Shown piece after piece: positions 1-64,000 of a stretch of 64,000 bases of DNA. Source of the stretch: Daphnia pulex (Eukaryota; Arthropoda; Branchiopoda; Diplostraca; Daphniidae); the NCBI RefSeq assembly GCF_021134715.1, contig NC_060022.1:3601001-3665000 (forward strand), written 5' to 3'. The notes under the pieces are model-generated. The model had not been told where the DNA came from and made no database searches. It worked only from the letters and a program-made list of their open reading frames with translations. Within the stretch, counting starts at the first letter, position 1, and each line of letters opens with the position of its first letter. Position numbers and translations under genes: made by a program.

Positions 1-2929
1 AGTAGCCATCGCAGGAACCTGTTGCTGACAATGTCCTCCAAGTAGACGATGTATTCCGCCTGTTTGCGCAACCTCTTGACGCGCCCTTCATTCTGAAGTC
101 CTTGGATGTCGTTGACGGCCAAACCGATAAGCAGGTTCATCAAAATCAGTGAGACCAGAATGAGGAAAAAGAAGTAGATGACGTGGGCCGTCCCTTGTAA
201 GTTGAAATTGCCTTCGGTCAAATACCTGAGGAAAACGAGTGTATTCAATTAAGTGTCTAGGAATTGATTTCCTTATTCGTCAATCTTGAAATCTTTTTAA
301 GGAGAAAAAAAAACTCACTCGTCGTAACCGGTGTCACCAATCATCATGGCAAATGTGCGCAGTAGTGAAGTCCAAGGAGAGCCGAAAGCTTCGTGTCGAT
401 CTTTGAAAATCAGATGGAAGCTGAACGAAAAACCGGCCAAGAAGAAGAAGAAGACGAAAATGAACTTGACAAGATGCTGGGCCACGGCGTAAAACATCAG
501 GGCGTACACTCCAAAGGTCGGCAATCTACAGATACAATAAAATTTATGTACCATCCATTAGGAGTTCATTATAATGGGTTGATTTATTTTGAATTACCTT
601 CCAAGGAGTAGAGTGACTTCCGACCAGCCAAGAAGAACGGCCACAGCTGAGACATGATGGACCCAGTCTGGCCAAGGAGGAGCCGAGAAAATGACAATCG
701 TCGAAGTGACCAGAGCCCCGATTTTGATCCAAGATTCCGGTTCGCGGAAGTATTGATAGTGCAGCGAGGTAAACTGTATCACCTCTTGAAAGATGATGAT
801 CAAAATGACGATGTTTAGCGACAACTGCAATTGCATGACGCTTTCCGGCTCGGAAGCAAAGCGATTGGTTACTTGAACGTCGGATCCTGCCACCGTTTCG
901 CTTAAGTTCAGTGGCGGAACTGTCGTTGTCGTTGCGGAAGAGGGGCCTGGATCATTCCAGACGCTCGACAGGACGTAGGCCGACACTCCGGCCACCAGGA
1001 TCAAATACAAAATGATGTTGGAAAAGAAAATAAATCGAATCTTGCGCCATTTCAGAAATAGAAAGGACTCGATAACCGGGTGCTGGAGCAAATCGGCCGT
1101 TCGACGTTGGCGTCTGTCGTCCATGATGTCCTCGATGACTCCCATCTGCTGAAACTTGTGTTTGGTCAGCAGGACGGAATAGTCGAACTTGATGCGACAG
1201 GCCACTTCACTCGGATCGATCCCGTTGGAGATGATGGATTCGTCCAGCCTCTTGCTCAATATTTTCGCTCCGTTCGGCAGCTGCAGGATCAGCGTTGCCG
1301 CGCTCAGTCCCGTTTTAGTCTTGGCGCCAAGATCGGCACCGGCTTTCAGCAGAAGTTGAATGCACTCGGCTGATCCACGGTAAGCGGCTTTGTGAAGCGG
1401 CATTCGATCCTTAGAGTCCGGCAAATTGATGGCGTCTTTAGCGCCCGGCTGGGAAAGAAGATACTTGAGAGTGGAAGCTTGTCCTTTGATGGCACACGCG
1501 TGAAAAGGTGTTCCACCTTCATTGTCCTGAGCTATGAGATTAGCTCCATAGGCCAGCAATAATTTAGTCGACTCCAGTCGACCGAGTGTCACGGCCTGGT
1601 GTAGTGGAGTGACTCCCGAGTCTGGATCTTTAACATTCACTTTGGCTCCGCCTCTGATCAGCGTTTCCACACTTTCAGTATACCTGCAATTATAAGGTCA
1701 ATCATTTTTCAAATTCAATGGACAAGGATTTCAAATGACAAAAGTATATACCCTGAAACTCGTCGGTGTCCTTTGATGAGGTAACCACCTCCCAGGAGAA
1801 GCAAAGCAGTGGCACCTCTTTTATCAGTAAGATTAGGATCGGCTTGGTAATCTAACAAAGCCTGGATGCAGCCCGTCGCTCCTCGCTGGGCCGCGTAGTG
1901 CAGGGGCGTCCGTCCTCGAGCTTCACCAATGTTCACCTACATTTTTATCGGGCGCCAGATGTTGTCATTATTTGATATTGCAACATGAAATCGAGATTTA
2001 CTTATAACATTACCTGAGCACCACCATGAATCAGTTTTCGCAACGCTTCTAAGTGGCCCCCAACGGCCGCCCGATGGAGTGGCGTCTCTTGGCCACCTCC
2101 ATTCTCCCTAACGTGATCCTGACCGTTGGTATCGGCTCCGGCTTCAATCAGCTGCTGGACGAGATCCTCCGAACCCATTCCGGCCGCCAAATGGAGTGGC
2201 GTTATTCCTCTCGAGTCTGCAGCTTTCACGTCAGCCCCGTATTTCAACAAGGGCTGAACAGCTTCTGGAGCACCGACAGTCTACGAGAGAAATTTGAGTA
2301 TGATGTAATTTAGCAATTGGAAATATAACTCACAGCCAAGTGAAGTGCGGTGATTTTGTTCGTTCCGTATTGGTGGTTTGGATCCGCACCGTTTTTTAAA
2401 CAGAACTCGACAGCTCCCTGTAAAATGAAAGTTTCGTTTTAAAAATATCTTAACAATTTTATTAGTTATAGAATTATTTAATTACAGTATCCCTATCCTC
2501 GATGGCCATCATCAAGCGCTGATTAGTGCTGCTGCAAAACTTATCGCCGTTCGCATCCGTCTCTTCAGTGATTCCATTCTCTTCGCGGATGAAGCCCAAA
2601 AGTTTTAAATCGCCTTCGTTCAAACTGAAAATTCACAAAATCCAATCAAACTTCAATTAATAAAATGAAAATAACAAGACAATAAGTTTCCTCACCTGTA
2701 CTTGCTGTAGACCGACCCCCGGGGATTGTTGATATCATGGTAGTGAGTTTCGGATTCAGATAACTAGATAAAAAATCAAATTTAATTATTAACAAAGGAC
2801 TAGACAAAAAATGGAAATATAATAGAATACATTATCGTCATCAAGTCCAAGCTCTTCGTCTCCGTTTTCCTTAACGTGCCGCCTCCATGGCAGCAGGTGC
2901 ATGTATTCCATTCGTATGTGGTTATTCAT
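1..2929 (-). CDS. TRPA-subfamily ankyrin-repeat cation channel (3' end outside window)
   Basis: Nine exons read on the minus strand: 2831-2929, 2696-2763, 2486-2624, 2334-2417, 2014-2280, 1752-1936, 598-1683, 319-525 and 225 to beyond base 1. All have GT-AG borders and matching phases. The start is the ATG at 2929, the first in the frame. The N-terminal half carries about eight ankyrin repeats (for example ITPLHLAAGMGSEDLVQQLI and MPLHKAAYRGSAECIQLLLK). Then come six hydrophobic segments, beginning with IRFIFFSNIILYLILVAGVS, a pore-like stretch ending in MMIGDTGYDE, and the S6 segment with a TRPA-type tail, MNLLIGLAVNDIQGLQ. TRPA channels are plasma-membrane cation channels that sense heat, chemicals or touch. 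The S6 tail resembles the insect pyrexia/waterwitch/TrpA1 group, but I cannot place it within the subfamily. The stop codon lies left of the window. Confidence 0.93.
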
Positions 2930-3433
2930 TTTTCGACAACGCCCTGCCGGTCACTCACACCAAACCGCCACTATGCCAACAAACGTAAGAGACTGTCGTG
3001 TAATAAGTTGACAACAAAAATTCTATATCACGAAAACACGTTGTTGTAAGAGATAAATCAATAACTCTTATCACTTTGTTAGATCTTTTGTAATCCACTT
3101 TATTACACGTTCATAAATCTCACTGGATAGAACTAAAAAACTTGGCCGACAATAAACTACGACGAAGCCACTATCACTGAATGTGAGGAAACTGGAAATT
3201 AAAAAACAAAACAACCGCGACCAACGAAACTGATGCGGTTATCGTGAAAGACGAGCTGAGACTGAATTTTGTTTGGGAAGTTTGCCTTGAACTGAAGTGG
3301 ATGCATACAACCTAGAGGCATGTTCATTCGAGTTTGTTTGGGCGTTCGTGGAATTTATATGTTTATGTATGGCCCCAGGCTAGTACCGTGAAATCCTAGC
3401 CCGCGGGCGGGAGGGACTTGGCTCACGAGCTCA

Positions 3434-3441
3434 TGACGTCA
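3434..3441. promoter_or_regulatory. CRE palindrome TGACGTCA
   Basis: A perfect 8-base CREB/ATF site lies 505 bases upstream of the TRPA start codon, next to a G/C-rich patch. The match is seen directly; its use as an enhancer is inference. Confidence 0.45.
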
Positions 3442-4440
3442 TTTCGTTACGGATGCCTGTGCTGCACACAAAAAAATTGCGCAAGACGGACGGGGATCAC
3501 CAATTCTGAACAAAACAACAACAGCCGGATGCGGTTCGCCATCACTTCCGCGAAGTTCCTTCACCCATGCTGCTTTTTGTTTTTCTCTTTTCACACGAAA
3601 TGTAATTTCATTACAGCAATCGCTATGTTTTTGTTATTTTCTGATACGTATTTCTTTCTAGTATTTTGTCGCATGGTAACAGGTCTTCTTTTACGATTCA
3701 ATCAAACTAATAATTTAATTCGTATGTATGGAAAAGCATCATCTGCGGCTTTTGTTTAGTCAAGATTACGTGATATGTCGTTATCATGGTACCGTTTGTG
3801 TAAGGTTGAGTGATCGAGTAATAAGCACTATTGTGGAAGACGAATTTAACGTCATTTGAATGGGGACACCCCATCCGATTTTAAGTAGGTTAATGGAACG
3901 GAAATGTCATTTTTCATCACAGCTCGCGGAATTAATGCGGAATGCGGCATGTAGGGTGTTTTCTTAAAGCTGAAAAAGGAAAAACGGCTTGATGTATGGT
4001 TGACAGATATCGACACTCTTATAAGTCGCATCATGTGTCCTTATTAGGTAATTACAAAACATTCGAGGCGGTTTAACTGCTGGTATAGGAAGGAATGACG
4101 GAATATGAATAGAACTAACTCACGAATAATGGCACTCGGTAGTGTCCAACGATTCATAATAAACACCACCAAATAGTTTTTAAAAAAAAGGAAGAATAGA
4201 GATAAATTTAACTTTTCCTACCTTTAAGCCTGGGAAATACGACCAGGCATCCCCAAGTGCTTCATCCGCAGAATAGTTGAATCCACCAGGTGGGTTAGGA
4301 AAAGGGGCGACCCACATCCTCTTGAATACCCATACTCACGCAGGTGTACACGAAAACAAGGGGATTTCAAGAAGGGGATTCGTAACTCGACCGACATCGG
4401 CAGTTTATTCAATCAAACAGGATGCTGTTAATCTAAATAG

Positions 4441-4470
<30 letters not shown>
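4441..4470. repeat. poly-A run of 30 bases
   Basis: Thirty consecutive A on the plus strand. It sits at one edge of a segment that is related to 39283-39620, so on the minus strand it is a poly-T directly after that repeat. Confidence 0.9.
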
Positions 4471-4471
<1 letters not shown>

Positions 4472-4489
4472 AGGTTATGAAAAAAATTT

Positions 4490-4797
4490 ATAGAATCACC
4501 AAGGGAAAGTTGAAAATGAGACGATGGGAAAACCCTAACTGTTAATAAACAGGAGAATTTAAGGTTTCCATGTAATTTGTTAATGTTTCCTGCATAGCAG
4601 ATCACAGGCATAAAAGTTAATGAAAATCATTACCCAAGCGTGATGGTACTGTAATTGTTGCTGATGACAGGTCAAATACCAGCACATGCAAAACTGGCAT
4701 ATCTTTTGATTGTGATGGCAGGATCAGGCCTCAAATCTGCACAAAGGAAACGATTACATAGTGCAAACAAAACTTCCTGACATTGTCAGGGGGCTTA
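4490..4797 (-). repeat. dispersed repeat copy 1 (partner at 39283-39620)
   Basis: Read on the minus strand this segment aligns with the plus strand at 39283-39620. Shared blocks in the same order are TGTAAGCCCCCTG, CAGATTTGAGGCCTGA, AGCAACAAT, GCTTGGGTAA and CTGTTTATTAACA with TTAGGGTT. I estimate roughly three quarters identity by eye. The conserved blocks include what look like splice acceptor and donor sites, so this may be a duplicated exon-intron piece rather than a transposon. Confidence 0.7.
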
Positions 4798-5149
4798 CAC
4801 GACAAGGAACTTACATTTCACAAACTTATACAGGTTTATTATTATTATCATTATATTGTTATTTACCTGCCAACCAGCATTGAGTGTGTATTGAGGGATT
4901 CTTTAAATAAAAGTGACCACAGGCACAGGCACCACATCTTTGTAATTTTATTTCTACAAAACGTGCGTTCTCCAAACGTGCCATTTTTCGTGAAGACACC
5001 TTCGCCACCAAGAAATTATCGTTTAGTCCCCCATAGCAATAGTTATCAATATCATTCACAAACCAGAAATCACTAATCTTTTTCCGTACAGCCACTTCGT
5101 TTCCAAGAACGTGGTCGTTTTTTTCGTAATCTTCGCCCCTTTTTCGAAA
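4672..5149 (-). CDS. unrecognised small exon pair, possibly a short cysteine-containing protein
   Basis: A 283-base exon (4867-5149) opens after a good acceptor (TTTTGTTTCAG) and ends at a GT donor. A second exon (4672-4736) continues the frame to a TGA, adding LRPDPAITIKRYAS. The first exon contains CGACACGHF and IHTQCW, which could bind a metal, but I recognise no family. No upstream first exon is certain: a short ATG exon near 5230-5270 would splice in phase, but its donor is weak. The second exon lies inside a repeated segment whose other copy (39283-39620) does not keep the frame. This could be a young or decaying gene. Confidence 0.3.
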
Positions 5150-5207
5150 CTGAAACAAAAGAAAAAGTGGAAGCAGACGACACTAATATTCTAATTAGTC
5201 TTTAAGA

Positions 5208-5240
5208 TATCGATTGAAATAATAAAAACTTTAATCGATT
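5208..5240. promoter_or_regulatory. pair of ATCGAT (DRE-like) sites
   Basis: TATCGATT at 5208-5215 and AATCGATT at 5233-5240 resemble the DREF element TATCGATA of arthropod housekeeping promoters. The 16 bases TATCGATTGAAATAAT recur exactly in front of the prefoldin 4 gene at 52254. This supports a promoter for a minus-strand transcript starting here. Confidence 0.4.
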
Positions 5241-5480
5241 CCCCCAAATCCAAAAGCCATTTTCTCATCGTCATCGACGCAAACAAATTTAAAAAGAAAT
5301 AAAAATTTGCACGAAACTGGTCACAATAACACCCCCAGGAGACTTGAAAGATAATAGATTAATAGGGAATGATGTCTTTCATATATTTCGATATTTTTCA
5401 TTTCGGAAGAAGAATTATAATTTTTCTAGGCCTACAGACAAAAGTTTGAATGACGATGATTTGATGAATGTCAATTGTTT

Positions 5481-8345
5481 TTAAAGAGAAAATGCAGGAT
5501 TGACTTCTCCTCGAGGCACTTGAGCTGACAAGTGTTCCTGCGTTGAAGACCTGCTGCTGATGAGCTCGAATTGAGATGCCGACGTGCTGGTCTCCTCTGA
5601 CGAGTTGCTGCTCATTCGACAACTGGAAAAGTCATCAACTATCTTCTCTTCGCCAGCTCTGGAATTTTGACGAGTGGACGATGAAATGGAGGCGTCGTCA
5701 AAACATCCCAGCACGTCCCATTTTGCGGACAGATAATTGTTCCTGAAGATCCAGTGAGCCAGCAGCGATACAAGAACGTGAGACAAAAGTGCTATGATCA
5801 TGCACAAAGTCCTAAAGGGAAATAATTGTCCCAGTTCGGCGTCGTAAAAAGGATATTCCAGGACTACTGGTAAACCCAGAAGAGGTTCGCCACCTATAGA
5901 AATGAGAAAAGCGGATGAAGGTTATCGATGATGTCATTGTAAATAAAGCTTTTGATATCTTTATACCTAGTATCCGAAATACAAATCCGGTGATCATGCT
6001 AGTAATAGACCCATACGAGTTGCAATATTTCTTCCAGTGAATAACCAGCAACAGTTGAGGGAATAAGAGCACGTACACCAAGTCGGCGCTCAACACACTG
6101 CCATAGTCGATAAAAAGATTAATTTTGATTGATTTAAAAATGAAGAATTAATTTAATAGAAACGTACAATAAGCCGTAGATGGAGTTAACGGTTAGGGCG
6201 ACGACAGAAGCTAATGCAGCAACGACTACAATGGCCACCCATATGACACGCACAACGTGACGTTCGGAAGCCTGTTGTACAAGAAAAATTTGATAAGCCA
6301 ATTAAACATGCATTGACTGGGATAATTACCCAAGGAAAGAAGATGGCGTGATAAATGTTGCGAGCAAACATGGAACTCGACGACAGCATGGAAGAATCGG
6401 CCGAGGACATGGCGGCTGCCGAAACAGCTCCAAGACCAATGTACGACACCCACTGGAACAGATATCATATCATCATATCAACAACTGTCTGAATTAAATT
6501 AAATGAGAAAGCTCATAGAAAACACACAGCTGGTGTTAGATACTGCAGAACGAGAGGTAATATGATTTTTCCATCCTCTGCGACCGTAATGTTCATAGTT
6601 CCATTGGTGGCAACATTCCAATCTGAAAATAATGTTGATATCAATTTGAATTTTGCTATAAATGACATAAGATGCTGGCAAGTTTCCACATGATTTTTTC
6701 TTTCAAATTACGGCTAACATAGTTTGTATTCGATTACACTGCTGTCAGGACGGGGTTTCCCGGGTTTTCCCTTATTATGGACAAGAAAACAAACGCTGAA
6801 TCTTTTGGAACAAAACGGATGTGTTTTTTCGCAATATTTTCTACGTCATCAAAACATTACCCTAAAGATTTGATTGCATCAAAAGATATGGCCCAAGGTC
6901 GACATAGTACGTATTTCTTTGCGGCTATCTTACGCCACATGCCAGAAGGATTCAAATACAAAAAGGGATCAAACTTTCTAAATAGAATTCGGGTTGAAAA
7001 TTAAATAACTAATTTATTTTCAAACCTGTTGCGGTAGCCACGACTCCTAGTAAAATCGGTGGCGCTGCCAATATTATAGAACCCAATCCAGCCACGTACG
7101 ACATGGTCTGGGCTTGCTTTGGCGTCCTACAAAAAACAGGGAACTGATTTCGTTAAAAAATTGACAAAAAAAAATATTTTTAAAATAAAATGTTTACCTG
7201 AATGCCAGCACTCGTTGAAAATAGACCTGTAATAAATAGATTTTGGAACACCATTCCAAAATAATATAGAATCATTACATATTAACTAATTATATGATGG
7301 ATCACGGATCACCATCAGATTATGGAGCCAAAACCTGCCAGGGAATGCCTCCCATGATGAGTAGTAGATAATTCTCGGTGTAAATGCCAATGTCGTGAGT
7401 CTTGATGGTGCCGCCCCACACGGCGGGACTGAGATTTTCCATGTCGACGGCCGGATTATTCCAAGCGAACGGAACGCACAGAATCTTTTATCCAAGAATT
7501 TCAATGTCCATAATATATATTAACATGTTTTCAGTCATTCATTTGAATTTGAAAGAAATTACCAAGCCGAACGCGACGCAAAAGAGTTGAACGACGTCCG
7601 TATACGCAACGCTGTAAAGGCCGCCAAAGAGCGTGTAGAGCATGGCGACGGAAGCGCTGGATAGGACGGCGATCGTATTATTCAATCCTAGAATGACGCT
7701 CAAAGTGGAGCCGAGTGAGGCCAGGATGGCCGACGACCACAAGATTTCGCCGCAAAGGGCCGGCAGGTAAAGAATTCCACCGATTTTGGCGCCGTATTTT
7801 TCCTGGAACGGATCCAGCATTGTGTGGTAGCCAGCGCTGCGCATCGGTCCCGCAAAAAACAGTCCCCCTTTTAAATATTAACACGCGTGCCCATTTGAAC
7901 AATAAATTTGAATATGGATAAACAGCTTGTCTGTCAGAGTTTACATAACCGTATATACATACCCAAGAAAAGGGCTACAGCGTAGCCAAATGGGGCCTGA
8001 CACCAAGCGACTCCGCTAGTAAAAACCACTTCGGCCGATCCCATGATGTATCCACCGTCGACCCAAGTAGCTGTTAAATTTGTTATTCATTGGAAATAAG
8101 TTATGAAAAAAAAAATGATTTGATTACACGCGAAGATGGTTTTGCAAGTCTAATGTGTATATACCTGTCATCGTCATAATTCCGACAAACACACCCATGT
8201 TTCTGCCGGCCAACATGACGCTTTCCGTCCCTGTTGCTTCTTTCTGGTTTTTCTTGCCATGTCGCCAACCAGCCCAGATGCCCACGGCCAAAATGACCAG
8301 GTAAAAGACGATGATGGAAACTAATCCACCCACGTTGATGGCCAT
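5481..8345 (-). CDS. ChT: high-affinity choline transporter 1 (SLC5A7 family)
   Basis: Sodium- and chloride-dependent choline re-uptake carrier of the presynaptic membrane, rate-limiting for acetylcholine synthesis. Eleven exons: 8165-8345, 7963-8070, 7563-7867, 7335-7484, 7198-7226, 7026-7126, 6528-6622, 6330-6452, 6168-6271, 5967-6097, 5481-5893, all phase-consistent, giving about 579 residues, the usual family length. Diagnostic stretches match known CHT proteins: the N-terminus [63 protein letters not shown]-type text, [29 protein letters not shown] and [14 protein letters not shown]. The long acidic and serine-rich C-terminal tail is cytoplasmic. One exon is only 29 bases. In the second exon the usual WVGGGY motif reads WVDGGY, a change worth confirming. 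Confidence 0.95.
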
Positions 8346-8533
8346 CACGAATTCACAGGTATAAAATTAGATTTGAAAACTTTGTAACGGCTGTTGTTCT
8401 GTTTGTTATGAGAGAGCTGATGGAGGAGAGTTGGTTATTATGGACTATGCGCTGTTGCCTGCGCCCATTTGACTAAGAACGAATGCAGGAATTTAACGAA
8501 ACACTTTCATTTTCATGGCATTGAATATTTCGC

Positions 8534-8542
8534 CTTATATAG
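8534..8542 (-). promoter_or_regulatory. TATA box candidate of the choline transporter gene
   Basis: CTATATAAG on the minus strand, about 190 bases upstream of the choline transporter ATG, at a distance suitable for a start site near 8505. Confidence 0.4.
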
Positions 8543-9311
8543 TAGGTGAACCCGCGCTGCTGGCGAAGAGCTATACATAATAGAAATGTTTGAAAAAATG
8601 TTACAACAGGCTCAGTTGACCTACTTGTTTTTTAAATAATTAAGTTTCAAGCATATTTGTTGTGCGTATACTGTACCGCATTCAATGCGTTTCCTTTCCG
8701 TGTATTTTAATCGACAATCGCTCAGCTCTGCTCGCGCGTCTGTGCACCGGCGATTTCGGTTGAACGTGGGGAATCGTGAATCATTTGCCCACCAAGCTGA
8801 GCGGGCTTTTTTATACATTGTAAGAGCCAATTAAGTTATATAAAAAGGAATGCCAAGTTCAACGAGTCTTTCTCTGAGGTTGCCGCTAAGGTTTATTAAG
8901 GTGTCTGGGCTGTCTGCACTTTGCACCGCTTTGCACCAATCTAATCACGAATGAACGAATAAGCATTAAGAACAGACGCCAAGGTCACGATGGAAACTGA
9001 TTATAGGCGTCGTTGGATCTGGCTTTGGGTGAAAGTAGTAGCATAAATCTAGCTAATAAAACATTTTTAAAATCTTAGGATAGGCACCATTAAAGATCCT
9101 AAAGGCAATAAGAGAACGGATAAAGAAATGAATTCTTTTTAGTTTTGCATTCTATATATTTTTTACTGCTTCTCTCTGCTTTAGGACAAAATAATATGTT
9201 ATATGATACAAGGAATACACAGCATACCACCACATTGATTGCTCTATGTAGTCATGGCAACCATTGTAGACGTTATGTACATCATGTATAAAATATAGCC
9301 ATTTGAACTGT
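8543..9311. other. intergenic, no gene seen
   Basis: AT-rich sequence without supported exons. A plus-strand TATATAAAA at 8836 has no recognisable ORF after it. Confidence 0.5.
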
Positions 9312-9848
9312 TTACAGGACACCGGCGGCCTTCAAGTCGGCGAGCATCTTGACGACGTGCTCGGGCATGGGGGGAGGAGTGGGGAGGTGGTCACCGGTGG
9401 CCTGGAAACCGTTTTCATCGGCGGTCCAGTTGACGGTGATGACGACACCATCGGGAGAGGTGTACGAATAAGATCCCTTGGAGACGGTGCCGATATCCTC
9501 GGGTTTAGGTCCGACTTGCTTCTGGCTGCCGCTCTCGGAGACCTTGGTGCCATCAGCGCTTTCGAAACTGTTAAATTTAGCGACAAATTAAATAGAATTA
9601 ATTACTTTGAGCAAAAGAAAAGATTTTGCAGCTGGAAACTTACTCGAATGAATAGCTGCCGTCCTCTTTCATGTCGATGTTAGATGAAATGATTTCGATG
9701 GGTGCGTCCAACTTGGCAGCCAAAGCCACGGAGAAAAGAGCGACGATGATAACCTAATATTTAATATGAGCACAGCCAGCCAACAGAATTAAAGAAAATT
9801 CAAATTATACAATTATTTGGAACTATGGAATTGACTTACGAATTTCAT
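9312..9848 (-). CDS. chitin-binding cuticle protein (R&R consensus, RR-1-like)
   Basis: Secreted structural protein of the exoskeleton. Three exons: 9840-9848 (only Met-Lys-Phe), 9644-9753 and 9312-9567, giving 124 residues. The first two exons encode a signal peptide ending VALFSVALAAKLDA. The last exon holds the chitin-binding Rebers-Riddiford core: GSYSYTSPDGVVITVNWTAD followed by ENGFQATGDHLPTPPPMP, ending AGVL. A 9-base first exon that splits the signal peptide is typical for this family in arthropods. A TATA box lies 90 bases upstream. The length and soft-cuticle type consensus suggest RR-1. Confidence 0.95.
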
Positions 9849-9933
9849 TTTTGGACTGGGAAAGTTGTGCTGCTCTGATGCTCTGCTGGAAAGAGTTGGA
9901 GAGTGTTGATGAGGATCGTCTGAGCTTGTCCAG

Positions 9934-9941
9934 CTTTTATA
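9934..9941 (-). promoter_or_regulatory. TATA box of the cuticle protein gene
   Basis: TATAAAAG on the minus strand 86-93 bases upstream of the cuticle protein start codon, consistent with a short 5' leader. Confidence 0.6.
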
Positions 9942-11222
9942 CAATCGCCGCAGATGAAAGTGATGGTGAGCCGCGCTGACCTTTTACAGAACATTCTCTT
10001 CTCCAGCTGGCGGCATTTTTTTTTATTTCTTCTGGATATGCAGATGAGAATGAGTGAAAGGAGAAATCAGTTGGCAGAAAAACTAAATAGTATTCACGCT
10101 AATAAAACCTTTTTTAGGTATAAAACGAGTTGAAAGAAAAAAACTTTTATCAGAACTTATTTTGATTATACTGCCGATACTCAGGCAATAGTATGTTCAG
10201 GGTCGGCTGGTGGTACACTTTTTCCCTTTCTCCGCGTACATCTGTGAGTCTTCAATCATCCCTATGAGTGATGATTATATTCGTGAAGTAGCAAACTTAC
10301 ACGAAGTGTGTACACTAATCGAGTATAGTACTGGCCAGGGCCGTATATAGTACCGAAAGGTCGAATTTTCCCAACTGTGTCATCTAATTTGAATGCGCCA
10401 GTAGAGCTCGAATGTTCCATCATTGATGTGTAATACCTTACCGAGTTCTTTGGAAAAGAAAGGAAAACCAGTCAATTACTGAACACGACTGAACACACAA
10501 CTGCACTCGAGTTAAAAGCAAATACTAAATATAACCGGTTTTGGGCGGGCGACGATAGAAGCAGCAGATGCTATCGATCGATGACTATATGTAAATGTAT
10601 ATGCTGTATCTATTATATTTGATGCAAAAAGAAGAGTATGTAGACAACTTTTACGAGATGTTGTAATATGTCTCCGCTACTATATAATTTGAGAAATGTC
10701 TTTATATTTTAACGAATTTGATCCAAGTCACAATATTTGTGACTTTGAATTTAGATTGAATTTACACAGCGATACTTGGTTTTATCTCTATAGATATAAA
10801 GTGGGTAGCCTATAGCAGTTCTTTAGGATTAATGGGTTTGTTCGGTCTGCTATACCTGATTATGGTAGACGTCGTATCACTAAATTTCGCAAGGCTCTAT
10901 CATTTCAGCAATAAATAGTCTAGAGTCTAGACTAGAGAGCAAGGAGAACAACGGTGAGGATTGTAATGCTTGGCAATATTAAATTATCGAAGAGAAAAAC
11001 CGAAAGACGAAAACTGTTATTCCAACTTTTTGTTCTAAAAGTATTTTGCTTGATGATTGAAACATGGTTTATTTACAACTTGCACAAATTTATCAAACCT
11101 TCATGTATAGCTCTATATAATATTTAATGTAAACTCTTAAAATATTTCGGTTAGGGGGGAGGGGAAAAAGAATTGCTTGCCATTGTCACATAATCTCAAC
11201 TAAACGTCGACATTTAGTTTTT
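9942..11222. other. intergenic, no gene seen
   Basis: No exon supported on either strand. The left part is the cuticle gene upstream region; the right end before 11223 is the 3' flank of the first collagen. Confidence 0.5.
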
Positions 11223-12823
11223 TTAAAAAAGGAATTTCCCAAAACTAGATGATTGGGGCTCCGAATAACTGGACTGGGACGCCGCTTGAGAGTAAGCGGA
11301 TGATGACTTGTAAGCTGGCTGCTGATAGGCCGGTTCTTCGTAAGACTGTCCGGGATAGCCGGCAGGTCCTGCAGGTCCAGCAGGGCCGGGATAACCAGGA
11401 GATCCTGGTTTACCTTGAGGTCCCACGGGTCCAACTGGTCCAAGAGGTCCTACTGGTCCGGGACCACCAGGGTAACCTGGAGTACCTGGTTTGCCTTGAG
11501 GTCCGACAGGGCCTAGAGGACCGATCGGGCCGATTGGTCCTGGGCCGCCAGGGTATCCAGGAGCACCGGGTTTACCTTGTGGGCCAACGGGGCCTGGGCC
11601 GCCAGAGTAGCCAGGAGTTCCAGTTGGGCCGGGATAGCCATCCTTGCCTGGTTTACCCGGAAGTCCTGGTGGGCCTAAATTGTAAATACGAAAAATTTTG
11701 ATGCCGGAAGAAAACGGAAGTGGAATTAACAATATTATGAGCATCAAACTATATACCAGAATATCCAGGAGCGCCGGGGAGTCCGTCTTTGCCTGGGTAT
11801 CCAGGACCGCCAGGGAGACCATCTTTGCCAGGAGCGCCGTTGTAGCCAGGAGGACCAGAAGGTCCAAGTGGTCCTGGAGGCCCTGGAATTTTGCTTGGTG
11901 CACCGGGATATCCATCCTTGCCAGGTGCTCCGCTATAGCCAGGAGTTCCAGCATCTCCTTTAGGTCCCGGTCCGCCAGGATAGCCATTGGTGCCAGGTTT
12001 GCCGGGAGGCCCTTGAGGTCCAACGGGGCCAACTGGGCCAACAGGGCCGGGACCGCCATTGTATCCTGATTTTCCGTCTTTACCGGGGTAGCCAGGTGGA
12101 CCAGGTGGGCCTGGGATCTTGGATGGAATAGTGTATCCAGGTGGGCCGGTTTCGCCTTTAAGTCCTGCAAGTCCCGGAGCTCCATTGTATCCGTCTTTGC
12201 CTGGTAGTCCAGGTCCTCCAGGTAGACCGGGTGAGCCATTGTAGCCAGGTGTTCCCTTCTCTCCATTGTAGCCTGGTTTACCAGGAGCACCTGGTGCGCC
12301 GTTGTAGCCTGCTGCTCCTTTTGGTCCGGGGTAACCGGGTGCTCCGGGTTTTCCAGGTGGCCCTTGAGGCCCAGGTCCTCCTGAATAGCCAGGAGATCCT
12401 GGAGACCCAGCTTCTCCCTTGTATCCAGCAGGTCCTGGAGGTCCAGGAGGACCAGGAGGTCCTGGAATCACTTGAGGCTGAGCATAGGAATTGCTTCCGT
12501 AATCAGCTTGTCCTGGCGGTCCTGGTGGTCCAGGAGGTCCCTTCAGCCAAGGAAGATATTCGAAGAAGCTCTCCCATTGCTTCTGAATCTCGTAAGGAGC
12601 TCCGGAACCGTACGGATTGAGTGAGCCCCACTGTTCCCTGGTAATCGGAACATTTTGGCGACCTGCTTGCGGCACTTGCCCGTATTGAGGTGCCGCCAAA
12701 ACGGTAACCACCAAGAGTGAAACAAATGCCTAGATGATTGAAATCAATAAAAGAAAATAATTAATTCATCTTTACTGTGAAATTCCAATCATTTATGGTT
12801 TTTTAACTTACCAAAACTCTCAT
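11223..12823 (-). CDS. secreted short-chain collagen-like protein 1
   Basis: Extracellular collagen triple-helix protein of about 478 residues. Exons are 12812-12823 (Met-Arg-Val-Leu), 11757-12729 and 11223-11674; both larger junctions fall in phases that keep Gly-X-Y. A signal peptide ([16 protein letters not shown]) is followed by a non-collagenous head containing [15 protein letters not shown] and [16 protein letters not shown]. About 110 Gly-X-Y triplets follow, rich in GKDGYPG and [10 protein letters not shown], interrupted by short SKIPGPPG blocks. The tail is Tyr/Ser/Gln-rich and ends SFGKFLF. The head motif, LNP then QWE then DYLPLL or EYLPWL, is shared with the two other collagens in this window, which argues for one family. 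Role: cuticle or basement-membrane matrix, by inference. Confidence 0.92.
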
Positions 12824-15573
12824 GGCTGATTTTTTAGTTAGCCACTTGTTTGTTAGCTATAACTCTAATTGAATGACTGTGGGAAAACAAAATCAAATTA
12901 GTCGTATGAAAATATCAGCAATTATTATTATTATGGCTAACGTATTGATTAAACTGTGAAAAACGTAAAACAAATGCACATAAGAGAATATTGATTGCTC
13001 GGTAGATGGTCAATGCACTTTTGACTGGTCACCGCTAAACGGCAAATAAAACTGACACAAACTATAGTGCGCCCTTTGCTTATTGGTTGAAGAACTAGAA
13101 ATCCTGGAGAAACTTGTGGTGGCAAATGCTTACCTGTTTCTGAAGTAGCTCTTTCTTCAACTGTTGTCGATTGAACACTGGCTTTTGGATGAGAAATGGC
13201 AGTCTTAAATACCATGTGCGAGCGTGCCACTAAAGTCGGACGAAACAGGTTAGAAAAGATGGGAGGGATCCATATTTTTTTAGAGATCGCAATGAAAACT
13301 TCTACTGTGTATCCAATGAAGTAGCCTATATACACACAAGTGCGGTCAGTAGTCTGCCCACTATAATACAATACGTCTGATTGTCGGGCCGTTTCTTCGG
13401 GCCAGATGGATAACGGAAATCTCTCTTCATATATATATAACATACAGAAATATTTGACGTAAAAGGGAAACCTCTCCTTTGGGGGCGAGTGAAACAAAAA
13501 AAAGAGAAAGAGCCAACAACACACCTTGCGTTATACCTTTTATCTTCATTCTGGAGCAGGAAATCGGCCAGCCATTCCGTGATACCACACACGTGCAGGT
13601 ATTTCTTATACGTCTTGATGTTTGTACACAGAAATCCAAACAATAATATATTCAGGCTGAGCTATTATGCGAAATTAAAGTTGTACATCGAAATCGATTT
13701 AGAAGTGGCAAATTTTTGTGAAAGTTTAAAGGAAATCACCTGCGCGGATGTATCAACACCACATTCTTGGACGTTCTGTTTGAATAGCAAAAGTACAAAA
13801 AATGTAGCATTCTATACGTATATAGACTCGCACGTTGTGTGTCTACTATTAAGCTGCGTTTTAATTGGCCCGTGCAGATGTCTATACGTAGGCAATGTAC
13901 CAAATAACCGAAGAAACTCCGAACCGCACCATTTCATGAAAATTTTGGGAAGAAAAAGTATGTTCTCCTGGCTGCTGTGCAGCAGCATGTGTGCGCTATA
14001 TTGGGGTTTCCCGATTACTAAAACAAGAAAACAGAAAAAATGAAAGTTTGATGCTGACGAAAACTCGTGAAAAGAGTTTAGAAATTCGAATCACACAAAA
14101 AAATGCCTAGAAAGTTATAAAGATCAATGTAATTAAATGATTTTTTGTGTTTTTTCATTTGAAAAAGGCGTTTCAAAGGAATCTGTATAAGACCGAGTAG
14201 CGAGTAACTTTAAGTATTTACTATTTATCTTGAAGTATCAATTACCGTTGACAATCTAGTGTTAATTTAAAAAAAAAAACAAGTTCGATTGAATCAATTT
14301 TTGACTCATTTTCGCAATTTGGCAAATGCAAAACGGGCCAAACCAGACCCAGATTGCAGACTACAATTAAACGAACGACACACACTTTTGTTAAATTTTT
14401 GAGACTTTTAGAAAATACTAGAAATTATAGATAAAACCTACAATAAGGAAATAGTTTATACAACAGACGTTCTACTATTTTGGCAGGTATGTGTGTCTTA
14501 ATTTTTTAAACTTGTGTATGAATGAATTATTTTGTGGTGTAAAAAGCTAGCTCTGGAGGAAGACACAGACATTAGCTTTCTTTCTTGTCACCAGGCCGAG
14601 GCCCACCATGGGGCTGAATTATAAAGAAAATGATTTAGGTTATTTACTTTTTTCCGTCAAAACCCCGCCGTGAAAAGACACAAAAAAATAAGGAACTATA
14701 CGTGCCAAAGTGCTGGCAGTCGTTCTGTTCAAATGTCTCCGGAAATAGTATACAATATTTCTCTTTATTAGCAGCTTTGCCAAGCAGACGAGTGTAAAAA
14801 AAGTGAATTGCAATAGAAACGCTGGTATAATTATGCAAGATTATGGTCGAACTGTAAACAAAGAAAAAGTTCCGTGAAAACCAAATAATATAAAAACATT
14901 ATGTAAAACTATCATTTTTCGAGACCTGAGACATCATAAAAAAAATTCACGGATGTTCGGGAAATCGCACTGTCACAGAGATACGAGTAGAAGCGAATGT
15001 AAAAAAAAAAAACCCAGAAATTCACGTACGAGAAAGTTAGTTTATTTTTTCCACCATGGATAGTGTTATGTTTATGCAGTAAAATAAACTATGGTCGGAA
15101 AATGTAACCAAAAAAGCAGCAGGGAAACTATAAAGACAACTTGGGCCACTTCATCCATGAACGGACGAGTTATTCCACTTTCATTCCTTTTTAAAAAACG
15201 TCCATAGAGCCTGTTGCCCATGCGGTGCGAAAATAAAAATGGGAAGAATTCAATGTAATTTAGAAATAATGAGTTCTCCACTTACAGTCCCATCCATCAG
15301 CTTCGTGGTTATCAATGCCGCTTCGTTTTTCTGTGTCGATCGGCTTCGTAGTTTTGTGGGTCACGACATTGTGCATTTTCTTTAGTTCCGCATTGCCAAA
15401 AACTTTTGTGAACGTTTCTGAACGTCGACGGCGAAATTTATTCGATAACATTTAGCGAATAATCAAGAAAGAATCCTGCGTGCATTTATTAGAAATTTGT
15501 ATTGTCTTTGACTCGTTACACGCTAAAATTCCATTTATTAAACAACGAAATGAATTACTCATTAATATGTTTT
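12824..15573. other. intergenic region between two collagen genes
   Basis: AT-rich, with no exon I can support. Two overlapping long frames (minus 12949-13524 and plus 13489-14043) show no domain, signal peptide or splice context. A donor-like site at about 13133 on the minus strand could belong to an untranslated 5' exon of collagen 1. Confidence 0.45.
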
Positions 15574-18058
15574 CTATTTCCAGAAATCGGGAAATGTGGA
15601 GGGGAGTTGAAAGCTTGTAGAGAATGAAGTCCCGCTGAGAGTCCCGCTCGATTTGACGGGAGAACTTGAGGCTTTCGCTGCTTTCGTTGCTTTCGGTTGT
15701 GATTTATTGTTTTGCTGCGATGACGAAAGTGACGGCGGTTTGGCGTTGTACGTCTGTGCTGGCGCCGGAGTAGTAGATTTGCTGTTGCCGCTATTTGGAG
15801 GAGTATACGTCGGTCTGGATGGCGATGCGGCTCTGGCGTAAACTGTTGGTTTACCCTTTCCTTCGTCTGTGCTACTACTGGAACTGCTGGAAGAACTACT
15901 AGAACTGCTGCTGCTGCTTGTAGCTTCCTTTGGTTTCTCGTACGAAGTTCCAGGTTTTCCCTCTGGCCCTTGTGGGCCAGGTTCTCCGGGTGATCCTTTC
16001 TCACCACTAGGGCCTGATGAACCGTCGTTCCCAGGTTTACCAGGTGGACCTTTGGGACCGGCCTTTCCTTCTGGACCTTTTTCTCCAGGTGTTCCCGGTA
16101 TGCCGGCTTTTCCTTGAGGTCCAGGAGGTCCTATCGGGCCTGTATGTCCCATTTGTCCAGGATGCCCTTGTGGTCCAGTAAAGCCAGGTAGACCAGCTTT
16201 ACCTTGCGATCCCGTTTGACCAGGACCTCCTGGTGAGCCTGGAGCACCAACCGGCCCCGGATGACCATCTTTCCCATCTTTTCCGGGTGGCCCGGAAGGT
16301 CCTAATGAGATTAGCAACATTAATCAAGCTTCAGTATTAATCAAAACAGCTTTTATTTTAATTACCAGTAGGTCCAGTAGGGCCTTCAGGGCCTTCGGGA
16401 CCTTCTTTTCCAGAAGGTCCTTTTTAATAAACCAACAATATTATTATTATTTCTATTGGCGAATCAATTTGTCTTGTAGTAATTTCATGTACTCACCCTG
16501 TTCTCCGGTATTTCCAGTAGGTCCTTCTGGTCCAGTCGGCCCGGTCGGTCCGGCTTTTCCAGGATCACCAGGAAGTCCACTTAACCCAACAGCTCCCGGT
16601 TCGCCAGTTTCGCCTGATTGGGCATTGTTTAAACAGAAGAAAACATCAGACAGATATATTAAATTCATCCAGGCGTCGACTTTTAAAAGCCTTTAAAAAG
16701 TAAGTTATAAATCCAAATTTCTTTTTCATTATCACCCTTTTCGCCTGGAGGACCGTTCGGCCCAGGAGTTCCATCTTTTCCTGGAGATCCAGTTTCGCCT
16801 GTTGGACCTTTCGGGCCAATCGATCCAGGAGGTCCTTCCGGCCCTTCCGGCCCTGGAGGTCCCATCTCTCCGGGGCTTCCTTTTGTGAGTAATAACAATT
16901 GGATTAAGCAACCAATTTAGTTTCTAATTGTAAAGATGCAAATGCACTTACCATCTGATCCGCTATCGCCCTTGGGCCCAGGTTGTCCGGGAGTGCCATC
17001 ATCGCCATCATCGCCATTTTTTCCATCCAATCCTGGAGCTCCCACTTTACCTGGAAATCCTATTCAAAATTGCCTAATTAGAACACGAGTCTAAGCGTAG
17101 GGGGTATTGGTTAACAGAAGGAATAAATTTAAAACTTAAGTTTTTTTTACCAGGGAATCCAGGATCTCCTTTCGGGCCCATCGACCCTGGTTCTCCAGGT
17201 GATCCATCTTTGCCGTTTTCACCGGGTTCTCCATCTGATCCAGGAGATCCATCACTTCCTGAATCACCTTTTTCGCCTGGAGGACCTTCCTGACCAGGAG
17301 AACCATCTTTTCCCGAGTGTCCTTTGTCGCCGGAAGGACCTTTCGATCCCGGTGATCCTTTTTCACCTTTTTCTCCATCGTGTCCGTCTTTTCCATCCTT
17401 ACCGGGTGGGCCTGGTGGGCCTGGAGGACCCGGCGGCCCAGGCGAGCCGCTATCACCTCCGCCCCCACCTCCCTTATAACTTCCGCCACTTGCTTTATAC
17501 CCACCCCCACCTCCACCATAGCCTCCGCCGCCTCCGCCGCCTCCGTATCCTCCTCCTCCTCCCCCTCGATAGCCTCCTCCACCTCCACGATGGCCGTTCT
17601 TCGCTTCTTCATTGCATAAAAGGTACGAAACAAACATTTTATTAAAACAACGCCATGCAAAACTGTGTCGTTAAATAGTACCTCTTTTAATCCGCACAAC
17701 GCTAGGCGGGCCGGGTGGGCCTGGAGGTCCAGGAGGCCCAGGTGGACATGCACAGGAGCCGTTTAGGAGTGGAAGATAATCCAGGAGGAGTTCCCATTGC
17801 TCTTGAAATCTTTGAATGTGAGCTCTCTCCGCGGCGGAATAAACGCGCGGATCCAATCCGTAGTAAGGGTTCAAAGAAGCCAAAACTTCCCTGGTAATTA
17901 ATTTTCTTTCGATTCCTGGTCGCGTATTCGCCATAAGAAGAGGAAGAAACGTTGCCAACAAAAGTGCAATTACCTGGAATTGAAATAATTTAGTGCTGAC
18001 ATAGTTTCCATTAAAAAAAAAACATCCAACATCTGCCGTTACATACCAGCGCCTTCAT
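15574..18058 (-). CDS. secreted collagen-like protein 2 with Gly/Tyr-rich and poly-Ser blocks
   Basis: Eight exons: 18047-18058, 17682-17973, 17151-17606, 16952-17059, 16736-16879, 16497-16613, 16366-16419, 15574-16301, all phase-consistent, about 636 residues. Signal peptide: [19 protein letters not shown]. The head has [17 protein letters not shown] and [17 protein letters not shown] short proline-rich collagen stretch follows, then a glycine-tyrosine block ([20 protein letters not shown]) of the kind found in elastic cuticle proteins. Some 100 Gly-X-Y triplets rich in charged GEKG and GKDG follow. The last exon adds a run of about 15 serines and a basic Ser/Pro/Lys tail ending FPDFWK. Every internal collagen junction splits a glycine codon after its first base, the usual collagen exon rule. 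The acceptor of exon 3 (ATGAAG) is weak. Confidence 0.9.
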
Positions 18059-18382
18059 GATTGACACAAATCAGACGAGTTCGGAGGGGGAAATGGATTC
18101 TGTGCGGACTCTTATGACGAATATGATGTTCTAATCAAACGGAACTGTGACATACTGTCGATCTTGCGAATTTAAAAGAGTTGAGTCAAGTTTTTAACTG
18201 TGTTGGAAGAGTTTAATCTGGATAGTTTTTACAGTTAGGTTATGGAGAAAAGGATACCAAAAATGTTGTGCCACGAACTGCCCGCAGTTGGACACTGACT
18301 CACGTTGAGAGATCGTCGGCCGATTAAGTAGAAGAGATAAAATAAGAGTTTGATCTTCGCGACGGGACCTGGTGCTGCAGAG

Positions 18383-18495
18383 ATGCTGGCTTCCGGCATC
18401 CGAGTGTCCTTAATCTCATTCTAATTGGGATCATCGCAACTCCGGGGATCGTCAAACACGTTATAAATGAAAGTGCAGACAAAGATTCACTCACG
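18383..18495 (+). pseudogene. signal-peptide-like exon fragment, copy 1
   Basis: Reading from 18382, the frame gives AGFRHPSVLNLILIGIIATP and then VKHVINESADKDSLT and ends exactly at a strong donor (ACG|GTAAGT). The adjacent ATG at 18383 is one base out of this frame, so the start is broken or lies upstream. The same text is found at 19872. The family is not recognised. It looks like the first exon of a secreted-protein gene whose remaining exons may be those at 20950-21343. Confidence 0.35.
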
Positions 18496-19871
18496 GTAAG
18501 TTAGACGACGAGATATATCCTCTAAACATTTGATTCTGTTTGGTCAAACCCGTTCAAACCAGTTTAATAAAAGTAAATTTGTTTACAAATACTCCTAAGG
18601 GATTTCACATAATAACCGTGTCGCACGCAAACTCATCCGCATTAGTGTAAACATGTTTGACTCAAATTGAGGGCTGAAATATTTATTACGTTTTAGCTGG
18701 TGAAAAGGCGATCGCCATGAATTACAATTTTCTAAACTCATTTTTACCTAGGAAATGTGAGATGGGAAAACGAGGTTGGCGTCTTCTAGAGATGGATATT
18801 TTGACAACACAAGCTTTCTCTTTTCACTTCACCTCATTAGCGTTTTCTACGCTGGAGAAAGGATATGGTAACAAAAAATTTGGTTACGTATATTCCCTAG
18901 TTTATTTTTCACTTCCCCATTTTTTTATCGCGGTTGCCATAGCCGCCTGCGGCTTGCGTATGGGTATCTATGGTGGGAATCAGATTTTTCTGCGGTTAAT
19001 TGTCACGGAATTTATAATTGTTCGTATTCTATTCATATAGCCAACGAGATGTATGGTTATACATGTTCTGCATGCACATTTGATTTATTCGGGTCTGCTA
19101 TGCGCACATCGATCCATACGTTGTTTGTAGACATGAAAGATGTTTCTAATTTACTACGCTTGCGTTGACGAAACCATATTTGCGGTCTCGGAGGATGGAC
19201 CCGATGACATATTACATTCTAGTATTCGATATACCGTGCGAATCGATAGCTTGGCACAAAAAATAAATAGGTTACGTAATTAGTCCGTGGGCCACACTTG
19301 ATGCCTTCCATCTTTCTGAGGAAGCTTACAATGATGAAGATTGAAGCATCAATCGAGATAGAAATCTGGTTGAGAAAGCTGAGAGAAAAAAACATATAAT
19401 GATAAAGGAGAAATTTAGTTTTAATTTTTTGTTATCAAATTACGCTATTATTATAATAACTGGTGAGCACATCAAAATATTAATTGATAGATCGCTATCG
19501 TTTTGTACTTGGAGAAATCGAATTTGTTGTAGTATTATCTAATATGCTTCGTAAATCTTAGTAGCAAATGTAAATTATAGCCTTTAGCATAAAGTCTTAG
19601 TCAACAAAACACTTCGTAAAGTAAAACAACGGTTTTTATCAAATATTTTAAAAATTATAACATCGCTTAGTTTATTAGACTTGTGCTTATTCGTTTTGTT
19701 TTGTTTATTTTTAGTCACGCATTACTGCTGAATTGTTTTCCCAGAATCACAGTGGTGTCCCAGTTTAATTACTGAGTGAAAAGCAGTATCACCATCGCTG
19801 CTAGCTGATGAGCTGAAGATTTGATCTCTTTAAGCGCTTGATGCAGCGTAATCAAATCAAGCGCGCAGGAA

Positions 19872-19930
19872 ATGTTTGGCTTCCGGCCATTTCGCGTCCT
19901 TAATCTCATTCTGATTGAAAATAGAGAGAC
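19872..19930 (+). pseudogene. signal-peptide-like exon fragment, copy 2
   Basis: ATG at 19872 opens MFGFRPFRVLNLILI, matching the copy at 18383 (GFR, VLNLILI), and CTTAATCTCATTCT is shared at the DNA level. Similarity stops after about 50 bases and no donor follows, so this is likely a decayed duplicate. Confidence 0.35.
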
Positions 19931-20949
19931 GGTTCAATTAGCATCTAGACTCTTCGCACGCTTTTTACATTTGTTACTTTCGATCCACAGAATTCGCTTT
20001 CAGCTTTCACCAACTACATCTTCCCAAATGTTTTCTCCTCCGACTGCTTTGTCAATACAGTGATTGGCTTCCAACGAGATTCGAAATGTTTCTCGCCCAG
20101 CGAGCACTGTAGTTTTATAGATTATGTTGCATTTAACTTTTACCAGTCTATAATTTTTTGGCTAGATAGGCTTATGGATTCGCTGTCTGGAACGGCTGGA
20201 ATTTGAATTAAATTTAAGCACTACATGAGACAATAATCGTTAAATTTCTTTTTTACAAGGTTTGCAATTTCCCGTTTCCTCTAGATATCCTGAACGGTAC
20301 GGTAATTCAGATGCAGGGGATTCCCATTCTCAAGGTGACGATACTGTTTATTTGACAGGAATAATAATGACAAGAGTTGGAATCGATTAAATTCACATCG
20401 AGATGTGCACTCAACGGTCATCATCTTCGCTTCACACTAAAATGATCCGTGTTTGATTCCTTGCTCGTCCAATTGTGTAATGACCCCTAAGATGTATTCA
20501 TATTTCATATGACCTTGTATGTCTTGCATATCCGCTCTTCATTAATGTACAATACACAGTCTACATCAATATAGAAACCAATATTTATTGTAGAAATTTT
20601 ACACTTTCATCGCTTGTTTAATAATAATCGATAATAATATTTTAAAAAAAGGAAATCTACTTTAATAATACCCTACCATCTTAATTAATATTAAATATTA
20701 TATTTGATTAATACTCTCTGTCCCGTGCTGTCAAAATTGACAGAATGAAGCCGATTGCCGGACATTAAGAGAAACATTTTACATTTCTCTCTCTCCGGTT
20801 ACCAAGTTGAAATAGCTGAGGACCTGACCAATTTTGAATTGAAGCAAAAGGTGCTGGATGTCTCACGTGGAGTTGACTGGACGAGATACAACGGCCGCTG
20901 ACACTTTGCTTTTTATTTTTATCCCACTGCATTCACGGCCAAATTTTAG

Positions 20950-21343
20950 GCAGCAATTCATCGACCATATCATTCAATAAAGACGTTCGAAAATATTTTA
21001 ATGAATGCTACTGTCCTGGCTTGAAAGGAAAATCTAAAGCGATATTTGTCTCAACTCCATTCGGCTCCGCTGGATGGAATCCGGTTTCGCAGTTAGATTG
21101 TGTAGGAGGATACAACCCACATTTATACGACAATTTCCTTGTTATTTGGCCAACGTCTTACGTTCTGTCTGTTTCAAATGGTAATTAACTAATTATAACG
21201 AAAAATTAATTTTTACATTTAATTTTACTTTGAGGAAATTAGGTGGATCACAATTTATTACGGAATTCAGTACGGAACTGAAGAAATCGAATGCAGCAAA
21301 CGACACAACTCTTGCGTCTTTCAGGACTGCGGACTGCCATTAG
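20950..21343 (+). CDS. two exons of an unrecognised gene (5' end not found)
   Basis: An exon from 20950 to 21180 follows an AATTTTAG acceptor. It is joined by a 62-base intron with GT-AG ends to 21243-21343, where the frame closes with TAG. The combined frame of about 109 codons contains NKDVRKYFNECYCPGLKGKS, STPFGSAGWNPVSQLDCVGG and NFLVIWPTSYVLSVSNGGSQ. The composition and the clean intron argue for real coding sequence, current or recent. About 150 bases upstream another frame reads YQVEIAEDLTNFELKQKVLD and runs to TGA at 20901, which may be a decayed earlier exon. I recognise no family. Confidence 0.4.
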
Positions 21344-22275
21344 TACCATAAATAATCGCAACAACCTTACTCGATACCGAAAACGTCAGTTTTGGTCGAT
21401 TCAGCAATGGAATGTTTAAATTTCGCATCAATTTGTTCAAAACCAAATAACGAGTCAAGTCATGACAAAATAACGGATTACACGACGATTTTATTGACTG
21501 TACTTTTGCTTTTACGAGCTAGTCGTACATGCCCGCAAGACATAGGAGCACATAAACAATACAGAAGACGATAGTGCCCTTTTGTCGGTGTTCTTCACAA
21601 GTCGTGGAATTTTGTATACCAAAACAAAAGTATGGACGAAGCGCGAGTCACGTACAATACGAAAATTAAAATTTGCCACGTCGTGCAAAATCACTGGCGG
21701 GTTCCAAACGTTGCACACATCTCTGCAAATCCGAAAATTTGACAAACTTGTTCAATTACATGACTTACATCCCACGCAAATTCATTTAGAAAAATTGGAA
21801 GGGGAAATTGGGACTATGTAAAGGGGGCAGCTGGGAGACATAAATAGAGTGAACTGGGGGGACAGATGCAAAATATGAATAGACGAGAAAAGAAAAGAAA
21901 GTCAAAACTCAAAAGTCTCTACAATAATTAAGGAAATAACAGGTGAGAAAAACAAAACAAAAGAAAAACGAACATTCCAACTTCCTAGGTGTTAAATCCA
22001 AAGGATCTCAATCCTAAAAAAAAAAAAAATCCTCACCAGCGAAGAGAGGAGGGCGCAACAAGAGTTACGATCACTTCACACCGACGGCGAGAAAACAAAC
22101 CAAAAGAAACTGTACACCCACTCGCACCACTCAATCACTAATCTGACGCCGTTTTCCAACTCTACCAAACAGAACCTCTCACACCAATTGCCCCCCATAT
22201 TTCTCATCAAATGTCCAACGGAATCATTCCCCATGCTTCAAAGTAGCGCATCAATAACCGGCTCTCGTACATTTT
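21344..22275. other. intergenic, no gene seen
   Basis: AT-rich with A-rich tracts (for example 22018-22029). It is the 3' flank of the LSM14-like exons on the minus strand. Confidence 0.5.
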
Positions 22276-24054
22276 CTAAGCTCGATTCTCCTGTTGTTGC
22301 TATTAAAGAAAGAAAAAATTAAAATTTGAATTAATTGTTGCAGTATCATCACTTACCCAATTCCTCCTTTGGTTGTAACCACCTCTGGGCTGACCAGTAC
22401 TTTCGGAGTCGCGATTTCCTCCACCGTTCACCTCGTCCACCACGGCCACCTCGGTAACCACCTGATGTCCTGATCCCCGATAGCCACTGCGTTGCTGAAA
22501 AATTCCATCTCTTTGCTGAAAGCCGCCTTCACGCTGTTGATATCCTACATCTCGGTTCTGATATCCGCCTTCACGTTGGTAACCATCTTCACGTTGCTGA
22601 TAGCCACCGTCGCGCTGTTGATAGCCATCGTTATTCTGCTGGCGATAACAACCTCCACCTCCGCCGCCACCACCACGCCCACCACCGCCTCCACGATTAA
22701 ATCCACCTCGGCGTTGATTGAAAGGTAACTCGAATGTCTCGGCATTTAATTTTCGCTCCTGGCGCCAATCTGTCCGTTGAGTATTGCTACTTAAAATATA
22801 ATATTATAAGTCACCAGTCCATCAAACCATCAAATTAAAAATTATGATATCTTACCCTTTGCTGCGCTCCACAGCCTCGCAGCTGATTGAATCGAAGAAC
22901 GAGCGCGTTTTGTCGTGGCAGATGGGTCTCTCTGGAGACTCTTCGTCTGTTGAAGCTTCACCATCGGCAGAAACTGCAACGGTGTCAGCAGACTCGCCTT
23001 CGCCATCTCTGCGATCAGTATTCTGACCTCCACCAGCGTTGTTACCACGTGCACGGCCACGAGAATTTGATCTTCCATTTCCTCCCCGCTGTTGCTGGCC
23101 TCTATCGTTCTGTTGAAACCGACCACCACCACCGGATCCACGGCTGCTAGTTCGTTGATCCTCTTTCTCACCTAGCAATGGTGATTTCCTCGATTGACTC
23201 GTCCCGGAAGCGCCACCAACAGGCGTTGGGATGTTGGACCTGTTCTCATTCCTAAAATAAGCAGAGGCAAGTTCTTAGTTGACTACATCAACACAGAACG
23301 AGGTGGCCGAGTGGTTTAGGCGTGAGACTGCTAATCTCATGTGCTAAGTAACAACAGTGTGACAGTGATACTTACGGAATTTCATCCAAGAAATCACCCA
23401 ACACTTCCGAAATTTGTTGCTGCCCCGGAGGAGGAGGTGGAAGGGGAGGTGGTGGTGGCGGTGGCGCCATTCTTTTCTTGACTGCCTTCGTGTTCGTGCT
23501 CTTTTCGTGTTTGGGTTGGAACCGCTGTTGCTGGCCTCTATCGTTCTGTTGAGACCAACCACCACCACCGGATCCACGGCTGCTAGTTCGTTGATCCTCT
23601 TTCTCACCTAGCAATGGTGATTTCCTCGATTGACTCGTCCCCAAAGCGCCACCAACAGGCGTTGAGTTGTTGGACCTGCCAACTCCACCCAACAAATCTA
23701 GGGTATTTCCTAATAAACAAGATTAGACAGGTGTTACAACCGAATAGAACTACAGACCAACGCCACCAAAGGACAAAGCCAAAGCAGTTAACAAGATACA
23801 ATTGCGTGTTGATGCATATGTAGAAGAAGCTATATATACGCATGCAAGTGAGTGGGAATGAAGCAGGCAAAAAAGCAATCCCCCCTCACAATCCTGCAAC
23901 AACTTCCTTACTTGGTTTAGGTTTTGCGACAAATTTCGTTAAGAAACTTGTAACTCCATCGGGAAGAAACATGAGCGATCGCTTAGGCTTTGCCCCTCCA
24001 ATATCTTCTGATCCGCTGGATTGCACGTCTCGCTGTTGTGGCATTGGTATATAA
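22276..24054 (-). CDS. LSM14/Trailer hitch C-terminal-like protein (FFD and TFG boxes, RGG tail); may be the 3' half of a chimera
   Basis: Five phase-consistent exons: 23912-24054, 23376-23709, 22856-23251, 22357-22786, 22276-22299. The third ends with CHDKTRSFFDSISCEA, the FFD box of LSM14/RAP55/Tral. The fourth opens with TDWRQERKLNAETFELP, the TFG box, followed by a Gly/Arg-rich and QQRDGGY-type repeat tail. LSM14 proteins repress translation in P-bodies. The LSm domain that should start the protein is absent from this window, and no EFDFE motif is visible. The second exon has a poly-proline block and ISEVLGDFLDEI. Exons two and three share an almost identical 157-base segment. The first exon (GGAKPKRSLMFLPDGVTSFL) is not known to me. 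In the tail, the alternative frame reads GGYRGGRGGRGE for about 40 bases, which suggests compensated frameshifts. The first exon's phase also fits the last CHMP5-like exon upstream. Confidence 0.65.
23086..23242 (-). repeat. duplicated coding segment, copy 1
   Basis: About 157 bases nearly identical to 23522-23678 (offset 436), encoding GTSQSRKSPLLGEKEDQRTS and RGSGGGG. It lies inside the exon at 22856-23251. By eye fewer than about ten differences. Confidence 0.85.
23297..23346 (+). pseudogene. 5' half of a tRNA-Ser(GCT), truncated
   Basis: The sequence AACGAGGTGGCCGAGTGGTT followed by TAGGC shows the acceptor 5' strand and D-arm. TGAGA-CTGCTAA-TCTCA forms a perfect anticodon stem-loop with anticodon GCT. 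After TGTGCT the similarity ends: no T-arm, no 3' acceptor strand. It lies antisense inside the intron between the two duplicated LSM14-like segments. It cannot fold as a complete tRNA. Confidence 0.8.
23522..23678 (-). repeat. duplicated coding segment, copy 2
   Basis: Partner of 23086-23242, inside the exon at 23376-23709. The copies differ at a few positions, for example RFQQ in copy 1 and WSQQ here, which points to a recent event. Confidence 0.85.
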
Positions 24055-24502
24055 CTAAATTTGAAAACAAGGAAACAAAAATAATCGAAAATGACAATGA
24101 TTAAGTTTTTCTATGTAATAAAATTATGTTTGTGTCTTTTTTTACTAGAAAGTTACTAGGAAAATGGGAAGAAAAATTTAATAAAGAGAAAACGAAAAGT
24201 AGGAGGAGCTTGCTCTTCTTGCAGCGAGATATGAGAAACCCAAGTTAAGCTTATTTTGTTTAGGGAAACCGAGAAAAAAATTAAACATAAAAGCTGTAAT
24301 AACCCTTGTCAAAATTGGCAAGAATTAGTTGACTAATAACAGCGATTTTTAAAATAAAATTGCAATGTAAGAGTTGGCGTGTAAACGTAATAGTCGATTT
24401 TTAAAAAATCGATCAGTAACAAAGAGCGCGCGAGATTCAAACTTAATATTCACAAAATTGCCAGAATTGGAATTCTTAAGATTTAGACAAATGGTGACTT
24501 AC

Positions 24503-24911
24503 GGTAATCCAAATTCATCAACAGCAACACCATCCTTAAACAAACAAACAAAACACAAATATCAAAAACAGTTCAATATCAATAATACAGTGAAGAAATA
24601 CAAAAATTGGCATACCACGTTAAGGCTTTCAGCTCCTGGTTCCCCGTCTGGCGCTGACGGAGCTTTTATCGGATCAAGATAAGATGAATCTTCATCTCCA
24701 AGCATTTCATCACCCAGAGCTTCCAGTTCAGCTTCCAGTTCATCTTCATCAATATCAGGGGTTCCATAGCTTCTACCAAGGGCTTCTTGGACTTCATCAG
24801 CTTGTTCAAGCATATCAGCCATATCGTCTTGGATATCCTTTTTTTGGAATAGAAACAAAAAATTTTATGTTCTGCTCAATACTACGAAAGTAGATAATAA
24901 GTCTAACCTCT
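24503..24911 (-). repeat. tandem duplication unit A of CHMP5-like exons
   Basis: Matches 25026-25461 across both exons and introns. The intron text AAACAAACAAACAAAACACAA and the flank ACTACGAAAGTAGATAATAA are the same in both. Unit A keeps the canonical CHMP5 reading. Confidence 0.9.
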
Positions 24912-25937
24912 ACCGTTGTGGAATTAGATTTCCGTTTAATAACGGATTGGTTTCTGTTGCAAGCAGACCTGTTGTTGAAGATGGATAGATTCCTGACTGA
25001 TCTGGATATAAAGGCAGTAATCTTTGGTAATCTAAATTCATCCACAGCAACACCATCCTTAAACAAACAAACAAAACACAAACATCAAAAACAGTTCAAT
25101 ATCAATAATACAGTGAAGAAATACAAAAATTTGCATACCACGTTAAGGCTTTCAGCTCCTGGTTCCCTGTCTGGCTCGTCAAGATAAGATGAATCTTCAT
25201 CTCCAAGCATTTCATCGCCCAGCGTTTCATCACAAGGATTCATCGACCATTTCCGCAGAGCTTCCAGTTCAGCTTCAACTTCCAGCAGTTCATCTTCATC
25301 AATGTCAGGGGTTCCATAGCTTCTACCAAGGGCTTCTTGGACTTCATCAGCTTGTTCAAGCATATCAGCCATATCATCTTGGATATCCTTTTTTTGGAAT
25401 GAAAACAAAAAATTTTATGTTCTGCTCAATACTACGAAAGTAGATAATAAGTCTAACCTCTAATTGAATTTGCATGGCTTTCTCCGTAGACTGTGTATAT
25501 TTCAACATTTGTTTGACATACTTAGCCTGTTCCATGGAAAATCTCTGTTGACGCAAATTACCAGCTATTTTTTCATATCTGGGCAGAGCATTCTTATTAA
25601 ATTTTTACCCATAGTTATTCTAAAGTAATTTCTTCTTTTTACCTTTTTTTTTGCTCGAGCACTCGAAGAGCTTTTTGCTTCACTGCATTTTTAGCTGGAC
25701 CTTCTCCCATTTGGGCCATTTGATCTCTGTACTTTTTCAACTCAACATCCAATTTGCTGATTTTTTTCTCAATATCTTCTCTTCTTTCGTCGACCTGTGT
25801 AAAGAAGATATAACAAGTTATAAACAAGTTTTTTGTCTTATATCCATGCAGGAAGGGAAAACCTTGGATATCATGTCAGACATGTTAGGAGCAGGCTTAC
25901 TGCGACTGCGACCGAATATGCGCTTCACAACCTTCAT
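24503..25937 (-). CDS. CHMP5/Vps60-like ESCRT-III protein with internally duplicated exons
   Basis: ESCRT-III subunit family acting at endosomal membranes. Exons: 25863-25937, 25643-25794, 25458-25578, 25142-25387, 24908-25057, 24619-24837, 24503-24534. Hallmarks are [40 protein letters not shown] and [11 protein letters not shown]. The last four exons are two copies of the CHMP5 C-terminal exon pair. The third exon ends at KAMQIQLE and the next begins [10 protein letters not shown], so about 18 residues of the usual alpha-helical segment (human MKKAYKQVKIDQIE region) are missing. The first repeat copy carries an insertion, and its second exon continues past the normal end into unrelated sequence. 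No canonical terminal codons after GLP were found; an acceptor at about 24470 would end the protein after nine more residues. This is a diverged paralog or part of a chimera, unlikely to be the main CHMP5. Confidence 0.7.
25026..25461 (-). repeat. tandem duplication unit B of CHMP5-like exons
   Basis: Partner of unit A. It differs mainly by a 30-odd base insertion in the acidic exon and a short deletion near the SYLDE codons. Confidence 0.9.
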
Positions 25938-26041
25938 TTTCCTCTGAGGAACAAATCTAAGTTTGGACACAGACTAAGACCCTCTAGTCTGTGGTTTGGA
26001 TTGTAAACTGATGTGATGGGGGGTAGGTGCGTCTGCATAGA

Positions 26042-26424
26042 TCCGGCGTAGCCGGATTTAGTAGACTTCTGGTCTTCTAATTGAAGACCCTCAGCACCGG
26101 CTTGTGAGTTGATCTTCTGATTTGTTTCTTGGCTGGTTTTTTAAATTTTGTTTTGTTTTTTGGATGGGGGAATGGTTTTTTGTTTATCCTGGAGTTTTTC
26201 TGTGATGTCTGGCGACACCATGCTGGCGATGCTGTGGGGCTGTTTCCTGGGGAGAGGGCTGGACTAGTGGGACGACATCTCGGCGATTTGTTTTTTGTTG
26301 GTCAGTCGCCGAGTCGCGTAGATTTGTTCTTAGTGTTGCACAATTATTAGTCACTGTTTTTGTGTTGTTATGTCAAAAACAACAAGGGCCTTAATTGATC
26401 GATAAGGTGGAGCTCAACGCCACC
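26042..26424 (+). other. cluster of perfect hairpins, possible 3' end of an old non-coding element
   Basis: Four inverted repeats occur within 383 bases: ATCCGGC/GCCGGAT (26042-26058, loop 3), GGTCTTC/GAAGACC (26072-26090, loop 5), CTCGGCGA/TCGCCGAG (26279-26313, loop 19) and GGTGG/CCACC (26406-26424). The T-rich plus strand between them has no coding potential. This could be the 3' untranslated part of a retroposed element or a structured RNA. The family is unknown. Confidence 0.35.
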
Positions 26425-27180
26425 TGTGCGTCACAAATGAAAATGAATCGCAGGGGGGAAAAATGGTTAACACTTAATTATGTTATAAATTTTAATCAAT
26501 GAAAAATGACAAATTGAAATGGGCTTGATAATTTCATTTGATTATTGCTTTAAAATAGATGTCATACGAGTAACCTGAGACATATGTCGTGGCAATAGAT
26601 CTAACCAAATTTTAATGGTCATGCACCTTGTATTTCATTTTTCAAATTGACGCGCGGTGGCGCCTCCGTGCAGTCTGCTGCAGGCGACATGTATCCCTCC
26701 GCCAAATAGTTCCTAATGTTTTTGTTATAATTTTTTTTTATTGTTCCTTTTCTTTTCATTTAAATATTATGCGGTTTCTAGAATTAAGAGAATTGAAACA
26801 TGTATTATGCTGATCATTTTTATTTGAGTGTGTAGGAAAAAAAACCGCGACACGGAAGTGTCAAAGCCTTCGTGATGTTTGTGTTGTCGTCTGCTAAAAC
26901 AATCTTCGTTTGTTCGTTACTTCGTTTGCCATCGACAATCTTGAATCTGTGTATAGTTGCTGATGAAGAAAGTATTTAAAGATGGACATAAATTGTGAAT
27001 GTGTTACAGAGTCCTTGTTTATGACAAGTTTTGCAATCCAAGTTTGGTCTGAGTAAAGAATCATTGGTATCTTACCTATACAGCTGGAAACTATTAGTCA
27101 TGAGTAAGTTTGAGGAATAATTATTAAGCAACATACATAGCCATTCCAGATTATTTGTCTGTGTACAGGTGTTTTGTGAC

Positions 27181-27305
27181 TTATTTGCTGAAGCCATATA
27201 ACAATCCAGACGGGGCTAGCCAAGCAACAAGCCATATTGCAGCAATCATAACATCTTGACTCATTTCCTTCAGGAAATACTTCACAAAATCAGTAAAGAC
27301 TCCTG
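27181..27305 (-). CDS. possible terminal exon with one membrane helix, unrecognised
   Basis: After a CAATAG acceptor the frame reads GVFTDFVKYFLKEMSQDVMI, then a hydrophobic helix AAIWLVAWLAPSGLLYGF and Ser-Lys-stop. The amphipathic-plus-helix layout looks like protein, but no upstream exon could be found on the minus strand. It could be a chance frame or the end of a gene whose other exons are decayed. Confidence 0.22.
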
Positions 27306-27696
27306 CTATTGACAGAAAGCAAAAGAAAAATAGCTGTAAATGGTCGTCCTGTGCTTATCAAACAAGTCATATTGCTAGTGTTCTTCATCTCCTTGTTTAC
27401 TTCTTCACCAAATTTGATGCCACAGCAGGTACAGATAATGCTAAGATTGACACATTTTCTTTTTCTTTTCATGGGCATGTTTTACAGTACCTACTGCTTG
27501 TGTTTCTTAAACTTATAATAGAGATTGATAAAAACTAAGATGAACACAAGAAATTTTTTTTTTTTAAATAAATTAAGTCTTAAATACCCCACAATTTATG
27601 GAAACAAAAATAGAATTTATGATCTTGGTCGAATTGAGAATTTAACATGGCGATGCCTTCTTCTGGATATTTATTTTCTTTTAGCATTTCCCTATT

Positions 27697-29273
27697 ATGG
27701 GTACTGCTTCCAATATCGCCCCGGGTTTACGTCGTAGTTCTTCTGCTAACATGACGACTATGAAGTCCTCTGCAGTTCGCCAATCTGCGACGAGTCTTAT
27801 GATCACTAAGACAACAGCCAAGATCGAACAGGTTATTTCTTTTAAATTTTTCATTAATAAGCTTTCACTTAATCAATATCTTATGTTATAGGCCAGGTAT
27901 TGGAGAAAAATAAAAAAATATGCAATTACAAACTTTCCTCAATTGATGAATGCCGAAGAGCGTTTAGAAGACCGTAAAAATAATCTATTCGAAGGGATTT
28001 TGATAGGAAATCAGCGAGTCGGAAACCCACCATGCCGAGAAGTTGTCAACGAAAAAAGGATTCACTGTTAACGCTGTAAATCTAATCCATTATTTTGTCT
28101 TTATTTAACTCTTAAATCTAGCGGTTGGTTGGTCCTTCCCGTTTGAAAACCTCGAACCCAACTCGGGCTGATCCTGTATTGGCGAATTCTCGGACAACAT
28201 CTGTTGCTCCAGATGTTACTGTTATCACCCCTCATTCGAGTTCCAACACGCGCGCGACTTTTCGAGCAAAGCCTGGTGCAGCTCACAGCTCTAGTTCACT
28301 TGTTAGCCAAGCTAAATCCCGTGCTACTGTTCGAGCTTTAGTTACTCCTGCCAATGCCTATGCCCTTAGTATAAAAGATTAAAAGTTCTTGTTTGTTATT
28401 TTTTACTTAATCTTGAATGCTCATTTTCAAACTAGGTCAGTGCCGCGACTGTAGTGTAGTTCTCACACGAATTGACACGACATTTGGATTAAAATCTTCT
28501 GCTCCGAGTGTCACTCTTCCTTTGAAATCCGCAGCTTGTGCTACTTCTCGGGCCAAATCTACCACTTCTAACTTGACGCGCATCTCATCTGCTGTTGTCC
28601 CTCGCCTGGTTTCTCTCACCAAATCTGGTGCCGGTATAGTTTCAACCAATGCCGGATCGGGTTCTGTCGTTCGCGCAGCTTCTCAGATTACTGATTTAAA
28701 AACTATTGGTCGCCTGAATATCAAACCACTTGCTACACAGCTTAAAACCCGTGCTGCCGTTCGAGTAGCCGCTTTGGCTACCGCAATTGCCAGTAAAAAC
28801 TGTTAATCATTTTTGTTGTTTTTACTCTACCTTTCATTCTCAATTTTTAACTAGGTCAATGTCGCGATTGCAGTGTTGTTCTCAGACGAATTGACGCGAC
28901 TTCTGAATTCAAATCGGCTGCTCCAAATGTCACTACTGCTACTCCTTTGGGTTCCGCATCCTGTGCAAAATCTCGGGCAAAGTCTGGTGGTCTTGATGTT
29001 GCCGTTACCTCGCCGACTTTGAGTTCCAACCCACGAGTGATTTCTCGAGCAAAGACTAGAGCAACTTACAGCAATGCCAAGCAAAATCCCAAAACTCATG
29101 CTGCCGCCCGAGCCGCTTTTAGTGCTTCCGCAATGACCCCCGGTAAAAAAAAAAAAATATTCCATTATGTTGGTTTTTTCTAGATACTAAATTTCTTAAT
29201 TTTTTAAAAACTAGGTCAGTGTCGTGACTGTAATGTTCTTTTGACGCGAATCCAAACCGCACAATCGGAGTAA
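27697..29273 (+). CDS. unrecognised basic protein built from duplicated QCRDC exons
   Basis: Six exons, all phase-consistent: 27697-27831, 28007-28075, 28122-28368, 28436-28792, 28855-29142, 29215-29273, giving 384 residues. The start ATG follows an acceptor at 27684. Exons four, five and six each begin in phase 1 after an identical AACTAG acceptor and encode QCRDCSVVLTRID, QCRDCSVVLRRID and QCRDCNVLLTRI. Exons three to five share a Ser/Ala/Arg-rich pattern with SRAKS, V-SRAK and TRAAVRAA-like ends. There is no signal peptide or membrane helix. The protein is strongly basic and low in complexity. The CRDC motif could bind metal if paired, but this is a guess. Exons three to five have the phases that would let them be skipped or repeated without a frameshift. 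I know no family with this pattern. Confidence 0.7.
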
Positions 29274-29948
29274 TTCTTTGCAACTTTGGTACGAAATTAC
29301 TTTTTGATATTATTTGCGTCTACTCTAAAAAGTTTTCAGTTTCTTCCCCACTTGTGCAACTATTTGTGCCGGGTACCTCTTTTTAGTTTTCATGACTTTG
29401 TCTTAGTATAGTTTCCTTCGTGATTTTAGTTTATTTAAAATTTGCTGTTCTTAATTTTAATGAAATTGACACTTAACTTATCATCGTCAAAATTTCAAAT
29501 CTTGCCCATTTTCTCGGAAGACTCCCATTCGTTATCTGATACACAAGTTCTGATTATTTTTTCGTAGAAAATATTGTTAGCGTGGAAGTTTGAAACGCTG
29601 CTATCTAGTTTTAGTTGTACAATTACTGAATTAAGTTGTTTAATCGTAAACAAAAATTGAGACATATCTAACTTTAAAAGATATCTGGAGAGCTTAATCA
29701 TTATTATATCCCACACTTGTTAAAGCTTTCGCCCCAAACACACACTTGCAGGATAAGATTAAATACTGTTTATTTCCACATTTCGTGCGAATCCTTTTTG
29801 CAATGTACACAGAGAAAAGTGCAGAGATTTTCAATACATCGGTGTGTTATTACTTTCTCGAAAGATTCTTGCGAAAGTAGCTATTTTGCATCATTAAATA
29901 GGGTTGGTGTTAGAGTTCTTAGCCGAAATATTCAAATTGGAACAAATT
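29274..29948. other. intergenic, convergent 3' flanks
   Basis: AT-rich, no exon supported. It separates the 3' ends of the plus-strand QCRDC gene and the minus-strand collagen 3. Confidence 0.55.
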
Positions 29949-31523
29949 TTACCAACTGAACCAAGTGTCCTTTGGAGCTTCTCTGTAGTAGGGTGCGCTG
30001 GGTGAGGCGGTTGTGTAGGCGGGAGTGGGGTAAGGAGCTTTCGTTGCCGGGGCGCCGGGAGGGCCAGCTGGGCCAACTGGGCCGGTAGCTCCGGGTTGGC
30101 CGGGTTTACCTTCTGGTCCAGCTGGGCCGATTGATCCAATTGGCCCTTCAGGGCCAGGAGTTCCAGGTTCTCCGGCAGGACCCACTTTACCTTCGGCTCC
30201 AGCTGGGCCGACGGGGCCAACTAATCCTTGCGGTCCAGGGCTGCCAGGAGTTCCAGCAGGGCCTTGTTCACCTTGGAGTCCTTGGATTCCTTGAGGTCCA
30301 GTTTCGCCAGGGGCACCAGCAGCGCCAGGATAACCATCCTTACCAGGTTTGCCTTGTTCACCTTGAGGACCTAAAACAACAATTTTATTAATGTTTCTTT
30401 CTTTTTTAATTTCTAAAACTAAAAACCTTGAGCACCGGGAGCACCGTCAAGTCCGTCTTTGCCTGGAGCACCAACTGGACCAACAGCTCCATCTTTACCC
30501 GGAGCGCCGTCATTGCCTGGTGATCCAGCCAGTCCTTGAGGTCCAGCAGGGCCAGGTTGCGTGCTTGGGGCACCTGGGAGTCCGTCTTTTCCAGGAGCTC
30601 CGTTGTAACCAGGTTTACCAGCATCTCCCTTAGGTCCAGCAACACCTGGATTACCCTGAGCACCGTCCTTGCCAGCGGGGCCTTGAAGTCCAGCAGGTCC
30701 AACGGGGCCGACTAATCCTTGTGGTCCAGGAGCGCCAGGTGCTCCGTCTTTACCAGGATAACCAGGAGCACCAGGAGGGCCAGGGATTTTCGATGGCAGA
30801 GTGATTCCAGGTGCGCCAGTGTCTCCTTTTGGTCCAACAGGTCCTGGGGCTCCGTTGTATCCATCTTTGCCTGGGGCTCCTGGAGCTCCTGGAGCTCCAT
30901 CTGCGCCATTCAATCCAGCATCTCCCTTGGCTCCGGGTTCACCTGGAGATCCATTTGCCCCAGGAGCTCCATCTGCGCCAGATTCGCCTTTCAATCCTTG
31001 AGGTCCTTGAGCTCCATCAGCGCCAGGATTTCCTTGAGGTCCGGCCTCGCCAGTGGCGCCCTGTGCGCCTGCATCTCCCTTGTCTCCTTTAGGACCAGCA
31101 TAACCTTGTGGTCCAGGAGCACCAGGAGGCCCGGCAACGTACTTGGTTTCTCCAGCAGGTCCAGCCGGCCCTACAGCTCCTCTCAACCATGGAAGGTATC
31201 TAAATAATTGAAAAATTATCGTGTGTGTACCAGTCAATTCGTCTAGCGATTGAAGTGTCATTACTCAAGAAAGCGTTCCCATTGGTTTTTAATTTCTTCC
31301 AGATCGCCGTTCTGTGAATTAAGCGGATTCATAGCGGCCCATTGATCGGCCGAAACGGAGGGAGCCGCTTGATTAGATTGCGGTCGTTGGTAGTGGTATT
31401 GTGGAGCAGCCACCGCCGCGGCAACGAGGCACGTCATTAAAACAGTCTACAAGACACAACAGGATATCGGTAAGTTTCCAATCGTCTGTATTAAGCATGG
31501 TTATAACTTACTACTGCCTTCAT
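29949..31523 (-). CDS. secreted short-chain collagen-like protein 3
   Basis: Four exons: 31512-31523, 31265-31446, 30427-31199, 29949-30370, phase-consistent, about 462 residues. The signal peptide [18 protein letters not shown] is followed by a head with [12 protein letters not shown] and [19 protein letters not shown], the same layout as in the two collagens at 11 and 16 kb. About 120 Gly-X-Y triplets follow, rich in GPQG, GKDG and GAPG, with an [12 protein letters not shown] block also present in collagen 1. The tail is Pro/Thr/Tyr-rich and ends KDTWFSW. No cysteines are seen in the tail, so assembly is probably not disulfide-locked there. Matrix or cuticle role by inference. Confidence 0.93.
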
Positions 31524-32880
31524 GGTTGACGATAGGGAATAGTCCTTTCGATTGGGGGATTTCGATGGGGTTTTCAAACAACAAGATCTGTAATAAAAAA
31601 GGATTTTTCGTATTACAAAACAGTAGTATAGGCGACTTATGCAGGTACTAACGATTTGTCAACAATGATTGACTCCACTATTATTTATTCAATTTTTTTT
31701 TTTTTTTCAATTGTTGATTTAAATTCTTTTGCCAATAGTGTGCGATAGTTTTAAGGGGAACTTTAAAGAAAATTGGAATTGGGCGAAACTTATAAAAAAA
31801 AGAGCAATTTTTAACTGAGGGAACTTTAAGGGGAAAATTTAAATTTCCAAGATGTGTTGTTGTTTCCTTTGCAAACTTCCTTACCTAGAACAAGCCGATG
31901 CTTCTTTTGTCGTTGCTCGATCAACGCTGATAAGAAACGTCCAAGCGCTCGCCTTTTAAGCAGTCGAGTGAGATCCAGTGAAGGTGAAAGAAAATGAAAA
32001 CTACCACCAATAACCTCACTATTCATACCAGTGAATCTGCTAATGCAAGGCCGGCATAAACAAATTTAGGTCCTGCTGTAGCTAAAGCCGTATAGCAGAG
32101 CAAACTTTCTTTCTCTTGTGGTCTCATAATTCTCTATTGTTGAAAATTCCTTGATGCTACAGTACACGGGCGACTCTCTCGTCCGTCTCCCTTCGTGGGC
32201 TTAAAATAAGGCCATTTTCAAGATCGCATAAGAAAATCTTGTCTCATTCGCCATATGCCAGTGCACCTGAAATATTGCTTGTCGCAAAAAAAGGGAAACA
32301 ACAACTAACTCGTAGGGTCTTGCGTTGCGAAACCAGTAAAGAGTTGTTAACGATTACAAAAGGAAAGTGCCGGTACCTTTCAAATGGTAGGAGCCAGGGT
32401 ATTTAGTGTTACATGAGGGGCGATGGAAAACGAAATAAAAACGCGCGTAAAACCTCTTGGGAAAAGGAAATGCTGAAATCGTAAAAAAAAATTTTGTTGC
32501 AGGCGACAGAAAATAGGTTCGTCATTTTATTGGCATATTGAGGCCAAGTTTGAAGTGGGCCTTTAGTTTTGTGGGATATCTTATTTATTGATTCAAAATA
32601 AGCTCGCTGGAAATAGTTCGAAAGTGCAACGTGCATTTATTTATTTACGAGACTAGAAATGTTTTCTTTTTCTTTTTTTGCTTCGTCAAATTTCACGCTA
32701 CAGGCCACTTGATTTAACAGGGTCGGTTCACCTGTTTAATTTGAACTTGTTTGTATTGGTTAACACAGATTACAGAACTGTTCGGTTTTTTAAAACCGAT
32801 TTTCTTAGAGTTCGCTTAACAGTTGGTGAATGACAGCGAGTGTTTCATCACAAAAATTGAAAAACAATGTGCATCATACA
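31524..32880. other. intergenic, upstream of collagen 3
   Basis: Holds the collagen 3 promoter side and T-rich tracts (31695-31708). No coding exon supported on either strand. Confidence 0.5.
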
Positions 32881-34878
32881 TTAAGATTGAAAAATGTCTT
32901 CATCGAGCAACACGCCGATAAAATGAGCGCTATTCGTTGATCCTTGTTGAAGAGACACCTGAATTTCGTCTCCGAGAAGTAACCTTACAGTGTATAAGAT
33001 ATGACAGTTATAAATCCTTCCTGCTTGAGTCACGCAGTCCGCTTTTAGGGCACTATTCACTTTCAGATAAAAATAAAAATTATCATATGTGTTTGCGGAA
33101 AAGCTTGAAAAGGCGAAGAAGTAAGTTCCGCTGCGAGGTGCAGTGAAAATTCCCGACGACACGTTAAACGTATTTCCTGCGTTCAGTGTTTCCCAATCGA
33201 ACGGCATTGCCTCGTTGAAAGTGCTGTAGGTTGTATTCCTTTCAACGTTAAAGTACACGGGTTCCGATTTAAGGTCAACATAACCGATCCACGTCTGGAG
33301 ACCTGAGAAGTTTGTAAAAGAATTAATGAGTCGAAATTCTATCGCCCGTGTTCTTGTAGGCGATGTTGTGATTTTATTTTTACCTTCGTCGCCAGGTAGT
33401 TTATTGAAATCGCAGTAAACCGTTTCAACTTTGTTAGAAGACGATCCTCTGATGGAATACAATCCGGTTAGAGTGTAGCCGATCCGCCAAAGATCTTCGC
33501 ACGATGCTGGCATTCCGTCGAGCACAACTTTTCCGTTGCACTCCATTCGACCAAGTTTGTGCTGTTTAACTGAGGTCGGTGCGATCGTCCGTCCGAAATT
33601 CAACTTTGTCAGTGGAAGCAAGTCCTTTTCTGTGATGACTCCTTTAGGAAAGAAATATGAACAGGTGAACAACTTTCGCCTGGCAAAATGGCTGATTTCT
33701 AAATACCTATGTCAGACAATTCCACGGCTAAATCGCTGTCGCAGTTGCACGAAAGGCTTTTATCAACGCAAGATTTTTCCAAACCACACTGACATGTATG
33801 ATAATGGCTAGTTAAGTTGTTATTCTTGCCAGACCAGAAGTAACGCGGGTCACCATTTCGGTCGTTCCACCAAGCGTAAGCGATTCCATTAAACTCAAAC
33901 GCAGCATCGAAGCAATCGACCTAGTAACAGAATATCCATTATTGATAAATTTTTCCTTTTGTAGTGCATAAACATATCCGAAAACGTTAGGTCAAATACT
34001 TTGCTAAAATTAATGTGAATGCAACAGAGGGGGGAGTTAGCATGTTACCTCGATTGACTGCTGACATTCATTGGAGACTTCAGCTAGCATTGTTATTTGT
34101 CTTAGCGTAGCGTTGTACTTAATTTGTCGGGAATAGCATCCGGGATCGAAACAGTGGCCAGTATCAATTGCATCCTCGCTGTCGTGTAATACGGACGATG
34201 AGCCTATATTAGCAAAAATATTTTTTTAAAAGAAGATAAAATTTCGTTTGCTTTCTTTTTTTTTTTTTAATTTACCTGTGGTCATGTTGCAATAGACGTA
34301 AATAGGTTCGTCTCCCATACCATGGCCGTCAGGATCAATAAAATACATTCCCGATTCTAGTGAAGGATCTGCTGTAAGAGCTTCCAAACAAGTCTTGGGT
34401 GTTTGATACTGCTTTCTGACTGGCAGTAGACTATAGTCTACTTTTTCTCTATTATAATCCAATGGCATTTTGTTTTCGTATTTCTTATCAGAAGACATCT
34501 TGCACTCCTTCAGTAAGAATGCCTGCTCTGCAACTTTTGTTTCCAACAGTTCTACCTTCGTTTTCAGTTTGACAACTTCCAATTCCATTTTCCTCTCGAA
34601 ATGTTTGAATTTGGCCCAGAAATGTTCCTGTTAACAAGTTGGCATATCGATATAACGATCAAAGTAAACGAATTCATTAAGAATATTCATACCTGGAACT
34701 CACGAAAACTTTCCGAGTGTCCAAGGCTTTGCTCATTTTCTTTTGTGGCAGATGGGACAATTGTGAAAATGACCAAGAACAACAGTCCAAGTCCCGCTGC
34801 GACGAAGGACGATCTCTGTCGTCGAACCATATTTTGAAAGTAGGCTAATAGATCTCTAGAGGAGAAATGTTGGAACAT
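32881..34878 (-). CDS. Caspr/fibrinogen-like plus C1q protein 1 (type II membrane form)
   Basis: Six exons: 34693-34878, 34276-34627, 34049-34203, 33707-33920, 33384-33641, 32881-33302. Two in-frame ATGs exist (34878, 34830), giving 528 or 512 residues. A membrane helix (AAGLGLLFLVIFTIVPSA) near the N-terminus precedes a coiled coil (KLKTKVELLETKVAEQ). Then a fibrinogen-like region as in neurexin IV/Caspr proteins: SGMYFIDPDGHGMGDEPIYV, YAWWNDRNGD, YHTCQCGL and CNCDSDLA. A second module (MPASCEDLWRIGYTLTGLYS, VETVYCDF) and a C-terminal C1q domain (GIFTAPRSGTYFFAF ending LLDEDIFQS) follow. C1q domains trimerise and bind ligands, so a cell-surface recognition role is likely. The last intron (81 bases) has no stop and keeps frame. 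Confidence 0.9.
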
Positions 34879-36066
34879 GCACGAGTTCTCTTTTTTTTTT
34901 TTTAAATTTTATTGTTGGCGAGAGATACCCGAGCACACACGTACGTACACTATACTCTCACTCAAAGCTTCTGCACTCGTTTGTTGATAAGATATCTCAG
35001 AAAACTATTTAGCCTGCTGGCTGTCTTATCGCTACGGATCCATTGATCTTCCTTTTTTATGGCTGATAAAAATTTACAATACTTGTTTTTATGAAACGCA
35101 CGAACGTTTTCTGATTTTCGCCGCTTGGCTACTGCCCACGAGCCATGACTTTTGTATGGTCTAGTCATGGTTGACTGAGACAGCCTTTGTGTTTTTACAG
35201 CGAGGGCCGGGTATAGATTTTCGAATGACATAAGAGGAAGGACACACAAAAAAGGGGGCGGAATCTACCTTGTGGCAAGCGATACGTAAGAATGGAACCC
35301 AATTTTGTTTAATTTGTCAAGATCCCTATAACAACGCTCACGGAGCCATGACTGAATTTTGTCCTTAGACTTGATCAACTCAAGGCCATACCATCGCTTA
35401 GACAACAAATAAATTCAAACTTTAAAAAATGGAAACATTTTTTACCGCGAAACGTGTTAACGTGAAATGGTTCCGCTCAGATGATGTTGAAATTATTACG
35501 TAATATAAAAAGTGATTCGCTTCATATATATATCCCAATTCCCAATCTCTTATGCGCCATTTCACGCAAGCTAACATAGAGCATGAATTATCCTGAAGGC
35601 GTGGGAAAAGCACGGACAAAAGACGTTTATTGATGATTTCTATTAACCAATTTACTAACAAGAAGATTTTTTTTTCAAACAATGTCCATGACACAAAAAG
35701 AAAACGCGCTAAAGATTTTGCATCATCTTTTTCATCAAAAATTTAAAGAAATGCAAACCCCAAAACTCAATAGTGAACGAAAAGATAACCTTTTGGCAAG
35801 TTTATAAGATTAACAATTTGTTTTTTATCGTCATTTGTTGGTTGTCTTGACGCTTGAACTCTCTCAATCTTTGTATTCGTATTTTTCTTAAGGTACAAGT
35901 TAATGAATATAAAACGGAAATGTTTGATAGAGGCGGGGGGGGGAGCACCGACATCTTTCGCTTCTATAAAAAAACATGTAAAAGAATAGATACTTTCCAA
36001 GATACTCTCACAACCAATGGCATTTTAACATTGGTTATTTAAAATGCAGCATAATCATGAATGAAA
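34879..36066. other. intergenic, no gene seen
   Basis: AT-rich spacer between two paralogous genes. No supported exon on either strand. Confidence 0.5.
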
Positions 36067-37892
36067 TTAAGACGAGAAAATATCTTCTGAAAGTAAAAAT
36101 CCAGTAAAGTAGGCATTATCTATTGACCCCTCCTTCACAGACACATGAACTCTATCTCCTGGTTTTAATTTCAATGTGTATGGGATATTGCAATGCCAAG
36201 CGCCGTAAGAAGTCTTCAGGCACGACGCAATATCTGCATCATTCAATCGAAGAGAAAGCAGTAGGGAACTATGACTATTTACGGAGATTGACAAATAAAA
36301 CACGTATGTTCCATTGCGAGGAGCAACGAAGACTCCTGATTTCAAGTTGAATGCATTTCCTACATTATTGATTTCTTTTTCGAATGGTAGTAGCCGGCCA
36401 TTGCCACTGTGATATCCAGTTTCTCTTTGAACGTTGAAGTAAACATTTTCTGATTTAACATCGGTGTATCCAACCCACGTTTGAAATCCTTGAAGTTTAA
36501 TTAAAAAACAAATACTGTAAGTTATATTTTAATTCCGAAAATCTCTTTCGGCTATTGGGAACGCAAAACGTTAAATTATGTACCTTGATTGTCAGGTTCC
36601 TTGCTAAAGTCACAGTAAACTGTTTCAACTTTTTTGGAAGACGATCCTTTGATGGAATACAATCCGCTCAGGGTATATCCGATCCGCCAAAGATCTTGAC
36701 AAGAGGAAGGCATCCCGTTGAGCACAACCTTCCCGCTACACTCGAACCGACCGAGCGTGTGACGGTTGACCGATGCTGGGGCAACAGTCCGTCCGAAATT
36801 CAGTTTAGTCACGGGTAACAAGTCCTTGTCCGTTAAAGTTCCTGAATTAAAAAAAAAAAAAAAACTTTAACTGACTCAAGCACTCTTTAAACTCACTATA
36901 GCTTGCTTTTCTAGCAAAATAATTTTCGTACCAATATCTGATGATTGGATGGCCAAATCGCTGTCACAGTTGCATGAAAGACTTTTGTCTTTACAAGTTC
37001 CATCCAGTCCACACTGGCAAGTGTGGTATCGGCCATCGCCACTTGTGTTTTGATTGTTCCCAGACCAAAAATAATGTGGATCTCCTTTACGATCGTTCCA
37101 CCAAGCGTAATGAATGCCGTTGAATTTGAACGCGGCATTGAAGCAGTCGATCTACAATAGCCCACCAGGTACTACTATTAATTCAATTTATTCTTTAACA
37201 CTAGGAAAAGGATTCGTGACTTATACTTGAATGGATTGTTGGCACACTTCTGAGAGTTCACTAAGCACCGTCATTTGTCTTAGCGTAGCGTTGTACTTAA
37301 TTGGTCGAGAATAGCATCCAGGATCGAAACAGTGGTCGATATCGACTGCATCCTCGTTGTCATGGAGCACTGAAGTTGATCCTGGAAGTATAAGAGATAT
37401 TTTATTAACGTATGAATGTGTGCTTAATGCAGCTGAATTACCTGTAGTCATATTGCAGTACACGTAAATGGGGCCGTCTCCACTTCCTTGACCATCGGGA
37501 TCGATCCAAAACATTCCAGATTCCAATGTAGGGTCCGCTGTGAGAGCTTCCAAGCAAGTCTTGTGATCTCCAACGCTATTTCTGATCCATGGCGCATGTC
37601 CGGTGATACCATTGCGATGTTGAATACGCGAACAAGTGTTACACTTCCGCAAAAGATCCTGTTGCTCGCGAGTCTCTGCATCTAACTGCGCTACTTTCTG
37701 TTTTAGATTACCTAACTCAGACTCCACCATAATAACAATAAAATTACATAATTTCAATTTAATTTTCATTATGCTACGTATTTTTATTTATGGAAACAAG
37801 AACACAGTTTTGCTTTAACTGTTTACCTCCATGTAAAGTTCTAATATCACTAAGCACGCTACGGCGCAGGCTAGTATATGCAGAAAGTTCAT
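36067..37892 (-). CDS. Caspr/fibrinogen-like plus C1q protein 2
   Basis: Six exons: 37827-37892, 37442-37721, 37227-37381, 36932-37151, 36584-36841, 36067-36488, about 466 residues, with the same intron positions and phases as its neighbours. The first exon encodes MNFLHILACAVACLVILELY, a signal peptide or anchor. A short coiled coil (LKQKVAQLDAETREQQDLL) precedes SGMFWIDPDGQGSGDGPIYV, YAWWNDRKGD, CQCGLDGTCKDKSLSCNCD, MPSSCQDLWRIGYTLSGLYS and a C1q domain ending LLSEDIFSS. The acceptor of exon two (GGTGGAG) has a poor pyrimidine tract. An alternative start at the MKIK codons around 37769 would give a protein without signal peptide. The role is inferred as secreted or surface recognition. Confidence 0.87.
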
Positions 37893-39282
37893 CTGACAAC
37901 ATTGAACTTCAGTAGACGGGCGTTGCGTTGTTTTCCGCTGCTGAAAATTCTAATTAATTTCATTAGTAGTGGTAAAGAATGCGACATTTCTAAGAAAAAC
38001 ATTCTTTGGCCTTCATCTAACCTTCTAACCCCCTTATTGTCGTTGCCGGTAAAGAAATATGGAACTAAATGTTAAAAACTTTTAGGAATAAAGCTACCTA
38101 GCTATTTATACCTCGTTTTCCTTGAGACGGGTTGAGGTTGTCATCTTCACCTCTGAAAACTATGCTGCCCAAGTGAACTTATTTGATGGCCCAGTTTTGA
38201 TGGTGTAATAAGTATCCAACTGATGTACACCTTGACGAGACACTTCTCCTAAATTATTTTTCACTGATTTTGTCTAGTTTTCACACAACACAGAACAGTC
38301 ACGTATAGAGTCTACGTACACTTTAGACACAATCAAAATGAACGATGAAAATCGAGTGTGTTTTTAGCTACTCTCTGAGACAGTGTATCAACGTAACTGT
38401 GTAACTAAGAAACGTTTTGCCCCAAAGGCCAAAGCCCTTTAAGCAAAAAGAGAAAGAAGGGAGAAGGGGTAACAAAAGGGATGATTCAATTGACATCTAT
38501 GAGAGGGAAAACAGACTATATTTTATGAATTATCTATTAGGCGGTAACACTGGTCAACAAAAAACAAAGAAAGACAAAAAATTAACAACTGCTCAAGGAT
38601 GAGTTAGCCTAATGGAAGTACTCTTTTTCAGAGCATACTAGAACGCCAATAATGTATAACTAGAGACTCACTACATAACAGAAAGATGAAAGAATTATTT
38701 TACTTTTATCTTGACCGTGGTAGGGAGGGATCAGTGTAACTTGTTGACACTAGTTATGCTAAAATAATCGCAATCCGTTCAGCGGATATCGAGCGCTTGC
38801 GATTCAACCGTTTCGATCGTTTTTGAGCGGTTTGAATTTAGGGGGAAGGGGGGTTCGATTTTGAATTTCTATCGATACCTTAATCCTTAAACGTGGCGAA
38901 GATTATTAGTATCGTCTGCTTTCGCCACAAAAGAGACGAAGTTCATGGCGGTTCATGATTAAAAAGAAAAGGGAACTATATATCACTTTTATGGAAACCG
39001 ATGGAAACTTAGGCCGTGACTGCACGAAAAACAGCAGCAAACACAATTACTAATCCTTGGTCATTCGTGTCAACTTTGGTCGCGTCTCTTTATAGATATC
39101 CTTATACTCTTATAGACCTCAATGCACACTCCATGCTGTTTAGCAGGTAACTATAAAACGTACCTACTAACTACTAAGAGTACGAATATAATGATTGTAT
39201 GGGAGTTCATTAAATAGAAGAGTCTAAACCTGTTTCAAATTTGTGAAATGTTAGTTTCTGACTAGCATTCAACATGTAAGCA
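37893..39282. other. intergenic, no gene seen
   Basis: No exon supported. It contains the upstream side of the second C1q gene. Confidence 0.5.
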
Positions 39283-39620
39283 TGTAAGCCCCCTGTCGAT
39301 GCATGGCAGTTTGTTTGCACAGCATGTAACCTTTTCCTTTTTTCAGATTTGAGGCCTGAGCCAGCAATCGTAACCACAAGATATTAAAGTTTTGCTTGTG
39401 CTGGTCCTGCCATGAGCAACAATCTCAGTGTCATCGCTTGGGTAAAGTTTTTCATTATTGATTTTATGAACTTGTGAGTGTGACCTGCTAGATATTTTAA
39501 TGATGATTTGCATGACTTTCATAAATGTGAGTGTGTTACAGTGAAACCTTCAATTCTTCTGTTTATTAACAATTAGGGTTCAACCACTGTCTCATTTCAT
39601 TTTCAAATTTGCCTAAAGTA
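39283..39620 (+). repeat. dispersed repeat copy 2 (partner at 4490-4797, opposite strand)
   Basis: Aligns with the minus strand of 4490-4797 from TGTAAGCCCCCTG to TTAGGGTT. The small frame kept in copy 1 is interrupted here soon after LRPEPAI. A short ATG frame (MSNNLSVIAW) ends at a GTAAAG donor in this copy, absent in copy 1. Confidence 0.7.
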
Positions 39621-40328
39621 ATTGCCTTACTTGTCGTTTCTGTATATAAATTTTTTGTAACCAATTTTTTATTTAGATAAACAGCATCCCGTTTGATGGG
39701 AAAAATACCTGTCGGTCGTCTTGTGGATCTCTTCTTCCATTTTCTTGAAATCTCCCGGATTCACGAGGAAGCGGGATGCCTTTTTCCTATCCGTTGGATT
39801 CAACCAGTATACGGATGGAGCACTTGTGGAAGCCTGGCTGTATTTCCCAGGCTTAAAAGTAAGAAAAATTGTATTTCTATTCTTCCTTTTTGGGTATTTG
39901 GTTGCGTTAGTTATACTAAATCGTGATATCGTACGGAGTACGATTATTCCTGAGCTATGCCTTTGATTGGAACTGTTTTCTCTTGTCATTTTTGTTGATT
40001 CAGTTAGGGTTAATTAACTACCTCATTTATAGAACGAATGCAGATCAGGCCTGTTTTTTTTTTTTTTGTTTTTTTTGTTTTTTTTGTTTCTCACTCTGTG
40101 GGTAAACAATCAAAACCAAAGAATATTTTAACTTTACACACTTTAAGCAAAGTGCAATGATAAAATTTTTTTGACCAAGAGGAACTGCCGCCACACCGGC
40201 ATATCCTCTTTGTGACAGTCAATTTTGACTGAATTTGAACAGTAAATGATATGATAAAATGGAAAATGTTTTATTGATCATAAGGTTGCTAAAGCGCTTG
40301 ATAGGGTTTCCGTTTTGATTCCAAGAAT
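39621..40328. other. unassigned stretch with overlapping open frames
   Basis: Between 39676 and 39966 all of several frames on both strands stay open for 75-105 codons, and an ATTTAG acceptor sits at 39676. The minus frame SVYWLNPTDRKKASRFLVNP and the plus frame RLVDLFFHFLEISRIHEEAG both look partly protein-like. I cannot choose between them and name no family. A palindrome CAGTCAATTTTGACTG lies at 40216. Confidence 0.3.
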
Positions 40329-42239
40329 TTAAGATTGGAAAATATCTTCCGCAATCAGCCATCCGGTAAAAACAGCACTATTTGTTGATCCTGTTTGGAG
40401 AAACAACTGAACTCGATCCCCTGAACTTAGTTTCGTGGTGAATGGAATATTGCAATTTGTTGAGACGTAGGGGGAGTAGCAGTTGGCAACATTTGCATCG
40501 TTCAACTGAAGGTTGAAATAGAGAGGATTGCCATTTTCTGGGAAGCCGGAGAAAACAAAAAAGTACGTTCCGATGCGAGGTGCTGTGAAAACACCCGTCG
40601 ACATGTTAAAAGCATCGCCAACATTCAGTGTTTCCTTCTCGAAGGAAAGGATTGTGTTTAAAGTAGAGAATGATGTGGTCCTCCCAACGGTGAAGTACAC
40701 AGGCACTGTTACAATGTTATTGGATCCAATCCGCGTCTCGAGATCTAAAAATTTAAATAAATAGTTGTAAGTAGGAAAGGTTAACAACATCTCTAATCTG
40801 AAATAGACGATGTTTACTGCACCTTGATCGCCAGGCAGTTTGCTGAAGTCACAGTAAACTGTTTCAACTTTGTTGGAAGACGATCCTTTGATGGAATACA
40901 ATCCGCTCAGGGTATATCCGATCCGCCAAAGATCTTGACAAGAGGAAGGCATCCCGTTGAGTACAACTTTTCCGCTACACTCTAACCGACCGAGCGTGTG
41001 ACGGTTCGTAGAAGTGGGTGCTATAGTTCGTCCGAATTGCAATGCTGTCACTGGCAACAATTCCTTGTCCATTAGAGTTCCTGTATTACGCAAAATGTGT
41101 TGCCATGAATCCTAGAAGCCTATAACGTAACATATTAAAGAATAATTTTATTTCATACCGACATCTGATAACTCGATGGCCAAATCGCTGTCGCAATTGC
41201 ACGAAAGGCTTTTGTCTTTACAATTTCCGTCTAATCCGCATTGACAAGTATGGTAACGACCGCTTGCATTGTTATTGTTTCCAGCCCAGAAATACCGTGA
41301 TTCACCATTGCGGTCGGTCCACCAAGCGTAAGGAATGCCGTTGAACTCGAAAGCGGCATCATAGCAATCAACCTACAATAACAGCGCAATGTTGAAACAG
41401 TTATTATACTTAACGTGAATGCGTGTACATATTTGTAGATCAGTAAATCTTCTCACATACTTTAATGGATTGCTGGCACACATTCGAGAGTTCACTAAGC
41501 ATAGTAATCTGTCTTAGCGTAGCGTTGTACTTGATCTGTCTAGAATAACATCCGGGATCGAAACAGTGGCCGACTTCAATTGCATCCTCGCTATCGTGAA
41601 GCACTGATGTTGACCCTATTTAGAAAAGTCGTTGAAAGAATTTTAAACCTGATTATCTGAAAGTCAATTTGAAACATTTACCGGTAGTCATGTTGCAGTA
41701 CACGTAAATGGGGTCGTCTCCTCTTCCTTGGCCGTCCGGATCGATGAAATACATTCCGGATTCCAACGAGGGATCAGACGTACGAGCTTCCAAGCAAGTC
41801 TTGGGTTCTAGAATTGTCTTTTTGCTACTCCGTTCCATGATTTCGACATTTGTTGTGGGAATAGTGCTATCGTCCTGTCGATCTTTATAGCTTTGCAACA
41901 GGACATCCTGGTCCTGAACTTTTGTCTCCAACAGCGCAATCTTCTCTTTTAGTTTGCCCACTTCAGATTCCATCATGATTTCGAAATTTTTAAACTTCGT
42001 TTTCAGCTCTTCCTGTAATGTAGAAATAATGAAACATTTATGACATTTGGGAACTTGATTGAATATCTAAAAAAAGAAGTCTAGTCTGATTTCTTTTTTT
42101 AAACCTGAATTTCATGAAGTTCTTGAATGCGATCCCCACCTATTACCAAAGCACCATTCGCTCTAGCTTCGATACTGACTGCATTAACAATCGTTAGGAG
42201 TGCCAGTAGGGCAAGGGCCATCAAATTTCGTTGGCCCAT
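40329..42239 (-). CDS. Caspr/fibrinogen-like plus C1q protein 3 (secreted)
   Basis: Six exons: 42105-42239, 41682-42012, 41461-41615, 41159-41372, 40823-41080, 40329-40744, about 502 residues. A clear signal peptide MGQRNLMALALLALLTIVNA is followed by a coiled coil (GKLKEKIALLETKVQDQDVL). Next come SGMYFIDPDGQGRGDDPIYV, YAWWTDRNGE, CQCGLDGNCKDKSLSCNCD, MPSSCQDLWRIGYTLSGLYS and a C1q domain ending LIAEDIFQS. It is the paralog of the genes at 32.9 and 36.1 kb; exon 5 is almost identical in DNA to that of the 36 kb gene, hinting at gene conversion or recent duplication. The segment after exon 5 reads DLETRIGSNNIV where the others have FQTWVGY or LQTWIGY. The last intron (78 bases) is stop-free and in frame. 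Confidence 0.92.
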
Positions 42240-43774
42240 CTCTTATGCCCTCCTGTAAAGTATATAAAATTGTCGATTTGACATACATGTGATTATTTTT
42301 ATGGCACGATAAACTTCCGGCATTTTCAAGTCGTTCCGGGTTCACACACCCATTTACTGAAACAAAGACAAAATCGAGACCTAAAAATTGCAAATTTCTA
42401 AGTGACAAATTTTGATTTGCATGGATAAGCCAGACGAATATTACGAATTATAGGTCTTTGTCCTACCTTTTGATTCTAAATAGTCTTGCTGATTAGAAGT
42501 AAAAGAGGACACAGTGGACACCACACCTACTTCGTTCAATATTGCGAAGACTAAAGAACCTTGCAGAGAAAGTGACGCTTGGGGATTTACGATGCCCGGA
42601 GCTAAAGGCTCACAGTATAGGAGTTAGGTCCTACTGGAACGAAGTTGCCCAGTTCACTGAGACACGCAAAACACAAACCACACTGGGCAGTCGTACTTTG
42701 TAAATATTTTTGCGGTTAACTTATCTATCCGGTGATAGCGTTAGCTCTTCGAATTCTTGATAACAACTGGCAGAATGAACGTCGAAAACGTTGCTGGTTT
42801 GAAGAGTTGGGCAACCGATGAGTCAGGGTCTTTTTACAAAGTTGCAATAGGCAACAGATGGTGCGTCCAAATCGTCTGGCATTTGTTAAGTTGCTACAGC
42901 AAATGTGTTACAAGGACAAACCTTGGAGAATTGCGAACAAGTTGTCTAAATAACTAAAAAAAATTAACTGGTCCCTCCGGGTTATTTGTCAAACTAGTAC
43001 TTTGTAATTTTTAAAATAAGCAACTTGTCATATTTTTTTGTCGTGCACCTGTTCGAAAATTAACGAAGCACTATGCACGCCAACAAGCGGATGCGTTGCT
43101 TCACAGTGTGGCCTTGTAGAATGCTGAAAAATGCGCGTGCATACTGAACGCATGGAAATGTTAATAAACATGTACTCAGCAGTAAAACAATTAAAAAAAG
43201 TAATACTTTGACAAACCCACATGAATTAGTCTATATTAGAAGTTCTTAGGAAACCATACAACACTTTTGTTCGATTTCGGTAGTATTAATTGAATTCTTT
43301 TTCATCTCTCAACAAAATATTTTTTTTTAAATGCGAAATAAAGCATGTACTGCAACGAACATGTTGATTTCTGAAGAATATAAAATTTAGGAATATGTTC
43401 TGTTAAGTATATAAGTAAGTTACACCCTCATGGGACGGTAGAAGAATAAAAGAAATGCAGGTAGCTTTTTTTGTTATAAGGAAGTCCACATAAAATACGC
43501 GTATTTATTCCTACCGAGTTCGTTCAACAGGGACCCATGTCCCATGGTGAACTACACAAGTGCCGTTAATGTTTCCGTACCCAATGCCTTTTCAAAAAGA
43601 TTAGACGAAACCTACATGATCTGCAAAGTCCTTGACCATGAAAATGGATTGGTTTTTCCACCTTATTTTCAATAAGACCCTGATTTATTCGACCAATGAA
43701 ATGACCTGACGCTTGGCACGTATGCACAATAAACTTTAAACTGTATGCGCTACAGAAATTTGTCGCACTGCAAC
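42240..43774. other. intergenic, no gene seen
   Basis: AT-rich spacer between divergently arranged genes; it must hold both promoters. No exon supported. Confidence 0.5.
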
Positions 43775-43810
43775 TATTTAAAGAGCGTCTTAACCTAAAG
43801 ACATTCAGTG
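43775..43810 (+). promoter_or_regulatory. core promoter: TATA-like box and arthropod initiator
   Basis: TATTTAAAG at 43775 and the initiator TCAGTG at 43805 are 30 bases apart, the standard spacing for an arthropod TATA/Inr promoter, in front of the small secreted protein gene. Confidence 0.65.
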
Positions 43811-43940
43811 CAACAACAGATCTCCTCCTCTCAGCATCTCTTTAGCTTTGTTAATATTAACGAGTTATAAGGTAAATTAGAATTAATTATTACATTTTTT
43901 ACAATCATTTAAAAGTGCGTTTTCCGAAAATTTTTAGTAA

Positions 43941-44537
43941 ATGTCTGAAATGCTGAACAAATCAACAGCGATCTTCTTAGTTGTACTGATTGGTTCGTTG
44001 ACGACGGCAGTCGCCGGACACCGGAAAAATCTAGAGCGCAAATTGGCCGGCATTCATCATCACCTGCTGGGTTCTAGGGGAGAAAGATGTCCACCAGGAA
44101 TGAAACTTGTCTTTAGCACTAGTTCCCCAAGTTTATTGGCAGGAAACTTTGTAGCCAGGTGTGAACGCTCCGATATTGCTACCCCATTAACCTCGTAAGT
44201 TTAATCAGATATTACGATCTGCCGTACAGCACCGAATGTCGATGTACAAAACTGTAATGATTAATTTACGATTCACAGGTCTAACACCTTGATTCAGTCA
44301 AGCACAGCCTTCGATGCGCAAAAATTTCAGCAGTCTAGCGCAGCATTGCAGCCCACTGACATTTTCAGGCCGTTTCCATTTTTACCGGGTGCTGCCTTTG
44401 GCCATCAGTTGATGGGCTTGAATAGAGCCGCTATGCCCAGTGGGTTTTTACAGAAAGAGCGAGCATTGCACAAGACTTTGGGTTCAAAACTAAATCGACA
44501 CTCTATGAAGCACATTTTCCATAAATCTAAATTTTAA
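43941..44537 (+). CDS. small secreted protein, unrecognised
   Basis: Two coding exons, 43941-44194 and 44279-44537, 170 residues; a 66-base intron (43872-43937) sits in the 5' leader just before the ATG. The signal peptide TAIFLVVLIGSLTTAVAG is followed by a basic stretch (HRKNLERKLAGIHHHLLGSR), two cysteines (RCPPGMK and ARCERS) and a polar C-terminal half with QKFQQSSAALQ and many His/Lys at the end (NRHSMKHIFHKSKF). I know no family. Two cysteines could form one disulfide. The promoter is strong, so the transcript may be abundant or tissue-specific; this is inference. Confidence 0.78.
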
Positions 44538-46806
44538 CAAGTGAAGAATTCATGGACTGCGAGATTATACTAAGTGCACACGTTGGAAATAAGGAACTGC
44601 TCGAAGGGAAAAAATACAGAAAAGTGTAACGACCAGCGTATTATTATGGACTTTATTTTTTCGCCAAAAATCAACTCCCGTTATGATTTAAAAATAGTGT
44701 TGTCACGCTTCATTGCTATTCCAAATGTGAAACCCTAAAGCCGTTATAGCTGCTCTGAACGGCTTGATTATAGGGAAACTAAAGCGGGGCAAGAAACTTA
44801 ATAATTATGGACTCGAAGTAAATTGTCAATCGTGTGACCAATACCGTACACAAATTAGGATGCGGTGGTTTTCGGCATTGACAGTGGTGACTTTTAACCG
44901 CATTTTCCTGGTACATTCTCACGGTAAACTGCCATTTGCGGTCAAATTTGATCAAGCCAATTTTCCTGTTATACTAATATTCCGGACAACTTGTTTTGCA
45001 TTCAACACTATTCTCACGATAGGTTTTTTTTTTTTCGAGGGGGCCTGTGAAATAATTTTATTGAGCAAATAAGATTGCTCTTTTAGCGCTTTCTTGTGGT
45101 TTTTTATTTTTTAAATCGGTTCAGAAAACATTTTACTGCTGTCTGAATGAGCATTTATTGTTTGGTTGAATCTGTTTCCAACATATCGATATTGGCTTGA
45201 AATGTCGATCTGACAACTCAATAGGTCAATAACATATGCGAAGTAAAGGAAAGCGGACAATAAACTACTAACACGGGCATGTGAGCGATTGACACCCAAC
45301 AGTTATCAAAACATCAATAATGTTTTGACACATTTTCCGTGTTGCAAATTGTCAGTTGCGGACGGAATTCGAATAAATCAAGTTCCTTCGCTTCTTTCCT
45401 GGTTATTCATCATAGAGAACATTGCCGTGAAGCTATTAAAAACAAATTTTGTTGAACTCATTTGCGAGTTGCGAGTTGCGAGTTACCGCAAACCAACGGA
45501 AGAGTCACCGGAAACGTTGTCCTCCGGTAGCACAAGATGGCGTTTCTAGTCCAATTCCGGTTCGTATTACACAAAAATTGATTGGTGCCCTTTCTAATAG
45601 ACTGGCGGGTGTCCGAGATCCGGTTACCCTAGAGACCGGATCTATTCATTAGTGCCCCAAGACTATATAGCAAAGAACCTTTTTGTTCATATGAAAAATC
45701 AAATGATATAGTTGCGTACATTCAAACTAACGTGTATATTTTGACGTTGATGACAAACAACTACACAACTTGTTAGCGATTCCATATTACTCGATAGGTT
45801 GTACAAGTCTGGAAGACATCCGATTGATATGGTATTAGGAGGATAATATAGAAGTAAAAAGGGGCAGGAACAAAACATCTCAAAGCGCACAAATTGGAAG
45901 ACATTTGGAAAGTTAGAGCTCATCGCCTCATAGCGATTTGATATGCTGTGAGTTTGAAATCTTTGTCGACAGTTTTCTTACAACCGGTTAGACTTGATTA
46001 GTTAACTGTGATGGCCGACGACTAAAAGAAGAAGATTATACAGAGAAAACGGAGAGAGATAGAAAGAGAGATCGCGACAGTTTGTCTGGAAGACGTTGGA
46101 TTCTTATCTCATTCAAAAAAACATTATTATTTTTCTTTTTCAGTACAAAATGCTAATGGAATTTTTAATTTGAAATGCCGAAATCATCAACTATTCGAAC
46201 GCACTCTTTCTGTCAACGGGGGCAGAACACGTGAAGCGGAATGGGGACATATCTCGCCGACCTTATCACACAAATTATTTTTATTTTATTTTATTTTTGT
46301 AGTTGGAACTGATATGACGACCGCATTAGAAAAGATATCGGCCTGAATAATAACAAATACGAGGATTTAAAAAAGGTTTAAACAATCAAAGGAATGGGGT
46401 TCAACATTTAGCCGTGTGGCCCGCCAACATTTGTCAATGAAGTAAAATGTTTTTGTCGATTTTAGCTTTTTTCATTACAGGAGAAACAAAATGAAATGAA
46501 CTGAATTCCCTAGTATTTAATTGAAGGTAACTCTTGAGTTTGGAAGACTTGGTTACGATATATCCTTTTTTCAGTTTGCAAAATAAAACATCAAAGCGAC
46601 ACACACGTTTTTTTTTTCTCTCTCTTATCGATGGAAGTGAAACCTATTCAACTATTCATGACTAAAAGGTATAACTCTATGTCTAAAACACATTATTTCT
46701 TGGAAGACTTGGGTTCACATGTTCATTAATTGTTTGTTTGTTTGTTTAGCTTGGAAGACAATGGAGTGAACACAACTCAGAGCTCTCTGTTGTTGTTTTT
46801 TCCCTT
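44538..46806. other. intergenic, no gene seen
   Basis: No exon supported. A short triple of GCGAGTT at 45465-45486 is the only local repeat noticed. This lies between two genes transcribed toward each other. Confidence 0.5.
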
Positions 46807-48585
46807 TTAAAAGGGCAAGCCGATTTGGAATTTCTCGACCAGGGCCCGGAACGAGTAGTAGATGCCAATGACGCCGAAGAGGACGCCCAGGAAGATGACG
46901 AAGCAATCGTAGGCGACGGTGCCCCAATCCAAAGTGGGTCCCTTCAATTTGAGGTGGAAATAGCACGGCCAGATGAAGGAGAGCATGGTGCCCGTGAAGC
47001 TGCCGATGAAGCCCATCAGGATGGCGAAGTGCGGGATGGAAATGGCCATGACGACCGTGAAGACGACCAGGGCGACGCGCAGGGCCAAGCCCCAGACTTT
47101 CAGCTCGCCGTCGAGCGACCACATGCGAGGGAAAGTCGTTTCTGGACGTCCTTTGAAGAAGGCTCTCTCTAGCAGATCCAGTGCGGCGTAATAAGGCAGA
47201 GGGTACGACAGCAACGCCTGCATTGCAACACACACACACAACCGGGCCAGTATGAATAGAATCCAATCAAGAGATTACTCAAAGTCAAAGTTGGCCCAGC
47301 AGACAGCTGTGCTTCAGCCCTATAGCGACTTTACTCTCTGTCTCGACTCACTTTCAATTTGAATTGGGCCGGAATCCGTCTAGATCCCATCAGTCGAAAC
47401 TCTTAATTATATATTTTTTTCTTCAATTAATTAACAATCCTATTAAAACATCTTTAGACGTGACAAAAATGATGTGGATAGGCTCACCTTGGCGACAAAA
47501 ATGAAGTTGACGACGCCCTTGAAGCCTTGCGTGGGCAAATTGTTGGTGATGACCTCCTTGGTGTCTGCCTGCCAGGTGAGAAATCCGACGTAGCCGAAGA
47601 GCGATTTGAAGACGGCGGCGGCTATGTGACTCCAGTTGAGCATGCAGTGGAACTTTGACGGGTCTCTCATGTTGCCCTCGAGAGCCGGCAGGAAGATTTG
47701 CGACGTGTAGCTGAAGACGATGATGCCCAGGGAAATGGGGAACGTGACGATGTTGATGCGCAGGGAGACTTCGGACCATCCCCAGGTGGCGGCCTGCAGG
47801 AGGCAGTAGCCCATGATCATGACGTTGATGACCACGTGAGCCATCGTGCACCAGAAGCTGAGCGTCGAGACGTGGTGCAGATTCTTGAGGAAGGAGCACG
47901 GTAGCAGGAGGATCCCGCAGATCATCATCCAGGATCGGGTGTCGATGGCGCCGTCCGGGAAGGTGCCCACCATCAGATCGCCGCACAGGACCACGTAGAG
48001 GATGCAGGTCATGAGCAGCTCGATCATCTGGGCCGTGTTGACGATCCTGGCGCCCACCCGCCGGCCGAAGCATTCCTCGGCGATGGAGACGTAAGTGTCG
48101 CGCACCCGCACCAGCTGGCCCTCCTCGTTGGTGACGTAGAGGCAGTCGACCAGGATCTTGCCCGTGTAGCAGCAGATGTAGGCCACGCCGATCATGGCCG
48201 TGATGGCCCAGTAGCCGCCGTGCAGGACGGCGTACGGCAGCGAGACGACGAACATGCCCTGGATGGCGTTGGTCACGTTCCATCCGGCCTGCCACTCTGA
48301 GATCTTGTGCCTGGAGCTGCCAAATTCGCCTCCGCCGCAGCTCTCGTCGTCGCCGCCGATCGAGTCGACCCGCTGGAAATTGCCCTCCGCTCCGTTGTTC
48401 TGCAGAGTCGACAGCTCCGTGTCGTTGGGCTTCCGCCCGAATTTGGCAAAGTGGAGCTGCTCATCCGGCTGGCTGTTGAGGCAAGAATCCGGCAGAGCCG
48501 ATCGCACTGATGTCCAGGCGGCTCCTAAAGACGCTCCGATGGGCGGAACGGCCATATTTAACCGGCTGAAGAATTGCGAGGCCAT
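46807..48585 (-). CDS. VGAT: vesicular GABA/glycine transporter (SLC32A1/unc-47 family)
   Basis: Loads GABA into synaptic vesicles in exchange for protons. Two exons, 47488-48585 and 46807-47217, 502 residues, the normal family length. A cytoplasmic head of about 110 residues precedes the first membrane helix, as expected. Diagnostic text: WQAGWNVTNAIQGMFVVSLP, YAVLHGGYWAI, CYTGKILVDCLY, GYVGFLTWQADTKEVITNNL, LLSYPLPYYAALDLLERAFF and the end LVEKFQIGLPF. Codon use is far richer in G/C than in neighbouring genes, and only one coding intron is present. The start ATG at 48585 is the first in a long clean frame. Confidence 0.97.
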
Positions 48586-49604
48586 TTTTCCTTCCCCCCG
48601 TCGTCTTCTTCTTCTTCCCGCCCGCTTTCACGTTCCCCCTCCCACCCACTCCCGCTACGTCTCTCTATACGTTTCTCCTCTCTCTCTCTCTTTCTTTCTC
48701 TCCCGCTCGGTGCTGATGCTCGCCCTGGATGGATGGATCGATGCAACGCAATCTTTCCCCCCCTTTTTTTCCTTCTTTTCTAGGATCGACTATTCCAAAT
48801 GCAATTGCAATGGAGAGCACATACACGCACACACACACAAAGCCAAAACGGTCCAGCAGCACCACTGGCCGGCCAACAGACCAGCACCAACTCTTAAGAA
48901 TTGCACAATCTTCCGATTTGTCGTTGCTGTGTAACGCGTATATGTGCTCTCCGATGGAATGAAATTGGTTCGGGACAATTTAAAAAGGAATGCGAGAATT
49001 ACAGAGAGAAAGAGAGAGAGAGAGTGACTCGAAAAGAGATGGGCAGCTGGGAGACCCAAAGAGAGGGGTGGGAGATGGTGCGACGTGTGTGACGGGGGTT
49101 GAGTCAAATCAAAGTGAAACTGACGTCAAGAACATGATGCGGCCGCTTGTGGCTAGAGCAAACCCTACACTGCGCGATGAGGCTCTCGTCCGACTTCCGG
49201 CCCGTGTAACCGATATTGAGCGGTCCGTGCGCTCTCGAGATCTCCCCCCCCCCCCCCCCCCCCCCCCCCCCACGTCAGCTCCTATTCCGGCTTGCCAGGA
49301 CTGGCTGCTTTTGCGGGACTCCCGACAGCACGGACATGCGCAGCAGACGGATGCTGTGCAGCCGGTCCGATAGAGTTTCGAGGAGCTCAGGAGCAGCAGC
49401 AGACGAGTTGCTGATTGTTTGTTTTTTTCTTCTTCTTCGGCTCCTTGTGTGTATAAGGAGAACGGCTCCTTACGTTTATCCATGTCTCTATACATTTCCC
49501 CCCCTCCATCCACCTCCTTTCGTCTCTCTCCATCTTCTTCTGCTGCCGTTAGCAGAAGGGGCGGCTAGGCTATAACATGAGCGGGATTGATTGGCTCAGC
49601 GGCG
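48586..49604. other. VGAT upstream region, low-complexity
   Basis: Pyrimidine-rich and GAGA-rich tracts (48665-48705, 49000-49025) and a C run. Several long open frames on both strands arise from this simple sequence and have no protein character. Confidence 0.55.
49244..49271. repeat. homopolymer run of 28 C
   Basis: Twenty-eight consecutive C on the plus strand, hence G28 on the VGAT coding strand, 659 bases upstream of its ATG. It can form G-quadruplex structures. The exact length may be affected by sequencing. Confidence 0.9.
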
Positions 49605-49615
49605 TATATATAAGG
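49605..49615 (+). promoter_or_regulatory. TATA box candidate on the plus strand
   Basis: TATATATAAGG is followed by a purine-rich leader. No protein gene is seen directly after it, so it may drive a non-coding transcript or a 5' exon of a gene further right. Confidence 0.3.
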
Positions 49616-52253
49616 AGCAGTAGGGAGGGGGAGGGGGAAGGATCTTCGATCGGTTCCCGAATCTCTCGGGTGAGGAAGAACGACAAAGGGATGGAGGGAA
49701 GAGAAGCTTGTTCACCCAAGAAAGGGGGAGAGAAAGGCAAAGAAAAACAAACTAAAGAAGAAGGAAGGAAACGGGAGAAAATGGAAAATCTATGCTGCTG
49801 CTACTGCTGCTGGTTGAAGAAGAAGAGGAAGCAGAAGAGAGTGGTACCGACTTTGATAAGGCTCAACAAAAGCTTGTTTTGCGCTTTCCCCCCCTCTTCT
49901 TTTGATATGTGCGACAGTCGAGCACCAGAGTCTGTTTATTCATCATCAAACCGACGACGAGTGAGTGCGTGAAAATGAGAAGGAAACGACCATCAAGATT
50001 ACGCCAGTGCCTTTTGTTGATTCGCCCTATTCAAACTTTGGTCTATATGTTTTTTTTTTTTTGCGGATTCAAACCCTCCACACACGGGATACATGTAGCC
50101 CTTTCATGGCGAAACAGATTTTTGATTATTATTTATATATGCTTCCTCCAAGTGTTAACATCGCCATCAATCCATCAGTATCACGTATACACACATAATA
50201 GTCTTTGGGGTCTATCTGGATTTAGGCTTTCTGATCCGCCCGAAAATTTATCGTGGCATCAGTAATGACGTTCATGCCAATGAGCTCTTGTTCTACTTTG
50301 AAGTATTATCGACCCAGTGCCGATTTTCTAGCCAAATGTTTGTTTATTTTTTAAACAAATGTGCTCGATTATTAGCCGTTTCTTTATTAAAATGAAATGT
50401 CAAATGCCAGCTATGATCCGATTGAACTGGAATAATATACCAACTCGGGAGGGATTTCGTCAGAGCTCCAGGCCTCGGGATCACTGACCCACGTGAAAGT
50501 TGCGCTCTACTTTATTTGAATTTTTTTCTCAAATAGAGTCTAATGTGCTTTCAGACTACGTCAATCAAATTTTTTTTTTTTTTTTTTTAGATTTGGTAGA
50601 CACTGGCGGGCGCTGGCGGTTATCTGGCTTAAATCGCTGGTTATTAATTAGCAAGCATATACTCTTGTACATTTGCATAATCACAATATCTTCAAGTGTA
50701 TGTGCGTAATTATATCTTTTCTCTTTTTATTCGGGGATCCTATTAAGTCAGCTTGGAAACTTTAAATCTTCCTCCTGTCAATTCCTTCTTGTCAGACCAG
50801 TCTTGTTTTCTCCATTTAGATTTACGCCATAAACAAAAAAAAGGATCTCGCGCGGCTTTCTCCCATTTCACTGCTGGCATATACCAGCCATAAAAAGCCT
50901 TTTCTTTATATTTATTCTATTTGAAAAACTTTGATAAAAATAAAGTTATGCATCATTTTCAAAGAGCTTTAAATTACCCAACTTATTACGCATTTGCCAA
51001 GTTAAAGTTCATCATTTAAATGAATTCACAGAAAGTAGAAACGTTTTAGAAATGATGTGCGGATCTAATGGCGGCGAAATGAGGTATTAATGTATCAACA
51101 CGAACCCACAATACGTCCTACTCTTTAACAAGACCATTTATCACGCTTTCTTCTTCTTTGTACGTACTGCGCACTGACGCTAACTAGGTTAAGCAACTCG
51201 GTATTCACGGCTGTTTTTACGGATGAGAGGGACGCTCGGGTTGCTTGACCGCATTAAGTAAAGTGCGCTGGTATAACAGGCTACCGCACAACCGAGTGTA
51301 AACGACACTTTGATGAGGAAATTACTTGTCAACGCGCAAAACCCACCTCTGCAGCTGTTGTCGATTGTTCGGTGAACATAAAGGTCTATAAAAAAACGAC
51401 AGAGAAACACGTTGAGATATGTGAATGAAGCGAAACAGGAGGACGGATGCCTTCTGTCTAAAACGTACATTTCAAGTGGCTTTCGTGAATCGTATAGCGT
51501 GATGGAATTCGCCAGGAAATATTTAATAATCAAACAGTTGTTGTTCCATAAGTTGATAAAACTCGTCTTCTCAGTTATTGCGGGCTCTGACGCACAAAGG
51601 GGAGATTGATATGATTGGTTAAAACATGTGAAACTATTTCGTCTCTATTGCGTTCTGTTTGTTTTGCTATCGATCTGCAGGGCAACTGCATATAATATGG
51701 CAAGTTCGCCACAAAGAAAACCGCTTACTTAGACGTGTTCATATTGCTTTTATTGTAAAAAGAAAAGCTCTCAAAAACAAATAGAAGACATCTTCGTTAT
51801 TTATTACATTTTTTTTTTCAGATTTCCATAATATTACTTTCACGTGCACGACTTTCTTCATGAGCATTGCAACATGTTTTTGCTTGACATCTTTTTCGAA
51901 AATCCGAGAACCCATCAGGATTCATTATAATTTTCTAGTAAGTATCGTAATAATAAGATAGAAACCCGAAGAAAATTTCTCTTTAAGCGCGTGAATTTAC
52001 ACAAACACATTTTATGGAGCAAGCTAACAATTATGAAAGCCGTGTAGGCCTTACTTAATAGGGAATATAATAGCCCTTTCACTTTCCCAGTGGTCAATGC
52101 ACCTGGGATAAAGACGATTTTTCTTGAAGTAATAATGCCGTAGTATTGAAGTAATAAAAACGAAATGTGCCATAAAGAAATTGCTTGTTAAATCCAGTAA
52201 AATAAAAATCCTAAAAAGAATAGTAATTTGAATAATGGCAACCAGCATATCAT
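49616..52253. other. intergenic, mostly empty
   Basis: Apart from the doubtful exon at 51189 nothing is supported. The 131-codon plus frame at 49577-49972 is Lys/Glu-rich simple sequence. Confidence 0.45.
51189..51384 (-). CDS. possible terminal exon with a membrane helix, unrecognised
   Basis: After a good acceptor (GTCGTTTTTTTATAG) the frame reads DLYVHRTIDNSCRGGFC, a hydrophobic segment FLIKVSFTLGCAVACYTSAL and a basic tail ending NSREYRVA. No matching upstream exon was found on the minus strand. It could be the end of a small membrane protein gene or a chance frame. Confidence 0.25.
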
Positions 52254-52274
52254 TATCGATTGAAATAATCGATA
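52254..52274 (+). promoter_or_regulatory. paired DRE-like sites in the prefoldin 4 promoter
   Basis: TATCGATT and AATCGATA lie 44-64 bases upstream of the prefoldin start codon. DREF sites of the form TATCGATA mark housekeeping promoters in insects. The first 16 bases recur at 5208. Confidence 0.5.
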
Positions 52275-52317
52275 AATAGGCGTCGTCTGCTACGTAGGGG
52301 TTGTCAAGAAAAACATC

Positions 52318-53062
52318 ATGGCCTCAGTAGCAGTTTCTAAAGATTCTCTTGAATCGGTAAGAAAATGATTTGACTTAAGAATTTATAGCTTAACGTGTTG
52401 CCAATTTCTAGTAGTTAAAGTAACTGAAATTATTTTAGGACTCTGACATTCACATTACATTGGAAGACCAACAGAAAATCAACCGGTTTGCACGACACAA
52501 TGCAAAATGGGAGGAGCTCAGGGATGATCTGAAAAATAAAAAGGTGAAATTCTTTCTATTGCATGCTTCTTTTCGTAATGTGTGTGAAGTCTTCAAAATT
52601 ATTATGTGTCATAAATGTGCTGGCAGAAATATTTTCGCATTCTGCTCATGATTCACGTTGAAACTTACAATTCTGCATTGCTACTCGTTTTCTCTATGCT
52701 TTGTTCAGGGAGATCTTCAAAACTTGGAGGATGCTTCAGATGATTTACTCTTGGTTGATGATGAATCAGCTCCAATTCCTTTCGTTGTAGGTGAAGTGTT
52801 TGTTCATTTCAACATGGAAGAGGCAAAGGTGATTTTCTTTTTTCCTCTTCTGTCAATTGTGCATCGCTGTTAAAGTACTGCTTATCGCTAATTGTTTGAC
52901 TTATCACAGGAGAAACTTGAAGAAGCAAAAGACAAAGTGAAAAAAGATATTGAAGCCATCGAAGCTGAATGCACAAACATCAAGACTTTGATGAGCGATC
53001 TGAAGACGCAATTGTACGCCAAATTCGGTAATTCTATCAACCTAGAAGCCGAAGAGGAATAA
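52318..53062 (+). CDS. Pfdn4: prefoldin subunit 4
   Basis: Beta-type subunit of the hexameric prefoldin chaperone that delivers unfolded actin and tubulin to CCT in the cytosol. Four exons: 52318-52356, 52439-52543, 52709-52828, 52910-53062, each a whole number of codons, 138 residues, the normal length. The protein shows the family's two coiled-coil arms around a beta-hairpin core: ITLEDQQKINRFARHNAKWE, LEDASDDLLLVDDES, IPFVVGEVFVHF and the C-terminal arm ending INLEAEEE. A short 5' leader and DRE-like sites suit a housekeeping gene. Confidence 0.96.
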
Positions 53063-55020
53063 AGAAAACGTCCAAAATGCTTTCTCCACTATAATAATGA
53101 AGAACAATACAAAAAAGAAAAAAACAGTCTTTGATAGCACTGACAGAAACAAATTGTCTCTCAAGCCACAAAGAGAAAAGTAAACAACAAAGCTAAAGAA
53201 AGTATTTTTAGCTAGTTTCCCTAACACTAAAAATATCTGCGAAGAAAATGTAACGCTTGACTTGCACCTCCGCAACGACGCCTCTGCATCTGGCTACCAC
53301 TCGGTACCTCTTTAGTTTCGTAGAGGCCATTCACCGGACGGTTTTCCAGCCTTTCTCTCTCAGTCTCGAGCTCCACGACCTCGTAAAATAATCGATTGTT
53401 ATTGCTTATGTATTCGTCCGTGTTAACCTCATTTGGACACGACCTGCAGAGAGGACTATCGTTGATACTACCCAATAGGTTCAGAAGAATACCAATCGGA
53501 AATTGTCACTTGACTGACCCAGTGACTTAGTTTTCTCGGCTGTCCATCACATGGCCGGTTTTTCATCATCCGGATCGTGCACGTTCATAAAGTCCTCCCT
53601 TCCCGTTATTGTGCTCATTACATCCGTTCGACGGTGGGTTTGCGAAGCTTGTCACGTCATGACCGTGCCGCCGCTCACTTTTCCCCTGGTCGAGAGGAAA
53701 ACCCGCATCGTCCCCCCTCCGGCTGCAGATGGTAGACACGAAGTTTTTAAGCAAACAAACAAAAGAAACGAATGAATCTACAGGACAGGACGGAATATTC
53801 CTCTGCTTCTAAAAGCAATTGAAGAAAAAAGAATGAGAAGGAAAAACTTGTAACTAGGCCAAGGTTCGTTGGTACACGTTTTTGTTATAAGCTATTTTCA
53901 ACTTGGGAATCATGAGAAACTTTTAGGGTACCTTCACGTTATTTCAAAAAGAGGGGGGGGGAACGACGATGCGTATGGCACTTTTGCGTTCACTTTCTTT
54001 CTTCTAGAGTTAAAAAAAAGAAGAGCCCCCAGATGCCTTTATTGCTTTGTTTTCCGAGCTGCGATGTACACAACAGACAGGAAAAGGTGTGGATACTCTA
54101 CACCATATCTCTCATCTTTCTGTCATCATCTCCAAGGGTAAGTGAAGTGTTTTTAATTTCAGAGAAATAGCACACCACTTGGCCGATTTATATTTCCATC
54201 ACACAATCGAGGCTGCTGGGTATTTTTCCAAGAGGGAGTATGATTGGTGTTGTGTAAGTTTCTTGTGTGTCAAAGGACTTGAAAAAAAGAAATAACAAGG
54301 TGGCAACGCTTGACACCGATACGTGCTGGCCATGACTTGCCTCCTACATGTACGACGTCCGAGCGGTTGTTGGCTTCAAACAAAAACAAGGACACGTGTT
54401 GCCAGTAAAACGAAACTTGTATTTTTGGTTGTTTGTATTTTCTTTTTTTATTTAATAAATTTTTGTTTACAGTTTTATTGTAGAAGGAAAACCCGACAAA
54501 TAATTGGCAAAGTATCGAATTTGGGGAAATATTCAACGGAATCACCGCATGTTGGAAAAGGTTCGAATGGTACACTGGTCGCGGATCATCAGGTGGTTCG
54601 ATGAACTCGAGCGAAAAAAACAAAAAGACATCGAGTTGTGTTGCGGAAGAAATGGGAAACGATCGAGGAAAAACGAGCGCATGGCAAAATTGAATACCAG
54701 TTCACCTCGGCTATATTTTTTGGAGCGGAATAAAACACCCGTAGTGGCGGGACGTTTTTTTTTTTATCTTTTTGGGGTGGACCAACAAATTGAGAAACTG
54801 GACAGTATCCGGCGAAGATGGGTTTTCCATTTTTGAATTTCTACATTCTCACCGCGTATTGGCACTTCTTACACGAGCTACTTCTTTCTCTATTCCACTT
54901 TTTAAATTTAATTTTCTTTCCTCTTCTTTTTTTTTTCACCCGGCTCATTTTTAGGGGAAAAGTTAATACTACTCTAGCTCCGCCCCCCTTTCGCCTCCTC
55001 CCTTCTCGTCTGAGGCAACC
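53063..55020. other. intergenic, mostly empty
   Basis: Apart from a doubtful minus-strand frame at 53227-53475 (contains PLCRSCPNEVNTDEYISNNN and ELETERERLENRPVNGLYET, protein-like but without splice context or a family), nothing is supported. Confidence 0.4.
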
Positions 55021-55028
55021 TATTTAAG
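55021..55028 (+). promoter_or_regulatory. TATA-like box of the type II membrane protein gene
   Basis: TATTTAAG at 55021, 131 bases before the start codon, in a G/C-rich promoter context. Confidence 0.5.
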
Positions 55029-55151
55029 CTCGGCTGGTTGTTGGCTGCCACTTCACAAACTTCCAGGCAACTGGAGTTTCAAGCCGCTCTTCATTCTTTC
55101 TCCCATTTTTCTCTTTTTTCGTTAACAAAGAAACAATTGAACATTTCACAA

Positions 55152-58100
55152 ATGATCGTCTCTACGATCTCCGAGAAGGTGGATAAGTCGGACGTTGAAT
55201 CCATCTCGTCCGAAACTATCAAAGATGAGTCCGGTTTGAGTTTGTCACGAGCCTATTCCGTCACTTCGGAGCCACCCGTGAGTATTCCACTTCATTATAT
55301 ACCTCGTAACGAATCATTTCTAATTTTATTTTCAAACAGGCGTACAAGAAGCAAACAGCTTCATCGGTCCGCATCGCCCGATTGATCGCAATCACAGTCG
55401 TGGCTGTCGCTCTCATCTTGGGCACGGCCATCGTTCTTGCCGCTTATTTGCAAACGAGACACACCAACAACAGTGCAATTCACTCGGCGGCCCCAACAGC
55501 AGCAGCCAGCTCGACCGAGACGAACGTGAGTCCTCCTTTCCTAAATATCCCTCTTTTCTCTATCTCGTGTTATCTTCTCTTTGTTCGAACGAGGGCAGGT
55601 TGGGCGATGAAAAAAGCAACGGTAGATTTCCAATGCTTTTCTTTATTTTCTTTATCTTTTTGTTCTTCCTCGCCCAATTTTTTTGTTGTACCGAAATTAT
55701 GTTTTTGCGCGTGATCGACTTCCCCTCATGTGTCAAAGTCGATTCAATGTCAAACACCCGCTAAGAGGAAGGAGGTAAAAAGACAACAACAACAACTGAA
55801 AAATAAAAAAAGGGAACAGCATCCATAACGACCGAAAAGCCTTCCGCTTGTCATGCTAATTCGATTGGAGCCGACTTCCTCTGTGACCTGTTGTTTTTGT
55901 CACCCAAAGCCGGAAATAGGATGTGATTTGTATGGAATAAGGCGAGGGGAAAAGCGGAGAGGATATCGCATACATTTATAGAAAGCTTAGGGAAATAGGG
56001 AAAATGTAACGCAAATGAGATTCTATATCATCTGGCGCTGGATGAAACTGTGCGGATCTCGAGTGTTTTTAAGTTTTGAGGTGCAATAACAACAAGTGCG
56101 CCGAGTGTTGAGAGAGAAAGAAGCAAAACAAAGAGAATAAAGAAAGAGAAGGGAGAAAGAAATGGTAACGAGTCCACACAGCTCCTTTTGATTCCTCGTT
56201 GGTCGGTCAGTAGGCCACCGGCAAATGCCCGGTGCTGGATGCGGACAAAGGAGGCCCTTTTTTTTTTACTGGGGCCAGCAGCCCCAGCAAACGAGGCTTA
56301 GGAGAGGGGGGAATGATGGAAAGGAAACAATAGAAGGTCCAACAACAAATCTGACTAGTCACGATGGAAGCCAATGATAAAAGATTTGGTTTCGTATTTT
56401 TAGTGTTCTCAGATTTTGACATCAATGAACTAGAAAAAGAGATTGTCCTGCCAAAATTGTGAATTAAAACTGAGCAGATTTCATTCTTGATTTATTTGTT
56501 TCAAACCTGTTCTGGTCTGTCGATCAAACACTGAGACGTTTCGGCAGCCATTTTCACCTCATTTCCCCTTGGCTTTTTGGTTATTCCCATTTTCTGTGTT
56601 GGGGAACTGTATTTGAACCCAAAAGAAGTAGTAAGAAAGAAAGACAACTTTCTCTTCCGAGTTCGTTGCTCTATCCCCTGTTTGAAGAACGGGGGGGCCT
56701 TCTGCTTCGGGGCCCTTTCTCTCAACGAAAATTTCCCATCACCTGACTTGTTTTGAATTGTTTTGCTGGGCACGAAAGAGGGAGAGTCGTGGAACAGGAT
56801 GATATTCGCTTGTTGTTGTGGGTGCCAAGGCGACAACTTTCCCTTTTTGTGCGTGCATGAACATACTAATTGGTTGGGATTTTAGTATTTTACTAGTGTC
56901 ACATCTCTCGGATGCTACCGGCATCTTTAACGACATCCGCCAATATCTACATGACTATAATTACATTATGAATTTAAAAAAAAAAAACTGATGGAATCAA
57001 ATTCTGAAGTTTTATTTATTCCTTTTTTTGCGCGGACGTGATTTGCGTGAGTAGAAATCAAGTTTTTTTTGTTTTGTTTGTTTCGTCGCGTGATTGTTAT
57101 TATTAAGAATTTGTTTCTTCCCGGATTAGTGATAATAATTAGTACCGCGTCCTGGTTTCGCACTGCAAGCGATGCATCACATTTTTTTCCTCCTTTCTCG
57201 TGTTTGTTGTTTTCTTTTCTATTGAGGATAGGCGAATTGAGTGTAGAGAGAAAATGTTTTCACGCACGAGGGAACTCTCCGGATGACGCCATCCGTACCA
57301 GCGCGCAATTCATTTTCTTTCCAGTTTTTCTTTTTTCTTTATTGGTTTGTTTCTTTTTGGGGTTGCGTTTCCTGACCATTTCGCAAGTGGATGGGTGTTA
57401 ACCGAGTTCGTCGACACTTGGCCGTCTGCTATTTGTTGGAAGAGAAAGTTGACGATTGCAAAAGAACGAACGAAACAACAACATCTTCTCTCTTTAGAAA
57501 ATTCCCATTTGGTTACGAGTTTTTGAAGCAAATAGGAGGTTCTCTTCTTTCATCATTTGTGCCGAATGTTTTCATCCGTCCATGTGTGTCACTGGGCGAT
57601 CAACATGCGCAACTGGGTCGATGCCCTTCCATTTACTTCGTTTTCGAATGTCATCAGCTCTTTTCAATACAAAACCGGTAGCCCGTTTCGTAATTAGGAT
57701 ATCCTCCCCGTGATGGTTCTAAAAATCCAAATGATAAATGTCTACTTTAGAAACTCTGGGTGTAGCCCCTCTTCTTTTTATTGGGTTAAGCACATGTGCC
57801 ACTACGTTTGAAAATGTTAACCCCTTTTTTTTTTCGTTTGATTTATAGAAGGCGGCCACTGTCGCTCTACCTTCGGCTTTAACGGGCGATGCTCCCAGCA
57901 CAAGTGGAGCCAATGAGGTCTCTTCATCCGAGTCTTCGGCCGAGGTCGCCAACGAAGAAAAAGATCACCGGCGCCTAGACACGGACGGTGACTTGCTGGA
58001 GGAATTTCTGGAGAATGAGGGCAAGATCCTCCGTTTGCCCACTGGCAGTGATCTCGATGTCGATATTGACGAACTCACCAAGGTAAATCTATAAATAAAT

Positions 58101-59697
58101 GGACCGACTTTGTATGGACAGGTGTATTGATTGGATGTACCTTTTTTGGATTTTTCAGATGTTTTTAAAACGGAATCCATTGGACAAGAGCAAATGTGTC
58201 GTCGAGCGCAAACCTTTCGACAGCACCGACGATTTCGTCAAAATTCTGCCCATCACAGCCAAAAATGCTTCGGCCGTTCCTTTGATGCCCATCATCTCTG
58301 GCGAGCGCATTTCCATCATCTGCTCCAGCGATGATGATGAAAATATGTCCGACATGGATGAAGAGGATGATTCCGGTTTAATCCATTCCAGGCCGATTAT
58401 GATGCCGTTTGATTTGAGCCGTCCCCAAATGAGGATTCATCCATTTGGCATGATGGGAGGCATGCCAATGAATTCCCCCAACGGACCGATGCCCTTCCCG
58501 ATGATGAATCACATGATGCAGCCACCACCGAGATCCATGAGGCCACAACTACCCCTCAATCTCACTCCTCCTTCCTTCGATTTCAATAATGCCCTGCTGG
58601 AACAGCGCCTTTTAAATCCTTTCAATGTCCCCCCTCCACCATCACAGATGCGATCTCCCTTCCAGTCTTTCCCGGCTGGACGGCCTTTCCGTTTCCCGGA
58701 GGTTAACCTCCGCCAAATGCAACCAGTTTCCCCTCCGCCACCTCAATTCCAGCCGTTCCATCAACGCCCGCTCGACAGCCACGCCATGGCCGAGAAACGT
58801 TTCAATCTCCCGTCCGACCTCGTTCCGGACAATAGTCAGGAGAAATCTCATGTTCCGGAACATCGCGGTATGGACACTGCCGGTCCAGTTAGACCATCTC
58901 TTGTCACGGTCCGCCCTATTCCTCTCTTCCGAGAACGCGAGCCCAGCCCAGACTTTCCGAGCTTCCCGGAAGGTCTTCTTAGCCTTTTAGAGGAATTGCC
59001 TGGTATCCTGGGAGCCGAGGAGCCACAACCCGTCCAGCGACTATCGATCCAGCCTGGACAACCAGACCTTCCCGTCTTCCGTGTCCCGAAATTCCTATTG
59101 AGCACTCCTGGACCGAAAGAAGTCGAAGCCAGTACCGAAAAGCGCAACGGCCCAGCCCAATTGCCAGCTCGTCCAGTTACACTACCTTTCTTGCAAGTTC
59201 CTCCTTTGCCGGCCGCTCTAGTGGCCAAAGAGCGCTCGGCTCCTATTCCAGTCAACATTCCTTTCTTGAACGTCCGCAACTCCGCTCCATCCGCGCCCAA
59301 CCCAATCATACCGGCGCCGGATCGCCGCCAGGGGCGCGCTTCTTTCTTCGAGCGTCTGATGGACTCGATCCTCTCTCCTGTTAGCAACCGCCAGCCTTCA
59401 TCTAAGAACGAAAAATCCTCGTCCGTGGAATCCGCCGATACTCGTGCCGCCCAGCCAGTTCGTACCGGAGGTCGAGGACTCCGTACTATGCCTGAAAGTG
59501 GACCAGTTGTTGATCGCGGAGTAATTGTTGCTCGTCCTATCGCACCAGAAGAGGAAGCCATTGCACCCGAACAGGATCGCCGTGCCAGAGCGCACTGTAA
59601 GCTCCTTAATATTGTCAATTATTCTAGCGCATTTTAATTGATTTCTTTCTTGTTTTCTTTTCCAGTTATCCAGCCGCGCTCCTTGAAGGTTAATTGA
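55152..59697 (+). CDS. type II membrane protein with acidic and proline-rich ectodomain, unrecognised
   Basis: Five exons: 55152-55277, 55340-55525, 57849-58082, 58159-59596, 59666-59697, phase-consistent, about 671 residues; the second intron is 2.3 kb and empty. A 60-residue Ser/Glu-rich cytoplasmic head precedes one helix (LIAITVVAVALILGTAIVLA). Outside the membrane come a Ser/Ala linker, an acidic segment (DTDGDLLEEFLENEGKIL) and a folded-looking stretch (KRNPLDKSKCVVERKPFDST, VKILPITAKNA). Then an Asp/Glu cluster and a Met/Pro-rich region (GMMGGMPMNSPNGPMPFPMM) lead into a long Pro/Arg-rich tail. There are two ectodomain cysteines in the visible core. The layout resembles uncharacterised insect membrane proteins, but I cannot name the family. 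Matrix or cuticle attachment is a guess. Confidence 0.85.
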
Positions 59698-61105
59698 ATC
59701 ACGTTTTTATAAAATGGCTGAACACAGACTGTGCAGCACTTGTTATTTTTGGTGACGAAGACATCCGTCCGCGCAATTTTTTTTTTTTTGAACGAAAATT
59801 CGTCTTTTTTAGAAACGTCCATAAAGAAATACCGTATTTCTTTTTTTAAGGAGATAAAATCCCCGTTTTTATTACTTTACGATTCTATATTCTGTCCACC
59901 TGCAATTCTAATATTTTCACTCTACACTATATTATTGGTTATCACATTTAACCATGTACAAAGTGCGTGCGTTCTTCTGCGGAAAAATTACTAAACTTTA
60001 AGAAAGAGAAAAATGTTCGGACATTTTTATGAAAGATCTACACCGAAAACATTAACCCGTTCGTCAACAGGTGCGTCATATCTTGGTTAAACGGTAGTGT
60101 GTAATCAGTAGCCTACTGGGTCAATTTACCTAAAGACGTTGAGATACGGTGAACAGCGCGTCGGGTACAAAACAAAAGTGATGGATATGTTAACTGACCA
60201 ATAAACATATGACTGTTCTGTACCACAAATTTCGTTTTCATTCAATCAAAAAAGTAAAAGGCAAACTTGTGTGCCAGCTGATTAAAAGCCCAATTTGTGC
60301 TAGACGTTTTGATGTCACCTAGTTCTTCGCCGTGGCACCCTTTTTCTACTGGTTGCGCTTATATAAGTGCCATTAAGGTCTTTGGCTATGTTTTTCTTTT
60401 GGTCTGGATTGAGAATGCCCAAATTTGTACAAATTAATAGCAAATACGGTCAAACACTTGCAATAAGACTTTATACGTCTTGTTTAGCTGCGGTTCTCTT
60501 GGCTTCTCATACCTCTTTTGGCCTAATGTTATGCATACGTACACCCACCTTTAAGTCGGAATTCCCAATTTCGACAGGTTTTGACTTTGCCCGGGTCGCT
60601 TGTTCACATGGGGGTTAGAATAATTTAAAAAACAAACCGAAAAGGAAAACATGAAAATTAAGAGATTTTCAATCCTTATTAAAAGCGCTTGGAGGGTTGT
60701 GCAGTTATATAAAATAAAACTTGTGGGAGCATTGGTCGTACATATTTTACACTTACATTTCTTATATTCAACTCTCTTAAATCGATCAAAGTGCCTTTCT
60801 GATGTGGAACCAGTTATCTTCCACATAAGCTTAAACTAAAAAGCTCTAAGTTGATTTCTCTTTCTTTTTACGTACATAAAGTTTTCTTTTCCATCGGGCT
60901 GTGTTGACTTATCACGCTGTCGTATGCGCTGGAGGGCACCATAAAACAGGTACAAATTCTATACGCTTGGATCAGTTTTACTCACGTACTGAAGCAGTGC
61001 AATTTAAAATTTTCAGTTCGTGATTGGATTCCTTTCTGAGCAAACGTTTCTATTTGCTGAGACCCTCTCCATTCATCGAGTAAAATAGCGACAGCAACTG
61101 GTAAC
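59698..61105. other. intergenic, no gene seen
   Basis: Short open frames at 60367-60618 (+) and 60551-60826 (-) have no start, splice or domain support. It holds the promoter of the PDSS1 gene. Confidence 0.5.
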
Positions 61106-62776
61106 ATGAGTGGATTTCTTTCTAGCCAGAGATTGGCTCTGCAACTAGCGTCTCGCCATTTTCGTGAAGGCTACAGCGGTTTGTTCAAACACCAGTGTTT
61201 ATTATCCAAGCACACACCTTTGCTTAAACACGAAAACCAGGTATAACGAAAATCATTTTTTAAAGAAAATTTCTTTTACAGTTGTTGTAATTTACAATTA
61301 GATTCAAACTGGAGTTCCAAATATCACGCACATCGCCACTGCTGTACCAAAAACCGAAAATTTCGGACTCCGGGAAGATGTTGTGATCCGGCAAGACCTA
61401 ACGGGTCTTTACAACGGCATCCGAGAGGTGTTATTTTTTAAAATAGATATTAGACACCCAATTTTTACTAACGAAAATTGCAATAATTTTGTCAAGTCTT
61501 TGAGTGAAACTCAGGCAACACTTGTACCAATTGCTCAATATTATTTCGATGGAGAGGGTAAAGCAATACGGCCAGTGATTACAATGTTAATGGCCAAAGC
61601 CATCAACTACCATATCAATGAAAACTCACAGTATGTTTGAATACTTTTCCTTTTTATTATACCTGTGAGACTAATCACGCTAATACATCCGCAATTCTTT
61701 TAAATTTACAGAAATGTGGTTGAAAAACAGAAGAAGGTGGCACAAATTGTCGAAATGATTCATACAGCCTCTTTGGTTCATGACGACATGATTGATGCGG
61801 CTGACAGTAGGAGAAACAAATCCTCTGTGAACAAAGTTTGGGGCCCAAGAAAGGTGACAAAAGTCAACATTTTCGAAACATTTTCCCTTTTTTTTTAATA
61901 ATTCCTTTTTTATAGTCGATCGTAGCGGGTGATTATGTGTTTGGGCGTTCGATTGAGATGTGCGCTGCAATCGAAAACCACGAAGTTTATAACTTGATAA
62001 CTAAGGTAGTAAAAACGATAACGACGATTCATTCATTCAAATCTTCAGAACGCGAAGCTAATTCTTATAAACAATGATGCAGATTGTTTCTGAATTGGTT
62101 AGTGGAGAACTAATGCAACTCGACGGTAGCGCAAACGCAGAGGAGAGGTTCGAGCACTACCTGGAAAAAACCTTTAAGAAAACCGCTAGTCTGATTGCTA
62201 ATAGCTGCCAAGCAGTACGACATTCCTTAAAATCATTAGAAAAATATAAGATTCTTTAATCGATCAGAATAATTGTTGGTATCAAGGTTTCGGTTCTCGC
62301 TGGAGCTAGCTCAGCTACACAAACAAGCGCTTTTCAATTTGGTCGGCAACTGGGAATGGCATTCCAATTGGTTGACGACTTGTTGGATTTTGTTTCCACT
62401 TCTGCGCAACTGGGGAAACCAGCAGCAGCTGATCTACGCCTTGGACTGGCCACTGCTCCAGTTTTGTATGCTGCACGGAAGGTACGCAGGACTGGTTGGT
62501 TCAGTTTTGCCAAGTTTTCGAAACTTTCTAAAATGATACAACTATTGATTTTAGTTTCCAGAGCTTAATGCGCTTATTCTAAGAAGATTCAAAGAGCCAG
62601 GAGATGTTGAAACCGCCTTCGACTTAGTCCTTCGTTCTGACGGATTACAGCGAACTAAAGAATTGGCTGGCCAATATTGCGATGACGCCGTGACTCAATT
62701 AGCTCAACTATCGCCATCGCCTTATCAACAAGTTTTATTTACATTGACCCACGAATTATTGAACCGGATGAAGTAA
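61106..62776 (+). CDS. PDSS1: all-trans decaprenyl-diphosphate synthase subunit 1
   Basis: Builds the isoprenoid side chain of ubiquinone in mitochondria together with PDSS2. Eight exons: 61106-61240, 61302-61427, 61497-61630, 61712-61853, 61916-62005, 62083-62214, 62287-62481, 62555-62776, phase-consistent, 391 residues. The N-terminus is Arg/Leu/Ser-rich, as in a mitochondrial presequence. Catalytic signs: YYFDGEGKAIRPV, the first aspartate-rich motif HDDMIDAADSRR with downstream VNKVWGPRK, FEHYLEKTFKKTASLIANSC, the second motif LVDDLLDF with QLGKPAAADLRLGLATAPVL, and PGDVETAFDLVLRSDGLQRT. The second intron (69 bases) is stop-free and in frame; removing it restores the exact family spacing between IRE and YYFDG, so it is spliced. 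Confidence 0.96.
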
Positions 62777-63350
62777 GGATCGAAAAAAAAAAAAAATACT
62801 AACCAATCACAACAATATTCAAATACTTCTCGTGTTGGGTAAATTTTATTGCGATTTCCATTTGTATAAATGAACACCCAAATATTGGAGGGAAATAATC
62901 ATATAAACGAAATAAATACTAATAAAGTGAAAGAATAAAAAACTAAGTATAATTGTAAATCCTCACTACATTATATTTTTTTAAACGATAGCAAAAACTG
63001 TTAAAGGCTGAAATTAAAGTATCAAAGTTAAAAAGAAAAATATTTCCCCATAAGAATTTAAATTATGGATTCCAGAATTAGCTCTTATTGCACACAGCAA
63101 AACAAAAACTCGTTTCCAATTGCAGTCCAGTCAGTCTACGATCCTATTTGCATACTCAAATTTGGAGCTTTTGATTTTCCCACTCAATTTCTGAGTTGCC
63201 AGTTTGTCAAATACAAAATAGTTCTCGAAAGCCAGTTATCCCCACTGCTCACCGGAGAGCGCTGACATCGTTGCTAAAGCAAATTAGCAAACACGAGAAA
63301 AAGCAAACAGCTGTAGGTGTTCTGCATCCATAAGATACTCTCGTTTAAGG
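62777..63350. other. intergenic, no gene seen
   Basis: AT-rich spacer between two genes on the same strand, with A/T-rich polyadenylation-like hexamers around 62905-62940. Confidence 0.5.
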
Positions 63351-64000
63351 ATGGCTGCCCAAATTTCTCGTGTAAATGCGGTTGCATTTCTTCGAACAGG
63401 TAAAAATTAACAAAATGCATTTTATTTTAGGGCGTGTATTTTTTCTCAGTTTTGAAATCACATTAGTGTTTCGCCATTTCTGTTTTCATTTTCCTAACGT
63501 CGGATTTTCGTCACAGTTGTGATAACTGATAAGTCACTACCGGTATTTTAACTGTTTTATTTTTCCTAAACCTTCTCAAGGAACGCGCAATGTTTCCACC
63601 GGAATGCCGGCCCTTTACGCGGCTAAACAGAAAACCAAACTTTCATTAGCCAGACCTAACCAAAAGAATATTGTGTTGGTTGATGCTGTGAGAACCCCGT
63701 TTTTGCTGTCTGGGACAAGTTATGCGAAACTTATGCCTCATGATCTGGCCCGGAATGCATTACTGTATGTATTTCAATGCAAATAATTTTCCTTTGATAA
63801 TGTAATAAGCAATTACTTACAGGGGTTTGGTTCAGAAAACTGGGCTTCCCAAAGAGCTTGTTGAATACATTGCTTTTGGCACTGTGATACAAGAAGTCAA
63901 AACTTCAAATATTGCCAGAGAAGCTGCTCTTGGAGCTGGTTTCTCTGACAAGACACCAGCTCATACAGTCACAATGGCTTGTATTAGTTCAAATCAAGCC
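63351..64000 (+). CDS. HADHB: mitochondrial trifunctional enzyme beta subunit, 3-ketoacyl-CoA thiolase (3' end outside window)
   Basis: Last step of long-chain beta-oxidation: thiolytic cleavage of 3-ketoacyl-CoA. Exons so far: 63351-63399, 63581-63764 and 63833 to beyond the window, phase-consistent. [20 protein letters not shown] looks like a mitochondrial presequence. The thiolase N-terminal domain follows: [60 protein letters not shown] and [13 protein letters not shown], which includes the nucleophilic cysteine of the active site. The combination of RTPF and ACISSNQ is that of HADHB rather than of other thiolases. Confidence 0.95.

Follow-up and report, generated by a model that had tools for sequence, protein, structure and literature searches.

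The CHMP5/Vps60 proteins of ESCRT-III carry MIM5, an element that binds the MIT2 of LIP5/Vta1 (available part of PMC5141497). In LSM14A, the FDF and TFG motifs bind DDX6 and the FFD motif has been suggested to recruit EDC4 (work cited in the accessible part of PMC9987799), and mammalian TEX14 blocks ESCRT-dependent abscission in germ cells (available part of PMC6015221). Chimeric genes are known from Drosophila yakuba, where, according to the accessible text of PMC5460883, they arise from tandem duplications. A CHMP5-LSM14 chimeric gene was not found in the literature: the titles and abstract openings of the listed papers on Daphnia, TEX14, CHMP5 and LSM14 named no such fusion, and the titles and abstract openings of papers on chimeric genes and duplication in Daphnia pulex named none either.

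Here a 64,000-nucleotide stretch of the D. pulex genome (C6:3601001-3665000, hereafter the window) was analysed, in which 22276-25937 had been interpreted either as a CHMP5/LSM14 chimeric gene or as two decaying paralogs lying side by side. The chimera proved the better of these two readings, its makeup being of three parents, including a TEX14-like gene, rather than of two. Judged from its sequence, the locus is probably a mosaic chimeric gene that is more intricate than first described, young and kept in frame.

Origin of the locus

A search of the genome DNA (133.19 Mb in 13 contigs) with the query 21500-26600 gave 44 listed matches, the window included, with 30/30 initial candidates scored; counts from this search are lower bounds. 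Ten matching regions were fetched and aligned to the window using blastn. Alignment to the parent loci showed that 20744-26566 is a mosaic, formed at the DNA level, of segments from CHMP5, LSM14 and a TEX14-like gene, the segments sharing 75-98% identity with their parents and having E-values down to 0. Chance similarity is unlikely, since the segment E-values reach 0 and the frame agrees with that of the parents. The order of the segments is as follows:

26566-26319, minus strand: CHMP5 upstream region
26309-26009, minus strand: dispersed repeat
25927-25012, minus strand: CHMP5, first copy
25011-24914, minus strand: insert of ~98 bp with no other genomic match
24913-24503, minus strand: CHMP5, second copy
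24506-24135, minus strand: TEX14-like intron
24135-24025 and 24016-23895, minus strand: TEX14-like
23872-23522, minus strand: LSM14
23481-23382 and 23346-23243, minus strand: TEX14-like
23242-23001 and 23010-20744, minus strand: LSM14

Separate complete CHMP5 and LSM14 genes, for which a search of the same genome had been proposed, were both found elsewhere in it. The CHMP5 parent on C8 encodes 220 aa in a frame that is open throughout and has a Snf7 domain match; the LSM14 parent on C6, ~2.5 Mb from the window, encodes 572 aa, also open throughout, with LSm and FDF matches. Parts of the third parent, again on C6, match ankyrin and kinase families, and its catalytic motifs look degenerate by eye. 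We call it TEX14-like, a provisional name based on its general resemblance to TEX14. Copies of this gene are present at C6:4.48 Mb, at two places on C9 and, in part, on C2, and 100% identical TEX14-like stretches occur on C9. The parents of the window gene lie on another chromosome or far off on the same one. Going by their coordinates, the listed matches outside the window include no case of CHMP5 joined to LSM14 or TEX14-like sequence, and no second chimera was thus seen. The copies retain introns and flanks, which rules out retroposition. A tRNA search of the window returned none; a tRNA-Ser lies inside the introns of the C9 TEX14-like copies, and a remnant is present in the window.

The meeting of several loci of one genome within 4 kb could also be expected of an assembly artefact joining three loci, and the fully identical C9 stretches leave room for assembly duplication elsewhere. 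However, the segments are 75-98% and not 100% identical to the parents, a divergence incompatible with a simple misjoining of the parental loci, and both tandem CHMP5 ends share the same 10 differences (three synonymous, one replacement and six non-coding) from the only other CHMP5 locus among the matches listed. An artefact is thus very improbable. The shared differences of the tandem CHMP5 copies further indicate that the duplication took place within this locus or its ancestor.

Structure of the predicted gene

The claimed structure of 12 exons with an uninterrupted frame was reproduced on the minus strand from 25937 to 22276, with GT-AG ends in 11/11 introns. The open frame, previously counted as 774 codons, comprises 775 codons plus the stop with the acceptor at 23709; it has 771 codons, and is still open, with the acceptor at 23697, which is the one used by the LSM14 parent itself at exon 9. 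The exons and the intron joining the CHMP5 side to the remainder are as follows:

25863-25937, minus strand: exon 1, CHMP5 exon 1, start codon at 25937 (frame and parent alignment)
25643-25794, minus strand: exon 2, CHMP5 exon 2 (frame and parent alignment)
25458-25578, minus strand: exon 3, CHMP5 exon 3 without 45 helix bases (frame and parent alignment)
25139-25387, minus strand: exon 4, CHMP5 exon 4; its MIM5 region has insertions of 9 and 36 bases and has lost 21 bases
24908-25057, minus strand: exon 5, start of CHMP5 exon 5, the ~98-bp insert and the final few bases of CHMP5 exon 3 from a second copy
24616-24837, minus strand: exon 6, CHMP5 exon 4 again (second copy), with the MIM5 sequence intact
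24503-24534, minus strand: exon 7, CHMP5 exon 5 again (second copy), truncated after ...VDEFGLP
24055-24502, minus strand: junction intron, pieces of two TEX14-like introns, the intervening exon deleted
23912-24054, minus strand: exon 8, in-frame fusion of two TEX14-like coding pieces, cryptic 5' splice site
23376-23709, minus strand: exon 9, LSM14 exon-6 piece and TEX14-like proline-rich piece, joined in frame
22856-23251, minus strand: exon 10, start of a TEX14-like exon followed by LSM14 exons 6 and 7, with a deletion between these two; carries FFD
22357-22786, minus strand: exon 11, LSM14 exon 8, TFG changed to TFE, Gly/Arg/Gln-rich tail
22276-22299, minus strand: exon 12, LSM14 last exon, stop position same as in the parent

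The seven exons described as CHMP5-like correspond to five CHMP5 exons followed, across the ~98-bp insert, by the last two of them repeated in tandem. Of the five exons assigned to the LSM14 side, LSM14 content was recovered, but exon 8 and ~23521-23376 of exon 9 are TEX14-like by alignment. The TEX14-like pieces derive from the last four exons of the model of one copy, L040, and include its proline-rich stretch; the domain search of the window protein returned neither an ankyrin nor a kinase-like match, and no CEP55-type motif was noticed in the copied pieces.

The gene is flanked by further copied sequence:

26319-26566, minus strand: copied upstream region of CHMP5, a putative promoter, with 92.7% identity to L038 3050-3288
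26009-26309, minus strand: dispersed repeat in the leader, with copies on C1, C3, C5, C10 and others
20744-22275, minus strand: copied LSM14 3' flank, ~3% substituted and containing AATAAA sites

Inspection of the leader by eye revealed three ATGs between 26318 and the start codon, which would speak against the single-gene reading if transcription begins at the copy of the CHMP5 upstream region. A small piece of the CHMP5 leader, in inverted orientation, was also noticed there by eye.

The junction between exons 7 and 8

The CHMP5 sequence reaches 24503 and the TEX14-like sequence starts at 24505/24506, an overlap of 3-4 bases (24503-24506). A TEX14-like donor (ACC followed by gtaagtcacc), which is unchanged, stands directly after the CHMP5 codons ...VDEFGLP, and the body of the junction intron shares 95.8% identity with L040, in which an internal exon is present that is deleted here. 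At the acceptor before exon 8, the ancestral cag now reads caa; the next AG lies six bases downstream and keeps the frame. The claimed phase fit between 24503 (exon 7) and 24054 (exon 8) agrees as stated.

The same region may be read as two units, namely a CHMP5-like gene ending at the TAA after ...VDEFGLP and a separate TEX14-like/LSM14 gene starting from an in-frame ATG in exon 8 (...YIPMPQQR), a reading that does not require the phase match and that fits the loss of the ancestral acceptor. Left unspliced, the junction has an immediate stop (CCG TAA at 24504-24499), and intron retention would yield a near-normal CHMP5-like protein with an end five residues shorter than that of the parent. 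However, 24505-24135 is intron interior in the TEX14-like copies, its donor is unchanged and it contains no AATAAA, only ATTAAA and AGTAAA, both of which also occur in L040. Moreover, none of the pieces aligned by blastn comes from the promoter or the first exon of LSM14 or of the TEX14-like parent; among parental ends, the alignments contain an upstream region and first exon from CHMP5 only and a 3' flank from LSM14 only. Two separate units are thus considered unlikely. In the single-gene reading, transcription would be predicted to start in the copy of the upstream region of CHMP5, the donor at 24503, taken from the TEX14-like gene, would be spliced to exon 8 and the transcript would end at the copied LSM14 3' end.

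Retained and altered protein motifs

On the CHMP5 side, a Snf7 domain was recovered in the window protein at 112.5 bits over two stretches (cut-off 27.3; parent 158). The core helices of ESCRT-III are incomplete due to a 45-base deletion in exon 3; the helix gap reported originally is thus real, its size being 15 residues and not ~18. The CHMP5 end is doubled, with the first copy's own stop replaced by the ~98-bp insert, for which a genome search using a 131-base query holding the insert matched only the window itself. Closer inspection of the second MIM5 copy revealed a 56-residue stretch that is the same as in the parent and that matches by sequence the CHMP5 chains 2lxm_B, 4txr_C and 3uly_B (residues 11-56 or 23-56 of 56).

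On the LSM14 side, both an FFD and a TFG box had been claimed. The FFD motif KTRSFFDSISCEA is present and identical to that of the LSM14 parent, and the stretch from FFD to TF matches the structure chain 6f9s_B; the TFG motif reads TFE (ETFELP vs ETFGLP in the parent). A deletion of ~285 bases in the LSM14 part, 222 of them coding (L039 4972-4688 in the parent, placed by hand), keeps the frame and removes the FDF box, and the FDF domain scored 23 bits in the window protein, below the cut-off of 26.1 (parent 35.9). In agreement with the claimed absence of an N-terminal LSm domain, the window protein gave no PF12701 match with an E-value of 0.01 or less, against 99.3 bits for the parent. The description of a "P-body tail" therefore holds for the FFD motif alone, the FDF box being lost and TFG altered.

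Frame maintenance and selection

The parental frame was kept in 2081/2148 aligned coding bases across nine segments. The remaining 67 off-frame bases, distributed as 15 in TEX E, 6 in TEX A (adjoining the donor) and 46 in LSM c, are interpreted as the result of two slips that were compensated, together with ambiguous alignment where segments end. For seven joins to be in frame by chance the probability is 3^-7 = 0.00046, a calculation covering 7/8 joins and leaving out the one whose cryptic donor had been picked in the original prediction. With all coding runs included, gap runs were a multiple of three in 11/18 coding vs 5/23 non-coding cases (Fisher P 0.022). The seven coding runs that were not a multiple of three consist of the pairs 5+4 and 8+1, two at segment edges and one in a 27-base donor gap; an earlier version of the test, based on 11/11 coding gaps, had dropped these seven of 18. 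When edge and donor runs were dropped and compensating runs were counted as failures, the coding figure was 11/15 (P 0.0026), and 8/12 (P 0.024) after three LSM14-tail runs were removed from that set. The 23 non-coding runs (16 + 7) exclude two, one of 2 at a segment edge and one of 23 in the donor gap, neither being a multiple of three. No stop was observed, with 4.8 expected from neutral placement of 111 changes and none occurring in 0.5% of trials (P = 0.005); with half of the changes placed on the parents' branches, none occurred in 7.4% of trials (P 0.074), which is not significant.

The dN/dS value was 0.77 (0.50-1.22) overall, 1.05 (0.51-2.81) for the first CHMP5 copy, 0.09 (bootstrap 0-0.37) for the second, 1.40 (0.61-4.22) for the TEX14-like parts and 0.63 (0.28-1.87) for the LSM14 parts. 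For a neutral copy of a conserved parent, a dN/dS of ~0.5 is expected by reasoning, with the parent taken as fixed; the overall value is not below this, and the protein is therefore not visibly conserved overall. CHMP5 exons 1-3 showed 30 replacements vs a neutral expectation of 14.5 (binomial 0.0076; the Poisson value of 0.00023 ignores error in the neutral rate), and the last LSM14 segment showed 10.5 replacements vs 10.1 expected under neutrality. For the second CHMP5 copy the counts hint at constraint but do not reach significance (binomial 0.086).

These values bear on whether the locus is a decaying mosaic pseudogene, open by chance because little time has elapsed or because its intermediates were once genic. 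Such decay would fit the near-neutral substitution, both overall and in the LSM14 pieces, together with the loss of the helix and of the FDF box, the altered TFG and two local frame slips that happen to cancel. It fits poorly with a frame held across nine segments, the gap lengths, seven in-frame joins and the lack of any stop, and we regard it as quite unlikely. The decaying-paralogs alternative raised previously is likewise made less likely by the kept frames, with the near-neutral amino-acid substitution remaining in its favour.

Discussion

On the combined evidence from the sequence, we put at roughly 0.6 the probability that the locus is a young three-parent protein gene, kept in frame by selection and probably expressed as one transcript. 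As for its history, a TEX14-like end may have fused to LSM14, the resulting unit may have been tandemly duplicated and reduced by deletions, and CHMP5 would then have joined upstream. This would explain the TEX14-like order B-D-E then A-C, as well as the 157 bp of LSM14 present twice in the mosaic; the scheme is weakly supported, since the two LSM14 repeats share only 1/7 variable sites against the parent.

Tentatively, the locus may be a functional young gene made of three unrelated genes, with a product that connects LIP5/Vta1 to EDC4 or competes for them, and in which the ESCRT-III core has changed faster than neutral and the second MIM5 has been preserved. It is more doubtful that the product acts specifically as an adaptor or competitor, with the intact second MIM5 binding LIP5/Vta1 and FFD binding EDC4. 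Filament building, LSm function and DDX6 binding have probably been lost, given the helix gap and the many replacements, and given that the product has neither an LSm domain nor an FDF box and that the glycine of its TFG motif has been replaced. Two of the parents, provided that the TEX14 name is correct, are connected with ESCRT-dependent scission of membranes or abscission, and the third with mRNA granules.

If transcribed and translated, the locus would represent a compact and datable case of gene assembly, in which several events at the DNA level brought three parents together. All parents are still present for comparison, so that the survival of frame and splicing through repeated rearrangement can be asked about directly, as can whether adaptor motifs such as MIM5 and FFD outlive their source domains. 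If it is not transcribed, the locus would serve as a warning that a mosaic can retain an open frame across many exons.

Compared with CHMP5/Vps60 of ESCRT-III, the window gene has the exon structure, the Snf7 match and, in the second copy, an intact MIM5 sequence, but differs in the 45 missing helix bases, the excess of replacements in exons 1-3, the doubled end and the lost stop. With LSM14/Trailer hitch/CAR-1 it shares the FFD motif and the Gly/Arg/Gln-rich tail, whereas it has no LSm match, a deleted FDF box and TFE in place of TFG. Its likeness to the TEX14-like gene is confined to pieces of the last four exons, the window protein being without an ankyrin or kinase-like match. As in the D. 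yakuba chimeras, in the accessible text of PMC5460883, DNA-level duplication has joined gene parts together with introns and regulatory ends; in contrast to them, the window gene combines three distant parents and nine coding segments within 4 kb, in a changed order and with the frame kept.

The two TEX14-like gene copies on contig C9 shared 100% identity over 4026 bp in a DNA alignment (3208-7233 of region L041 vs 3147-7172 of region L042) with a spacing of ~8.4 kb, and on this sequence evidence the pair may represent a very recent duplication, a conversion or an assembly duplication. Both contain a tRNA gene within an intron:

L041 4166-4247, antisense, tRNA-Ser(GCT) gene inside the TEX14-like intron, C9 copy
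L042 4105-4186, antisense, tRNA-Ser(GCT) gene inside the TEX14-like intron, C9 copy

This tRNA gene was not found in the TEX14-like copy on C6, and alignment to the TEX14-like copies identified a remnant at window ~23346-23297.

Within exon 5 of the mosaic gene, a segment of ~98 bp (window 25011-24914) is free of stops in the gene's reading frame and gave no second occurrence in a DNA search of the genome. Further along, DNA alignment of window 33116-41809 revealed related segments at 33.1-34.4, 36.6-37.6 and 40.6-41.8 kb with a mutual likeness of 69-75%, probably forming a tandem gene family as judged from sequence.

Upstream of the start codon, a CHMP5 leader fragment (window ~26008-25947) appeared by eye to be inverted and broken up by a short palindrome, an arrangement visually resembling a template-switch scar.
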